Source: Circinella umbellata
Lineage: Eukaryota; Mucoromycota; Mucoromycetes; Mucorales; Lichtheimiaceae
Assembly (NCBI GenBank): GCA_025093555.1
Contig: JAIWNF010000041.1
Coordinates: 248,001-312,000, forward strand
Direction of reading: 5' to 3'
Length of the DNA stretch: 64,000 nt
Both the position numbers and the translations under genes were made by a program. The notes beneath the pieces are model-generated. The model had not been told where the DNA came from and made no database searches. It saw only the letters and a list, made by a program, of their open reading frames with translations. Shown piece after piece: positions 1 through 64,000 of this stretch. How positions within the stretch are numbered: the stretch's first letter is position 1; every line of letters starts with the position of its first letter.

Positions 1-344
1 GTTTGTAATAATAGGTAAGTTAAAACAAGAGTTAGATTATTAATTATCTTAATAAAGTTTAATATTCAGCTAATACATATATTTGGATTAAATATAGGGC
101 TAAAACTTCGTATTATTGTCATGGATAATCTAGGAGATTAATCTGATATATTATGATAATAAGATTTTTAATGTAATTAAGAAATCTATTATTTTATAAT
201 ATATGATAAAATAAAAATTTAATAAAATTAAAATTCTTAATTATAGCTACTGGTTTATATTGATAATACCCAGTTGAGATGATAAAATTCAATGAATTTT
301 ATATACACATCACAACTAAAACAATCCTTAAAAGAAAACAACTT
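1..344. other. AT-rich intergenic, nothing recognised
   Basis: Very AT-rich DNA with stop codons in all frames. No gene, RNA or repeat that I can name. Confidence 0.5.
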
Positions 345-753
345 ATTATCCTCTTCTTCTTCTTTCCTGCAAAACTTCAAGCAGAGGGTATGTGAGTCCT
401 AGGGGTATAAAAAATTATAATCTCTTACAGAAATTGACACTTTTCTATTAGATACACTAATGAGTTAAACTAACTAGAATAAATAAATTTAAATTTAAAT
501 TTAAATTAATAATTTATTTTATTTATGAATTAGAAAAATAAATTAGATATACCAATTATTTGAAATAATTATTTAGAATAACCAGAATAAATAAATAAAT
601 TTAAATTTAAACTTAAATTAATAATTTATTCTATTTATTAATTAGAGTAAATATAAATTTCTATAAGAAATTGTAATTTTTTTACACCCCTAGGACTTGC
701 ACGCCCTCTACTTGAGATTTCGCAGGAGAGGAGGAAGAGAAAGAAGAGTTATT
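345..753. mobile_element. Fold-back / MITE-like element with ~100-bp terminal inverted repeats
   Basis: The left end (about 345-445) reads a pyrimidine-rich CTTCTTCTTT tract, then TTTCCTGC, AAGCAGAGGG, AGTCCTAGGGGT and AAAAATTATAATCTCTTA. The right end (about 660-753) carries the reverse complement of the same blocks in mirror order (CACCCCTAGGACT, GCCCTCTACTTGAGATTTCGCAGGAG, GGAAGAGAAAGAAG), with scattered mismatches. The middle is a further AT-rich inverted/direct repeat of TAAATTTAAATTTAAA blocks (about 478-645). No coding capacity. The structure fits a short non-autonomous fold-back DNA element. No target-site duplication could be fixed because the flanks are too AT-rich. Confidence 0.65.
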
Positions 754-1134
754 TTTTATTTATAGAAATGACATAGTGGGGCATGTCATAATTATATTAT
801 AATTCTCTACTGAAGCATATGTTGTCATAACAAAGAGTCTCGGTATATAGAATTGATATGATTTATGTAAAGAAAATAGAATAAAGGGTATAAATAACTT
901 AATAATTATAGATAAATAGTATGTAGGAGTTCTATTATTCAGGAATTGTACATCTGAATCCACAAAAAGAGAAGTCTTAATAAAATGTTTAAATGAAAAT
1001 CAAATGAAAGAATTTTATTTATAAAGGATAATTTATTTAAAATACAAGACAAAGTTAGAGATAAAACTTAAAGTAAAAGAGAACTGAAGAAAAGAAATTT
1101 GAGAGTGAAAAAGGTTGAGTATTTATACTATTTG
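754..1134. other. AT-rich intergenic, nothing recognised
   Basis: Open frames here are short and biased in composition, and I see no coding signature. Confidence 0.4.
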
Positions 1135-1211
1135 CTTTTATAAAATAGTCAATAGCTTTTATGAAAATAGTCAATAGCTTTTATGAAAATAATCAATAGC
1201 TTTAGTAAAAG
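1135..1211. repeat. Short tandem repeat, ~22-bp unit, ~3.5 copies
   Basis: The unit CTTTTATGAAAATAGTCAATAG occurs in tandem from 1135, with small changes in the first and third copies and a partial fourth. No function is evident. Confidence 0.8.
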
Positions 1212-2761
1212 ATTGTGATTGCTCTTATAAAAAGCAGCAATTGTGAAAAGAATTAAAAGTGGGATCCAATAAAATGGCGTAATGGGTTTTTATACTATAA
1301 AAAGAGTATTTGATGATAACATGTGACTATAATCAATAATACTAATAATAATGAAAGAGATAAAAATAATAATAATATTATTTATAATGGGGATTATATT
1401 AATATTGAAGATTATATATGAGGAAAGAGAAAAAAAAAAGGGTAATGATATGCACATTACAGTACATAATAGCCCCTTCAATAGAAATAAATATAAATAA
1501 TTACTTAATTTACGTATTCATTAAATAATTTTTTTATTATATTTCCTGAATTTAATGTACCTCTGTTATATATCTATATTTTTTTTTTCTATTTTTTTTT
1601 TTGTACGTATCTTTTTTTTTATACTTAGAAATAATAGAAGTTATTTCATTTTTTCCCTTTTTTTCTCTTTTTCTTGGAGTATAAATTTTACTATGTTGAG
1701 AACATAGATAATCTGGTTTATTGTTACCAATATTTGTTTTTTTTATGGCACATATATCCTTCATTCTTCACTCTCTTATGGATATAAGTACATACATTAG
1801 AACTAGAATTAAGATACCAGAAATGTTTTGTGTTTGTTTTTTCTATTTTTTCTTTTATGATGGTTCCCATCATTTTTTTCTTTTTTTCTTTTGTTTTACA
1901 TAATACTTCATCTTCAAAGTGTTTTTCCATAACCTCATTTATAATATCTTTAATTGAATAGACCATAGCTTTTGTGCATGTAAGAATCTCTGTGTTCATA
2001 ATAATTATATTTGCATTGTATTATTAGGATTATACTTTTATAATATAAAAAAATTCAATTTTTATTTTATTTTAAAGTTGATAAAATAATTTAAAGTTGC
2101 TACTTTTTTCTGAGTTTCAATTGTAACAACTGGTCTCCTATCTCGATTTCTAGAAATCGAAATAATAATCTCTTTTATTGTTATAGAAGAAGGTGTCTCA
2201 GAAAAATTGAAGATTTTTTGAAGGTATTCTAGGCTTTACATAGTAAACCTTTAACAACTAATAAGTTGTTATTAAGACTTAGCTGGATATCTGAAAGATA
2301 TCAATAAGTCCCCAAAGTACAGACTACAGCAGAAAACCATCTTTTATATGCAACATCAATATACAAGAGTGTATCCAAGTTACTCCTAGCCGCTCTAAAG
2401 CCATCGATGCTAGTCAATATCAAAAAAGAAGATTTTCAGGCAGTAGCCAAGACAAAAAGAATACTCTCCTAGGTTTAACTATATACAAACTAAGAGCAAT
2501 GATGATAATAATAAATATTAGAAAATAAAAATAAAGAAAAATAAAAATATAATATAATATATTAATATTAATTTTAAAGAAATTAGTTTTTTTCTCGCAG
2601 TTAATAATATATTATCAATTGATAATTCTTCTTATATTATATTAGTTATATATAATAGATTTAGTAAATATATTTGCTGAATCTTCTATAAAAATCTTCA
2701 TTAAAAATCAGGTTGTCATATTTAATAATTTTCTTCTTTTAAAAAATCAAATAAAAAAAGC
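1212..2761. other. AT-rich intergenic, no supported gene
   Basis: Contains a minus-strand frame (1724-1999) whose first ~38 residues (MNTEILTCTKAMVYSIKDI...) look more protein-like than the lysine-rich remainder. No splice model extends it into a recognisable product, so it is not called as a gene. The rest shows poly-T/poly-A tracts only. Confidence 0.35.
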
Positions 2762-2790
2762 ACCTTATAAGTTTTGATAACTTATAAGGT
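2762..2790. repeat. 12-bp perfect hairpin
   Basis: ACCTTATAAGTT, a 5-nt loop (TTGAT), then AACTTATAAGGT. It lies about 150 bp upstream of the decayed DDE-type transposase, so it may be a relic of that element's end or an isolated hairpin. Confidence 0.6.
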
Positions 2791-2943
2791 TTAGGATAAT
2801 AAATCTTGCTCTAGATATAATTTTCCATTGCGTTATATCACATTGAAAAAATTAATGTTTTTTCCAAATATGGCTACACAAAAATTTTCTATGCATAAAA
2901 ATAAATTTATATAAATATCAAAAAAGGCTTACTTATGTATTAT

Positions 2944-3975
2944 GGATTTAGAAACACTTTTAAAAACTGAGTATGAAAACATATATGATAATTATTAGGG
3001 TTTATGGGAAATACATATAAATCTAATATAAAAAAATATATCATCATTCAAAAATATATAACCATATAAATATTCAAGGAATAAAGCAATAGATTTATGG
3101 TTTATTAGGAGCTATACCAGTTTTTATTTTTAACTGAGATATGTAGTGAGATAAAGCTGCCATCATCATATTTTAATATTGAAAAGCGTATTTTAATTAT
3201 AGAATTATTATTAAATGGGTTTGTTTGTAAATGATATGAAAGTTTATGAACATGTTGATTCATTCTATAAAGTATATCGAGCATTTTTTATTGAAAAAGA
3301 TAATGTTGAAATGCTAGAAAAATGGTTAGATGAGATGATAACAAATTGTTTTAGTAATTCAATAACTAGACTATTATATAGTAAATTAAATAATCCTGAA
3401 AATTTTCAACATTGTACACCATATATGGATGGTAGACATAATAAAATTATAGTTGAAGATATAGATATTAATAAAGAAAAATGCTCTAAATACACAATTC
3501 GTTTTAGATTCTGCTAGATATATAGTTTATTTATCAAAGTCATTACCATGTAAGTTCAATAATAATGACAATATATTTATAAATAATATTAATTTATGTA
3601 ATTTTTTAAAATATACAGATTGTTTGTGCTTTGATGGTATATATTCTAATGTAATAGAAGAAGTAATTAAAAAGTATAATAATATAGAATTTCAAATTTC
3701 TTATAAACACTTTTGTTATCCATTTAAAAAAAGATTTAGAATATGACTAATTAAATTTTAAAAAGTAATTAGGAGCATATAGAAGTAGTATCGAAACTTT
3801 TTTCGTAAATTTTTCAAGTATATTTAGAAGATATAGTAATAATGCTAATGTATGTGTTACAAAAGATAAAACCTATAATGTACAATTAAAATTAGTAATA
3901 GTACTATATAATATAAATTATTTGAAAAAAAATAATATCAAAAAAAATAATATCAAAGAAAAACCTTATTATAAT
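2944..3975 (+). pseudogene. DDE_4-type transposase, 5' part, decayed and interrupted by the palindrome
   Basis: In three frames one can follow a degraded transposase of the DDE superfamily (DDE_4/Harbinger-like, of the kind abundant in Glomeromycotina). There is a start region at 2944, the block SKLNNPENFQHCTPYMDG (in 3215-3517, with a DG-type first catalytic motif), then after a frameshift CFDGIYSNVIEEV (second acidic motif), then LGAYRSSIETFF and YNVQLKLVIVLYNINYL near 3770-3940. The reading stops exactly at the transposon terminus at 3976. The missing C-terminal part, including a chromodomain, is found inside the palindrome at 9490-9864. Multiple stops and frameshifts make it non-functional. 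A better-preserved relative lies at 33763-35280. The family assignment is recognition without a search. Confidence 0.7.
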
Positions 3976-4006
3976 CACCCCGGAAAATCTTCACTGTAAA
4001 ATTATG
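3976..4006 (+). repeat. Terminal inverted repeat, outer end of copy 1
   Basis: Begins CACCCCGGAAAATCTTCACT. Matches the inner end at 9459-9489 with two mismatches and the outer end of copy 2 (16512-16542) perfectly. Confidence 0.9.
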
Positions 4007-4373
4007 TGGTTGTATTGTAGTTTAAGGTTCTGTAAAAATAAGGTGAAAATTGAAAATCCACGTGAAAAGAGATAACAGAGTTTAACGGAAGTTTACATTA
4101 AAAGAAAGAACGTAAAAAAACACCAGAGAACACAACATGATATAACTCCACTTTACAATAAAGACCATAAACAAAAGTTACATATATCTACGTAATAGTT
4201 TCTTCAAACCAACATCTAAACACTAATATAATAATTGTTTATTTAAAATAATTTTAAAGCGAAATATGATGATACATAGATATGCCATTTTATTTATTCG
4301 AAATTTATCTATATATTTATAAATGATATATATGACCAGGACCGATATCAACAATATGATAATGTACATGTAT

Positions 4374-5568
4374 TTAAAGAATTTTATTAATTACCTCCTG
4401 ATCATTATTAAAGTAATTATCCATTCCAGCGATTCCTGATGGGACAGGTTCCATTGCATGATCTTCATGTCTAGTAGAAGTAATCCGAATAAAAGAGTTA
4501 GTTATCATTCTATTCTGTTTATCTCAACATGTTTCTGTATTATACTGCTTACTCTGTTTCTGATCCCCAATGTTCATTGATATTTCTAATGTTGTAATAG
4601 TTAATAACATTGCTGATAATTTTAATAAAAAAATAGAAGCATATTTCCAGAATAAAATATTCATATCAATCAAACCTTAATATATTTTGATTAGTATTTG
4701 ATGATAATGTTGAAGAGCTTATGGTTTCTTCGTTATCACCTGTATATTCTTTTTTCACATATTTTCCTTTCAACATATTAGTCCAGCCCTCTTGTAGCAT
4801 ATGGTTTGTAGCCCAATTTCCTACACATTTGCTGTAGTCAACACCAGTAGATTCTTTTACTGCTAATGTAAAAGATTGAATAGCAATTTCTTTTTCGTGA
4901 TAATCAATTTTTTTCCAAGTCCAGTCACTATTAGTATATTCATCATCCAAGGTCTGCAAAGATTCATCACTTTGACCTGGTAACATAGAGTGATTGTTAT
5001 TACTTCTTGTTTCCTCACTCTCTTCCTGTTCAGCACTCTCTGTTTCATCTTCATCCATGTTGGATGGTAATGTCAACAACTGTATTCCAAGGCGTTTGAT
5101 CATTGTTTTTAATGTGTTGACGCGGATAGTGATTGTTCCTTTGTAAAGTGACTCAGCCTTTTGTTCAGACAATGTATTACTAGATGCCTTGATTACTTGT
5201 ATAATATGTTTTTTACGAATTGTAAGAAAATGAGGCTTTCTTTCTCCATTAGATGTAATATAATTCATTGGTGCTCCAATCATGTTTTCAGAAGCAGATT
5301 GCCGTGAGCTTTCATCCGCAGCTACTATTGATGTTGATGTTGAAAAACCTTCAAACAACTTTTCTATCATTATCTTCAGTTCATCCAATGAATTTGACAT
5401 ACTTCTTTGATTCTCTTTCTGAGCTTCATCCATGTTTGAAACAGTTTTTTGAATTTCTTCCATAGTCTCATGCAATATAACAACATCATTGATAGATCTC
5501 AATTGTTGTTTCAGTGCTAAAAATTCATCAGTGGTAGTTTTTGCTTTGACAGGTTTTTTTGGGGGCAT
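4374..5568 (-). CDS. Accessory protein of CACTA-like element, copy 1 (329 aa, two exons)
   Basis: Exon 1 is 5568-4676 and exon 2 is 4470-4374. The donor AAG|GTTTGA and acceptor CTACTAG|ACATG give an in-frame 329-residue protein. Read unspliced, the frame stops after 300 residues. The N-terminus is basic (MPPKKPVKAK), followed by a predicted coiled coil (about residues 15-75, heptad-like, rich in Q/E/M/L). A central part (about 115-165, HFLTIRKKHIIQVI...) could be a small helical DNA-binding region. Next is an acidic linker (DEDETESAEQEESEE) and a C-terminal block with WTWKKIDYHEKEIAIQSF. It is divergent from the transposase across a 179-bp shared promoter. By analogy, CACTA elements encode a second DNA-binding protein (TnpA type), and this is the natural candidate, but I recognise no family and the role is inference. 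An identical copy lies at 14950-16144. Confidence 0.75.
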
Positions 5569-5747
5569 TATAAAAGATGTTTTTATTAAAGGTTGGAAGG
5601 AGAAAGAAACAAAAAAAGGGACAATAATAAAAGGGGATATTTGTGTAACTTTCCGTGTTTTTCTCCTTTTTTTAGGTGTTTATAATTTTACATGTGTAAT
5701 TTTTTTACTCATTTTTTTTATTTTTTAAAAAAAGAATCTAACTGAAG
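5569..5747. promoter_or_regulatory. Bidirectional promoter of CACTA-like copy 1
   Basis: The 179 bp between the divergent start codons contain a long A-rich and T-rich stretch. No TATA element can be assigned with certainty. Mirrored at 14771-14949. Confidence 0.6.
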
Positions 5748-8700
5748 ATGGTTCAGTGTCCATATTGTGGAGATTATTACACACTTGCAAAATTAACAGC
5801 ACATAAACAGGAATGTTTTGAAAATAAGTACAGCAAGTCAGTTTCGGAATCTATTAGAAGCAGATCGGTTGCAAAACGACATAAATCTAATCATTCAAAT
5901 GATGTGATTACGACACCAGAATCTTTAACGATCCCTTCAGGCACAACAACAATACCAATAGAATCAGGAACAACATCGATCGCACCATCTTCTTCTTCTT
6001 TAATCAAACACATGACAGAAAACAGTTTTTCTATTTTACCACCATCACAACAACAGAACAATACAATGATAACGGATTATCTGTCCGATAATAATGAACC
6101 CTATGATGATGGAGATTACTATGACTGTGACGTGATGGATGACGATCCCGTCCAGTTCATATGTACATTGGCAGATCCCGATAAGGATGAGGATAACATC
6201 ATTGACTCCCCCCAAATAAATAATGAGGAAACAAGTGGTGTAACAAACAATATCAACAGTTGCAACAACAACACTAGTGGTCTAATATTCGACCCAAATA
6301 TTACGGAAGAGCATCATATGGGGCTTTCAGAGGAATTCAGTTTAGAACTTTTAAAAATTATAGATGAATTTGTTATACCACGGGCTGCTCACGAACGGCT
6401 CGTAAAGTTGATTAACAACATTGTTACCGCAAGCGAAAGCCAATTCGGTACGAATATATTTTTTAAGCACGTTTATATGTAGTTCCTTGCGTTTCTCATT
6501 TTCTTTCTCCATGATTTAATAGTACCTAATCGACATCAAGATTACTATTTCCTTCATATCTTATCACCTTATCTTACTGAAAAATTGTTAGTGTCTTTGT
6601 ATCCTGTGAAAAAGCTTGAATTTGACATTTGTCCTGACGGTTGCTACCTTTATATATCTGATGATATAACCAGTTGCCCGAATAAAAAATGTGGCAAGCA
6701 GCGATATAGAAATGGTCAACAAAACATTGAAAAAAAAGCTTATGCTACCATGCAATATCTTCCACTCACAGAACAACTTGGAGCATTCATAGCACACAAA
6801 ACAGCTCGTGAGCTACTTAATTACCCTGCAACTTTAAATTATCAAAAAACCGTATTCAAAGACATTTTTGATGGACAAGCAATAAGAGGAATGGAACAAT
6901 GGGGCTCTGATACGATTGCGTTGGCGCTCTTTCAAGATGGATTTCGTCCTTTTATTCATAGTAAAGCTTCCATGACGATTGTCATGCTTGTGATATTAAA
7001 TCTCCCGCCTGAGGAAAGGTAATAACATACAAGAGTGGATTATGTGTTTGATTTCAATACTAATCTGTATTTTATTTTTGCGCTTCTACTAGATATAAAG
7101 AAAAAAACATTATTACAGTATCTATTATTCCAACCACTTCGAAAGGTGGAAATCTCGATTCTTTTCTCTCCCCTCTTTATCAAGAACTGATGAATCTGGA
7201 AACTGAAGGAATGCATATAGTATGCGACGATGGAGTAACAAGAACAATTACTGCACATCTTGTGATTGCATCAGGGGACTGTCCTGGTATAGCATCGGTA
7301 ATTCATCACGGAGGTCACCAATCCAAATTCGGCTGTCGTATATGTTTGATAGCTTCTGAACGCTGCGAAAGCTCACTATCGATCAGTAAAAAAAATGACG
7401 GAAGTAACACGAAAGCTGGTTTTGGTCGATACTATCCTGGATCCATTGAGCTTGATGACGAGAGACAAATAATTGATTACAAAGATGGGGATAAGGTAAT
7501 TTAGCTGGTATTTGAAAATCCCTTTTTTTTATGTTAATGGATTTAATAAATTGCTTTTATATATACAGGACCATAATATTAAGTCACCTTGTCCATTAGC
7601 ATTGTTGAAGTCGTTCACTACAGTATTCAATTTTGGACTTGATGAATTCCACTTATATGGATGCAACATTAGCCCACAACTTTGGGCCATGTTCTCCAAT
7701 CCAATTTTACGCACACCTTTCCTGATGACGAAAGCACAACAGTCTGAAATTAGTGGATCAATCAAAGCATCACAACCAAGGTGGCCGTCAGTATTTGAAA
7801 GTCGGCTGTGTGGTATAGTTGAAATATATATGGTTTATCAGGAATATAATAGTTAGTTAGCAGAAAGTACCCTGCTTTATTCATCTTATTTCTCTATTTT
7901 AGATGTTTTAACGAGAACAAATGATGTGCGAGGAATTGATTATATTGATCTTTTACTTTACGTTATACCAACAATTGTGATCGAACAGCTTCAAAACACC
8001 AACTGTTCAGTAGATGCAATCGATGCCCTGGCAGCTTTGGTAAAAGGATGTAGCATATCGCTTTCGTGGGAAATGAGTGATATAAACGTTAAACAAATTG
8101 AACAGTACGTATCATTTTAATAAAAACATATTTAATGTTAAAACAGATTGGGACATTGTTATCTAACATTATACTTAATTTATATTATTAATAAAAGGTT
8201 TTTTCAACAATGGCATTCATTTGCAAGCTCTGAATTATTTCCAAAAAATCTTTATACTGTTAGCTTTCATTACATTCGACATGTTGCAGATTCAATCAAA
8301 CAAATCGGTCCACTTCGGGTGTATTCAGCAAGTATGGAAAGAATGGTAGGCTTTTATGACAGAAGGATAAAATCAACGCAACATGCAGGTACATCAGCTG
8401 GAAATAAGATGGAGCTTATGGCAGCACAACAATATTATACAAGAACAATAAGAGAATGCTCGGACAAAAATGATTCAAATGAACAATCCAAAAAAATTGT
8501 GTGTTTTGACTCCTCTGGCTCCGGACCAGAACTTTGGGGTCCTCATTTGAAAGAAACAACAACTGACGAATACAAAAGATCATACAACTTAATGCATTAC
8601 TTACGAAACTTCTGGGCCCATGAGAAAGGAATTTCAGCAACTTCACTACCAATACTCAAAAGTAATATTACCATTGGACAACGACTTTTTCTGAATGGTT

Positions 8701-9229
8701 CCACTTATGAATGTGCAGAACTGTCAAAACTTAAAGGATATGGAACGTTTCTTAAGATATCATTACCTGATTACTATACTAAAAAAAAGTCTACCTCTCA
8801 TAGTATTGGTAGTGATAATTCAGCTGAATATAAAACATATTTTGGTGAAGCAATTTTATTCTTTACGCATCGTTATATGAGTATGCATATATTATGATAC
8901 AGATAAAAAAACACTAGATAACGAAGGATTATAAATATCTATGTCACAATTTTCTTTTGTGTTAACTAATTATTCATAACATTTTTTAAGGTCAACATAA
9001 GATGCTTTGCTTGATCTGCTTGGATGAAAATACTGAACTAACAAAATATGGATATCCTGTTGGAAAGACATCATTTGGAACTGGAAAACGATTATTCATA
9101 TGTGATGTCTTATCTATTGAGTGTGCCGTTGGAGTGTTAAAATCACCAATACAACAAAATAAATACTATTACGTCTATAAGAATATGATGAATAACCCAA
9201 TTATTCTTGGAAACACACAGAAAATATAA
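5748..9229 (+). CDS. tnp2-family (CACTA) transposase, copy 1 (988 aa, seven exons)
   Basis: Exons by splice consensus: 5748-6447, 6523-7018, 7093-7495, 7569-7812, 7903-8104, 8198-8880, 8991-9229. The total is 2967 nt, fully in frame, with no stops. Residues 4-23 form a Cys2-His-Cys zinc finger (C-X2-C-X11-H-X3-C), followed by a Ser/Thr/Asp/Asn-rich linker to about residue 230. The catalytic region spans exons 2-4. DGFRPFIHSKASM and LNLPPEERYKEKNI match the tnp2 signature (DGxxPF; NLPPxxRYKxxN), and ASGDCPGIASVI corresponds to the CDLPA-type second acidic motif. FGLDEFHLYG is a candidate for the next conserved block. C-terminal exons match the usual tnp2 tail (YYYVYKNMM). It cuts and pastes the element in the nucleus. 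The first intron junction restores a continuous reading VPNRHQDYYFLH. Identical to the gene at 11289-14770. Confidence 0.87.
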
Positions 9230-9458
9230 ATAAAAGGTTTTTTTCTTACATTTTAGTTAGCTACCGTTTTTTAATGTGATGTATATTTCTGTTGATTCAT
9301 GGTTTTTGATGTTTCTTTTACATTAAGGTACATAAAAAAACATAATTTCACAAAAACATCAATTTACCAAGCCAGTCCATACTAAATTCTGTAATGTTAT
9401 GATGATCGTATGTTGATTCAGGTATATTTATGTTGCCACAGAGAATAACATAAATGGA
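9230..9458. other. Subterminal region of CACTA-like copy 1
   Basis: Non-coding region between the transposase stop and the terminal repeat. In CACTA elements such regions bind the accessory protein. I see no clear short repeat array here. Confidence 0.4.
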
Positions 9459-9489
9459 CATAATTTAACAGTGGAGATTTTCCGGGGTG
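9459..9489 (-). repeat. Terminal inverted repeat, inner end of copy 1
   Basis: Ends ...GATTTTCCGGGGTG at 9489. Imperfect inverse of 3976-4006 (two mismatches). Confidence 0.9.
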
Positions 9490-9864
9490 TAAACTATGGC
9501 TTGAAAATGGACTTTGATTTTTTTAATAATTTTGGAGGATTTAATATAACTGATATTTCAACTTCAGAAACATTATATAAAAAAGAATATATAAATGAGA
9601 TAAAAGATTTACAAGAAGATGCAATTAATAAAATTATAAATGGAAATAATATTACTTTAAATAAAATAAATAAAAATAAAATGCAAATAGATAATGAAAA
9701 TATTAATAATGAAATATATGAAGTACAGTATATTATACAACATAAAAAATTAGATAGTACGTAGATTATATGAATATGAAGTAAAATGGAGAAATAGTAG
9801 TAAAAAATATAATAGCTGGGTACATCAAACAGATTTCAATTCAAAGAAAATTTTAGGGAGTTAA
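9490..9864 (+). pseudogene. C-terminal part of the interrupted DDE-type transposase with chromodomain
   Basis: The reading YGLKMDFDFFNNFGGF continues directly where the 5' half at 3975 breaks off; the related copy has KLWMSDNFDF at that point. It runs through a linker rich in I/N/K/E to a chromodomain. The domain starts YEVQYIIQHKKL, is hit by a +1 frameshift near 9761, and continues LYEYEVKWRNSSKKYNSW, with the conserved V-K-W and N-[ST]-W positions. The stop is at 9862-9864. An open frame begins with GTG inside the terminal repeat, so its apparent start is not real. Mirrored on the minus strand at 10654-11028. Confidence 0.7.
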
Positions 9865-10167
9865 TCATTAATCTAGTGATTATAAAAATTTCTTAAATTT
9901 TTTATAATCTATCATTTTGAATAACACCAAGAGATTAAAATCAAAATATAAAATATTTTTGATTTTCTTGGCATTGAAGTATTAAAATAATAAAAAATAT
10001 CAAAATATCAAAATTTATAAAATTTTGGATATTTTGACATTTATAGAATTTATGGAATTCATGAACACATTAATTTATGATATAAAGAAAAAGAAAAACA
10101 ATTTGTTTTTATTTTTCACTACCATCTAAACTTATTTTAATTAATTATATATATTAAAAAACAAATA
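9865..10167. other. Non-coding tail of the interrupted transposon, left arm
   Basis: AT-rich and paired with 10351-10653. Contains the first arm-to-arm mismatches (9997, 10133, 10152). Confidence 0.6.
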
Positions 10168-10350
10168 TTTATAATATAAATCTTGTTTTTAGAATCTTAT
10201 TCTTTTTTAAAATTTATTTTTAACCCCTTTATTTTTATCACATGTAAATTATCATGTGAAACTAAGGTTCAATTGAACCATAGAAATATTAAATATATTA
10301 CAAAATAAACAAAATAATTTAGGACTGAAAAACAAGAAAATCATTGATTT
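10168..10350. other. Unpaired centre (spacer) of the palindrome
   Basis: 183 bp between the arms. Weak residual symmetry remains (CTTGTTTTT near 10182 against AAAAACAAG near 10328), plus a small local palindrome ACATGTAAATTATCATGT at about 10240. No gene. Confidence 0.7.
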
Positions 10351-10653
10351 TATTTGTTTTTTAATTTATATAATTAATTAAAATTAGTTTAGATGGTAGT
10401 GAAAAATAAAAACAAATTGTTTTTCTTTTTCTTTATATCATAAATTAATGTGTTCATGAATTCCATAAATTCTATAAATGTCAAAATATCCAAAATTTTA
10501 TAAATTTTGATATTTTGATACTTTTTATTATTTTAATACTTCAATGCCAAGAAAATCAAAAATATTTTATATTTTGATTTTAATCTCTTGGTGTTATTCA
10601 AAATGATAGATTATAAAAAATTTAAGAAATTTTTATAATCACTAGATTAATGA

Positions 10654-11028
10654 TTAACTCCCTAAAATTTTCTTTGAATTGAAATCTGTTTGATGTACCC
10701 AGCTATTATATTTTTTACTACTATTTCTCCATTTTACTTCATATTCATATAATCTACGTACTATCTAATTTTTTATGTTGTATAATATACTGTACTTCAT
10801 ATATTTCATTATTAATATTTTCATTATCTATTTGCATTTTATTTTTATTTATTTTATTTAAAGTAATATTATTTCCATTTATAATTTTATTAATTGCATC
10901 TTCTTGTAAATCTTTTATCTCATTTATATATTCTTTTTTATATAATGTTTCTGAAGTTGAAATATCAGTTATATTAAATCCTCCAAAATTATTAAAAAAA
11001 TCAAAGTCCATTTTCAAGCCATAGTTTA
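10654..11028 (-). pseudogene. Duplicated C-terminal chromodomain part of the DDE-type transposase, right arm
   Basis: Exact inverse copy of 9490-9864, including the frameshift in the chromodomain. The shared lesion shows that the decay preceded the duplication, or that the arms have since been homogenised. Confidence 0.7.
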
Positions 11029-11288
11029 CACCCCGGAAAATCTCCACTGTTAAATTATGTCCATTTATGTTATTCTCTGTGGCAACATAAATATACCTGA
11101 ATCAACATACGATCATCATAACATTACAGAATTTAGTATGGACTGGCTTGGTAAATTGATGTTTTTGTGAAATTATGTTTTTTTATGTACCTTAATGTAA
11201 AAGAAACATCAAAAACCATGAATCAACAGAAATATACATCACATTAAAAAACGGTAGCTAACTAAAATGTAAGAAAAAAACCTTTTAT

Positions 11289-14200
11289 TTATATTTTCTG
11301 TGTGTTTCCAAGAATAATTGGGTTATTCATCATATTCTTATAGACGTAATAGTATTTATTTTGTTGTATTGGTGATTTTAACACTCCAACGGCACACTCA
11401 ATAGATAAGACATCACATATGAATAATCGTTTTCCAGTTCCAAATGATGTCTTTCCAACAGGATATCCATATTTTGTTAGTTCAGTATTTTCATCCAAGC
11501 AGATCAAGCAAAGCATCTTATGTTGACCTTAAAAAATGTTATGAATAATTAGTTAACACAAAAGAAAATTGTGACATAGATATTTATAATCCTTCGTTAT
11601 CTAGTGTTTTTTTATCTGTATCATAATATATGCATACTCATATAACGATGCGTAAAGAATAAAATTGCTTCACCAAAATATGTTTTATATTCAGCTGAAT
11701 TATCACTACCAATACTATGAGAGGTAGACTTTTTTTTAGTATAGTAATCAGGTAATGATATCTTAAGAAACGTTCCATATCCTTTAAGTTTTGACAGTTC
11801 TGCACATTCATAAGTGGAACCATTCAGAAAAAGTCGTTGTCCAATGGTAATATTACTTTTGAGTATTGGTAGTGAAGTTGCTGAAATTCCTTTCTCATGG
11901 GCCCAGAAGTTTCGTAAGTAATGCATTAAGTTGTATGATCTTTTGTATTCGTCAGTTGTTGTTTCTTTCAAATGAGGACCCCAAAGTTCTGGTCCGGAGC
12001 CAGAGGAGTCAAAACACACAATTTTTTTGGATTGTTCATTTGAATCATTTTTGTCCGAGCATTCTCTTATTGTTCTTGTATAATATTGTTGTGCTGCCAT
12101 AAGCTCCATCTTATTTCCAGCTGATGTACCTGCATGTTGCGTTGATTTTATCCTTCTGTCATAAAAGCCTACCATTCTTTCCATACTTGCTGAATACACC
12201 CGAAGTGGACCGATTTGTTTGATTGAATCTGCAACATGTCGAATGTAATGAAAGCTAACAGTATAAAGATTTTTTGGAAATAATTCAGAGCTTGCAAATG
12301 AATGCCATTGTTGAAAAAACCTTTTATTAATAATATAAATTAAGTATAATGTTAGATAACAATGTCCCAATCTGTTTTAACATTAAATATGTTTTTATTA
12401 AAATGATACGTACTGTTCAATTTGTTTAACGTTTATATCACTCATTTCCCACGAAAGCGATATGCTACATCCTTTTACCAAAGCTGCCAGGGCATCGATT
12501 GCATCTACTGAACAGTTGGTGTTTTGAAGCTGTTCGATCACAATTGTTGGTATAACGTAAAGTAAAAGATCAATATAATCAATTCCTCGCACATCATTTG
12601 TTCTCGTTAAAACATCTAAAATAGAGAAATAAGATGAATAAAGCAGGGTACTTTCTGCTAACTAACTATTATATTCCTGATAAACCATATATATTTCAAC
12701 TATACCACACAGCCGACTTTCAAATACTGACGGCCACCTTGGTTGTGATGCTTTGATTGATCCACTAATTTCAGACTGTTGTGCTTTCGTCATCAGGAAA
12801 GGTGTGCGTAAAATTGGATTGGAGAACATGGCCCAAAGTTGTGGGCTAATGTTGCATCCATATAAGTGGAATTCATCAAGTCCAAAATTGAATACTGTAG
12901 TGAACGACTTCAACAATGCTAATGGACAAGGTGACTTAATATTATGGTCCTGTATATATAAAAGCAATTTATTAAATCCATTAACATAAAAAAAAGGGAT
13001 TTTCAAATACCAGCTAAATTACCTTATCCCCATCTTTGTAATCAATTATTTGTCTCTCGTCATCAAGCTCAATGGATCCAGGATAGTATCGACCAAAACC
13101 AGCTTTCGTGTTACTTCCGTCATTTTTTTTACTGATCGATAGTGAGCTTTCGCAGCGTTCAGAAGCTATCAAACATATACGACAGCCGAATTTGGATTGG
13201 TGACCTCCGTGATGAATTACCGATGCTATACCAGGACAGTCCCCTGATGCAATCACAAGATGTGCAGTAATTGTTCTTGTTACTCCATCGTCGCATACTA
13301 TATGCATTCCTTCAGTTTCCAGATTCATCAGTTCTTGATAAAGAGGGGAGAGAAAAGAATCGAGATTTCCACCTTTCGAAGTGGTTGGAATAATAGATAC
13401 TGTAATAATGTTTTTTTCTTTATATCTAGTAGAAGCGCAAAAATAAAATACAGATTAGTATTGAAATCAAACACATAATCCACTCTTGTATGTTATTACC
13501 TTTCCTCAGGCGGGAGATTTAATATCACAAGCATGACAATCGTCATGGAAGCTTTACTATGAATAAAAGGACGAAATCCATCTTGAAAGAGCGCCAACGC
13601 AATCGTATCAGAGCCCCATTGTTCCATTCCTCTTATTGCTTGTCCATCAAAAATGTCTTTGAATACGGTTTTTTGATAATTTAAAGTTGCAGGGTAATTA
13701 AGTAGCTCACGAGCTGTTTTGTGTGCTATGAATGCTCCAAGTTGTTCTGTGAGTGGAAGATATTGCATGGTAGCATAAGCTTTTTTTTCAATGTTTTGTT
13801 GACCATTTCTATATCGCTGCTTGCCACATTTTTTATTCGGGCAACTGGTTATATCATCAGATATATAAAGGTAGCAACCGTCAGGACAAATGTCAAATTC
13901 AAGCTTTTTCACAGGATACAAAGACACTAACAATTTTTCAGTAAGATAAGGTGATAAGATATGAAGGAAATAGTAATCTTGATGTCGATTAGGTACTATT
14001 AAATCATGGAGAAAGAAAATGAGAAACGCAAGGAACTACATATAAACGTGCTTAAAAAATATATTCGTACCGAATTGGCTTTCGCTTGCGGTAACAATGT
14101 TGTTAATCAACTTTACGAGCCGTTCGTGAGCAGCCCGTGGTATAACAAATTCATCTATAATTTTTAAAAGTTCTAAACTGAATTCCTCTGAAAGCCCCAT

Positions 14201-14770
14201 ATGATGCTCTTCCGTAATATTTGGGTCGAATATTAGACCACTAGTGTTGTTGTTGCAACTGTTGATATTGTTTGTTACACCACTTGTTTCCTCATTATTT
14301 ATTTGGGGGGAGTCAATGATGTTATCCTCATCCTTATCGGGATCTGCCAATGTACATATGAACTGGACGGGATCGTCATCCATCACGTCACAGTCATAGT
14401 AATCTCCATCATCATAGGGTTCATTATTATCGGACAGATAATCCGTTATCATTGTATTGTTCTGTTGTTGTGATGGTGGTAAAATAGAAAAACTGTTTTC
14501 TGTCATGTGTTTGATTAAAGAAGAAGAAGATGGTGCGATCGATGTTGTTCCTGATTCTATTGGTATTGTTGTTGTGCCTGAAGGGATCGTTAAAGATTCT
14601 GGTGTCGTAATCACATCATTTGAATGATTAGATTTATGTCGTTTTGCAACCGATCTGCTTCTAATAGATTCCGAAACTGACTTGCTGTACTTATTTTCAA
14701 AACATTCCTGTTTATGTGCTGTTAATTTTGCAAGTGTGTAATAATCTCCACAATATGGACACTGAACCAT
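11289..14770 (-). CDS. tnp2-family (CACTA) transposase, copy 2 (988 aa, seven exons)
   Basis: Exons in transcription order: 14770-14071, 13995-13500, 13425-13023, 12949-12706, 12615-12414, 12320-11638, 11527-11289. Translated product identical to that at 5748-9229: zinc finger at residues 4-23, tnp2 core with DGFRPF, LPPEERYKEKN and SGDCPG motifs, no stops or frameshifts. It keeps its own divergent promoter (14771-14949). Since the two copies are indistinguishable, transcript reads cannot be assigned to one copy. Confidence 0.86.
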
Positions 14771-14949
14771 CTTCAGTTAGATTCTTTTTTTAAAAAATAA
14801 AAAAAATGAGTAAAAAAATTACACATGTAAAATTATAAACACCTAAAAAAAGGAGAAAAACACGGAAAGTTACACAAATATCCCCTTTTATTATTGTCCC
14901 TTTTTTTGTTTCTTTCTCCTTCCAACCTTTAATAAAAACATCTTTTATA
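14771..14949. promoter_or_regulatory. Bidirectional promoter of CACTA-like copy 2
   Basis: Mirror image of 5569-5747, between divergent accessory and transposase genes. Confidence 0.6.
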
Positions 14950-16144
14950 ATGCCCCCAAAAAAACCTGTCAAAGCAAAAACTACCACTGATGAATTTTTA
15001 GCACTGAAACAACAATTGAGATCTATCAATGATGTTGTTATATTGCATGAGACTATGGAAGAAATTCAAAAAACTGTTTCAAACATGGATGAAGCTCAGA
15101 AAGAGAATCAAAGAAGTATGTCAAATTCATTGGATGAACTGAAGATAATGATAGAAAAGTTGTTTGAAGGTTTTTCAACATCAACATCAATAGTAGCTGC
15201 GGATGAAAGCTCACGGCAATCTGCTTCTGAAAACATGATTGGAGCACCAATGAATTATATTACATCTAATGGAGAAAGAAAGCCTCATTTTCTTACAATT
15301 CGTAAAAAACATATTATACAAGTAATCAAGGCATCTAGTAATACATTGTCTGAACAAAAGGCTGAGTCACTTTACAAAGGAACAATCACTATCCGCGTCA
15401 ACACATTAAAAACAATGATCAAACGCCTTGGAATACAGTTGTTGACATTACCATCCAACATGGATGAAGATGAAACAGAGAGTGCTGAACAGGAAGAGAG
15501 TGAGGAAACAAGAAGTAATAACAATCACTCTATGTTACCAGGTCAAAGTGATGAATCTTTGCAGACCTTGGATGATGAATATACTAATAGTGACTGGACT
15601 TGGAAAAAAATTGATTATCACGAAAAAGAAATTGCTATTCAATCTTTTACATTAGCAGTAAAAGAATCTACTGGTGTTGACTACAGCAAATGTGTAGGAA
15701 ATTGGGCTACAAACCATATGCTACAAGAGGGCTGGACTAATATGTTGAAAGGAAAATATGTGAAAAAAGAATATACAGGTGATAACGAAGAAACCATAAG
15801 CTCTTCAACATTATCATCAAATACTAATCAAAATATATTAAGGTTTGATTGATATGAATATTTTATTCTGGAAATATGCTTCTATTTTTTTATTAAAATT
15901 ATCAGCAATGTTATTAACTATTACAACATTAGAAATATCAATGAACATTGGGGATCAGAAACAGAGTAAGCAGTATAATACAGAAACATGTTGAGATAAA
16001 CAGAATAGAATGATAACTAACTCTTTTATTCGGATTACTTCTACTAGACATGAAGATCATGCAATGGAACCTGTCCCATCAGGAATCGCTGGAATGGATA
16101 ATTACTTTAATAATGATCAGGAGGTAATTAATAAAATTCTTTAA
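14950..16144 (+). CDS. Accessory protein of CACTA-like element, copy 2 (329 aa, two exons)
   Basis: Exon 1 is 14950-15842, intron 15843-16047, exon 2 is 16048-16144. Identical in translation to 4374-5568: basic N-terminus, coiled coil, acidic linker, and a C-terminal exon beginning HEDHAMEPVPSG. If the intron is retained, the frame ends at 15852 after 300 residues. Candidate TnpA-like DNA-binding partner of the transposase, inferred from position only. Confidence 0.75.
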
Positions 16145-16511
16145 ATACATGTACATTATCATATTGTTGATATCGGTCCTGGTCATATATATCATTTATA
16201 AATATATAGATAAATTTCGAATAAATAAAATGGCATATCTATGTATCATCATATTTCGCTTTAAAATTATTTTAAATAAACAATTATTATATTAGTGTTT
16301 AGATGTTGGTTTGAAGAAACTATTACGTAGATATATGTAACTTTTGTTTATGGTCTTTATTGTAAAGTGGAGTTATATCATGTTGTGTTCTCTGGTGTTT
16401 TTTTACGTTCTTTCTTTTAATGTAAACTTCCGTTAAACTCTGTTATCTCTTTTCACGTGGATTTTCAATTTTCACCTTATTTTTACAGAACCTTAAACTA
16501 CAATACAACCA

Positions 16512-16542
16512 CATAATTTTACAGTGAAGATTTTCCGGGGTG
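16512..16542 (-). repeat. Terminal inverted repeat, outer end of copy 2 and right limit of palindrome
   Basis: Ends AGATTTTCCGGGGTG. Perfect inverse of 3976-4006. The next base (T16543) already fails to pair with T3975. Confidence 0.9.
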
Positions 16543-16623
16543 TATTTTTCTTACAGATTCCATTTAAAGCATCACATTTTTTTGATCCTATCATTTAACT
16601 TACCTTTTTAATTACTTATTTAT

Positions 16624-18491
16624 AGAATGCCTAAAAGAAATCGTTCAGAAATTGATCAACCTGAATAAATAAAAACTGGTGGTAGCAATCAGAAAAATAT
16701 TATTATCAATCAAGAAGATGAAGAAGTTCAGTAGGAGATTTACCAGTCTTTGACCACTATTAGAAACTCTCTGGTGTGAAAATCAACAAGTGAAATAAAA
16801 GATGATTTTCCAACTGAAAAACTTTAACAATCTTGCTCCACGGCTTCCAAGAAAGATATAAGTAACATTCAAGAACAAGTTCAATTAAGTGAAGCAGCTT
16901 CATATCAAGTAACTATTGATAATTGCAATAATATAATTATAATAATAAAGAAATAAGTCATGTATATTGACTATTGCTTACTAACTATCATTTGCTCTTA
17001 GTTTTTTGAAACGGACGATGTAATACTTCCAGACTCTTTATTATCCATTGGAACAGCTATCAAAAGGGCGTGTTTAAGAAACTATGGTAAATACGCTGCA
17101 TTACAAGAAAAAGAAAGAAATATCATAGAGTAAGTGTTGACAAAATATATGAACTATTGTTTATAAGAATATACTGTCAACAATAATTACTTTCTTTTTT
17201 TATTTTCTTTGTATTTAGCTTAGGAGCCAATTTAATTTATGATACCGCGAAAGGAAATTGTATTCAATAGGATTTGTTTGATATTGATCAATGGAGATAG
17301 ACTTATAATTGATATCAGCCTTGGTTTATGATTCTGAGTGTGTTCTTGATTATGATGATGATGTTCATATGAAAGTGGAAGAAATAGAAAAGGAATTCAT
17401 TTGATTTCCTTGGTTTCCACTTACCCAAGACAAGTAGTAATATATTATACACAAGGATTTCCAGACGTGATGTAGGTGCTGGTCATGGTTTTGCTAAGAA
17501 AGAAGAATTTAAGCAAAAAGGTGTTGAATCCATTTTATTTGATTTTTATTCTGAATAGTAAGTATTATAGAATAATATAATTGAGGACAGAGAAAATTCG
17601 TTATGGGTATTCATATCTAATTAATGAATCTTAAAGTGTTAAAGTGCTTCAATCTTGACTAAAATTGTTCAGACGTGACTTGGATATTACTGAAGGTGAT
17701 TGGACCGTTAAAGTATGGGCACCTATGTTAGAAAATGTTATAAGGGATGATGAAGATTTATGTCTTAGATGATAAGTATTGAATTATGATGTGATTATAT
17801 TGTATATTATCTCAATTATATCATGTAATTATTATTGGTAATGACACTGGGTATTAATGTAGGGTGAAAGCATCAGTGATTGCTCCAAGGTAGTAGAAGG
17901 TCAAATCAGTTTCAAAGTAGATGTACAGTAAGAGTCGTTCGTAATAATTATGGTGTGCAGAAAAGTAAACGAGAATCAGATATGGGAAATAGAGAGTTGG
18001 GCAAGGCACACCCCTCTATTAGTAAAATTGCTAATGACAAAGCAAAATTATATATTGAAAGCAAATGTGTAGTTGATAAATTGATTGCTGAAATTCTGGG
18101 TAGTATTCATTTAAGTGCTCCACAATACAACTTGCAGGTATTATGGCTGAACTTGCTGCTCAGTAGTATATATTATAATATTATGTTCAATACAATCCTA
18201 ACAACTGATGGGTGTATAATAGGTTTGGAAGCAAAATTATACTCTTTAAAGCTTGAAGAAGATGGCGTGTATGTTGGTGTATTAGAAGATCAATGTACCC
18301 TTCCAACTACTGCGAGTAACCTCCGTCAATTGCAAGATACTTACAAACTACTCCAAAAATTTTATCAAGCAACAAAGAAAATAGCCGATGAATTGAACAA
18401 AAAAGGAGGTGATCAAAACGCTGTGAATATACTTCGTCCTACCTGGATCCCCCCAAAAAAACTTACACATATTAAACCTCTTCCTGTCTAG
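16624..18491 (+). pseudogene. Decayed multi-exon gene of an unknown expanded family (copy 1)
   Basis: Begins MPKRNRSEIDQPE followed by an in-frame TAA. Exon-like blocks separated by GT-AG introns can be followed: KKDISNIQEQVQLSEAASYQ (to 16909), FFETDDVILPDSLLSIGTAIKRAC (from 17004), DWTVKVWAPMLENVI (about 17700), GESISDCSKVVEGQISFKV (about 17862), and a long C-terminal block 17956-18491 with KAHPSISKIANDKAKLY and LEAKLYSLKLEEDGVYVG. At least five in-frame stops and several frame changes disable it. The block order matches other fragments in this window (32224-33473, 36390-37317, 45000-46224). I do not know the function. Such families are common as hypothetical proteins in Mucoromycota. It abuts the palindrome. 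Confidence 0.6.
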
Positions 18492-18654
18492 CTATTTTCA
18501 TAAATTTATCCTTCTTCTACATTCATCCCTTCAAAGTCACAATTTTTTTCTCAAAACTTTTATGACATGTACATATGCTCCCAAAAAACTGTAAAAACCT
18601 AAAATAATGTATAATACTTTATTCAATTGTATACCCAGGTATATCAAAAATACA

Positions 18655-20098
18655 TAAAAGTTAATCAAATTCGAAACCAACTTTATGCCGAGCTACTTGC
18701 TCTGTATATCTGATATGAAAGTGATTCCAGATTCTAAAATTCACGAAGGGTATCATGCTTTATTATTCATGGAACTAATCTGGTGAAATTTTGATAGATG
18801 AAACAACAAAAAAAAGTTACTGTATGAATTAAGGGAAATCACAAGACTGTATATCCAGGCAAGACTGTACGAACAAAACCAAAAGGTCGAAAACGAATCA
18901 CACCCAAAGTCAAGTTTGTCGAGATAGGCAAGAATTTTAATATAGAATATATTTGGTATGATTAACCGTCCATCAATCAAAACGACGAAAAGAAAAAATA
19001 TAGTGAAATACATCAAATGCATAAAATATATGCCAATGCCTATTGTACAATAGCATTGGTACCTGAATTAACAATAGAGACTCCTAAATACATATTTTCC
19101 TGCTATTTACATGCCTGAGAGTTCTTTGAGTAAAGCTGAATGGATGAAGTGCTTGTGGACTTTGGAAGAAACCCTAATGTCATTGAAAATGCTATTGATG
19201 GGTCACAAGATTTATTGTTGGTGGTATCGCCTATCCACCAAACGTACAAACCCAATTTTTGATAGTAAATTAAATTACGACATGGCCACTATCTTACATT
19301 ATGTGAACATATGCACTAGCACCAAAAAACACGATTGCATATTTGCACTTGCCAATATTTTTCCTAATGTTATAAAAAAAACTTAGAACTGATTACAATC
19401 AAGATATTCAAGAGTTGATATACAATCTTAGGGTCTTCTAGCCAAAAAAAAATATTAGTATTCTGGGTTTTGGAAACTATACATCGAATAATAACAAAAG
19501 CATATATAGCGTTATCTGACAACAGTACCAAAGATAACAGCACAACCAAAACAGAATGTAACATATTCATTCAAAAGTTCGACTTACCATCCTGAACTAG
19601 TATTTATGGCCAACATTTTAAATGTGGTTGCTACGTACATAACATTTTAGAGCTTTATATATCAGTGTTGTGGAATGATGAATGAGCAATATCATAGTGA
19701 AATTTTTAAGCCCTCAGTCCATTGAGAGTATACTTCTGCCTTTACCTCAACAAGAAGGTTTCACGAAAAAAGAACTCATAGGAGTTTACACAATATCTTC
19801 AAGGGTACGGAAACTATGGCCTGAAGATTACTAAGACACCCATGTCCTTCTTCAAAAATTATCGCATTTTGTGCCACTTAAAAATGCGAATTTTCAGTGG
19901 ATAACGAGAATTTTTGATTTTTCAATTACAGGGTGGAACCTATGTGACCTAGTTGAAATATTTGAAGATACTGGCCAATATGTGCTACTTGATGGAATAC
20001 GTTTTACAAATTCTGTCTTTAGTTTTGAAACATATTACCCTATTATCAAAAAGGATGGCAAATGTTTGAAATTCATTAAATATAATGATACCAAATAA
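18655..20098 (+). pseudogene. HET-domain protein pseudogene
   Basis: Fragments in several frames align in order with the four intact HET genes of this window. They are FMPSYLLCISDMKVIPDSK (about 18683), YSWN-stop-SGEILIDE, GNHKTVYPGKTV, VKFVEIGKNFNIEYIWYD with a stop replacing the following Gln, MHKIYANAYCTIALVPELT, EWMKCLWTLEETLMS (19138), KKHDCIFALANIFPNV, and the C-terminal DTGQYVLLDGIRF...YYPIIKKDGKC. Ends at TAA 20096-20098. The conserved N-terminal signature is lost or unrecognisable. It lies on the opposite strand from the other HET genes. Confidence 0.85.
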
Positions 20099-21308
20099 TA
20101 GTATTCTATCATTATATTTATATTCGCTTTTATTTTTTTGGAATTTTTTTCAGTAATAGCTTCTTTAAATATATATAATTCTACCCATCCCTGCCGCAAG
20201 GAAAAAACGGCCATATCCTCCAAAGGCACCAGGTACTAAATAAACTTTTTAAAAATCTTTCACTTACTCATTCTAACCAACTACTAGTTCTAAATGTGCT
20301 CAATGATTTTCTTAATTCAATGTGTGGATCTATTGTAATACCGCGGTACAACCTCACAAAGTGAATGTTCTTAATTTTACACTCTCAAATATTATTTTTT
20401 CATTTCGTTAAATTTCACACAAGAAAACAATGAACCCAAAGTATATATCTTATTATCAAAATAAAAAAAATATAAATGATGTTTTATACATTAGATATAG
20501 ATATGTAATATCACTGTAGTACAGAAAATCATATACTTTAATACATTTGTTTACGTACGTACTGATAAACATGAAGAGCATTCAAAATTATGGCGAGCTT
20601 ATATGAAATAATATACTATAGTTCAGTGATTATTTACTAATCGTTTAACTCTGAAATTTCAAGATATACCACAAATAAGTATGGATTATTTTTATTTATA
20701 AGATAAGTATGTTATTTTCTGCGGCATTTAGTAATAAGTTACGTTATCAAACAAACCATTGTCTTCTCATTTATTCCCATTCCTTGGTGAGATGATATCA
20801 TTCTTATACGTTTACGTACATAATTAATATTATTGATATAATCGGCTATTGCTTTAATATAGTTTATCTAATCGATTTAGACTGGCTTCTAATAGCTTAT
20901 ATTTGGCTGTTTGAAAACTAAATAAATAATCTCAATGAAAAGAATACGTTTTTGTTTATTATTCCAAATGAGTGTGAAAAGTAGTAAAAAATAAATGATC
21001 TCTCTTTTTTATAAGAATCTAAGGTCATATTACACTGTTTTTTGTTATGAACCCTATTCCCCATTTATGTGTATTCTTCATGTTATTCATATTCTGTATA
21101 GGCGTATTATGTATTATTGTCTTAATAGTGTAATTGAAATTAGTTCATATGGTAGTGTTTTAAAAAAAAGAAAAAATTGACAGCCAACAAATTTATTGGT
21201 TGCATTTAGCCAGCGGAATTTTTAGTGGATACCTTCTTTTTATTTGACCGTTCTTTTTTCACTAAAGTCTGTATTTCTTTTTTTTTTTAATCTTTAAAAC
21301 ACATAATC
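20099..21308. other. Intergenic; promoter region of SPT4
   Basis: No coding blocks seen. Contains TACGTACGTAC near 20553 and a long poly-T tract at 21281-21288 just before SPT4. Confidence 0.5.
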
Positions 21309-22032
21309 ATGGCACAGGTTTTACCAGCTGATAAGAAACAATTAAGAGCATGTTTATTATGTTCTCTTGTTAAGGTAAAGTATTTAATTCTATATATAAT
21401 TAAATAATGAATAATAATAAGCAACAACAACAATAATAATAAATAATAACGATACATTAGATCTAAAAACTTTTTTTTTATTGTTTCTTTATATTTATAT
21501 GATCAAAAAAAAAATGGATTAGAATGCAAGTCAATTTCGTGCTAATGGTTGTGAAAATTGTGACGATATTTTAAGAATGCGTGATTATCCTGAACGTGTA
21601 TCAGAATGTACATCAAGTAAATTTGAAGGGTAAAAAAGAAAGATCTTTATATTATGCATCGGATGTGTAGGAAGGAGAAGATGTGAATTTTTTCCTTTCT
21701 TTTATATGTATATATAATGAGGTTAATAAATATTCAAATTATTATTTATAAAATTAGTGTTATTGCATTAATGCAACCTCCAGAAAGTTGGGTAGCTCGA
21801 TGGCAACGTATTGGTAAGTTTTATTTTATATATAGGTTTTGGAATGGTGGGGGGGGTTGCTCTCTCTCTCTCTCTCTTATGAATAAGGTATTAATATGAA
21901 TAATTATTAGATAAATTTACACGAGGTGTATATGCCATTCGAGTTTATGGACGGATACCTGAAGATGTTGAAGATGATTTAGAAAGAAAAGGAATTGTTT
22001 ATAGACCAAGAGATGGAAGTGTAAAAGATTAA
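21309..22032 (+). CDS. SPT4: Transcription elongation factor Spt4 (116 aa, four exons)
   Basis: Exons 21309-21374, 21523-21629, 21758-21813, 21911-22032; 351 nt in frame. Spt4 is the small zinc-binding partner of Spt5 (DSIF/NusG-like complex) that promotes RNA polymerase II processivity in the nucleus. The zinc ribbon is visible: C15 and C18 (RACLLC) pair with NGCENC in exon 2. The family core PPESWVARWQRIDKF is assembled across introns 3 and 4, followed by GVYAIRVYGRIPEDVEDDL near the C-terminus. Length is normal for the family (about 100-120 aa). Start at the ATG giving MAQVLPADKKQLRACLLC. Convergent with the RRM gene. Intact, with no sign of transposon damage despite the neighbouring pseudogenes. 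Confidence 0.96.
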
Positions 22033-22862
22033 AAAAAAAGTAAAGGAATTGTATAAAGTTGTCCTCCATACCCACTCTTCCCCTTCCCTCGACACTTTCT
22101 TTTTTTCATAAAGTGGGGAAGAAAACAAAACCGCCAAAAAAACAAGACTTACACACACACACAATTAAAATTTTATTGTTTGTCTACGTAGAAAATATGA
22201 GGAAATGAATTGGATTTATTAAAATATGGATGTTAATTGGATTATGAAATGACTATTTTTGGGATGAAATATCACATTTGGGATTTAAACTTTAAAAGTG
22301 GGGGTTGTTTTTAATAGGTTTATCATTTAACAATAACATCTTTTTTGTTTGTTTGAGATATACGTAACATCAAAGAAAATAGATGATATATATATTATAT
22401 ATGATGATAATAATAATAATAATAATAAAACAAACAAACAAAAAAATAAAAAGGGCATAGCAAAAAGAAAAAAAAAGATAAAAGAGAAGGGGGAATATAA
22501 TGAATGCAAATATAATAATAATAAAAAAAAGAGAGAGAGAGAGCAGGGATAAGACTAAAACAGATAATAAAGAGTGAGGTTATAAAAGCACAAAAAGTAA
22601 TAATAAAAAAAGAATGATGGATAAGAAAAATAAAATGATATGGAACAACAAAAAAAGAGAGAGTGAAAGAAGTTCAAAAGGTAATATAAATAACAAGAAT
22701 ATATGTATATGATAATACTACAACATAATAATAATAAATAAATAATAAAACAAAAAGAGAGAAATGCATATGATTTAAGATATAGATTGAAAGAAGTAGG
22801 AACCTTGTTTGTTACTGAAAAAAAAAATAGAATATCCGTTCATTTAGGGATGAAACAAAGAG
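22033..22862. other. Convergent 3' intergenic region, low complexity
   Basis: Between SPT4 and the RRM gene. Contains an (AAT)n run near 22404-22430, GA repeats near 22530, and a CA run near 22152. No gene. Confidence 0.6.
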
Positions 22863-24779
22863 TTATGCATAAATCCCATTTAATCTCCAAGAAGTATCTT
22901 GATCACGATTATTTTTCAAATATAGCCAAGTATTCACATTGACAGAAGATTCTTCTTGTTTTAAATGACCGAATTCTGCTGCTGTTGTAGTATTCGTATT
23001 GGTAGTAAAAACACCACTCGTAGGTGAAAATTGATGTCGTGTCAGAGGAGGTGAAAAAGATCCAAATGTATCAATACTCGTTGTACCACTCGTTGCACTT
23101 TGAGTAGGTCCCATAGTAAGGTTCATGGGTGTTTCCAAAGATGAATGAATTTGTTGTTGTTGTTGTTGTTGTTGATATCTAAAATAAGTTAACATTTAAT
23201 TACACATACAAATTCTCTCTCTTTCTCTCTTTCTCTTATAAAATAAAATATGTACCTCAAAAGAGTTGAATTATTCGTCAAAAATGAATTGGTTTTTTCA
23301 TGATCAAGATTATTTGTAACTGCTACCATCGTATGCTCATTAGTATTACTATTTAAAGATTTATCTGTTTGTGAACGACCCCATGATAATCGAATTCTTG
23401 AAGACCCAATTTGAAATCCATTCATTTGTTCAATAGCTAATTCTGCTGATGGACGTGATACATATTGAACAAATCCACATCCTTTGTTGGGAGGTATTTT
23501 AACATACACAATATCACCAAAGGGAGTAAAATAACGACGTAATTCATCTTCTGTTACAGGGGAAGAAAGTCCTCCGACAAAGACAGTTGTATTACTTGGG
23601 TCAGTAGGTTGTTGTACAAGAGCAGGCGCTTGGAGTGCCAGCTGATGATAACGTGCATTACTATTTTTAGGTGTGGCAAGTGATACGCGCATAGGTCGAT
23701 TACCGCAGTAAACACCATTCATTTCTGACAATGCTATCTGTTGATCATTTAAATCATGAAATCGTACAAATCCATATCCTCTTGAAAGTCCAGAAATTGG
23801 ATCGGTCATTACTTTAGCTGAATGACATGATGAATAATGTTGACGAAATATTTTCTTTTTTTTTTTTTTTAATAAATTTTATATTAGATTACTATTATTA
23901 TTATTTTTTTGCATAAAAAAGAGTAAAAATTTTTGCATTAATTTAATTTACGTACCAAAAGCAATGTTTCATCGACTTCACTACTTAGATCTCCAACAAA
24001 TAAACTATATTCTGGTGCACGATCCTCTCTAAATATTTATATATAATAAAAGTTATCATTAGTATTATAAATGTATAGATGGAATTATATTAATATAAAA
24101 GAAATGGAGATAACAAATTTTACTTTCTATCATGAATACCTCCACCAGATGCCCAATTGAGTCTAAATACTCTTTGCATATTAGGCATTCGAGTACCATG
24201 TACAGTAGCAAGAGCTCTTTGCGCAGACATACCCGAAGTAAATCCTACAAATGCATAACCTGCACTGACACTAGATGTTAACAAGATCGTTTTATTGATT
24301 TGGTTGTTATCGTCGTTTGTTGTAGTATGTTGTTGTGAGTAATAATAACCATGGTAATAAATCCATATTTTATTGTCATGTAATATGATCCACAGAGTTG
24401 TAAATAGATATAATATATATTTGTTAATAAAATTTCATTTATATATAAATAATTAATAATATATTTACCCAGTTCTTTTATCACGTATTAGCTTTACAAC
24501 CACATTTTCACCTAATGCAAGCCAAACTTGACGAATATAATTTTCATCCATCCAAGGTTCAAGATCTCCCATCCTAAATAATAATAGTATTTTTTTGTTA
24601 TGTATGTATGTATGAGTATTTGGAATTTATCGGATAAAGGAGAAAGAGGAGAGGTCATATTACCACAAGGTCGTTTTGGCGCTTTCCGCAGTGAGTTGCA
24701 AGTAGGACGTAGGTGATGATAAGTACTCAAGTTGTTGTTGTTGTTGCTGTTGTTGATGCTGAGTCATATCCATCATCAT
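22863..24779 (-). CDS. Three-RRM RNA-binding protein of the Nam8/NGR1/Csx1 (SECp43-like) family (451 aa, six exons)
   Basis: Exons in order: 24779-24664, 24573-24469, 24270-24124, 24028-23956, 23854-23256, 23178-22863; 1356 nt in frame. A Gln-rich start (MMMDMTQHQQQQ) precedes RRM1 with the diagnostic TLWMGDLEPWMDENYIRQVW (about residues 37-56) and AGYAFVGF. RRM2 has YSLFVGDLSSEVDE and SRGYGFVRF. RRM3 has TTVFVGGLSSPVTEDELR and GCGFVQYVSR. A second poly-Gln run begins exon 6, followed by a Ser/Thr/Gly/Pro-rich tail. Members bind pre-mRNA or AU-rich mRNA and act in splicing with U1 snRNP (Nam8) or mRNA stability (Csx1, Ngr1). Which role applies here cannot be told. Several ATGs start the reading; the first is used. 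Confidence 0.93.
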
Positions 24780-26077
24780 TTTATATATTTTATTATTTCA
24801 ACGGTTTTTTTTTATCTTTTCTTATGTTATTATATTGTCGTGTGTAGCTGTAAAAACTGAAAGGTAAAAAAAAAGGTGTAGTGTGGGGTAAACAAAAAAA
24901 AAAAAAAAAGAGAGAAAAGGAAAAAAAAAAAAAAGATATGAATTTTTTGTTTCCTACTCTTTTTTTTTTATTTTTTGTCAAGTTCCAAAGAATAAAACTA
25001 TTATCAAAAATAAAAATAAAAGAGGTTAAATAGAGAAAAGGAAAGAGAAAAAGGAGAAAAAGAGAAAAAGAGGGAAGAAAAGGGAAAAATAAAAAAGGTT
25101 GAATCTCAGGCTTTTTTTTTTTTTTTTGGCTCATTAACAATTAGAAAAGAGACGAGACAACAGCGACAAACAACAACAAAAACAAACAACAACAAGAACA
25201 ACAAGTACTTTTTTTTTTGTTGAGTGTGTGATATTAAGCTAACTAATAAATCAGGTGAATGATAATATTTTAGGTTACTTCTCATGAACAATTGTGTTCG
25301 TCCGTGCGACAATCGGACTTTTCTTTTTTTGGGTTCAGGAACAAACATTTATATTTTGAACCTTACAATTATATAAGGTTTTTACTTTCTTTAGGGTTAA
25401 TCGTTTATATATATATATATATAATCATAATACAAATGAACATATATTATTATTATCCTTATTTATATATATTTATAATAAGTAAATTGTTCTTATCTGT
25501 ATAATGTTTGTCATTGATTATAACCAGGCCTATTTTAATCAAGATAAGAGATAAAATAAACCCGTGCGATTATTTATATTTTTCCTTTTCCCGTGTGAAT
25601 TTTGGCTTTTCTTTCTTTCTTTCTCTTTGTTATTATTATTGAAAATATATAAACTATTTATCAAGTAGCCTATTTCTGTTGTTATTAATTATTTGATAAT
25701 ATGAATGGGATATTTCATATATATATATATATTCGATTCGAGCGAACTTTAAAAAAAACTAGTATTTAAACCGATAATCTGGTCAACCAATAACGAAAGG
25801 TTAAAATATCTTAATTCTTTAATAATAAAAAAAAATTGTTATTGTAGCTGCTTAAAAGCACAATTTACCAACTGGACTTTTTTTTAACAATGATAATGTT
25901 TTTCTACGTACGTACGGAGGTGATTAACTTAATACAATGCTGTCTTTTTGTAATAAAGTAGATAGGAAAAAACGAACTTCTTTCAAAAGAAGTATAAAAC
26001 ACTTTTTATGGAGTAGGTGTAAAATTCAATTGGGTTGGGCATTCCTGTTGTACATTTTAATTGAAATGAAGCACATA
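24780..26077. other. Promoter/5' region of the RRM gene and intergenic DNA
   Basis: Strong purine/pyrimidine tracts (24870-25130) immediately upstream of the RRM gene fit a fungal promoter/5'-UTR. A (TA)n stretch lies at 25408-25423. TACGTACGTAC occurs near 25905. No gene. Confidence 0.5.
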
Positions 26078-26520
26078 TTTTATATGTATTTACGGTACAA
26101 AATAAATTCTTAGTTTTATATATAAAAAGTTAGTTAATACATAACTAATTATAATACAGCGAAAAAAAAATTGTGTATGTTTTAATGAATAATTCTACTT
26201 TATATATAAAACGACCTATACTGTTTAATTGATTCGTTCATTAGTTTCAACAAATTGATAAATTAAACATCTACTAATCTACTTTCTAAAAAACAATTAC
26301 AGCTTCTATAATATAGAGAAGTTACTATAATAATACACATACAAAAACTCATTTATTCTTTATTTAATTTGTTTAGGGTTTTTGTACGTACGTATGGGGA
26401 TATAAAGTTGAAAGAATCTATGATAGGGTAAAAACTAGAGGAATATTTACAGATTTATATTATAATATATTTCAAGAATAAATTATGTAGGCTTTAATAT
26501 TATAATAATAAGAGAACGCT

Positions 26521-28251
26521 CTAGTGAATTTTAAACGTTTGTTCTTGTAGTGCAACATCATCCAAAAAATCGCGGCGCATGTTTCTTTCTTCTACTCTGC
26601 ACATACCAATTGCCTTGTAGTAATCCCCTTCCTTTTTGACAACAGGGTAGTATATAATGCATTCCGAGGTAGACGTACAAAACGGTATTCCAGCAAGTAG
26701 CGCATATTGAGCAGAATCTTCAAGAGGTTCTGTCAAACTATCAAAATAAAAACACGGCATAACATTCCTCCGATCGGTGGTCCATAGAAGGTTCGTTTTT
26801 TTGATCGGCATAAAATGCGATAACTCATAAAGTTCTTTTGCTATACGCTCATAATCTGTAGAATCTTGTTTTTGCGCTTTCGCCGTCTCGATCGATATGA
26901 CCTTTTTATTGGTCGAACCTTGTGGCTGGAAGAGAAGTACAAGGGACCAATAATGATCGTTATTGTTTTCAGGAAAAGGTGGCAGCATCTTCTTGATAGC
27001 CTCAAGGTCTAACTTTTCAGTATGACGTTGACCATTTGTCATTGCAAAACATGTGACTTGTAAAACGCTTTCCTTCACAGTGTATTTTTTAAAAGGTGTT
27101 TTCCAAATATCGTACCTGAAATGTTCCCCATTAACACCTGTCCAAGATGGTAAATTGTATTCTTGAATGGGTACACTATATTCTGTCTCGCTTGTGTTAT
27201 TGCCTTCAGTGCTGTAGCTGGTTATTGCTTTACACATGACTTTGTATTCTTTATGTGGACCAAAAAACAGAATAGCAAGATCCTTTTTCGCGAGAAGACC
27301 ATAGAATTGAATCATCAATTTGTGAATATCTTTCTTGTAATCAATTTTAATATGTTTCATCACATCAGGAAAAATGCTAGCAAGTGCAAATACACGGTCG
27401 TGCTTTTTGGTGCTCGAGCGTGAGTGAGCATAATGTAATAGAGTGGGAATGTATTCAAAATTTTCAGAGAAAATAGTAGAATAGCATCTTTTCATATCAT
27501 TTTTCCAACAATGAATTCTATTGCCGATCAAAATTATCTCTGATGACAGTATTGTTTCTTCCAAAGTCCACATACGTTTCATCCATTGAGCTCCTAGAAG
27601 AGAGTTTGGAATACTGTCTTTCCTTTCGCCCGAAAATTCAGCGGACCGTTCCAATACCTCAGCAGTCAATTCAGGTACCAATGCTATTGTATAAGATGGA
27701 TTCTTATATATTTCATGCATTTGACGTATGCCACGGCGTTTTTCCTTCTTGTTGTTTTGATTGATGCACATTTGATCATACCAAATATACTTGATACCAA
27801 AATCTTTGCATATTTCTTGAATTAGTCCTTTAAATGTGACAAACTTGACTTTGCCTGGAATTCGTTTTCGATCTCTCAATATTGATCGTAATCTGATCCT
27901 GCCTGGATACACGATCTTGTGTTTGCCTTGATCATGTCGCTCCATATTTCCGGTGGTTTTATTCTTTTTTATTTCGCCTGATTGGTTCCATGAATAAGAT
28001 AATGCACAATATCCTTTTTTTACTTTGGACCCTTTTACCACTTTCATGTTAGATGTACGCACCAGGCGACGAGGCATAAAATTTGGTTTTGGTAGTGGTG
28101 ATGGCACCTTTTTGGGTGGTAGGGCAGAGTTATAATAACCACATCTCAATGTCGACGTGTGAAAAATATCTTCATTTAATCCAACATGCTTTAAGAATCT
28201 TTTAATTTTAGCATCGATATGTTGTGTCTTTGTATATGTGATATACGTCAT
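26521..28251 (-). CDS. HET-domain protein A (576 aa)
   Basis: Single coding exon from ATG 28251. HET (heterokaryon-incompatibility) proteins act in fungal non-self recognition and trigger cell death in Ascomycota; the domain is distantly related to TIR domains. The three HET blocks are clear: GYCALSYSWNQSGE (80-93), IKYIWYDQMCINQNNKKEK (153-171) and QWMKRMWTLEE (222-232). They are followed by the RDKVxAL-like KKHDRVFALASIFPDV (about 282-297) and LPSWTGVNGEH (367-377), equivalent to the PSWxPDW region of Pezizomycotina members. The protein begins MTYITYTKTQ and ends EEQTFKIH-like (LQEQTFKIH), shared by all paralogues here. The segment between motifs 2 and 3 (about 196-220) is hypervariable. 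No effector-type repeat or membrane segment is seen. Function in this lineage is unknown. Confidence 0.9.
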   Translation of the reverse strand: MTYITYTKTQHIDAKIKRFLKHVGLNEDIFHTSTLRCGYYNSALPPKKVPSPLPKPNFMPRRLVRTSNMKVVKGSKVKKGYCALSYSWNQSGEIKKNKTTGNMERHDQGKHKIVYPGRIRLRSILRDRKRIPGKVKFVTFKGLIQEICKDFGIKYIWYDQMCINQNNKKEKRRGIRQMHEIYKNPSYTIALVPELTAEVLERSAEFSGERKDSIPNSLLGAQWMKRMWTLEETILSSEIILIGNRIHCWKNDMKRCYSTIFSENFEYIPTLLHYAHSRSSTKKHDRVFALASIFPDVMKHIKIDYKKDIHKLMIQFYGLLAKKDLAILFFGPHKEYKVMCKAITSYSTEGNNTSETEYSVPIQEYNLPSWTGVNGEHFRYDIWKTPFKKYTVKESVLQVTCFAMTNGQRHTEKLDLEAIKKMLPPFPENNNDHYWSLVLLFQPQGSTNKKVISIETAKAQKQDSTDYERIAKELYELSHFMPIKKTNLLWTTDRRNVMPCFYFDSLTEPLEDSAQYALLAGIPFCTSTSECIIYYPVVKKEGDYYKAIGMCRVEERNMRRDFLDDVALQEQTFKIH

Positions 28252-28257
28252 TTTTTT

Positions 28258-28355
28258 CTGCTTTAAACATAATGAATTTGTTAGTACGTCAATCAGTTTT
28301 TTTTTTATTTGGTATATCAGAGACTTAATATATAATAACTAATATAATAACTTAC
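28258..28355 (-). other. Predicted 5'-UTR intron of HET gene A
   Basis: Donor GTAAGTTATT at 28355 and acceptor TTTAAAGCAG ending at 28258, 7 nt before the start codon. The same intron, at the same place, is seen in genes B, C and D. Confidence 0.7.
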
Positions 28356-30539
28356 AGCAGACTAAATTCAATGGTATAAAAAAATGAAAAATCAGAAAAG
28401 TATAATTTTTAACTACGGATGCTGTCGTTCTAGTAGTGATAATAGTATTTTGTTTCATCAATGATTTCGCTCTTTTATAATATTGATTTGTTTAATAGAC
28501 AATATATATATATATATTTATTTAACAGCGTTTGATAATATAAGTTGATGAAATAGGTAAAATAATAATAATTGTAAAGTAATGAGAAAGAAGGGGAAAA
28601 AATGTTGCGCTTTTCCATTCTTTTCTCTTTGATTTATTAAAGTTAAGTTAATATTATTTAGAATGGCGCAAAAGCACTCACCTCCCATGGTGATGAGCTT
28701 GCCAAGAGCGCCATTATGTGTGTTACGTAATGGTGCTAGTACCTGGTACTGCTGTCTTATACTCTCATTATTTCCGCGCGCTGACTCTGCTGTACGTATC
28801 CGTTCTCCTCTCTGTGATGACTTTCATTGAGCGATACAAGCCAATTTCTTCGAATGATCATTTAGCAGCAAAAAAAAAAGAGAAGCAAGTGGTTGCTCAG
28901 CATTTATCATTTTATATTGTCTTGCATCTACACCTTATAAGGACATCGGCCATTTAGCATAAGAGAAATAAAAATTAAGCCGTGCTATAATGAAAAGAAA
29001 TGAATTATGTTTAATACTCAGCCATTCCCGAAATCGTGACGAGCCACACAACAACTCATAGTTGCATTCCACCTCAAACAGCTAGTTTTTATTAGAAAGA
29101 TATTTACAAAAGCTGCTTAAAAACCTTTAAAAGAACTTCATTGAACAATCGATTTATTGATATTGTAAATTTCTATTACCAAGACTTTCTACAGAAATCA
29201 AAATATAATATAGTATTGACTACAAAAAAAATAAAACAAATATTTATGGGTGATCTTATTTATGCATTGTTCCAAAAATAAAAGATGGAAACTATATGTC
29301 AACAACCCTAATAATTCACTCTACGGATAATTATTATTTTTATACTAAAAGTTATATACGTACGTATCATATTCAATTTTTTACAACTTGCACACACACA
29401 CACATTATGAACTCTAATTGAAATAAGTACCATACTAGTTATTATTATAAGCCTGTGTTATACAAGACCCCTATTCAAAACTTCCCTTGCAATAATTGTA
29501 AGGCACTTTGTAATATGATCTTACGAGTATCACTAGATTTTATCTATACAATATATTATTTTCTCCGAATGCGCCATCCGTACCCACGTACGAATCACAC
29601 ATACTCTAATATGATATCGGTAACAAAAATATTAATAAACCAGTTATCTCGACTCACTTTCTGATTTCTTAATGATTTCATTGTTCCACTCAATTCAAAA
29701 AAAATGTGTTACGTAGTCGTAAACGGCGATCATTTAGAGCGTTATTCAATCGGATATCTTTGTTTAACTTCATTATCATTTTGAATACCTATGAAACTGT
29801 AAGATTTGATAATTTGTGTACGTATTGAACTTGTAAAATAGATTTAGCCACTAATTATTATAAGATTAAGCCTTCACTCAACATTACACAAAAGACAAAA
29901 AAAAAGTCTAGAATTATAATCAAGGTTGGAAATTAAAAGCATTCATACGTACTAGAAAGGAAATTGACAAAATTGGCATGACAACAACCCCTTTATTGCG
30001 CGCCACCAAACTAAAATAGAATATTATGACCAAGCCTATGATGTGGAACCGAGTACCTAATATTATTGGAATCTTTATTCTCTTAAATAATAACAAGTTT
30101 GAAACACCTGAATTGTTATTTATAATTCAAATAAAATAATCAAACAAGTTCTCGAATAGTGGTCCATAATACATATAGGATAAATAATATAAGTAAAGTC
30201 GTTACCAACACCATTGTGTAACAAATAACTTTATCCCAATATCATATCCGGTCTCTTTTTATCATTGTTAGAATAATCAAATATCGCAAATTAGCATCTT
30301 ATTTTATTTTTATGTGTAAAGTCTGAACATCGACTATTGTATAATCTTTTTACTAGATACTATTAATATGTTGTTGTCATATATATTAATACGTATTCTA
30401 CAGTTCGAAAACTATTCACTCTTTTGGAATTCTCATCTATGTACAGTCTAATTTATTGATTTCCGGTATATTATCATTGGAACAAAAACAAAGCAAAAAT
30501 TTTGTGTAATAAATAAATTTTGGCACCTAATCAAAAGGA

Positions 30540-31630
30540 CCAACTAAATAATGCCCAAAAAAGCTGTATCAAAATGGCTTTAAATCGCAATCGCTTAACA
30601 CAATTTTTCAACAATTGTTCCGATTGGTGCTGGCAGACCTACCTTTGATGCATACGAGAGTTCGCATTTTACAACTAAAATTTGTACCATGCCTTCAAGG
30701 TTTACCCGTTACCACATTTTTAGCTCGTTTTATTGAATTATCTTTCCTGTGGGATAAAAAAGGTGACAAACAATGTAAACACCTCACATCAAATAATCCA
30801 TTTCACCAATTATACAACAAATTAAAAAAAAAAGCAACAACCCACCAAAAGACCTTCTTGGTACGACCATCAACCGAAAAAGAGACGAAGACTACCACAA
30901 AATCATTGATCCCATACTCTACCTGCCAGCATTCTCACGCGATCAACACCGGTTAATTAAATGGCGTACGCACTGGCTGCCTTCATATCCCCTCAAAATT
31001 GCCGTTGTGGCTTTCATGCTGCTAAAAGAGAACACTATACTATTTGTACCTTGCTTCAGCCTCTGCTTAACGAAATCCTCACTGTATTTGGTACTATTCT
31101 ATCAACATTAGATGAATTGCAGCCTCGCGACTTTATCAAAAATCATCTACCGCGCTCCGAAGTTGGCCTGACACTGGGCAAGTGACCAAAAGTATGGCCT
31201 GCTCTTATACGAGTGCTTCGTGAAATCGATCGGTTGAGCCATCCTGATGACGCATTCGATGAAGCTAGACCAGATCCTGAAGATACTTTGAGCATTACAA
31301 CCCCAACACACACACAAACTCCTGCGAACACCTAGGATCTTTTCCTTTTTTTTTTCTTTCAAGTTTTCTTACGTAATTATTTCTCTTATTTTACCGTCGA
31401 TAAACTTAGTATTACTTCTATCACATTTCTCCCTTATACTTAGCTAATACTCGCTTCTCTCCCTTGCTAGTTTAACTTTTCCCCTCAATGAGAGTTTTTT
31501 CCAGTGATACCTCTTTACCTTTTTTTTTTTTTTGTAAAACTGTCAATCCTTTTTGTACCGCAAGGAAGCGACCACATGCCCATTGGCGCAGGTCATCCTA
31601 GTCTTCCATTTAATAAATATAAATTTTAAT
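30540..31630 (+). pseudogene. LINE (non-LTR retrotransposon) 3' fragment
   Basis: Shifting frames give the C-terminal end of a LINE reverse-transcriptase polyprotein of the kind abundant in Mucorales. The sequence is VLADLPLMHTRVRILQLKF (30625 on), ELSFLWDKKGDKQ, NPFHQLYNKLKKK, RLIKWRTHWLPSYPLK, then after frameshifts HAAKREHYTICTLLQPLL and LPRSEVGLTLGK, stop, PKVWPALIRVLREIDRLSHP, ending about 31333. The downstream 300 bp to TTTAATAAATA at about 31608-31618 may be the element's 3'-UTR. It is 5'-truncated, as LINE insertions usually are, and disabled by at least two frameshifts and a stop. Family assignment is by recognition only. Confidence 0.55.
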
Positions 31631-32223
31631 CTAGATAATAACAGCGTCGTCTTGTTTAACGGATAATCCAGCTAGCACCAATACCCATTCTCTCTGACAT
31701 AATATTCTTCTCTTCGTACAAAGCATACATATTGATTCGAATCGTCAATAGAAACACATATATATATACCATACCGTATGTACAGTATTTTATTATATTG
31801 GAATTCACAGTGCGAAAAGAGCGGGTGGGGTATGTAATATTTTGCGTATTGTATTTTTTGGGTGTGTTTTTAGATGGTAGGGATAAAGGAGATTGTGGAT
31901 CACAATGATCTTTTCATATTATGAGAGACATTTTTATCAATAATTAATCTAATATATTATTTTAATATACTGTTATTTAAATTAATTCTTATCTTCAAAT
32001 ATTTCGTTATATTTAAATAATATAATATAATCAATGTTCTAAAATAAAGTTGTAAGTTTTGAACTTGCTACGTACTTTTTGTTTAATTTTTAAAGAAAAA
32101 CATTATTGAATCTGACAACCTTGGGTATTGCAGAAGTAGAAAAAAAAGGAATAAAAAATAAGTATTAAATCGTTTCTCTATATGAATAAAGGGGGGGTGG
32201 AGATGTAGAGCATATTATCACCG
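31631..32223. other. Intergenic, nothing recognised
   Basis: AT-rich DNA with a G-run at 32193. No coding blocks. Confidence 0.5.
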
Positions 32224-33473
32224 TTATTTGCTGCTTGATGCTCCAGTTGATGACGACGATGATGATGATGTTGGAGGAATATGATTTGGGCGATGATTAA
32301 AAGAATTATCATCACTATTAGTTTTTGTTATTATGTTATAGTATTTTCAAGGTGAGGGACATATAACCATCCAAATTTATCTGGTGTTCTTCCACTACTA
32401 TTTGCCAGTTGGTCAGGTAGTTCACCAGCGTGTTTAGTCTTCAATGATTTGCTTCCAGGATCGGATGGTTTTCGGCTGAACAAATTGACAGGTAAACCTG
32501 GTCCACAGGCAGTAGGAGGAGTGTAAAACGTACCCCTTAGCCAATCGGTATAGTCAGGTTTTTCATTTGATCGTCCAAAATATTCCCTCAGTTTTTCCTT
32601 TTTAGCATAGGTAGGTATTAAAACAGCAAGCTTTCTAATACTATTTTCCATTGTGACAAGTGCCTTCAGCGTTGATTTGATACAATCCGTGTCATTAAAA
32701 CTTTTCGGTAAGGCAAGCTGATCAAACTGTGGTACAGTTGTATAAAGGCCATCAGAAACCAAATGAATGGTGGATAATAGACACTGACAGTTTGCGATTT
32801 GAATTAGCCAGCACATAGGACGAAGACCAGTAATAGAACGTTTTGCCAGATGATCAATCACGTCCTTTCCTTCCCTTGATAATTTTGCTTCGTCGTCAAT
32901 TATTTTTTTCATATTGTCCTGTCTGGCTAATTCGGCAGCACCAACATCACATTCTTGTCCCTCTACATTAGCAATGATACGAATATCGATCTTGTAGCCA
33001 CGAATGTTCACATTGTTTGTATAATAAGATTTCTTCTTTTCGTTGGTTGTGTATTGAAATATAGATTCTCCACTGTATATAAATCAGTCACCATCATTAG
33101 TATATACATATTTATAAAAGCACAAGTTATCAAAAAGAGAATAAGGAAATTTGATATTCACACTTTTAAACAGATTATTGGGATATCATTACGGCTCTTG
33201 AATAATTTGGAAAAAATTGGGTGCCAAACAGTTACTAAATAAACATGTTCTGTAAGTTTGTCATTCCTGCCAGTTGTCACATATTGTTCACAATAATGCT
33301 GTAGTATATCATTCCTTGAATACAAATAAAAATGTTTGAGTTATGAACAATTGATCACGCAACAAAAATAATAATTTAAATACCCATATTTAATAATAAT
33401 CATGAATCTGGTCCTTACATTTTTTCTATGATCTTCAAAAGATTTCTTTCTTGTTGTGTCAATCCTGGATTTG
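32224..33473 (-). pseudogene. Partial gene of the unknown multi-exon family (copy 2), N-terminus missing
   Basis: Exon-like blocks in order: 33473-33419 (NPGLTQQERNLLKIIEK), 33314-33193 (NDILQHYCEQYV... TVWHPIFSKLF), and 33072-32331 (GESIFQYTTNEKKKSYY, then GYKIDIRIIANVEGQECDVG, AAELARQDNMKK, ..., KFGWLYVPHLENTIT). The last junction does not join in frame as read. A further coding-like tail, NSFNHRPNHIPPTSSSS..., lies in another frame down to a stop at 32224, suggesting a frameshift at about 32335. The start of the gene is missing: just upstream comes the DDE/chromodomain transposon. The block with the GAAE/ARQD motif and the VW-P motif occurs in the other family copies. Unknown function. Probably dead, though the 680-nt main exon is open. 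Confidence 0.55.
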
Positions 33474-33762
33474 CTAAGAAAATTAATTAATAAGTATAGT
33501 TTATACAATTATTATAGTTTTTTGTAAAGTTTATAAATCTTGTTATTTTATTTTATATATTATTTATTGTTTTAAAAAGTATTGGTTTCAAAAATTATTA
33601 GATTTTTTGAATAAATACAAAAAAAAATGAAATCAACTTTCAATATTTTAAAATTGTATTACATAATTTAGTTTCTGACAAAAATAATTACAATGAATTA
33701 AATGTACACTTTGATTATTATTATTTAATATTTAATGTTTTTCTTTAAAAAGTATTGTTTAA

Positions 33763-34305
33763 CTATATCTTTTCATTTACCCATGTATTATCTTTATCAT
33801 CATAACCTTGCCACTTTACTAAAAATAAATATTCATTATTAACATCTAATTTATGTTCAAGTATTGTTTCAATTTCATAAAAATGATTGTTTTTATTTAA
33901 ATCTCTAACCAAGTTAATATTTACTTTTCTTGCACTTTTACCTTTTCTTCTTCTCTTTTTATTTATATCAATATATTGTGGAAATTCTACATCTTCTCCT
34001 TCTTCATCTATATTATCTTCTTCATTATCATCTACTAACATAGCATCTTTATTACCAATTTCTAAATCACCCAATTCTTTTTGTAATTCTGTCATAATTT
34101 TAACTTTTTCTAATTCTTTAGTTTCATTATATAATACAATATCTACTAATTTATGTTCTGTTCGAAAATCAAAATTATCTGACATCCATAATTTATGATG
34201 ATTTTGTGTAATAATGTTAAATGTTTCTGTAAATAACTTTATATTTTTTAATAAGAATGAAACTTTAATTTGTAAATTAACATTTTTAAAATTATCTGTC
34301 TTCAA
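33763..34305 (-). CDS. C-terminal part of DDE_4-type transposase with chromodomain (copy 2)
   Basis: Open for 180 residues. It starts inside the transposase with LQIKVSFLLKNIKLF and HHKLWMSDNFDF, which is the usual end of the DDE_4 catalytic domain in this family. It then passes an acidic linker (DDNEEDNIDEEGED) and a basic cluster (KKRRRKGKSARK) before a complete chromodomain, HFYEIETILEHKLDVNNEYLFLVKWQGYDDKDNTWV, whose aromatic-cage and VKW positions are conserved. The chromodomain would target insertion to methylated-histone chromatin (known for chromodomain-bearing retroelements; inferred here). It belongs with the decayed upstream part at 34306-35280. Confidence 0.65.
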   Translation of the reverse strand: MKTDNFKNVNLQIKVSFLLKNIKLFTETFNIITQNHHKLWMSDNFDFRTEHKLVDIVLYNETKELEKVKIMTELQKELGDLEIGNKDAMLVDDNEEDNIDEEGEDVEFPQYIDINKKRRRKGKSARKVNINLVRDLNKNNHFYEIETILEHKLDVNNEYLFLVKWQGYDDKDNTWVNEKI

Positions 34306-35280
34306 TGTTGAATTGTTGTTACTAAATCTTTTAGACTTATTATATAATTCACAAAATTAATTTTCAATAATAGATCTAAAGCTACCAAATAAATCATTAA
34401 AATGTCTTTCTTGTACATTGAGTTCTAATTCTGGTTTTTTTCTGATAGGATAGAGTTATTATCATTTAATTTAATATTTTTTAATACATAATTCTTCAAA
34501 CTGTTTAATAAATAAAGTATATCCTCCATCAACTGCTAAAACATCTCGTTTATCCATTTTATTATAAATTTTCATATTTAAAAACATACCACCATTAGAA
34601 CTTACACCACATAATTCACTATTAGAAAGTCCAGTAACCATATCATTAATATCTGCATGTACTTGTGTTCTTAATCCACTAGTTTTTAATTTATATGATC
34701 ATCTTTTCTGGTTAGAAATATCAGGTTTACTATAGTCTATTGTACTATCATGACCATCTAATAGTGGTGTAATATTTTTAAAATTTTCTGGATTTTTTAA
34801 TTTAACTGAATAAATTCTAATTTTAATATTTGAAATCATATTTTGTAAACATATGTCTACATATTTATTTAAATTTGTATAGTTTTCTATCCAAAAGTTT
34901 TTATAATAAAATGAATACGTAGAAACTTGAATATGGTAGATTTCTTTTTATATTTTTACTAGTTACCCCTGATATTAGATGGTATATTAAATATAACCCT
35001 TTTTCTACTTCAAAATAAGGACCTGGATATTCCTTATTTGTATATAGTTTTGTTAAAAAAAGAATACAGATGTATATCCTAATTTATCTAATAATTCCTG
35101 TTTAATTTCTTTAATTTCTTTAATTGTTTTAATTGTTTTAATTCCGATCTATGTTTATAACTATTATGTACTTTCATCCAATTTTCATTTAAAAAAACCC
35201 ATTCATTTAATATAACCCTATCAACCTCATCTTCTGGTAGTTTTTTATATATAATAAGAACTTTTTTAGACAAATAGAAT
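34306..35280 (-). pseudogene. N-terminal and catalytic part of DDE_4-type transposase (copy 2), decayed
   Basis: Pieces in changing frames: KKVLIIYKKLPEDEVDRVIL (35273 down), NPENFKNITPLLDGHDSTI with the DG motif (about 34790-34735), TSGLRTQVHADINDMV, LSNSELCGVSSNGGMFLNMKI, and KRDVLAVDGGYTLFIKQFEE with the second acidic motif (about 34560-34500). Stops and frameshifts separate them. This order is the same as in the copy at 2944-3975/9490-9864. Confidence 0.7.
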
Positions 35281-36389
35281 GATAATTATTCATTTATATT
35301 TAATATTAAATTCAATTTTCTTAGTAATAGTATGTAATCTTATAAAATTGTATGTTGATCTTATTATTTTAAAAAGAAAAAAGTGTAATTGTCGAGGAAC
35401 TACTATACCAAAGACCAATACTTTTTTTAAAATAGAAATAATAATATCAATATACAATCTGATAAGTAATCATAATTAGATATTAAAATAGTAACTAGCT
35501 GTAAGTTATAACTTATGGCGTGCTTCTTTGGTCAAACTTTTCAAGATAGTTTATGGAACACGGGATTTCGTTCTGGTTCGAAATAGTATTAAAAAACCAA
35601 AAAAAAAAAAAAACTAGATACAATATCTAGAATAAAAACACTACATAAATGGTTTCTAATACAACATGTATTACTTGTATGTAAAAAGTTTTTAGTTTTT
35701 ATTTGTGTTTATATATCATAGTAAACTTCTATCTTGTTATCATATTATAAATAACATACTTTAAATGTTATACCTTCTGGATAAAGATATTTTCATTATT
35801 TTCCTACTGATTATAAATTGATAAACCTTCAATCTTTGGCTAAAAATCAAACATTTATAAAATATTATAATAGGCAGTACAGCGCTATACTCTCATATTA
35901 TATAAAGATTCTCTTTTTTTGAAAGTGTATATCTAAAGGATTACAATGATATAAGTAGCTGTGTATTTATTTTTATGAAAGGTATAGAATTGTTTAACGA
36001 ATAGGCCATTTTTGAAATGTAACTATTTGTTGAAGATACTTATCTCTAATTTTTCTCCATAATCTAATCTAATGCTAAAGAATATTTACCATATATCTTT
36101 GTAAAGCTAACTTTATACTGGTCAATAATAAATCAAATCTTCTAAATTCATTATGTCTTCCCAGGTTATATTTTATATTTTAACAGAATTCAATTTTTAT
36201 TTTTTAAAATATGCATGGTCAATAACTAAAGTTTAATCAATAAATTTTGACAAGTTCTACATTTGTCGATTAGTCCCCTAACATGTTGTACATCATCATC
36301 TGCCCGACATACTGACTTGCAAAGCTAGATAATACAATCGAAGTATAATGTGTAAGTGAATTTATTTACACTACTCGATTAAGATATAT
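35281..36389. other. Intergenic, nothing recognised
   Basis: AT-rich, no coding blocks. A poly-A tract at 35599-35613 is the only notable feature. Confidence 0.5.
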
Positions 36390-37317
36390 ATTCAACCCAT
36401 CTTTACATACTGTTTTGATAATTAGGATGGTTTCTGTAACATTTTTTGGTAGTTCGACTTCTTCTATGCCAAAATCTTTCTTCAACTTATTAACCACATG
36501 TTCTCATTTATCGCCAAACAATGCTGATTGCCCATTTGCACTTGTATCCATAGTATCCAGTATAGATGACAGGCCAAGACTATTTGTTTTTTTTGTATAG
36601 GTATTAATGTATTACTTGTTACTCGTCAAATAGTATGTAAAATAATAATGTCACTTTACTTCATTGTCCTACGTTGATAAGAACTTAGTTCATCTCCATA
36701 AACCCATCCTCCATATAATTTTAAAGCTGCATGTTTGATTATACTACCAACTGACTTGCCCAATGTTTCAACAAGTACGTCATCATGTTTATTGATTTCA
36801 AGCAATGACTTCAATTCATCCTCTTCTTCCTCGCTATCTTTATCTAAAGACAAAAATATACATGTTTAGTATTCCGGTATTAGTATTAGAAAGAAACTAT
36901 TGTTAATGTAAAAGAAATATTAAATATGTTACCTTCAGGTTTTCTTTTACCAAGATTACTACTCATCTCATTGACAACACTTGACACCCCAGCACTGACC
37001 ACCTTCAGAACTTTGTTCTTTGTCTTAAGTTCTTCTTTTGCCAAAGCTTTATTAAGCCAATATTCGTGCATGTATGAAGAACTTTTCCAAGCTTCAAATT
37101 CATCAAGAAGCTTTGACTTGAGGGCGGCCTCGTGCATATTGTTTAGAATTTCGCTATATCGCCTGTGTGCTTTCTGTTTGTTCATAAATTTGTAATGGTT
37201 GCCAAAGATTTCAAAGGATAAGTTTTCACCTTGTGAAATACACCATTTGTCATCCTCTCTAAGAATGTTCGATTGAGGAACTGGAATCTTGGATTTCCCC
37301 CTTCTGTTACTTGTCAT
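36390..37317 (-). pseudogene. N-terminal half of a gene of the unknown family (copy 3)
   Basis: Exon 1 (37317-36933) begins MTSNRRGKSKIPVPQSN and is helical and charged (MHEAALKSKLLDEFEAWKSS...). Exon 2 (36843 down) carries an acidic cluster SEEEEDELKSLLEIN, then LVETLGKSVGSIIKHAALKLYGG, matching SIGTAIKRACLRNYGKYA of copy 1. Either it ends at the TAA after RRTMK, or a donor at that TAA joins a third block at about 36578, LGLSSILDTMDTSANGQSALF. In that block a TGA (36504-36506) interrupts GDK-stop-EHVVNKLKKDFGIEE, where relatives are expected to read Trp. No C-terminal half follows; a transposon and another family copy lie downstream. Probably a decaying gene. Function unknown. Confidence 0.55.
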
Positions 37318-37652
37318 GCTTTGATTATTATTATATAAAATTTCTTTTTTTAAAGAGTGGGTAAATGAAAATAGGAAAAATAAGTGTTTTTTCTATTTCA
37401 TCACTGACATCTACTCTTTTTACCAAAATGTGTTGAATACAGTAGCAAGTTTAATAACTTAAGCATTTCTTATATTTTCTATTAGAGAAAGATCTAAAAC
37501 CAATCATTTTGTTGATTTATTTTAATATAACTTTCTAGTTGTTACAGCTAAAAGGCGAGTAAAAGTGCTCATCTGTTTTTATTAAAAGAACATACTGATT
37601 AACTGAAATATGCGAGAACAATGGAGACCCCAGGATAGAAACATGGCATGGG
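37318..37652. other. Intergenic, nothing recognised
   Basis: AT-rich; upstream side of the preceding pseudogene. Confidence 0.5.
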
Positions 37653-37896
37653 ATACTTGATTCATATGGCAACCATGAAGATGCTCAACTTTTCAAGGTT
37701 TTGAAACTGGACGATAGAGCCTTTGCTGCCTTCCGATTCAAGGTTCTCTATAGCAACGTGATGCTCGCTAGTGAGAAATCACTTTCACTGCTACTGGGCA
37801 AATGACCTCAGGTAGTATATATATTACCACGGTCTCTGTGCCAGGCTCACATTCTGTATGATGATATTATTCTGAATGGTTTCACTAAACCTTAAA
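37653..37896 (+). pseudogene. Unidentified coding remnant
   Basis: One frame reads HGILDSYGNHEDAQLFKVLK, then LDDRAFAAFRFKVLYSNVML, ASEKSLSLLLGK, a TGA, then PQVVYILPRSLCQAHILYDD and a terminal stop. Codon use and composition look protein-coding on both sides of the TGA, so this is likely a broken exon or transposon fragment. I do not recognise the family. Confidence 0.4.
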
Positions 37897-38716
37897 GCTG
37901 CTATTTTCTTTAATTACTTTTGAATGGACGTTTGACTGAATGAAACCCACAGGTATTTCCCAACAAATTATAATAAATTCTAAATTATTAATATCGCCTG
38001 TTCTTTTTTTGTTATAGAACTGAATATTATGCTATTTTGATAACAACAACAGTAATAATAACAAACGTGTTATTGAATCTGCCAAGCAAGTAGGATGGAT
38101 AACACACTTAAGAGCGTTTTTCAAGGTGTCTCTGAAGATGAAAAGTTGTAACTTCTGTTTACTTTTTATAACTATCAATTATTTCTAAATGCTTAATCAG
38201 CCAAAAAAAACAAACGCTAGATAGTAATAACTAATAACAATAAGAATTACACAAATATCATAATGATGGGACGCAAATATGAAAATTCCTATACACGAAA
38301 CTAAAATCAAATTAACTTCCGAGAAAATTAAAAATGAGGGGCTGCGAACTATTAGGGAAAACCCGAGTATGATTGTTTACGAGCGATAAATAATAATTCA
38401 AATATTTTTGATATCTTTATTTCTATCTTTTTAAAAAGCAATGTCTGTTAATAAGAAGAATAGTCAACAGTGTCGAAAATAATGTAATGAGTATGTACAC
38501 ATTATTAGGCTAGTGAGGCGAAGGTGTCACTTATAAAATACTAATCTGTATTAGATTAACTGTTTCAAATTAAACCTAATATAAGATGAAAGAAAATTCA
38601 GGAACTTCGTTTGTCCACAGATTAGAGAAGGTGAATTTGAATCTGTTTCAAAATAATCAAATCAGATCTATAACCTTTAACGCAAAAAAAAAAACATATA
38701 TATGAGAAGGTGCGTT
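37897..38716. other. Intergenic, nothing recognised
   Basis: No coding blocks or repeats seen. Confidence 0.5.
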
Positions 38717-39870
38717 TATGCCTATGATCCGTAATGGTGGTCGTACTATTTATCATCACCACTTTCATCGCCTTTTCCAACAATTGGTTGCTAACAACTA
38801 TGCACGTATCTAATTTTCACGCCGTAAGTACGTCACTAACAATCAGAATGATTTACGTGGTGATCTTTACTATAGTACTAGTGATAATGTGAATCCACGT
38901 CAAATTAGTCGCTCTATCATTTTACCATCATCTTTCATAGGAGGTCCACGATATATGAAACAAAAGAATGCTCGGGATGGATTAGCGATTATTCATCGAA
39001 GAGAAAATTCAACACTATTCATCACTTATACATGCAATCCACAGTGGCCCAAAAAGAAATCTGAGCTTCTTCCTGGCCAACAAGCATTTGATCGATCTGA
39101 TCTTTGTTCTCAAGTTTTTCATATGAAAATGACTGAGATGTTGGCTCACATCAAAGAATCCAATTGCTTTGGCTGTGTTGTTGGATATGGTACAACTGCT
39201 GAATTTCAAAAACGGGGTCTACCTCATGTTCACATACTGCTCATTTTACATTATGGAGATCGATCTCGCAATCCTCCCGATTATGACGGATTTGTATGTG
39301 CTCAGTTGCCAAACTCTACGACACACCCTCAGTTATATCGTACAGTCACACGTTCCATACTCCATGGCACATGTGGTAACTTCAACCTGAATGCTATATG
39401 TATGAAAGATGGTCAATGCTCTCAAGATTATTTAGAACCCTTTGTAGCAGAAACGCGTGTGAGTCGAGATAGCTATCCAATTTACCATAGACATGGAAAT
39501 ATTCACAATCGTCATCATTTTCAACGCTCCAACTTCATTGCTGATAACTCTCATGTCATTCCTTATAACCCATATCTTTGGCAAAAGTACAACATACGTA
39601 TTAATGTTGAAATATGTACCTCTTCACGTGTAATTAAATATCTTTGCAAATATCTTACTAGAGGGTCTGATAGAGACCAAATTAAAATGGTGCAATGTAG
39701 AGAATCTGAAGCAGTATAGTCAACTAATGCTACTCTCAATACAACTGATGTTTTGAATGGTGTAGAACCTGAGCTAATTGATGAAGTAATCCAATTTCAA
39801 AACCCTTGTTACATTGGCTCATGTAAAGCAATTTGGCGAACATTTAAATATCAGGCCTACGTTCATTATC
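38717..39870 (+). pseudogene. Helitron Rep (Helitron-like N) fragment
   Basis: A fragment of the rolling-circle Rep domain of a Helitron transposon. An upstream block PMIRNGGRTIYHHHFHRLFQQ ends in a stop after NNYARI (38807). It resumes as SRSIILPSSFIGGPRYMKQK, with 276 codons open to a TAG at 39717-39719. The Rep signature FQKRGLPHVHILL, containing the HUH-type HVH motif, lies at about 39209-39247, and FITYTCNPQWP precedes it, as in the family (TFTCNPxWPE). After the TAG the frame continues to NPCYIGSCKAIWRTFKYQ, matching the RYVxxxEAxWRxF block that precedes the helicase part. No helicase domain follows, so the element is truncated and dead. Confidence 0.85.
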
Positions 39871-40602
39871 TATATATGTAATACGTTTCGGTCGTATCGT
39901 GTTAGAAAAATGAATAGAAAATAATGTAATTCCGAGTAGATGACTCAAGGAAAAGGATAAGTGGTATAATAAATAGCTTATAAAAATTTAAAAATAAAAT
40001 AATTCGGTCACTTTGATAACCAACAAAATAAATCAATCCCGATGGTACATACATAGGATGAAAATAGAAAATAAGAGTGAGTGAGTTAAGTATTTTATTA
40101 AAACTTAGTAGAACTTGGTAAAACTTCAGTAGAACTAAATATTTACTTGAAGAAGAAAGATTCACATTTATACTAATTTGTAATTTCTATTTATCTCTTC
40201 TAAGTTTATAATTGTCTGTAGTTCATAAGTATAAGTAACTTGTACTCTTAATAGTTACCTGCAAATGTTGCAATTACTGGTAAATGTTGCAGTTATTTGT
40301 ACTTGCTCCTTTACTGGTTTAGGTAACAATTACTTGTGCATGTAGCAGTTACCCTGGTTATGTATTTTTAAAGGCTTGTTCTGTCGGTCTGAATAGATCA
40401 TATTATTCATGATAAGCGCTTTTTTAATTGTTTAATAATTATAATAGCGAGATATTACGGATGTTGATAATTTATAAGTTAATAATATATCTAATATAAT
40501 AATTAAAAAGAGAAAAAAAAAGGGGGAAAGGGAAAAAGGGGTTACAATAGTATTACAATAAGTTATATACGTTTAATATTACATAAATGACATAAGAACG
40601 TT
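39871..40602. other. Intergenic with degenerate GTTGCA-type repeats
   Basis: Around 40255-40355 the phrases AATGTTGCAATTACTGGTAA and AATGTTGCAGTTATTTGTA recur imperfectly. No gene. The homologous 3' flank seen in HET units A, C and D is not evident here. Confidence 0.4.
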
Positions 40603-42285
40603 TTAATGGATTTGAAAGGTTTGTTCTTCCATTGTAAAATCGTCAAAAAAATGACTATCGCTAAATAGATTACACATGCCAATTGCCTTGTAGTAATCTC
40701 CCTCTTTTTTAATAACCGGATACTTTACATGAGATACATCAGGAGCTTCAAACGGTATTCCAGTAAGTAGTACATATTGCCCAGAACCTTCTAGTATTTC
40801 TTCCACAACGTCAAATGTGAACGTTGGTATTGAAAGTTCAGAGCTATCTAGTATCCATTCAAGATTCAATGTTTTGATCGACATAAAATGTGACAATTCC
40901 TGAAGACGCTCTATGATATCCCCGTATGGAACAGAATCTCGGTATGTTTTATGTATGTCGTAAAATCCTATCAGCTTTTCATTCATGGACCCTTGCGATT
41001 GTATACGAATTACAAGTCTCCAATTATCACTGTCATTCAAATTCTGTTGAGGAAAAGGTGGTAATATATTCTCGATTGATTGAAGCGTTGAAAACTCGGT
41101 ACAATCTTGCTTATTTGTAATTCCGCTGCATGTCAATTTCAAAATTCTTCCGCTGACAGTGTAGTTTTTAAAAGTCGTCTTGTGAACATTGTAGGCATCG
41201 TGCTCTCCATAGACACCTGTCCAAGATGGTAGATTGAATTTTTGCACGGGTAAGTTTAATTCTGACTCCCATATTCCGTTATCTTCAATACTGTTATTGT
41301 AGGACGCTTTACATAGAGTGTTATAAATAAGATATGATCCAAAACATAGAATATGGATATCTTTTTTCGCTAAAAGACCATAGAATTGTATGATCAATTC
41401 TTGAATATCTTGCTTATAATTAACCGTAATTTGTTTCATAATGTCAGGGTAAATATTGGCAAGTGCAAATACATGATCGTGTTCTTTGGTGCTTGTGCGT
41501 GTGTGTGCATAATGTAAAACACGGGGAGCGCCAGTGTCGAACTTCTCATCAAAAATGGCAAAACCTAATTCGGACAAGTGATCTCCCCAAAAATGGACGT
41601 TGCGACCCACAGCAATCATTTTTGTTGACATTATTGCTTCTTCCAAAGTCCACATGCGTTCCATCCATTGAGCTTGTGTTAAAAAGTCACCAGATATTCC
41701 ATATCCCCAATCCAAGGAACTCTCTTTGAGTTTGTATGGCTCTGTTCCTAACTCTGGCACCAATGCTAATGTACAATAGGCATTGCCATAAATTTTATGC
41801 ATTCGGTGTATTTCGTCATGTTTTTCCTTTTCATTGTTTTGATTGATACACATTTGATCATACCAAATGTATTTAATATTGAAATCTTTGCATAATTCTT
41901 GTATAAGTCCTTCAAATGTGACAAACTTGGATCTGTCTGATGTTCGTTTTCTACCCCTTGGTTTTTTTTTAACTGCTTTGCCTGAAAAAATAATCTTATG
42001 TTTTCCTTGATCCACACGATAACTTTTTCCAGTCGTTTTCTTTATCAGAACGTCACCAGATTGACCCCATGAATATGATAATGTACAGTATCCTTCGTGA
42101 ACATCAGAACCTTTAACCAGTTTCATGTCAGAGGTACGAACCAGATAACTAGGCATAAAATTAGATTTGGGCAGAACGGATGGTATCTTCTTGGGTGGTT
42201 TGGTATATCGACGAAATGCTCGATCATAAATCGGACCATCCATGTCTAGAACATATTGCGTTTTTTCATATGTAATATACGTCAT
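40603..42285 (-). CDS. HET-domain protein B (560 aa)
   Basis: Single coding exon from ATG 42285, starting MTYITYEKTQY. HET blocks: GYCTLSYSWGQSGD (65-78), IKYIWYDQMCINQNNEKEK (137-155) and QWMERMWTLEEA (206-217), then KEHDHVFALANIYPDIM and LPSWTGVYGEH. This copy has the canonical Trp-Gly (SWG) of ascomycete HET motif 1, where copies A, C and D have Trp-Asn. The C-terminal half keeps GQYVLLTGIPF, YPVIKKEGDYYKAIGMC and the terminal EEQTFQIH. The segments at residues 11-30 and about 181-204 do not align with the paralogues. Candidate self/non-self recognition or death effector; unproven in this lineage. Confidence 0.9.
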   Translation of the reverse strand: MTYITYEKTQYVLDMDGPIYDRAFRRYTKPPKKIPSVLPKSNFMPSYLVRTSDMKLVKGSDVHEGYCTLSYSWGQSGDVLIKKTTGKSYRVDQGKHKIIFSGKAVKKKPRGRKRTSDRSKFVTFEGLIQELCKDFNIKYIWYDQMCINQNNEKEKHDEIHRMHKIYGNAYCTLALVPELGTEPYKLKESSLDWGYGISGDFLTQAQWMERMWTLEEAIMSTKMIAVGRNVHFWGDHLSELGFAIFDEKFDTGAPRVLHYAHTRTSTKEHDHVFALANIYPDIMKQITVNYKQDIQELIIQFYGLLAKKDIHILCFGSYLIYNTLCKASYNNSIEDNGIWESELNLPVQKFNLPSWTGVYGEHDAYNVHKTTFKNYTVSGRILKLTCSGITNKQDCTEFSTLQSIENILPPFPQQNLNDSDNWRLVIRIQSQGSMNEKLIGFYDIHKTYRDSVPYGDIIERLQELSHFMSIKTLNLEWILDSSELSIPTFTFDVVEEILEGSGQYVLLTGIPFEAPDVSHVKYPVIKKEGDYYKAIGMCNLFSDSHFFDDFTMEEQTFQIH

Positions 42286-42292
42286 TCTTTTT

Positions 42293-42373
42293 CTGTTTTA
42301 AGTACAATATAAATTGTTTAATCTATAGCAAACTCTTTGATACTCGCAAAAATTTTATTAGAATAAAACTTAC
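42293..42373 (-). other. Predicted 5'-UTR intron of HET gene B
   Basis: Donor GTAAGTTTTA at 42373, acceptor TTAAAACAG ending at 42293, 7 nt before the ATG. Confidence 0.7.
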
Positions 42374-43200
42374 GACAGAGAAAATTTCAATAATACGTAG
42401 ACGAAACGGATAATCAGGAAATTCGATTATTTTAATCACGAAGACTGAAGTATCGATACTTGTGTAGTAATGATAGTATATTGCACCACAATTGATCGGC
42501 TTTCTTTACAAACGTTCAATAAGCAGTCTATAATATTTGCTTCTTTTATACTAGTCACGGTGTTAATATAAACAAAAGAAAGTAAAATAAACAGAAATGT
42601 GCGGGAAAAAAAATATTGCACATTTCCATTCCTTTTATTTTAACGTTTAATTTGGTGTTCTTGTGTTTTTTAACCTGGCTAAGCCAAAAAGCTTGAATTT
42701 ACACAAACAAAAAACAAAGTAAAAACAGAATTTCCTTTTTTTTTGGTAAGGTGTAACCTTGAATGCTTTTATATCCCGCAAAATTTAAACATTACCTTTA
42801 TTTATTGGTGACATATATTTAGAACAGGAAACAAGTGCAAGCCCATCCTGATTAATATCCCGGGAACCTATTGATGAGTTTGTATGAGGGTACGTGGTTC
42901 TGATATTGTTTTTTTTTGCGCTTGATTATTTTCACTTTGCGTCCGCTGTAATTTTGATTATTTTCAACTTTGCAGTAAAATTGGAAATAGTCAAGCGCAA
43001 ACATAATTCGACCGCCATTCATTACGTAGAAAAAAAAACAAGGTATGCTTAGTTACTATGCTGTCTATTTCCGCGCTGAGTCTACTATATACATTCTTCA
43101 CTCCGTTAATGCTCTCCTCTGGTGTCACAAACCTCTTCTTTGAAAAACAATTTAGCAGCAAAAAGAAAAAGACACTCTCATTTCTATTTTAACATATTAA
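42374..43200 (-). repeat. HET unit B: conserved 5' flank
   Basis: Non-coding. Shares CTATTTCCGCGCTGAGTCT (43068) and ATTTAGCAGCAAAAA (43151) with unit A (28755, 28859). Shorter and more diverged than the flanks of A, C and D. Confidence 0.6.
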
Positions 43201-44999
43201 AGCAACTCGTACCACATTGACACGTACAGATCAACACATTTGCTTTTTTATTTGAGCCTCTAATATCATTTACTTTGTTTACTGTCACTGATTATTGTAA
43301 CCTTAATGCTATGTACAGTAACACAAAGAAATCTTTTCGCAAAATAGTTGAACAGGGAAAAAATCTTTATACCTATTGCTCATTTTGTAAATTAATTATT
43401 TCAGATTGTGTTGTTGCCTAAATGAGTTCATAAACCACAAAAAACTGGCCAATTTGCATTATAAAAAGGGTGTATGGTGTTATATAATCACTGGATTTCT
43501 ATTCAACAAGAGCCTGGAAATCATTTGAATCTGTTTCTTTTTTAAGTAGTAAGGGCAACCCCAGCAGTGGTGCTAAAATACATTTTATGTAAAATAGAAC
43601 GCGCAATGGTATCTCCAGCAGTGGTTGTAAACGGGGTGGCAAAATGGATGTCAATCTTTGAGCAACTCACTGAGGGAGAAAAATCATCCGGTTTGCTAAA
43701 ACGAATGTATTTGAATCTAAAATAGCAAAGACTATACCTCCATGGCTGCTGTTGCGTAAAACCTTCCTTATTTGGGTTTTTGGGTACTTCGTAACTAAAC
43801 CAGCCCAGAAGTACCAAAACTACCCAGAAGTGTCTTGAAGAAAGAACAACAATAAACTCGAAAAATGTTTGTTTTCCAATATTTCTCGCATGATGTAAAT
43901 ACTTTCATCCATACCCAGACAAAAAAAAAAAGATTCAAATGATTTCAAGGCTCTTGGAGGTAAAAATATAAACCCACGGACCATTCCAAGTTATAACCAG
44001 GCTCTCTCAGAAAATACTGGGAAAATAGAAGAAATATCAAATAATAATATGAAAAGCAAAGCAACAGAAAAAACGAAAAAGAATAGAAAAAGTACTACAT
44101 ACATCTCGACCTTATACATATACTGTCGTCTCTTAACATCTTTTCTCTTTTATTATAAATTTCAATAGTGCGTATTTCACAGACTGATCTATAGCTAGTA
44201 GAATTTTGACAGCCTCATTGGTGATAGTATTATTACCTGCTTTGCTTTTTAAATATTTCAATTTTGAACAAATGACGGTTCAGGTCAGTATGTACCTTAA
44301 GTACAATATATGGATGGGATAAGGAATGAAAAGAATTGTTATAAAAATATACAATGGAGAGTGAATAAATTCACAAAAGGGTTTTTTTTTGGTTGATGAT
44401 AATGATAATGATGAAAAGTGTACAACGGAAAGATGGTGGTATTTATAACAGCTATTTCTTTTTGAGAACCAGTGGCAAGGAGTGCGAGGAGAAGTAATGT
44501 ATTTTGTCTGTGTTGTATGTTGTATGTTGCTTTTGACATTTACTTTTAAAGTATTATCGTTGTCACCTCCCACCAAATGGTCTTCTAGGAGACTTATCAT
44601 CACCTTGATGATGTAAGTCTATTGATTGATTACCATCAACCTGATATTTGTTCTCTAATGGAATAAAGCCCAGAACATCATCTTCAAAAAATCAAAAAAA
44701 ATTCTTGAACACCTTCTCTACCACCAGGAATTACATTATCGGATCGATTTTTACAAATCGAAAGAGTTGAATATAACAACAGATTTTTTAATTACATTAG
44801 AAATCTTATTATCATAATATATCCAATTAATCTTCCTACTAGCCTGATGGTCTTTTGTACAACTCCCTATATTATAGAATAAAGCAAATATGAACAAATC
44901 AACATTCTGAGTTATGTAAAAGAAAACATCCAGAACAAATCAACAGAGCCTACGATCTTACTTTTGTCATCAATGATAATTGTAACAAATCTGATAAGA
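43201..44999. other. Intergenic and possible decayed sequence
   Basis: A minus-strand open frame at 43542-43817 (91 codons) contains a repeated 11-mer (CCAGCAGTGGT) and has no recognisable domain. Frames at 44280-44603 are low-complexity. Nothing is called. Confidence 0.4.
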
Positions 45000-46224
45000 T
45001 ATCTATGAACAGGATTCTATTTCATATTTGGGTGTAGATTGTACACGACAGATATATAACCAGCAGGATTATCTATAATGGAACCAGGCATTCGCATGTC
45101 TGTAATAAAAAGAAAAAGTCAATAAAAAGAGCCAATAAAAGATACAAAATTAGATTATCCATGTATTCAAAGCACACAAAACTTACGAAATTGACGAAAA
45201 AAATAGAGAAACACGGAGAGATCTTGGGAGATCTTCCTGCTTGTTACACTTATCCGCTAAATGTACAACATCTTTCTTCGTTGTTTTGTGGGAATGCAAC
45301 CCTATTTCGCTGATTCCTTTTCTTCCAATCCCACATTCATAATCCTTTGCACATTCTGCAGCACCATACTCATTGCCTTCTCGGAATAACACCGGTAATG
45401 GTGCGATTCCTGATACTACTCGATCCTTAGTATCCACTCTCGTAGTTGCTACCGATGATTTATCTCTACATATAGAAATAACAAAAGTATATAAAGAATG
45501 AGAACATCATGTTTATTACAAACAAATAAACGAACATCTTATTCGTAAGAAGATATGACTAAATAACCCTTACCTTCTAGCAGCAAGGAATAAGTTGTCG
45601 AAAACTTTATCTATTACTACTCACAAGCGAACTGTGTAATCCATTTTGGATCCATGATTCTTTATCCAATCAACAGTTTTCCAGCAATATAAATCTAGAT
45701 CTAACAATATCGACATTTGGGTTGAATACTCGTCATAATGTGTTCTGGGGTTTATAAAACCATATTCGCTTATTTTGCTCCATAACTGATCGATGGTGGA
45801 TTGTTCTTGTTCTAAAGTAAGCGGAGCAAATCGTGATGCAGGTGGTGGTATAGACGGCGATGTAGTGGAAGGAGATCATGATGATGATGACCCACGTTCT
45901 TTGATGAAACGAACATTTTTTGACACGCGTCATTGCAATCTTCGAGTGCAAAAATTCCATCTGATTTGATTTTATCAACCCGGTCACTTATAAACACTTC
46001 CTCCCAACATTTGTCATCCATGTCGAGTAAAAAGGGATGTGAGGGACTATATAGATATATGGAAAAGACAATTGCGTTAAAAGATCAGTCTCTCATCCAA
46101 TATTATATATATAATAGAAAAATAATAATTTACTGTTCGTAAGCGGATTCTACACCATATTTGTATACAAGATCTTCGACATAAACCTTATTGCGAAGAT
46201 CCCACTTCTTTTTATCGTCCATTG
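45000..46224 (-). pseudogene. Decayed multi-exon gene of the unknown family (copy 4)
   Basis: Exon-like blocks in order: MDDKKKWDLRNKVYVEDLVY...ESAYE (46224-46138, donor GTAAAT-like), MDDKCWEEVFISDRVDKIKS (about 46021), LTLEQEQSTIDQLWSKISEYG...LDLDLYCWKTVDWIKN (about 45815-45630, donor GTGAGTAG), then DKSSVATTRVDTKDRVVSGI...EGNEYGAAECAKDYECGIG (about 45465-45190), and MRMPGSIIDNPAGYISVVYN (about 45100), ending in TAG. The GAAE-CAKD block corresponds to GAAELARQDN of copy 2. The parts are well preserved, and some junctions work, but I could not link all blocks in frame. It may be a young pseudogene or a live gene. Function unknown. Confidence 0.5.
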
Positions 46225-46892
46225 CTTAAAAGCTTTTTGGAAGGCAGTCTTCATTTCGACAGTCAAATCAAGACTGTCTTCTTTTGCACTTTAATACAGG
46301 CATAAGCTACGTCTCATGACCCCAATTTTCAATTTCGTCGATTTCATGAAAACTGCGATTTTTAAAATCTCCTAAAAGTAACAAGTAAATGAATGAATGA
46401 ATATGTAATTAAAGTAAAACAGAACTCTCCCAATAAGATACTTACAGAAGAACGACTATGTTTGACGCCTGTAGTGCTTTTGTTTCTTGTTTAAGATGAC
46501 ATCGAAAAGAACTTGGATCAAAAGCTTGCTGATTTCTTGAAAATGAATTGTTCCGTTGTGTGTGTTGATTTGACGCGTTTCGATAGGAGTTTATTGATTT
46601 AACGTGGATGGTAGATCAATTTATGTAATTGATGGTTTATTCGTGGTTGTTTGTTCTAGTTCGTTTGAAGTACATAGAAAAGGCTCACTTTGTTGTAGAT
46701 TTTATTGTTTATAAATGCCGACAGGTGATTATTAAAGCAGAACGACATCCATTTGGAAAAACGTGACATTGGGTGTTCTCTTAATGCGACTTTGACTTTT
46801 ATAAAACATACCGCATTTTACGTTGGTGTCAAGGTTAATTTGGTTGATGTGGAGTTCTATATCAATATAACATAATCTGATATATTGATACC
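46225..46892. other. Intergenic
   Basis: No coding blocks recognised. Probable upstream region of the preceding gene. Confidence 0.45.
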
Positions 46893-47341
46893 CGTTTATG
46901 TATTTACTTTATAAAATTCTTGGTTTTATATATAAAGTCTAGTACAGTCTGTTTATTATGATAAAATAAAATGGAAAAAAGAAACTGTGTATATATCAGT
47001 AAGTTCTTTTTTGTAGGTACTATATACAAAGTCATATGAAACGAGCAATAGAAGAATTTATATTTAATTGATACTTCTTATCAACAAATATATAATACAT
47101 ATAAATAGATAATGGGCTTTTTTCCCCAAACTAACTAACAGTATACATACAACTTTTATACATAGTACAGCAGAAGTTTATACACATATGAAGCCATTTA
47201 TTTTTTACAAGAAGTATTTTCCTTTGTAAGGGGATGAAAAATGCTACAACTTAGAGTAAAATTTAGGGTAGTATTACAAATAATTTATTAAAAATGGAGT
47301 GTACGTAAACTTGTTTAATATTATAATTATAAGAGAACATT

Positions 47342-49066
47342 TTAATGAATTTTAAAAGTTTGTTTTTGTAGTGGGATACCGTCGAAAAAGTTGTGGTGCT
47401 CGTCTCTATCTTCTACTCTGCACATACCAATTGCTTTGTAATAATCTCCATTCTTTTTGAGAATAGGGTAGTACGTAAAATTCAACCATATAACTCCCCG
47501 CCGTTTAAACGGTACTCCGGCAAGTAGCACACATCGAGCAGATTTTCCAAGGGGCTCTGTCAAACCATGGAAAGAAAAACTTGTCGTGCAAGTGGTGCTC
47601 CATAGGAGGTTCTCTTTTTTGATTGACATAAAATGTGATAAGTTATTAAGGTTCTTCATTATATTAATGTGATCCTTAGTATCAGGTTTTAACCCTTCTA
47701 TGCGCCAAACGTTTATAAGCTTTTCATTCGTCGACCCCTGTGGTTGTAACCGAATTACAAGTCTCCAAAAAGGTCTACGATCCTCTTGAGGAAAAGGTGG
47801 TATTTTAATTATAATATTATCAAGGTTTAAATTGATAATCTCTCGTTGACCATTCGTCATTCCAGCACATGTAACTTGTAAAACGTTTTCGTTGACAGTG
47901 TAGTTTCTAAAAGATGTTTTGTAAATAGCCCAATATTTATGTTCTCCATGCGCTCCTGTCCAAGATGGTAAATTGAATTTTTGTATGGGTATATCAACTT
48001 TTATGTTGCTTTTGTCGCAATATTGAGTACTGACGCTGCGTCGTGTTCTAAACATAGTTTTGTATCGATCAGATCTTCCAAAACACAAAATACAAATATC
48101 TTGTTTTGCTAGAAGACCATAAAAACGAATCATCAATGTTTGAATATCTTGATTGTAATCAATTTCAATTTTATCCATGACACCAGGAAATATGTTGGCG
48201 AGTGCAAATACATGGTCGTGTTTTTTGCTACTGGTGCGTCTGTGAGCATAATGTAAAATAGTGCAGATGTCAAAGGGAAAAAACCCCTTACGAAAAATTG
48301 GAAACCATAAACTTGGTAGCTGGTGATACCAACAATGGGTCTCTTCGCCAATGAAAATTATTTTTGATGACATTATTGCCTCTTCCAAAGTCCACATACG
48401 TTTCATCCATTGAGCTTCTACCAAAGAGATGTAATCTGTATGCGCTATGTTGGACAAGAAACCACTATACTTCACAGTTAATTCAGGTACTAGTGCTATT
48501 GTACAATATGCATTTCTGTATATATGATGCATCTGACGTATTTGATCACGTTTTTCTTCGTCGTTCGTTTGATCAATGCACATTTGATCATACCAAATAT
48601 ATTTAATATTAAAATCTTTGCATATTTCTTGTATAAGTTCTTCAAATTTAACAAACTTGACTTTGCCTGGAATTCGGTCTCGACTTTTTAATATTGTTCG
48701 TAGTACGGTCTTGCTTGAATATATAATCTTGTGTTTGCCTTCATCATTTCGCTCCATATCCCCAGTAGTTTCATTTTTTGTTATTTCACCGGATTGGTTC
48801 CATGAATAAGATAACGCACAATATCCTTCTTGTACTTCAGACCCTTTTACCGGTTTCATGTCAGATGTACGTACCAAGCAACTTGGCATAAACGATGGTT
48901 TCGGGAGTATGTATGGTATCTTTTTAGGTGGTTCATCATACTTATGTATGTTTTCTTCTTTACAATTGTCGCCGGGTTTTTGATTTTCTAAAGGTCGAAG
49001 ACTGTATATTTCCTTTTCCTTTTTACAATCGCTATATTGCCTCTTTGTATATGTGATATACGTCAT
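47342..49066 (-). CDS. HET-domain protein C (574 aa)
   Basis: Single coding exon from ATG 49066 (MTYITYTKRQY). It has the longest variable N-terminal insertion (about residues 11-45, including LENQKPGDNCKEEN). HET blocks: GYCALSYSWNQSGE (81-94), IKYIWYDQMCIDQTNDEEK (154-172) and QWMKRMWTLEEA (219-230), then KKHDHVFALANIFPGVM and LPSWTGAHGEH. The C-terminal half is shared with A, B and D, ending LQKQTFKIH. It has Asp instead of Asn in the CINQ motif, as in canonical ascomycete HET domains (CIDQ). Nearest in sequence to copy A, judging by RIPGKVKFV and TTGDMER/TTGNMER, so A/C and B/D appear to form pairs. Confidence 0.9.
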   Translation of the reverse strand: MTYITYTKRQYSDCKKEKEIYSLRPLENQKPGDNCKEENIHKYDEPPKKIPYILPKPSFMPSCLVRTSDMKPVKGSEVQEGYCALSYSWNQSGEITKNETTGDMERNDEGKHKIIYSSKTVLRTILKSRDRIPGKVKFVKFEELIQEICKDFNIKYIWYDQMCIDQTNDEEKRDQIRQMHHIYRNAYCTIALVPELTVKYSGFLSNIAHTDYISLVEAQWMKRMWTLEEAIMSSKIIFIGEETHCWYHQLPSLWFPIFRKGFFPFDICTILHYAHRRTSSKKHDHVFALANIFPGVMDKIEIDYNQDIQTLMIRFYGLLAKQDICILCFGRSDRYKTMFRTRRSVSTQYCDKSNIKVDIPIQKFNLPSWTGAHGEHKYWAIYKTSFRNYTVNENVLQVTCAGMTNGQREIINLNLDNIIIKIPPFPQEDRRPFWRLVIRLQPQGSTNEKLINVWRIEGLKPDTKDHINIMKNLNNLSHFMSIKKENLLWSTTCTTSFSFHGLTEPLGKSARCVLLAGVPFKRRGVIWLNFTYYPILKKNGDYYKAIGMCRVEDRDEHHNFFDGIPLQKQTFKIH

Positions 49067-49075
49067 TTCTTGTTT

Positions 49076-49158
49076 CTGTTTTGAACATAATAGATTGCTC
49101 AGTAAATTAATGTCTTATTTGGTATTATTGATAATTATTATTACGTATCTTAACTTAC
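49076..49158 (-). other. Predicted 5'-UTR intron of HET gene C
   Basis: Donor GTAAGTTAAG at 49158, acceptor TTCAAAACAG ending at 49076, 9 nt before the ATG. Confidence 0.7.
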
Positions 49159-50955
49159 GACAAAATAAATTCAGTGGTACGTAAACAAAAAGAAAAACCA
49201 GAGAAGTAGTCTTGTATCAATGAATTTTAAAAATGCTTATTTGGCTCAATTAGAAAATATATATATATATATATAGATAGATTTGTTTCTTATATACGTG
49301 ACAACGTTTGATATAAAGCTAATAAAATAAATAATAATGTAAAGTACGTAGGTAATCAAAAAGATGAGAAAAAGAATAATCCACTCTTTTATTCCTTTTA
49401 AATTGATTTGAAGAATGAATTAAAGTTTTCAATATGTATTCTTGTGCTATTATACTCTGGCTAACCCGACAACCGTGGGTGTTGCACAATCAAAAGTTAA
49501 AAATTAAGAACGAGTATGGAACCTTATATGTATTAGTTTACCTGTTTGGCTAAAATATAGAATTTTCATAGAAACGCATTGTTAAGTTGTAAATGTAAGC
49601 AGAATTGTTTTTTTTGTGTGGATATCAATAATTTTAAGTACTATCTTATTGAAGGTGTAAAGAAGGCTTTTAACTATTGTGGCATATATTTAGAATGGGG
49701 GGGGGGACCACAACTCTAAACTCATGAGTTTTGGTGGGGCTAATTCCTAGTTCTATGATAATATGTGTCTTATTTCCGCGCTGCGTAGCTTTATTATATC
49801 TTTTTTCTCTTCCCCGTTATTACTCTCAATAAATTACCACAATGTCCTGTCTCCGAAAAATAACCTACGTTAGTCGATTTACGCATGAAAAAGTACAGTA
49901 TTAAATAAATAAATAAAAAACTTTGAAATCAGGAAAAGGCAGAACTCGTGGTCGCTCAACCTTAATCGCAACAGAGTGGATATAAATGAATTAAGCTTGA
50001 TATATAGCTACATATGTACGTAGCGGAAGCTATTCGAGAAATAACAAAGTTGCTTAAAAACTTTTTAAAGAAGTGCTTACATTGATCCACTATATGTTAT
50101 TATCTTACTAGCATGATTAGATTATACTTTTATAATACGTAATATAGGTTCCTTTCGAACGCATTACACACAATAAACTCTGGTATATCGTATATTTCCG
50201 CTCACTTTCTGATATCCACTTTTTAATGGTCATCAAACGCCGACCATTTCAATTATTATTCTTGCTCCATACTTTTACTCTATTACCCATTACTGTATAA
50301 TTTTTTTTTGAAAAGGGCTATGGACACCACAAAATATACTATATTAGGTACTTTCAACTCTTACGTACACCCCACTTTTATATGTTTTTTTCAAAGGCAC
50401 ACAACAATCTGATATTAATAGTTGTATCGTATCCAACCATTTATACACTATCTAAATTACAGTTATCACAGTTCTATGTTTTTATGAAACTTATATTATC
50501 AGCTCAACTTTATATAGAATAACGGTCTATATTTCTTATTTTTTTCTCACTATAAATCATTACGCATGTAAGTAGACAAGTGGAAATTGTAACTCTTATG
50601 AAGACAAAATAAACAAGGATCAATTATAGAATATATACTTTTGGAGCTACATTATGAGCAATCCAATATAAGCGTTATTGGTGTTGATAAAGCTATTACT
50701 GATATATAATTTATATGGTTCAAGAACTTATTAGATAGCTTCTATTTATTTGTGAAGGGGTGTCCGTATTCCAAATTTTTTGGGGTGTCTTCGTAGCAAT
50801 TCCCTTTTGAAAATATGTAAAAGCGATAAGATTGGATAATGTGTGCGTACCTAACTCGTAAAACAATATATCGCAACTTTATTATAAAAAATACTTCTTT
50901 TTTTAACCTCTTTAGTCAATATTTAGTATACAAAAAACTGAAAAAAAAAGTCTAG

Positions 50956-51338
50956 CATCCTGAAAAAAAAACCATTACTTTATACTAAAAGAAAGTCAAG
51001 AACATAATCGCACTGAACAAAAAAAAAGCAGGATTACCTCTCTTAAGTGACAATAATAAAAATGATCGGGTGGGAGTGGAAGAGGGGGGGAATAGTAATC
51101 GTTCAATCTTTAACTAGTTATTAAAATTATTTGTTATTAGTCTATAAGAAGAGTTCTTTTGCATAATAAACATATATTTTTATTTATAATAATGAAATCT
51201 GCTCTGAACTTCTTTTTAATTAGGTACAACTTGATTGTAATTTGAGTCATGCTGCTGAGTTTTATATATTTGTTTTTCCTTTGTGGTCAAACAGAAGCTT
51301 TTTTTTTTTTGACAGGGCATACCTTATTTGAAATAGTC
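50956..51338. promoter_or_regulatory. Upstream region of the mitochondrial IleRS gene
   Basis: No gene. Contains poly-A runs, a G-run (51085-51090) and AT-rich DNA. An in-frame extension of the synthetase to 51249 is possible but would bury the presequence. Confidence 0.5.
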
Positions 51339-54300
51339 ATGAACCAACGTACATTGGCTTCTTTTAGCCTATTACGTTTTACTAAATCAAGAGGCTTTCA
51401 AACTTCTTGTATTTCATTAGCAAAAAAAAACCCATATACTGATACTTTATTACTTCCAAAAACACCATTTCCTTTACGTGCAAATGCAGTAACTCGTGAA
51501 CACACATTTCGTGATCGATGTACAAAGGAATTATATCCTTGGCAGGTAATAAAATAGAAGAAACACGATAATAAGAATGATAATAATAATAATGTTGGGT
51601 TATTCATTGTATATATTAAATTAGTTAAAAAATAACCCAAAAGAGTTATTTATTCTTCATGACGGTCCTCCTTATGCTAATGGCGATGTTCATATGGGTA
51701 AAAAAAAAAGAAGATAAACTTGTGTGTATGTGTGGTGTTTTGAATAAAATGAACTAAGTTTATTTGATTAAAATATAGGTCATGCTTTAAATAAAATTTT
51801 AAAAGATATTATTAATCGATATAAAATGCTTCAAGGACATAAAGTTTGGTAAGAGGAGAGGGGTGTATGTGTATCCAAATAGATTTATATACTAATAAAG
51901 AATAATATATATATATATATATATCAGGTACCGACCTGGTTGGGATTGTCACGGTCTTCCCATTGAATTAAAAGCATTAGAAGCTATTCGACAAAAAGGA
52001 AGTGAATTATCGGCTAAAGAAATTCGTCAATTAGCAAGAAAAAGAGCATTATCCGAAATTGAAAAACAAAAGAAAGATTTTAAAAGTTGGAGTGTGATGG
52101 GTGATTGGGATAAGCCTTATCGTACATTAGGTTAATAATATTTATATTATGGATTGAAACAGTAATAAAAAAAGAAGTGTCAATTAATAGTTTATTTTAT
52201 TTTATTTTAGATAGGGATTATGAAATTAGACAATTAAGAGTCTTTAGAGAAATGATGAAAAGAGGTATAAAGTCTAGTAATATCAAACTATCCCCCCCAT
52301 ATATAACTAAAAATGAAAGATTATATTTTATAGGATATATTTATCGTCAATTGAAACCTGTTTATTGGTCACCTTCTTCAAAGTAAGAAAGAGTTCTCAT
52401 TTTTAATAGTATGTTATATAGAAAAAAAACTAATTATGTCTTATTCTATCATTTTAGATCTGCGCTTGCAGAAGCCGAATTAGAATATAATGAACAACAT
52501 ATTTCACGATCTGTTCATGTTCGTTTTCCATTAACTCAATCACGTAAGTTTCCCTTTCCTATCTTTATATAATGTTGCTTTTTTTTTCTTATTAACTAAA
52601 ACTAAATCATTTCTTTTAGCTACTGTATTACAAGATAAACAATTAGGACCTATTTATGCTGTTATTTGGACAACAACACCATGGACACTTCCAGCCAATA
52701 AAGCTATTTCAGTTCATCCTGAATTAACATATTCTCTTATCAAAATACAAAAAAACATTGAAACATCCCACTATATTATTGGCAAAGATCGAGTAGAAGC
52801 ATTTAGTAAAGAAATTAATGCCGATGGGATAGAAATTCTACATGAAATCGAAGGTAAAGATTTAGTGGGTACCATGTATAATCATCCATTGTGGAATACA
52901 TCGATGCCTATTATTGCAGGTGATCACGTTACTGCAGAATCGGGTACAGGACTTGTTCACACTGCTCCTGGTCATGGTATGGAAGATTATGAGGTATGTC
53001 AATCCTTGGGTATTGATCCATTTAGTCCAGGTAAATATATAGTTTGTTCATGTGTTGAGTGTGTGAGGATCGGGGTGGTTATCAGAAAAAAAGGGAATTA
53101 ATGTTTGGATGGGGATCATTTTTTTTTTAATTTTAGTGGATGATGCTGGTCGATTTACTTTTGAAGCTGGACCTGAATTACAAGGGATGGTTGCCTTTGA
53201 TGAAGGTACAGATACGATTATTAAAAAATTAATGGATTTATCTGTACTTGTTCATGAATCTGATTATGTACATAAATATCCTTATGATTGGAGAACCAAG
53301 AAACCTGTGATGTTAAGGTAAATATTGAGTGGATTACTTGAAAAAAAAAATATCAAATAAAAACTTACTTTTTTGTGTAACATTAGAGCTACAGCACAAT
53401 GGTTTGCCAATGTTGAAGATTTACAAAAAAATGCAGTAGCTGCATTAAAATCAGTACGCATGGTACCTGATGTTTGTATGTATTTTATAATTTGGGTGGG
53501 TGGAGAAGGGGTGTTTGTTTTTTATCATTATTTACTAACAAAACAAAACAAAAACTCCCCATATATAATAGCTATCAGAAGATTAGAACAATTTACTATT
53601 TCAAGAAAGGAATGGTGTATTTCTCGTCAAAGATCATGGGGTGTTCCTATTCCAGCTTTATATGATATTGAAACGGGAGATGCATTACTTACGGATTCAT
53701 CGGTTGAACATATTATTAAAATATTTGAAGAACGTGGTATTGATACATGGTGGGAAGAACAAGATGATTCAATTTTTGTTGCACCTGAATATCGTAATAA
53801 TGGAAAACACTATAAACGAGGTTATGATACAATGGATGTTTGGTTTGATAGTGGTACATCATGGACTATGATTGAACCAAGGTAATTAACTTTTTCCTTT
53901 TTGTTTCCTTTCTTACAAAGATATATATTTTAATATTATTTAAATGTATATTTATAATAGAGGAGAAGATCGTCCAGTAGCTGATGTATATCTTGAAGGA
54001 ACGGACCAACATAGAGGATGGTTCCAGTCTTCCTTATTAACTTCAAGTAATAATAACTCTTTTTATATAATTCCATGGTTGTTCTTTGTGGGATGGTCCT
54101 AACTTTCTTTATAATTTAATTTTTTCATTTTAGTTGCTGTTACTGGTAAACAACCTTATGGTACACTTATTACTCATGGATTTTCACTTGATGAAGAAGG
54201 TCGTAAAATGTCAAAAAGTATTGGAAATACAATTGCACCTAGTGTTATTACTCATGGTGATAAGGTAAAAAGGACAAAACTAAAAACTTTTGAACACCTT

Positions 54301-55699
54301 AAATTAGATACTCAAATTACAATTCTATATTAGAATAATAAACAATTCCCTGCTTATGGTACGGATGTATTAAGAATGTGGGTAGCCAGTTGTGAATATA
54401 CAAAGGATATGGCAGTAGGTCCATCTATTATTGGTAAGGGAAAACATTTCCATGTTCTTTCTTTAATTGTATATATATATATATATCAATCAGGTCTTTA
54501 ACTCTATTATTTATTAAAAAAATAGCTCAAGTATCTGATAATATTCGTAAGATTCGTACAACAGCAAGATTCTTATTAGGAAATTTACATGATTTTACAT
54601 ATAAAGATTGTGTTCCTTATGATCAATTAAACGAGGTATGATAAAAAAATGATGATTATTATCAGTGGCACAAAGCTTATTTATATATTTATTTTTATTA
54701 GACGGATCGATATATGCTTCATGAACTTTTTGAATTTGGTGAACGAGTCACTCAGGCGTATGATAATTTTGCATTCAATCGAGGTAAATAAATTAAAAAT
54801 TAAAAATACCTTCATACGTAACTAAATTCTTTACTATTTTATTTATCTATAGCAACACATCATATTCAACATTTTACAACCAATAATTTATCAGCCTTTT
54901 ATTTTGATGTTGCCAAAGATCGATTATATAATAACACACATGATGCATTGACAAGACGTACAGCACAAACTGTCTTATACCATATTTTACGTGCCTATAC
55001 TGCATCGATTGCCCCTGTAGCATGTCACACAGCAGAAGAAATTTATGAAAATTATCGATCACTTACACCTAATTCTGAATCATCTGTATTTAAACAAGGA
55101 TGGATTCCATTAGAATCTGAATGGTATCAAACAACTTTAGAAGATAGATGGAATATTTTAAAACAATTAAAAACTGAAGTCAATCAAGTTTTAGAAATAG
55201 CTAGACAAGAAAAGTAAGTTACTTTTTTTTAATTGTGTAGAATATGTTTTTGAAGAAAGCCTTTTCAATTTACGTATCTATTTATTTATAGAGTATTACG
55301 TTCTTCACAAGAAGCGGATGTGGATATTTTGATTGATATGAATTCAACTGTGGGTAAAATGATTCATTCCATGGATTCAGAAGAATTAGCCAGTTTCTTT
55401 TTAACTTCTAAAGTTAATTTATTACAAAAAAATCAAGAAGATAAGAATGAATTAAAATCCTTTGAACGTGATACACAACTTGGAACAGGTAACAGGAAGA
55501 AAAGAATAGTAGAAGATACAAAGGTTGAAAATATATGATTATTTAAATGCTTTTTTTTTTATCTACGTATTCTTTAGATCAAACAACATGTAAAATTATT
55601 ACAAGACCTTCTACACAATATAAATGTCCACGTTGTTGGAATTATCATGCCAATGAAAGTGATACATTATGTTCAAGATGTGCTCAAGTTCTTCAATAA
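51339..55699 (+). CDS. ISM1: Mitochondrial isoleucyl-tRNA synthetase (973 aa, 19 exons)
   Basis: Exons: 51339-51545, 51625-51697, 51779-51848, 51928-52130, 52211-52264, 52334-52382, 52458-52543, 52620-53030, 53137-53317, 53387-53475, 53572-53881, 53961-54046, 54134-54264, 54334-54433, 54526-54635, 54702-54783, 54853-55213, 55292-55488, 55578-55699. The total is 2922 nt in frame. It charges mitochondrial tRNA-Ile. The start [14 protein letters not shown] is Arg/Ser-rich without acids, a typical matrix presequence, so this ATG is preferred. Class I signatures: [16 protein letters not shown] (HIGH), [13 protein letters not shown], editing-domain [47 protein letters not shown], and [10 protein letters not shown] (KMSKS). 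The C-terminal Cys4 zinc site CPRCWNYH...CSRC marks bacterial/organellar-type IleRS. Length agrees with the yeast enzyme (about 1000 aa). Confidence 0.97.
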
Positions 55700-56068
55700 G
55701 AGAAATTGTATTTTTCTATTTCCTCCTCACTGTTCCTCTTCCTCTCTCTCTCTCTCTTTCTCTCTTCAAATCTTAATAATAACACTTTTTTTTTATATAT
55801 GTGTTAGAAGTGTATATATAAGTAATAGAATTCAAAACATTGGATGCATAAAAGGGTTTCTTTTCTTAATAATAAATTAAACTAAACCATATAAAAAAGA
55901 AAAGGTGCCACATTTTATACACTGTCCACATGACAAAACCTTTTTAGAACTCATGAGTTGTATCAATACTTAAAAAGAGTTATTGTAACTACTCTTTTTT
56001 TTCGCTTTAGTTCATCTTGCAAAAAGAAAAAAAAAAATACCAAACCTCTTTATTTTATATAAAAAATC
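55700..56068. promoter_or_regulatory. Intergenic between IleRS and BTB genes
   Basis: Contains a CT repeat (55740-55763) and a poly-T tract, then the BTB gene's 5' region. No gene. Confidence 0.5.
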
Positions 56069-57747
56069 ATGTCAACCGATATTTATTTTAATAATAATAA
56101 TAGTCCTACAACAATAAAAACAACAAGAACAGAAACTCAACATGATAATAATCTTTTACAAAATTCCAATGCATCTAGTTCTGTTGTCATGTTTGAATCA
56201 CCTACAGTAGAAGTTCCTGATCGAACAATAACACCATTTAAAAGTGTTAATATTAATGTGGATGAACCATTGGATAGAAGTCAATTTGCTGTTTATGAAG
56301 GTATAAGAAGAGGGGGTGAGGGTTCTTTCGCAGGAAAAAAACTAACATTATTTATATAAATACAGAAAATTTACCTGAATGGAAGTTTATTAGTGATTCA
56401 CATAAATCAGAAAGACAAGGTAAATAATAATAAATATATATAGATATCCCTATGCGCAACTTATATATATATATATTTTTAGCACTTCATAAACATATTG
56501 CGGATCGTTTACAACAATTACGTGATATTGAAGAATGGTTTGAAAAAGCCAATGGTGATTTTCATAATAGAGTAGAAGAAGCTTATGTTGCCTTATCCGA
56601 TGAACTTTCTGAAAGACATCAATTTTTTGAAAAAGAGAAAAAAAAATATGATCGAGAAGAACAAGTTATGAAAGAAGTACGAAAATTTCAAAATGAAAAA
56701 GTAAAATTAAATGTTGGAGGACAACAATTTGTTACTTCAAAAACAACGTTAACTCGAGATCCCAATTCATTACTTGCCAATTTATTTCATAGTAAGTTAG
56801 AAAGAAACTTATTTAAGCTTTCTGTTTTTTTTACTAATAGAATGGTCTCGTTTTTTTATGTCAATATAGCACAAAGGCCTGATGAAGATGGATCTTATTT
56901 TTTGGATCGTGATAGTACTTATTTTAGACTTGTACTTAATTATCTTCGTGATTTAAAAGTAAATACTATCATACTTTTTTGATCTTACGTAGAATATTAT
57001 ATCTAATTAATATATATATACATTATAGATTCCACAAAATGCCTTGGATGATCCTAGAATGTAAGTGTTTGTTATAATTCGCCATATTAAATATATATAT
57101 TAACTTTTTAATTAATGTTATTTAGTATGGATGAACTTATGCAAGAAGCTCGCTATTATAATATTCGTGGTAATGTCCTTAACTTAAAGCAATAAAGTGA
57201 ATGTAAAGATGAATGTTTTAACATAATTTCATTTAGATCTATTAAAACTTCGATGGATGGATCTACCTGTTGTCACACAAGGTAAATATTTGTATATTCA
57301 TTAATAACAAACAAAGAAACAAATATATAACACCTGTATACTATGTAAAAGATGAATTATATAGTCTTTATCCATTATCAAGATCTTCTTCCAATAATAG
57401 AGAACAAACGATATTTAATTTACAAGGAAAAATGCTTTGTGGATTAGATTTTTCAAATTATCATATCGATCCAAGATCCGATTTTTCTGGCAGTAACCTT
57501 GAAAATTGTAAATTTGATAATGCTTGGTTTGGATTTGATTTTGAACATCAAGTCAATTTTAGTAATACCTATTTAAAAGGAGTTCAATTTCCAGATCCAC
57601 ACGCTGAACGGACTGCACCAGGTAAAATATGATTTATTATTGAGATGGTCAAGTGGATTAATTAGTTTATTTTATTTAGGTGTGAAATTTAATTTGGTGG
57701 GTGCTGATGTTGATAATATGAATCGTCATTCTGTACATTTTAATTGA
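56069..57747 (+). CDS. KCTD-like BTB (T1) and pentapeptide-repeat protein (380 aa, nine exons)
   Basis: Exons: 56069-56300, 56366-56419, 56483-56791, 56870-56958, 57029-57060, 57126-57169, 57237-57281, 57352-57621, 57680-57747; 1143 nt in frame. An Asn/Thr-rich N-terminus (1-75) precedes a coiled coil (about 96-165, HIADRLQQLRDIEEWFEKA...). A T1-type BTB domain follows (about 169-265): VKLNVGGQQFVTSKTTL, DGSYFLDRDSTYFRLVLNYL, MDELMQEARYYNI. A C-terminal run of pentapeptide-like repeats begins LCGLDFSNYHI, then SDFSGSNLENCKFDNAWF and VNFSNTYLKGVQF (about 305-355). T1-BTB proteins of the KCTD type oligomerise, and many serve as Cullin-3 adaptors; a BTB plus pentapeptide layout recalls animal KCTD9. 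The substrate is unknown. HET unit D begins only about 30 bp after its stop codon. Confidence 0.9.
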
Positions 57748-58232
57748 GATGGAACCATCTATTTTTTATACCTTTATCATTATCTTATGTATTTACTTTA
57801 TAACATTCATGGTTTTATATACTAAATACTTTAAAGCTTGTTACTTATATAATAAAATGAAAACAAAATTGTTTATGCCTTAATGAATTCTACTTTACTG
57901 TATATATATAAAGAAATACATATGAGATGAAGAATATAATAATTTATATTTAATCGCTTTGAAGCTTATAATTGTTGTTCATTTATTACTTTCAATAAAG
58001 AAATAAAATAAATCGCTGTAAATATAGGTACGTAATATAAAAGTTCTTTATTTGTTCTACATACTGAACTAATAATATGATGATGAACATAGTAAAGAGA
58101 AGTTAGTTACGCATTCGAAAAAACTATAAAATTTGTTTTGTCTTCTTTGTAGGGGAATATAAAGTTGTTGGAATCTATGATAGGGTAAAAACTAGGGGAC
58201 TAATTACGATTTTAATAATGATAAGAGAACGT

Positions 58233-59927
58233 CTAGTGAATTCTAAACGTTTGTTCTTCCAGTTCGATACCATCGAAAAAATGGCCTTCGTCGTTATCTA
58301 TATCGCACACACCAATTGCTTTGTAGTAATCTCCTTCCTTTTTGACAACAGGGTATTGAGAGAATTGTATTATCCCGCTATTGTGTGTAAATGGTACTCC
58401 AGTAAGTATTGCATATTGACCAGAGTTTTGAAGTTTTTCTGTCAGTTTGTCGAACTTAAACTCTGGTATGAAAATCTCAGAGCCCGAATAAACTGTCCAT
58501 CGGAAGTCCATTTTTTCCATCGGCAAAAAATGTGAGAAGTTCCAAACATTTTTTATGATCTCATGGTAATCGTTAGAATCATAATGTTGATCATGCCATC
58601 CTAGGCCAATTTCTATGAACTTTTCCTTCGAAGAGTCTTGTAGTGTTAGCCGAATTGTAAGGATCCCCTTGTAACGGTTATTCGTGTAATTCTGAGGGAA
58701 AGGTGGTATTTTATCGTAGATAGATTGAAGCGTCAAAGACTCGGTGCGCTGTTCATCATTTGTAAATGCGCGACATGTTATTTCCAAAACTCTTCCGTTG
58801 ACAGTGTAGTTTTCAAAAGATGGCTTATCTATTTTCCAGTAATTGTGTTCTCCGTTAACACCTGTCCAGGACGGTAAATTGTATTTTTGAATGGGTATAT
58901 AAAAGTCTTCCTTCTCCGAGCCTTTATCTTTAGTACTCTTGTAGGATGAAATTTTACACGTGGTTTGGTAAAAACTATATGGTCCAAAACATAGAATACG
59001 GATATCCTTTTTTGCTAGAAGACCATAAAATTGTATTATTAATTCTAGTATGTCTTGTTCGTAATCAACTGTAATTTGTTTCATAACGTCAGGGAATATG
59101 TTGGCGAGTGCAAATATGAGGTCATGCTCTTTGGTACTGGTGCGTGTGTGTGCAAAATGTAATAAGGTGGAAGCGCTACAGTCAAAACCTGTACCAAAAT
59201 TTGGAATATAGGATTCGGATACGTAATCTCCCAAAAGGTGGATGTTGCGACCCACAACAAGCATTCTTGGTGACAGTAATGTTTCTTGCAAAGTCCACAT
59301 ACGTTTCATCCATTGAGATCCCATCATAGCTTTGCCATCAATCCAACGCGAATTCACAAAACGATGGCGGTTGGGTTTAGTTCCTGTGCCTAACTCCGGC
59401 ATCAATGCTAGTGTACAATATGTATTGCTATAAATTTTATGCATTTGATGTATTTCATTACGTTTTTCCTTCTCGTTGTCTTGATTAATGCACATTTGAT
59501 CATACCAAATATATTTGATATTAAAATCTTTGCATATCTGTTGTACAAGGCCTTCAAATTTGACAAACTTTGACCTGTCTGAGATTCGTTTTCTACCTCT
59601 TGGTCTTTTTGGAGCCGTCTTGTGTGTAAATACAATCTTGTGCTTTCCTTGATCGATACGGTAACTTTTTCCGGTCGTTTTATTTATTAGAATTTCACCA
59701 GACTGGTTCCATGAGTAGGATAATGTCCAATACCCCTCGTGGACTTCAGAACCCTTAACCACTTTCATATCTGATGTACGAACTAGATAACTAGGCATAA
59801 AATTTGGTTGCAGTAAAACTGATGGTATGTGATGTGGCGATTTCTCACAGCGACGATAGTCGTCATAAGCTGATAAGGTTGTATATTTCGGTGTATATTG
59901 CGTCTTGTGGTATGTAAAATACGTCAT
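58233..59927 (-). CDS. HET-domain protein D (564 aa)
   Basis: Single coding exon. The frame is open 20 codons further upstream (to 59987), but the ATG at 59927 gives MTYFTYHKTQY, aligning with the other copies, and the predicted 5'-UTR intron lies across the extra codons. HET blocks: GYWTLSYSWNQSGE (65-78), IKYIWYDQMCINQDNEKEK (137-155) and QWMKRMWTLQET (205-216). The last carries the canonical WTLQE of ascomycete HET domains rather than WTLEE. Then KEHDLIFALANIFPDVM, LPSWTGVNGEH, SGQYAILTGVPF, YPVVKKEGDYYKAIGVC, and a terminal EEQTFRIH. Variable segments are at 11-33 and about 180-203. Closest to copy B (KPRGRKR/RPRGRKR, TGKSYR). Confidence 0.9.
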   Translation of the reverse strand: MTYFTYHKTQYTPKYTTLSAYDDYRRCEKSPHHIPSVLLQPNFMPSYLVRTSDMKVVKGSEVHEGYWTLSYSWNQSGEILINKTTGKSYRIDQGKHKIVFTHKTAPKRPRGRKRISDRSKFVKFEGLVQQICKDFNIKYIWYDQMCINQDNEKEKRNEIHQMHKIYSNTYCTLALMPELGTGTKPNRHRFVNSRWIDGKAMMGSQWMKRMWTLQETLLSPRMLVVGRNIHLLGDYVSESYIPNFGTGFDCSASTLLHFAHTRTSTKEHDLIFALANIFPDVMKQITVDYEQDILELIIQFYGLLAKKDIRILCFGPYSFYQTTCKISSYKSTKDKGSEKEDFYIPIQKYNLPSWTGVNGEHNYWKIDKPSFENYTVNGRVLEITCRAFTNDEQRTESLTLQSIYDKIPPFPQNYTNNRYKGILTIRLTLQDSSKEKFIEIGLGWHDQHYDSNDYHEIIKNVWNFSHFLPMEKMDFRWTVYSGSEIFIPEFKFDKLTEKLQNSGQYAILTGVPFTHNSGIIQFSQYPVVKKEGDYYKAIGVCDIDNDEGHFFDGIELEEQTFRIH

Positions 59928-59933
59928 TGTTTT

Positions 59934-60023
59934 CTGTTTAAATATTATAAATTGGTTAGTCTGTATAGTCTTATTTCTTGATATCAAATATGTTGCATAA
60001 AGTCATCATTAAAATAAACTCAC
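59934..60023 (-). other. Predicted 5'-UTR intron of HET gene D
   Basis: Donor GTGAGTTTAT at 60023, acceptor TTTAAACAG ending at 59934, 6 nt before the ATG. Confidence 0.65.
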
Positions 60024-61900
60024 GAGAAAAGTATGTAATCAGAATAATAAACAAGGAAAAGCCAAGGATACTGAAGTAGTAAGAGTAGCAACAATGAAGT
60101 TTTTTTACGCGCAACCGTTATTTGGTTCAATAAAAATGTATTTTTTCTTTATTTATACCAAAACTGTTTAAATATGAAGTTTCTAAAATAAATGGGGAAA
60201 ACAAAAATGTAAAATAAACAGAAAAACAAGAAAAGATGTTATACTTCTACATTTATTTTTAATCTAAGAGAATACTAACGTTTAGAGTCTAGCTACTATT
60301 CTTGTGCTACTTACCGGGCTAAGCTAAAGGGGGACTGAATATAAATACGTAACACAATTAAAAACCCAAGTAAAATAGTTTTCGTGCTTAGAGGAAAACA
60401 GACTTTAAGCTGATAGTTAATGTAACATAAAGTTGAGTGAATTTGTAAACTAATATATGAAAGGTATGTATCATTCGTTTAATTGCTGCTTTATTTATAA
60501 GTAGAAAAAAAAAGTTTTTAAAAAGGGGTTATTAGCTAACTATCGTGACAAGTGCTTAGAATAGGTGACAAGCCTACCGGGATGTTGATCGACGTGACAA
60601 GAATGCCATCTAGAGTCTTGGTGGTGCTAGTGATACTTTTGTCTATTGTCTAGTTTTTGTGATGGTTCCTCTCGGTCCGTTCTTCTTTCCGCTTGCTGTT
60701 CTAGTTGGGTGCCCAAAAGTGTTTCATCAAAAAAGAGTCTAGCAACAACAACTATAAGGCAAGCTTAGCCTTCATCCCTTTGCATTGACTTGTATCTAAA
60801 TCTACTATTAGAAGCCAGAACGAGCCGAACTATTTACACCGACAAGAGGACACCATCTATTTAGTAAGTAGGTAAATATATAGATAAACAAGGAAATGTT
60901 TCACAAAAAAGTTTAATCTAAAAGAATAGTTAACGATTTCAGAACCGAGAAGCAGTATTACTATTACTATTACAGTTATAAGAACTACACCCACTCATTA
61001 ATTGTTATACGCCAATGTAGTACAAGAAGATAATTCGAAACTTAAATGCCAACCCTGTTGCAATAATTTATTCTGAATCGCTCTTTTGTGATATCTTCTT
61101 ACCAGCATGGCTAGATTATATGCATCTCAAGTAACTTTGTACAACTATTTAGTGGTTTGTCCGAACGCGCCATACTATGCACCAGTCCTATGCATCACAT
61201 ATAATACATAGTACGAGTGGCAAAAGAAACTACTAATTTCAATATCTAAGCTTATTTTCTGATTTCTTAATAATCTCACTACTTTATCCATTAAAGAGAT
61301 CTAATATTCTCCATTAAATGCCACTATTCTAACTGTTACTCAGCCCCATAACTTTACTTCGATATCGATTTCAAAGAAAAAAAATGTAAGGTTTGATCAT
61401 ATGTATAAAGGTAGTAAGATCTATACTGTAAGAGGGATCTCCTTCAAGTCAATGTTTCACAAGAGCTTATGAATTTATGAAATTGACTAAATTGTTTATA
61501 ACAACGCATTGCGCGCCATCTAGTTAAAAACGCAGTATTTTGGCCAAGCGCATGGCGTATTATATTATAGAACTATTTCTTCTCTCAAGAATAATTACTA
61601 ATTCAAAATATCCAATTTTGTTAATTTATAATTTACATAAAACCACCTAACAAGCTTTGCGTAGTTCATGACAGGGTAAAGTTGTTGTCAATAATTGTGT
61701 AACAAATAATTTTATCCCGATATCCGGTTACTCACAATAAGTACTTTTTATCATTATCAATATTTTTTATCACAAACTAGTATCCTATTTCATGTTCATA
61801 CAGTTTGTAAATACTGAATATCAAAAACCTATGCAGTTTCTTAACTGGATACTATATTATAAATAACGTTCTGTTACGTCCGCAAAAAAAAACCCTCTCC

Positions 61901-64000
61901 TCATAATTTTTTTATTATCATATAAAGAAAATTCAGTACCAATAAACATACCTACGTGAGTAATAAACAATACTTGTGTCATAAATAAATGGAACTACAA
62001 GAAAAGGGCGTATGGATTACAATATAGAATGAGTGGGCTTATTACAGCAGCTGAAGAAAAGATTATCATATTACGCAGGATAGTATAACGAATAAAAGAT
62101 GACATAAAATAATAATGCAAAACAATAAAAAAAATTAAACTGATCATGTTAAACATGAATAACAATAGCTTCTAGAAATCGCTTTTAAAAGTCATTATCT
62201 TTGTCTTGTAGCTGATGGTAGACTCCAGAGGCAAGATTTGATTTTTAGACAAGAATTCTATTACATCCTTATATGAAATATTGTTGTAGTTATGTTGAAT
62301 GAGTCATAAACAAGAACGCTACGTACTTTGTATGGTAGATACCGGCGTAGTTTCCAAATGTTTTTTTTGTTACGTAGAATGAACTTATGTTGGAAACTCC
62401 TGCTGGTCCAGATGGATCCCAGAATAGCAAGCTTATACTTATTAATATATACAACACCTATTATTAGTATCATATATGTACAATCTTTTTATTGCATGAT
62501 TATTTCGGGGCGGCATTGTTGCTGAAGCCTCCGAAAGTAAAAATAAAAATCGGGCATGATCTTTTACTTTAGAAATTAATTCTTGATTTAATTTGACCCA
62601 TTGGATATAATAAATTAGTATATATATTTTAATAGATTTTGAAATGGCTTGTTTTTTTTATTATCATACGTAAAATATTCATAATTTACCCACCCAAAGC
62701 AGAGGAAAATTCAGTTTGAATAAGACATGTTTCATATATGAAGGGCGCGCCATGTTACTAAAGTGCCGGCTCGGAATAGACGCGTCCCTCGTCTGACTAT
62801 AATTTTTTGGAGCGCCAGTAATCATTCCCTTTATCAATATCATTGTTGATGGTGATCAGTATAATTGAACAATGGTTGATTATAACCTTTCAAATTTTCT
62901 TTTCCCCCAGACATATTAGCTTACCCGGAAATATATAAGACTATAATATAAAGCTGCCATATATGGCATTTTCTATCAGTAAAGATAGAATATATTACAT
63001 CGTATTAAACATAAATAATTTGGTTCATTTATATTTGTAATCCTCCATATCTGTTACTATTATTATTATTGTTATTATTGTTATTATAACATTATAATAC
63101 GTATATGGTCCAGAACAGAAGCTATGGAAATATATAGTACGTACGTAAAATAGCATAGGTATGACGACAATGATTTTTTTTAATCACTGATTTTACATTG
63201 ATATAAAGATGTTGCGCAAGCAAACAATAACTTCAACATAAATCTTACATGTTGTCGGGTATATTGGTTTTATAGGTGAAAGCCTGACATCCACTGTCAA
63301 TGCACATAAGCTAAACGTACTAGTTGCTGACTGGGGTCGTGATCTATGTAGAGCAGAAGTATTCTTATGTAGACAAACCTAGACTTTAGAAATGACAATG
63401 AAAGTTCTTTTTTCATAACTTATGTATAAATATACTCTCTCTTTATTATTATTATTGCTATTATTATCACTATCATTATCATTATTTTAACCAAACTTCT
63501 GAAAAAGGTTTCTATCAGAAGTTCCCGCTTGTGAGAAACCCAGCCTAAACTAACATTTCACAAGTATCCAAATAAAAAATACTTTGTCCATAATGGTTAC
63601 ACTTGCACTTGCGAATCTGCCGAAATTTGCAAATTCATATTTAGAATTTTGTACATATCACAATAACTATTCCTCAAACTCGGGAATCTCCCGAAAATTT
63701 ACTATGGTGGGTGCTAGGTACGTAATTCATAGCCTGTTCACAAGCAAATATTCTTGAAAGTTTCGTTTTCCCTAGACATATTACGCCATTTTTTTTCTTG
63801 TTTTATCTTCCCAAAGAAGAACTTGATCCCATTAAAAAAAATAAACTGCATAAAAATGCTATGCTTAATAATAGACCATCCGCAGTGGTGGTTGTTACTG
63901 TCCCTGTTATGTTGATTTGATAGCTTGTTTAACACTCTGCTCACAATATTGTTAATGCTAAGCATTGGTTCTTCAACCAAGACTCATATATCAAAATTCT
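61901..64000. other. Intergenic, no supported gene
   Basis: Open frames are short and without domains. A locally GC-richer patch (62742-62815, GGGCGCGCC...GACGCGTCC) stands out. (TTA)n/(TTG)n microsatellites occur at 63057-63085 and 63440-63490, and TACGTACGTA at 63139. Nothing can be named. Confidence 0.5.

Follow-up and report, generated by a model that had tools for sequence, protein, structure and literature searches.

How does a 12.6-kb, near-perfect palindrome come to end, on both sides, at the exact terminus of a transposon? The structure that raises this question lies in a window of 64,000 nucleotides (the whole stretch of DNA analysed) on contig C147 of the 50.8-Mb, 210-contig Circinella umbellata assembly, where it spans positions 3976-16542. 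Position i pairs with position 20518-i over 3976-10167, with three unpaired positions (9997, 10133 and 10152) among the 6,192 of the arm, and the two arms are separated by a 183-bp spacer. Self-BLAST returned a single inverted match of 12.6 kb, 99.3% identical with the spacer counted in. The mirror symmetry around a sum of 20518, described in an earlier note on this DNA, is thus borne out by position-by-position pairing and by self-BLAST, and so are the arm limits that it placed at the last base of the terminal repeats: on both sides pairing is lost at the next base (3975/16543), one base past the transposon termini. Given the length of the arms, chance is ruled out and the palindrome is real. 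No inverted pair of at least 500 bp at 90% identity was found within window positions 1-3975 and 16543-64000 or within the pieces L032, L042 and L043, a small background sample of about 65 kb outside the palindrome in which each piece was compared with itself; L042 and L043 overlap the window and contain about 2 and 2.5 kb of the transposon copies E and E'.

Each arm holds one copy of a CACTA/EnSpm-like transposon. The left-hand copy, E (3976-9489, plus strand, 5,514 bp), presumably the template, carries a pair of terminal inverted repeats (TIRs) and a Transposase_21 gene; the right-hand copy, E' (11029-16542, minus strand), is inverted and identical to E over 5,514 bp. The TIRs are 32 bp long, 94% identical, and start with CACCCCGG, which was found at six of six ends of the three E copies. 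The termini had been called CACTA-type, a label that does not fit: they read CACCCC instead of CACTA and have only CAC in common with it. CACTA/EnSpm elements generate target duplications of 2-3 bp. E resembles them in its tnp2-type transposase, its TIRs starting with CAC, and a 3-bp target duplication at one of its copies, but differs in its CACCCC termini. A plant CACTA terminus pattern gave three matches, all on other contigs. TIR-like matches at C129 and C206 were set aside, neither locus having a BLAST match to E.

The transposase gene of E (5748-8897, plus strand) was modelled with six inferred exons (5748-6447, 6523-7018, 7093-7495, 7569-7851, 7903-8104 and 8147-8897), its five GT-AG introns being chosen by hand so that one frame stays open; for the fourth intron, four donors leave the frame open and the last was used. 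The spliced frame is open over 944 codons, and its product matches Pfam Transposase_21/tnp2 (PF02992) with an E value of 6.3e-12 (45.6 bits, cut-off 28.6). When it was used in a protein search, one weak relative (31% over 15% of the query) turned up among 7,998 scored candidates. The second gene of E (4666-5568, minus strand) encodes 300 amino acids and matches no Pfam family above the cut-off. The claim that the palindrome contains two intact transposons therefore stands for the reading frames, with their 944 codons after hand-chosen intron removal, and not beyond that level. The opening 2,001 bases of E, used as query, found one other copy in the genome, at C142:524961-530480 (99.7%). Compared over the whole length, it differs from the E of the window by 11 substitutions and two 3-bp indels, and it is bordered by TCC/TCC, a 3-bp target duplication.

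The centre of the palindrome is not a transposon end but a repeat of its own. FB1 (9855-10663, no strand assigned) is a fold-back repeat with 313-bp arms (9855-10167 and 10351-10663) around the spacer (10168-10350), and is the putative seed of the palindrome. All three arm mismatches fall within it. As single-stranded DNA, FB1 has a folding energy of -337 kcal/mol, whereas 20 shuffles average -75 (z -56). The repeat is dispersed in the genome: a query covering 9200-11300 gave 228 matches, a figure that includes many arms or fragments of one copy on both strands, and 40 of 73 candidate places were scored. Solitary copies have the same kind of arms, no long palindrome and unrelated flanks. No match was found for FB1 in a plasmid collection, or for 9400-11100 (FB1 included) in Rfam. 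Foldback-type elements and long-TIR MITEs, such as Drosophila FB and Galileo, are likewise built of long inverted arms with a short spacer and occur as dispersed copies.

Thirteen FB1 loci were examined (the window, C156:531k, C112:300k, C112:714k, C164:257k, C115:start, C79:707k, C201:15k, C57:787k, C142:255k, C189:521k, C189:19k and C1:639k). The palindrome extends past FB1 into the flank at three of them, namely the window, C156 and C142. No long FB1-centred palindrome was seen at the other ten, four of which are half copies or fragments (C79, C201, C57 and C189:521k) and one of which, C115, shows at a contig end an inverted pair that is centred elsewhere. These loci were picked by search score, and the proportion is not a genome-wide frequency of palindromes at FB1. 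A related fold-back repeat, FB2, lies in full or near full length 48-71 bp from FB1 at L033, L036, L038 and L040, that is, beside four solitary copies and none of the three palindromes; partial FB2 matches occur at L035 and L039 too. Candidate 3-bp repeats, ATG and ATT, surround the FB2-FB1 pairs at L033 and L040, as placed by eye and dependent on where the ends are set. Insertion of FB1 into the centre of a ready-made palindrome was considered and rejected, as no direct target duplication borders it (...TTT/AAA in the window, ...AAT/ATT at C142).

Two sibling palindromes have the same centre as that of the window. The first, C156:524241-537084, is about 12.8 kb long and centred on FB1, with arms of about 5.5 kb that are 99.3-99.8% identical; one arm carries a 1,591-bp insertion flanked by the 9-bp repeat GTTTGATCT. 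The second, C142:253633-259866, is about 6.2 kb long, also FB1-centred, with arms of about 2.2 kb and two insertions, of about 1.0 and 0.4 kb, that are each present on one side only. The centre alone is common to all three loci. Beyond it, a dispersed repeat is common to window 1657-1959, outside the palindrome, and C156, and a chromodomain/DDE gene family is present both at the window and at C142. The arms at C156 and C142 are not unique sequence, since the genome contains relatives of some of their parts; at neither palindrome is there a match to the first 2,001 bases of E. The C142 palindrome ends inside a gene, which extends past the right end as far as about residue 375 and on the left breaks off at about residue 262-268. 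From this arrangement, C142 likewise reads as one original and one copied arm.

The distribution of mismatches within the arms separates the seed from the DNA around it. In the window, the central 171 arm positions contain three mismatches and the outer 6,021 contain none (Fisher p 2e-5). The inner block at C142 (1,188 positions) contains 38 mismatches, 37 of them within FB1, the arms of which differ by indels too; a single mismatch was found over the outer 75 bp of FB1 and the adjoining flank of about 915 bp (about 990 bp in all, 99.9% identical). If a 3' end annealed to the opposite FB1 arm and copying proceeded outwards, old differences would be retained in the seed and identity would follow past it. 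Differences inside the seed with identity beyond would thus be the signature of fold-back priming, and this pattern is seen in the window and at C142. C156 does not have it: its FB1 arms are near identical, with one mismatch and five gaps in the whole inner block.

The siblings also point to later exchange between arms. At C156, 13 of 1,934 positions are mismatched outside the one-sided insertion, as against 1 of 3,603 inside it, FB1 arm included (p 1e-5). At C142, 14 of 627 positions are mismatched on the far side of a gap of about 40 bp that affects one arm only, as against 1 of about 990 in the inner flank (p 1.5e-5). Arm-to-arm conversion limited by heterology is likely at both loci. Because identity drops beyond heterologies at C156 and C142, the identity of the window arms gives no date, and dating by arm identity was abandoned on account of the lower values beyond these one-sided insertions and gaps. 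The absence of mismatches over about 6 kb of the window arm fits homogenisation too. Of the two explanations offered in the earlier note for the intact arms, recent origin or active homogenisation, the second gains support from the siblings and the first is not required by identical arms.

Which arm is the original was read from the flanks. L (3465-3975, plus strand) is the upstream part of a decayed gene for a chromodomain and DDE_Tnp_4 transposase, with more N-terminal pieces from about 3121, and F (9490-9854, plus strand), on the other side of E, is the downstream (chromodomain) part of the same gene, detected by tblastn in two frames. F' (10664-11028, minus strand) is the inverted copy of F. 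Seventy family proteins were found, several of which have both DDE_Tnp_4 (PF13359) and the chromodomain (PF00385). Residues 2-52, 51-159 and 150-218 of P0001 align by tblastn at 3350-3972, the L match reaching 3972. F aligned in pieces to residues 274-368 of P0001, to residues 233-357 of P0013, and to P0003 up to residue 371; piece by piece these matches are weak (E 1e-3 to 4e-9). At an E value of 0.01, L is matched by 60 and F by 21 of the 70 family proteins. F against the first open frame of L046 was not significant (E 7.4), and in the genome F occurs in both arms only, apart from one 74% piece at C189, inside the related gene of L046.

On the far side, R (16543-17500, no strand assigned) is the new flank that abuts the outer end of E'; its start is exact and its far end arbitrary. 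The first 3 kb of R match none of the 70 family proteins, and 16543-18543, searched against the genome, matched itself alone. A separate copy of the gene at about 33-35 kb of the window, matched by all 70 family proteins, accounts for most of the R-side matches. Since L runs on into F within one chromodomain/DDE gene, L-E-F is that gene interrupted by the original insertion of E, and the right arm is a copy joined to the foreign R. The earlier proposal that the element was duplicated in inverted orientation together with 0.7 kb of its flank holds as to the duplication; the 0.7 kb is F (9490-9854) plus one FB1 arm. The junction triplets are AAT for L, TAA for F and TAT for R; no two agree, and R has no target duplication with L or F. 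L ends in TAAT and F begins with TAAAC, which is not a clean 3-bp duplication around E. One might speculate that it is a TAA duplication with an extra T at the L-E junction, perhaps a trace of cutting and rejoining.

Taken together, these observations make it probable that the palindrome arose by fold-back inverted duplication, with FB1 as the seed, and that cleavage by the transposase at the end of the element fixed its outer limit. The window has a 183-bp single-copy spacer, inverted homology bounding this spacer, and one original and one foreign flank. E first inserted into the chromodomain/DDE_Tnp_4 gene, giving L-E-F, as the collinearity of L and F shows; FB1 lies directly beyond F. Following a break within the distal FB1 arm or farther out, the 3' end would have annealed to the proximal arm, with the 183-bp spacer as the loop, and primed synthesis back over the remaining FB1, F and E. 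We infer this step because the mismatches are confined to FB1 and because two sibling palindromes exist. The hairpin-capped end could then have been replicated into a palindrome, as in the yeast and human models. The exact coincidence of the end of the copied arm with the E' terminus suggests a cut by the E transposase at this point, made in the template ahead of copying or in E' once it had been copied, after which the free end was joined to R; the chance of an arm ending exactly at this terminus, out of some kilobases, is estimated to be of the order of 1 in 5,000 to 10,000. Later arm-to-arm exchange, indicated for the siblings and possible in the window, may keep the arms alike. The part given to the transposase concerns one coincidence at one locus, and the C142 end lies in a gene. 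Against this reading as a whole stand the ten of 13 loci that have no long palindrome, the unclean L-E-F junction and the weak F matches.

Another possibility is that alternative transposition of E, by reversed ends or between sister chromatids as for Ac/Ds, made the inverted duplication directly. Both outer limits are an exact element end, and sister-chromatid transposition is said, in passages of PMC3744419, to yield flanking inverted duplications. The same passages predict target duplications common to the junctions (PMC3744419), but this hallmark is absent here (AAT, TAA, TAT), though the other E copy has one; in addition, the centre is a dispersed fold-back repeat without an element end, and two sibling palindromes have the same FB1 centre. 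We therefore hold this origin to be unlikely. The reversed or alternative ends put forward in the earlier note are not borne out, given the FB1 centre, the siblings that have no match to the first 2,001 bases of E, the missing 3-bp duplication and the missing central element end; what survives of its link to transposition is the exact terminus, which points to transposase cleavage and not to alternative transposition as the maker of the palindrome.

A two-step origin, in which a short FB1 palindrome came first and its second arm acquired a copy of E later, through one-sided gene conversion or break-induced copying, would draw on the homogenisation that the siblings suggest. However, as pairing goes no further than the last base of E', the first palindrome would by chance have had to end exactly at the insertion point of E, which makes this order of events improbable too. 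It is highly unlikely that the whole 12.6-kb unit jumped between L and R as a macrotransposon by means of its two identical outer ends. These ends are indeed E termini, and the flanks AAT and TAT agree at two of three bases, an agreement estimated at about 0.2 by chance at the local base composition. However, they do not form a target duplication around the unit, and L and F are the upstream and downstream parts of one gene, so that L adjoined E before the duplication; L being the original insertion site, the whole unit did not transpose to the window site. Nor did the search for further copies of the unit, as suggested in the earlier note, reveal a second one among the genome matches to F or to the initial 2,001 bases of E. 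Finally, long inverted repeats are a known failure mode of assembly and libraries, but an artefact is very hard to reconcile with a non-palindromic 183-bp spacer, three arm differences and unlike outer flanks, or with two similar structures that show 0.03-2.2% divergence in arm parts and one-sided insertions, one of them with a 9-bp duplication.

If fold-back duplication from FB1 with an end point cut by the transposase is correct, three palindromes built on one dispersed repeat and unequally decayed would show the process running in evolution, with the seed, the copied arm, the end point and later homogenisation readable from the sequence. It suggests a route by which transposons get built into palindromic units. 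Arms may look new and yet be old, which bears on the dating of palindromes by arm identity. More tentatively, and as a conjecture we would not yet bet on, FB1 may act time and again as the seed of palindromes in a natural genome, so that breaks give rise to inverted copies of neighbouring DNA. With transposase cutting the far end, a transposon could become a giant fold-back unit whose two outer ends are competent for transposition, a birth route for composite fold-back transposons, and arm exchange would then keep both transposase genes alike.

Fold-back inverted duplication has already been described in repair mutants of yeast, in constitutional rearrangements of humans and in tumours. In the literature on palindromes, fold-back, CACTA and MITE elements, inverted duplication and Mucorales, no account of a structure such as this one was found among the open-licence matches listed, judged by title and abstract opening. 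Human inverted duplications fitting the fold-back model are described as having a single-copy spacer edged by inverted homology (PMC3907307), and work on yeast describes a pathway from foldback priming through a hairpin-capped chromosome to a dicentric (PMC10622511, PMC10164571). The palindrome of the window resembles the yeast mre11/sae2 and human fold-back duplications in its spacer bounded by inverted homology, its long, near-identical arms, its one original and one copied arm, and the new sequence past the copied arm. Unlike them, it has as its proposed seed a dispersed fold-back repeat that recurs in this role at three loci in a single natural fungal genome, and its arms and those of its siblings are only 2-6 kb long and interstitial, with one arm ending exactly at a transposon end. 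ODIRA, as excerpted from PMC4689423, leads to inverted triplications with two palindromic junctions; it shares with the window short interrupted inverted repeats and a hairpin-capped intermediate, the latter proposed here, whereas the window contains a single duplication around a single centre. Ac/Ds-type alternative transposition (RET, SCT), which calls for the termini of two nearby elements on one chromatid or on sister chromatids, also produces rearrangements that end at a transposon terminus, but the window junctions are without a target-site duplication and its centre is without a transposon end. We conclude that the palindrome probably belongs to a known kind, the fold-back inverted duplication, and that what would be new here is a recurrent repeat as the seed and a transposon end as the limit.

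The fold-back repeat FB1, whose arms measure 313 bp, is spaced 48-71 bp from a related fold-back repeat, FB2, at four solitary loci (L033, L036, L038 and L040), where the two form a two-hairpin unit. At one end of contig C115, locus L013 (C115:1-2111) holds an inverted pair (482-971 and 1620-2110, 92.7%) that includes pieces of FB1 but is centred elsewhere. One arm of the sibling FB1-centred palindrome on contig C156 carries a 1,591-bp insertion (C156:526175-527765, spanning L058 and adjoining L034), with the ends AGGGTTC/GATCCCTA and a 9-bp duplication, GTTTGATCT; this insertion is possibly MULE-like.

Further transposon-related sequences were observed in the window. A nearly complete chromodomain and DDE_Tnp_4 gene lies on the minus strand at about 33769-34839, displays 65% identity to P0003, a protein of this type, and is a member of the family that also includes the gene interrupted by the CACTA/EnSpm-like transposon E. 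A Helitron_like_N domain was detected in an open frame at 38814-39716.

The window also contains a cluster of mutually related sequences, comprising four long open frames (26524-28338, 40606-42297, 47345-49114 and 58236-60002, minus strand) and one remnant near 18.7-19.5k. Both of the two frames tested, out of the four, encode a HET (heterokaryon incompatibility) domain. An array of this kind seems unusual for a Mucorales fungus.
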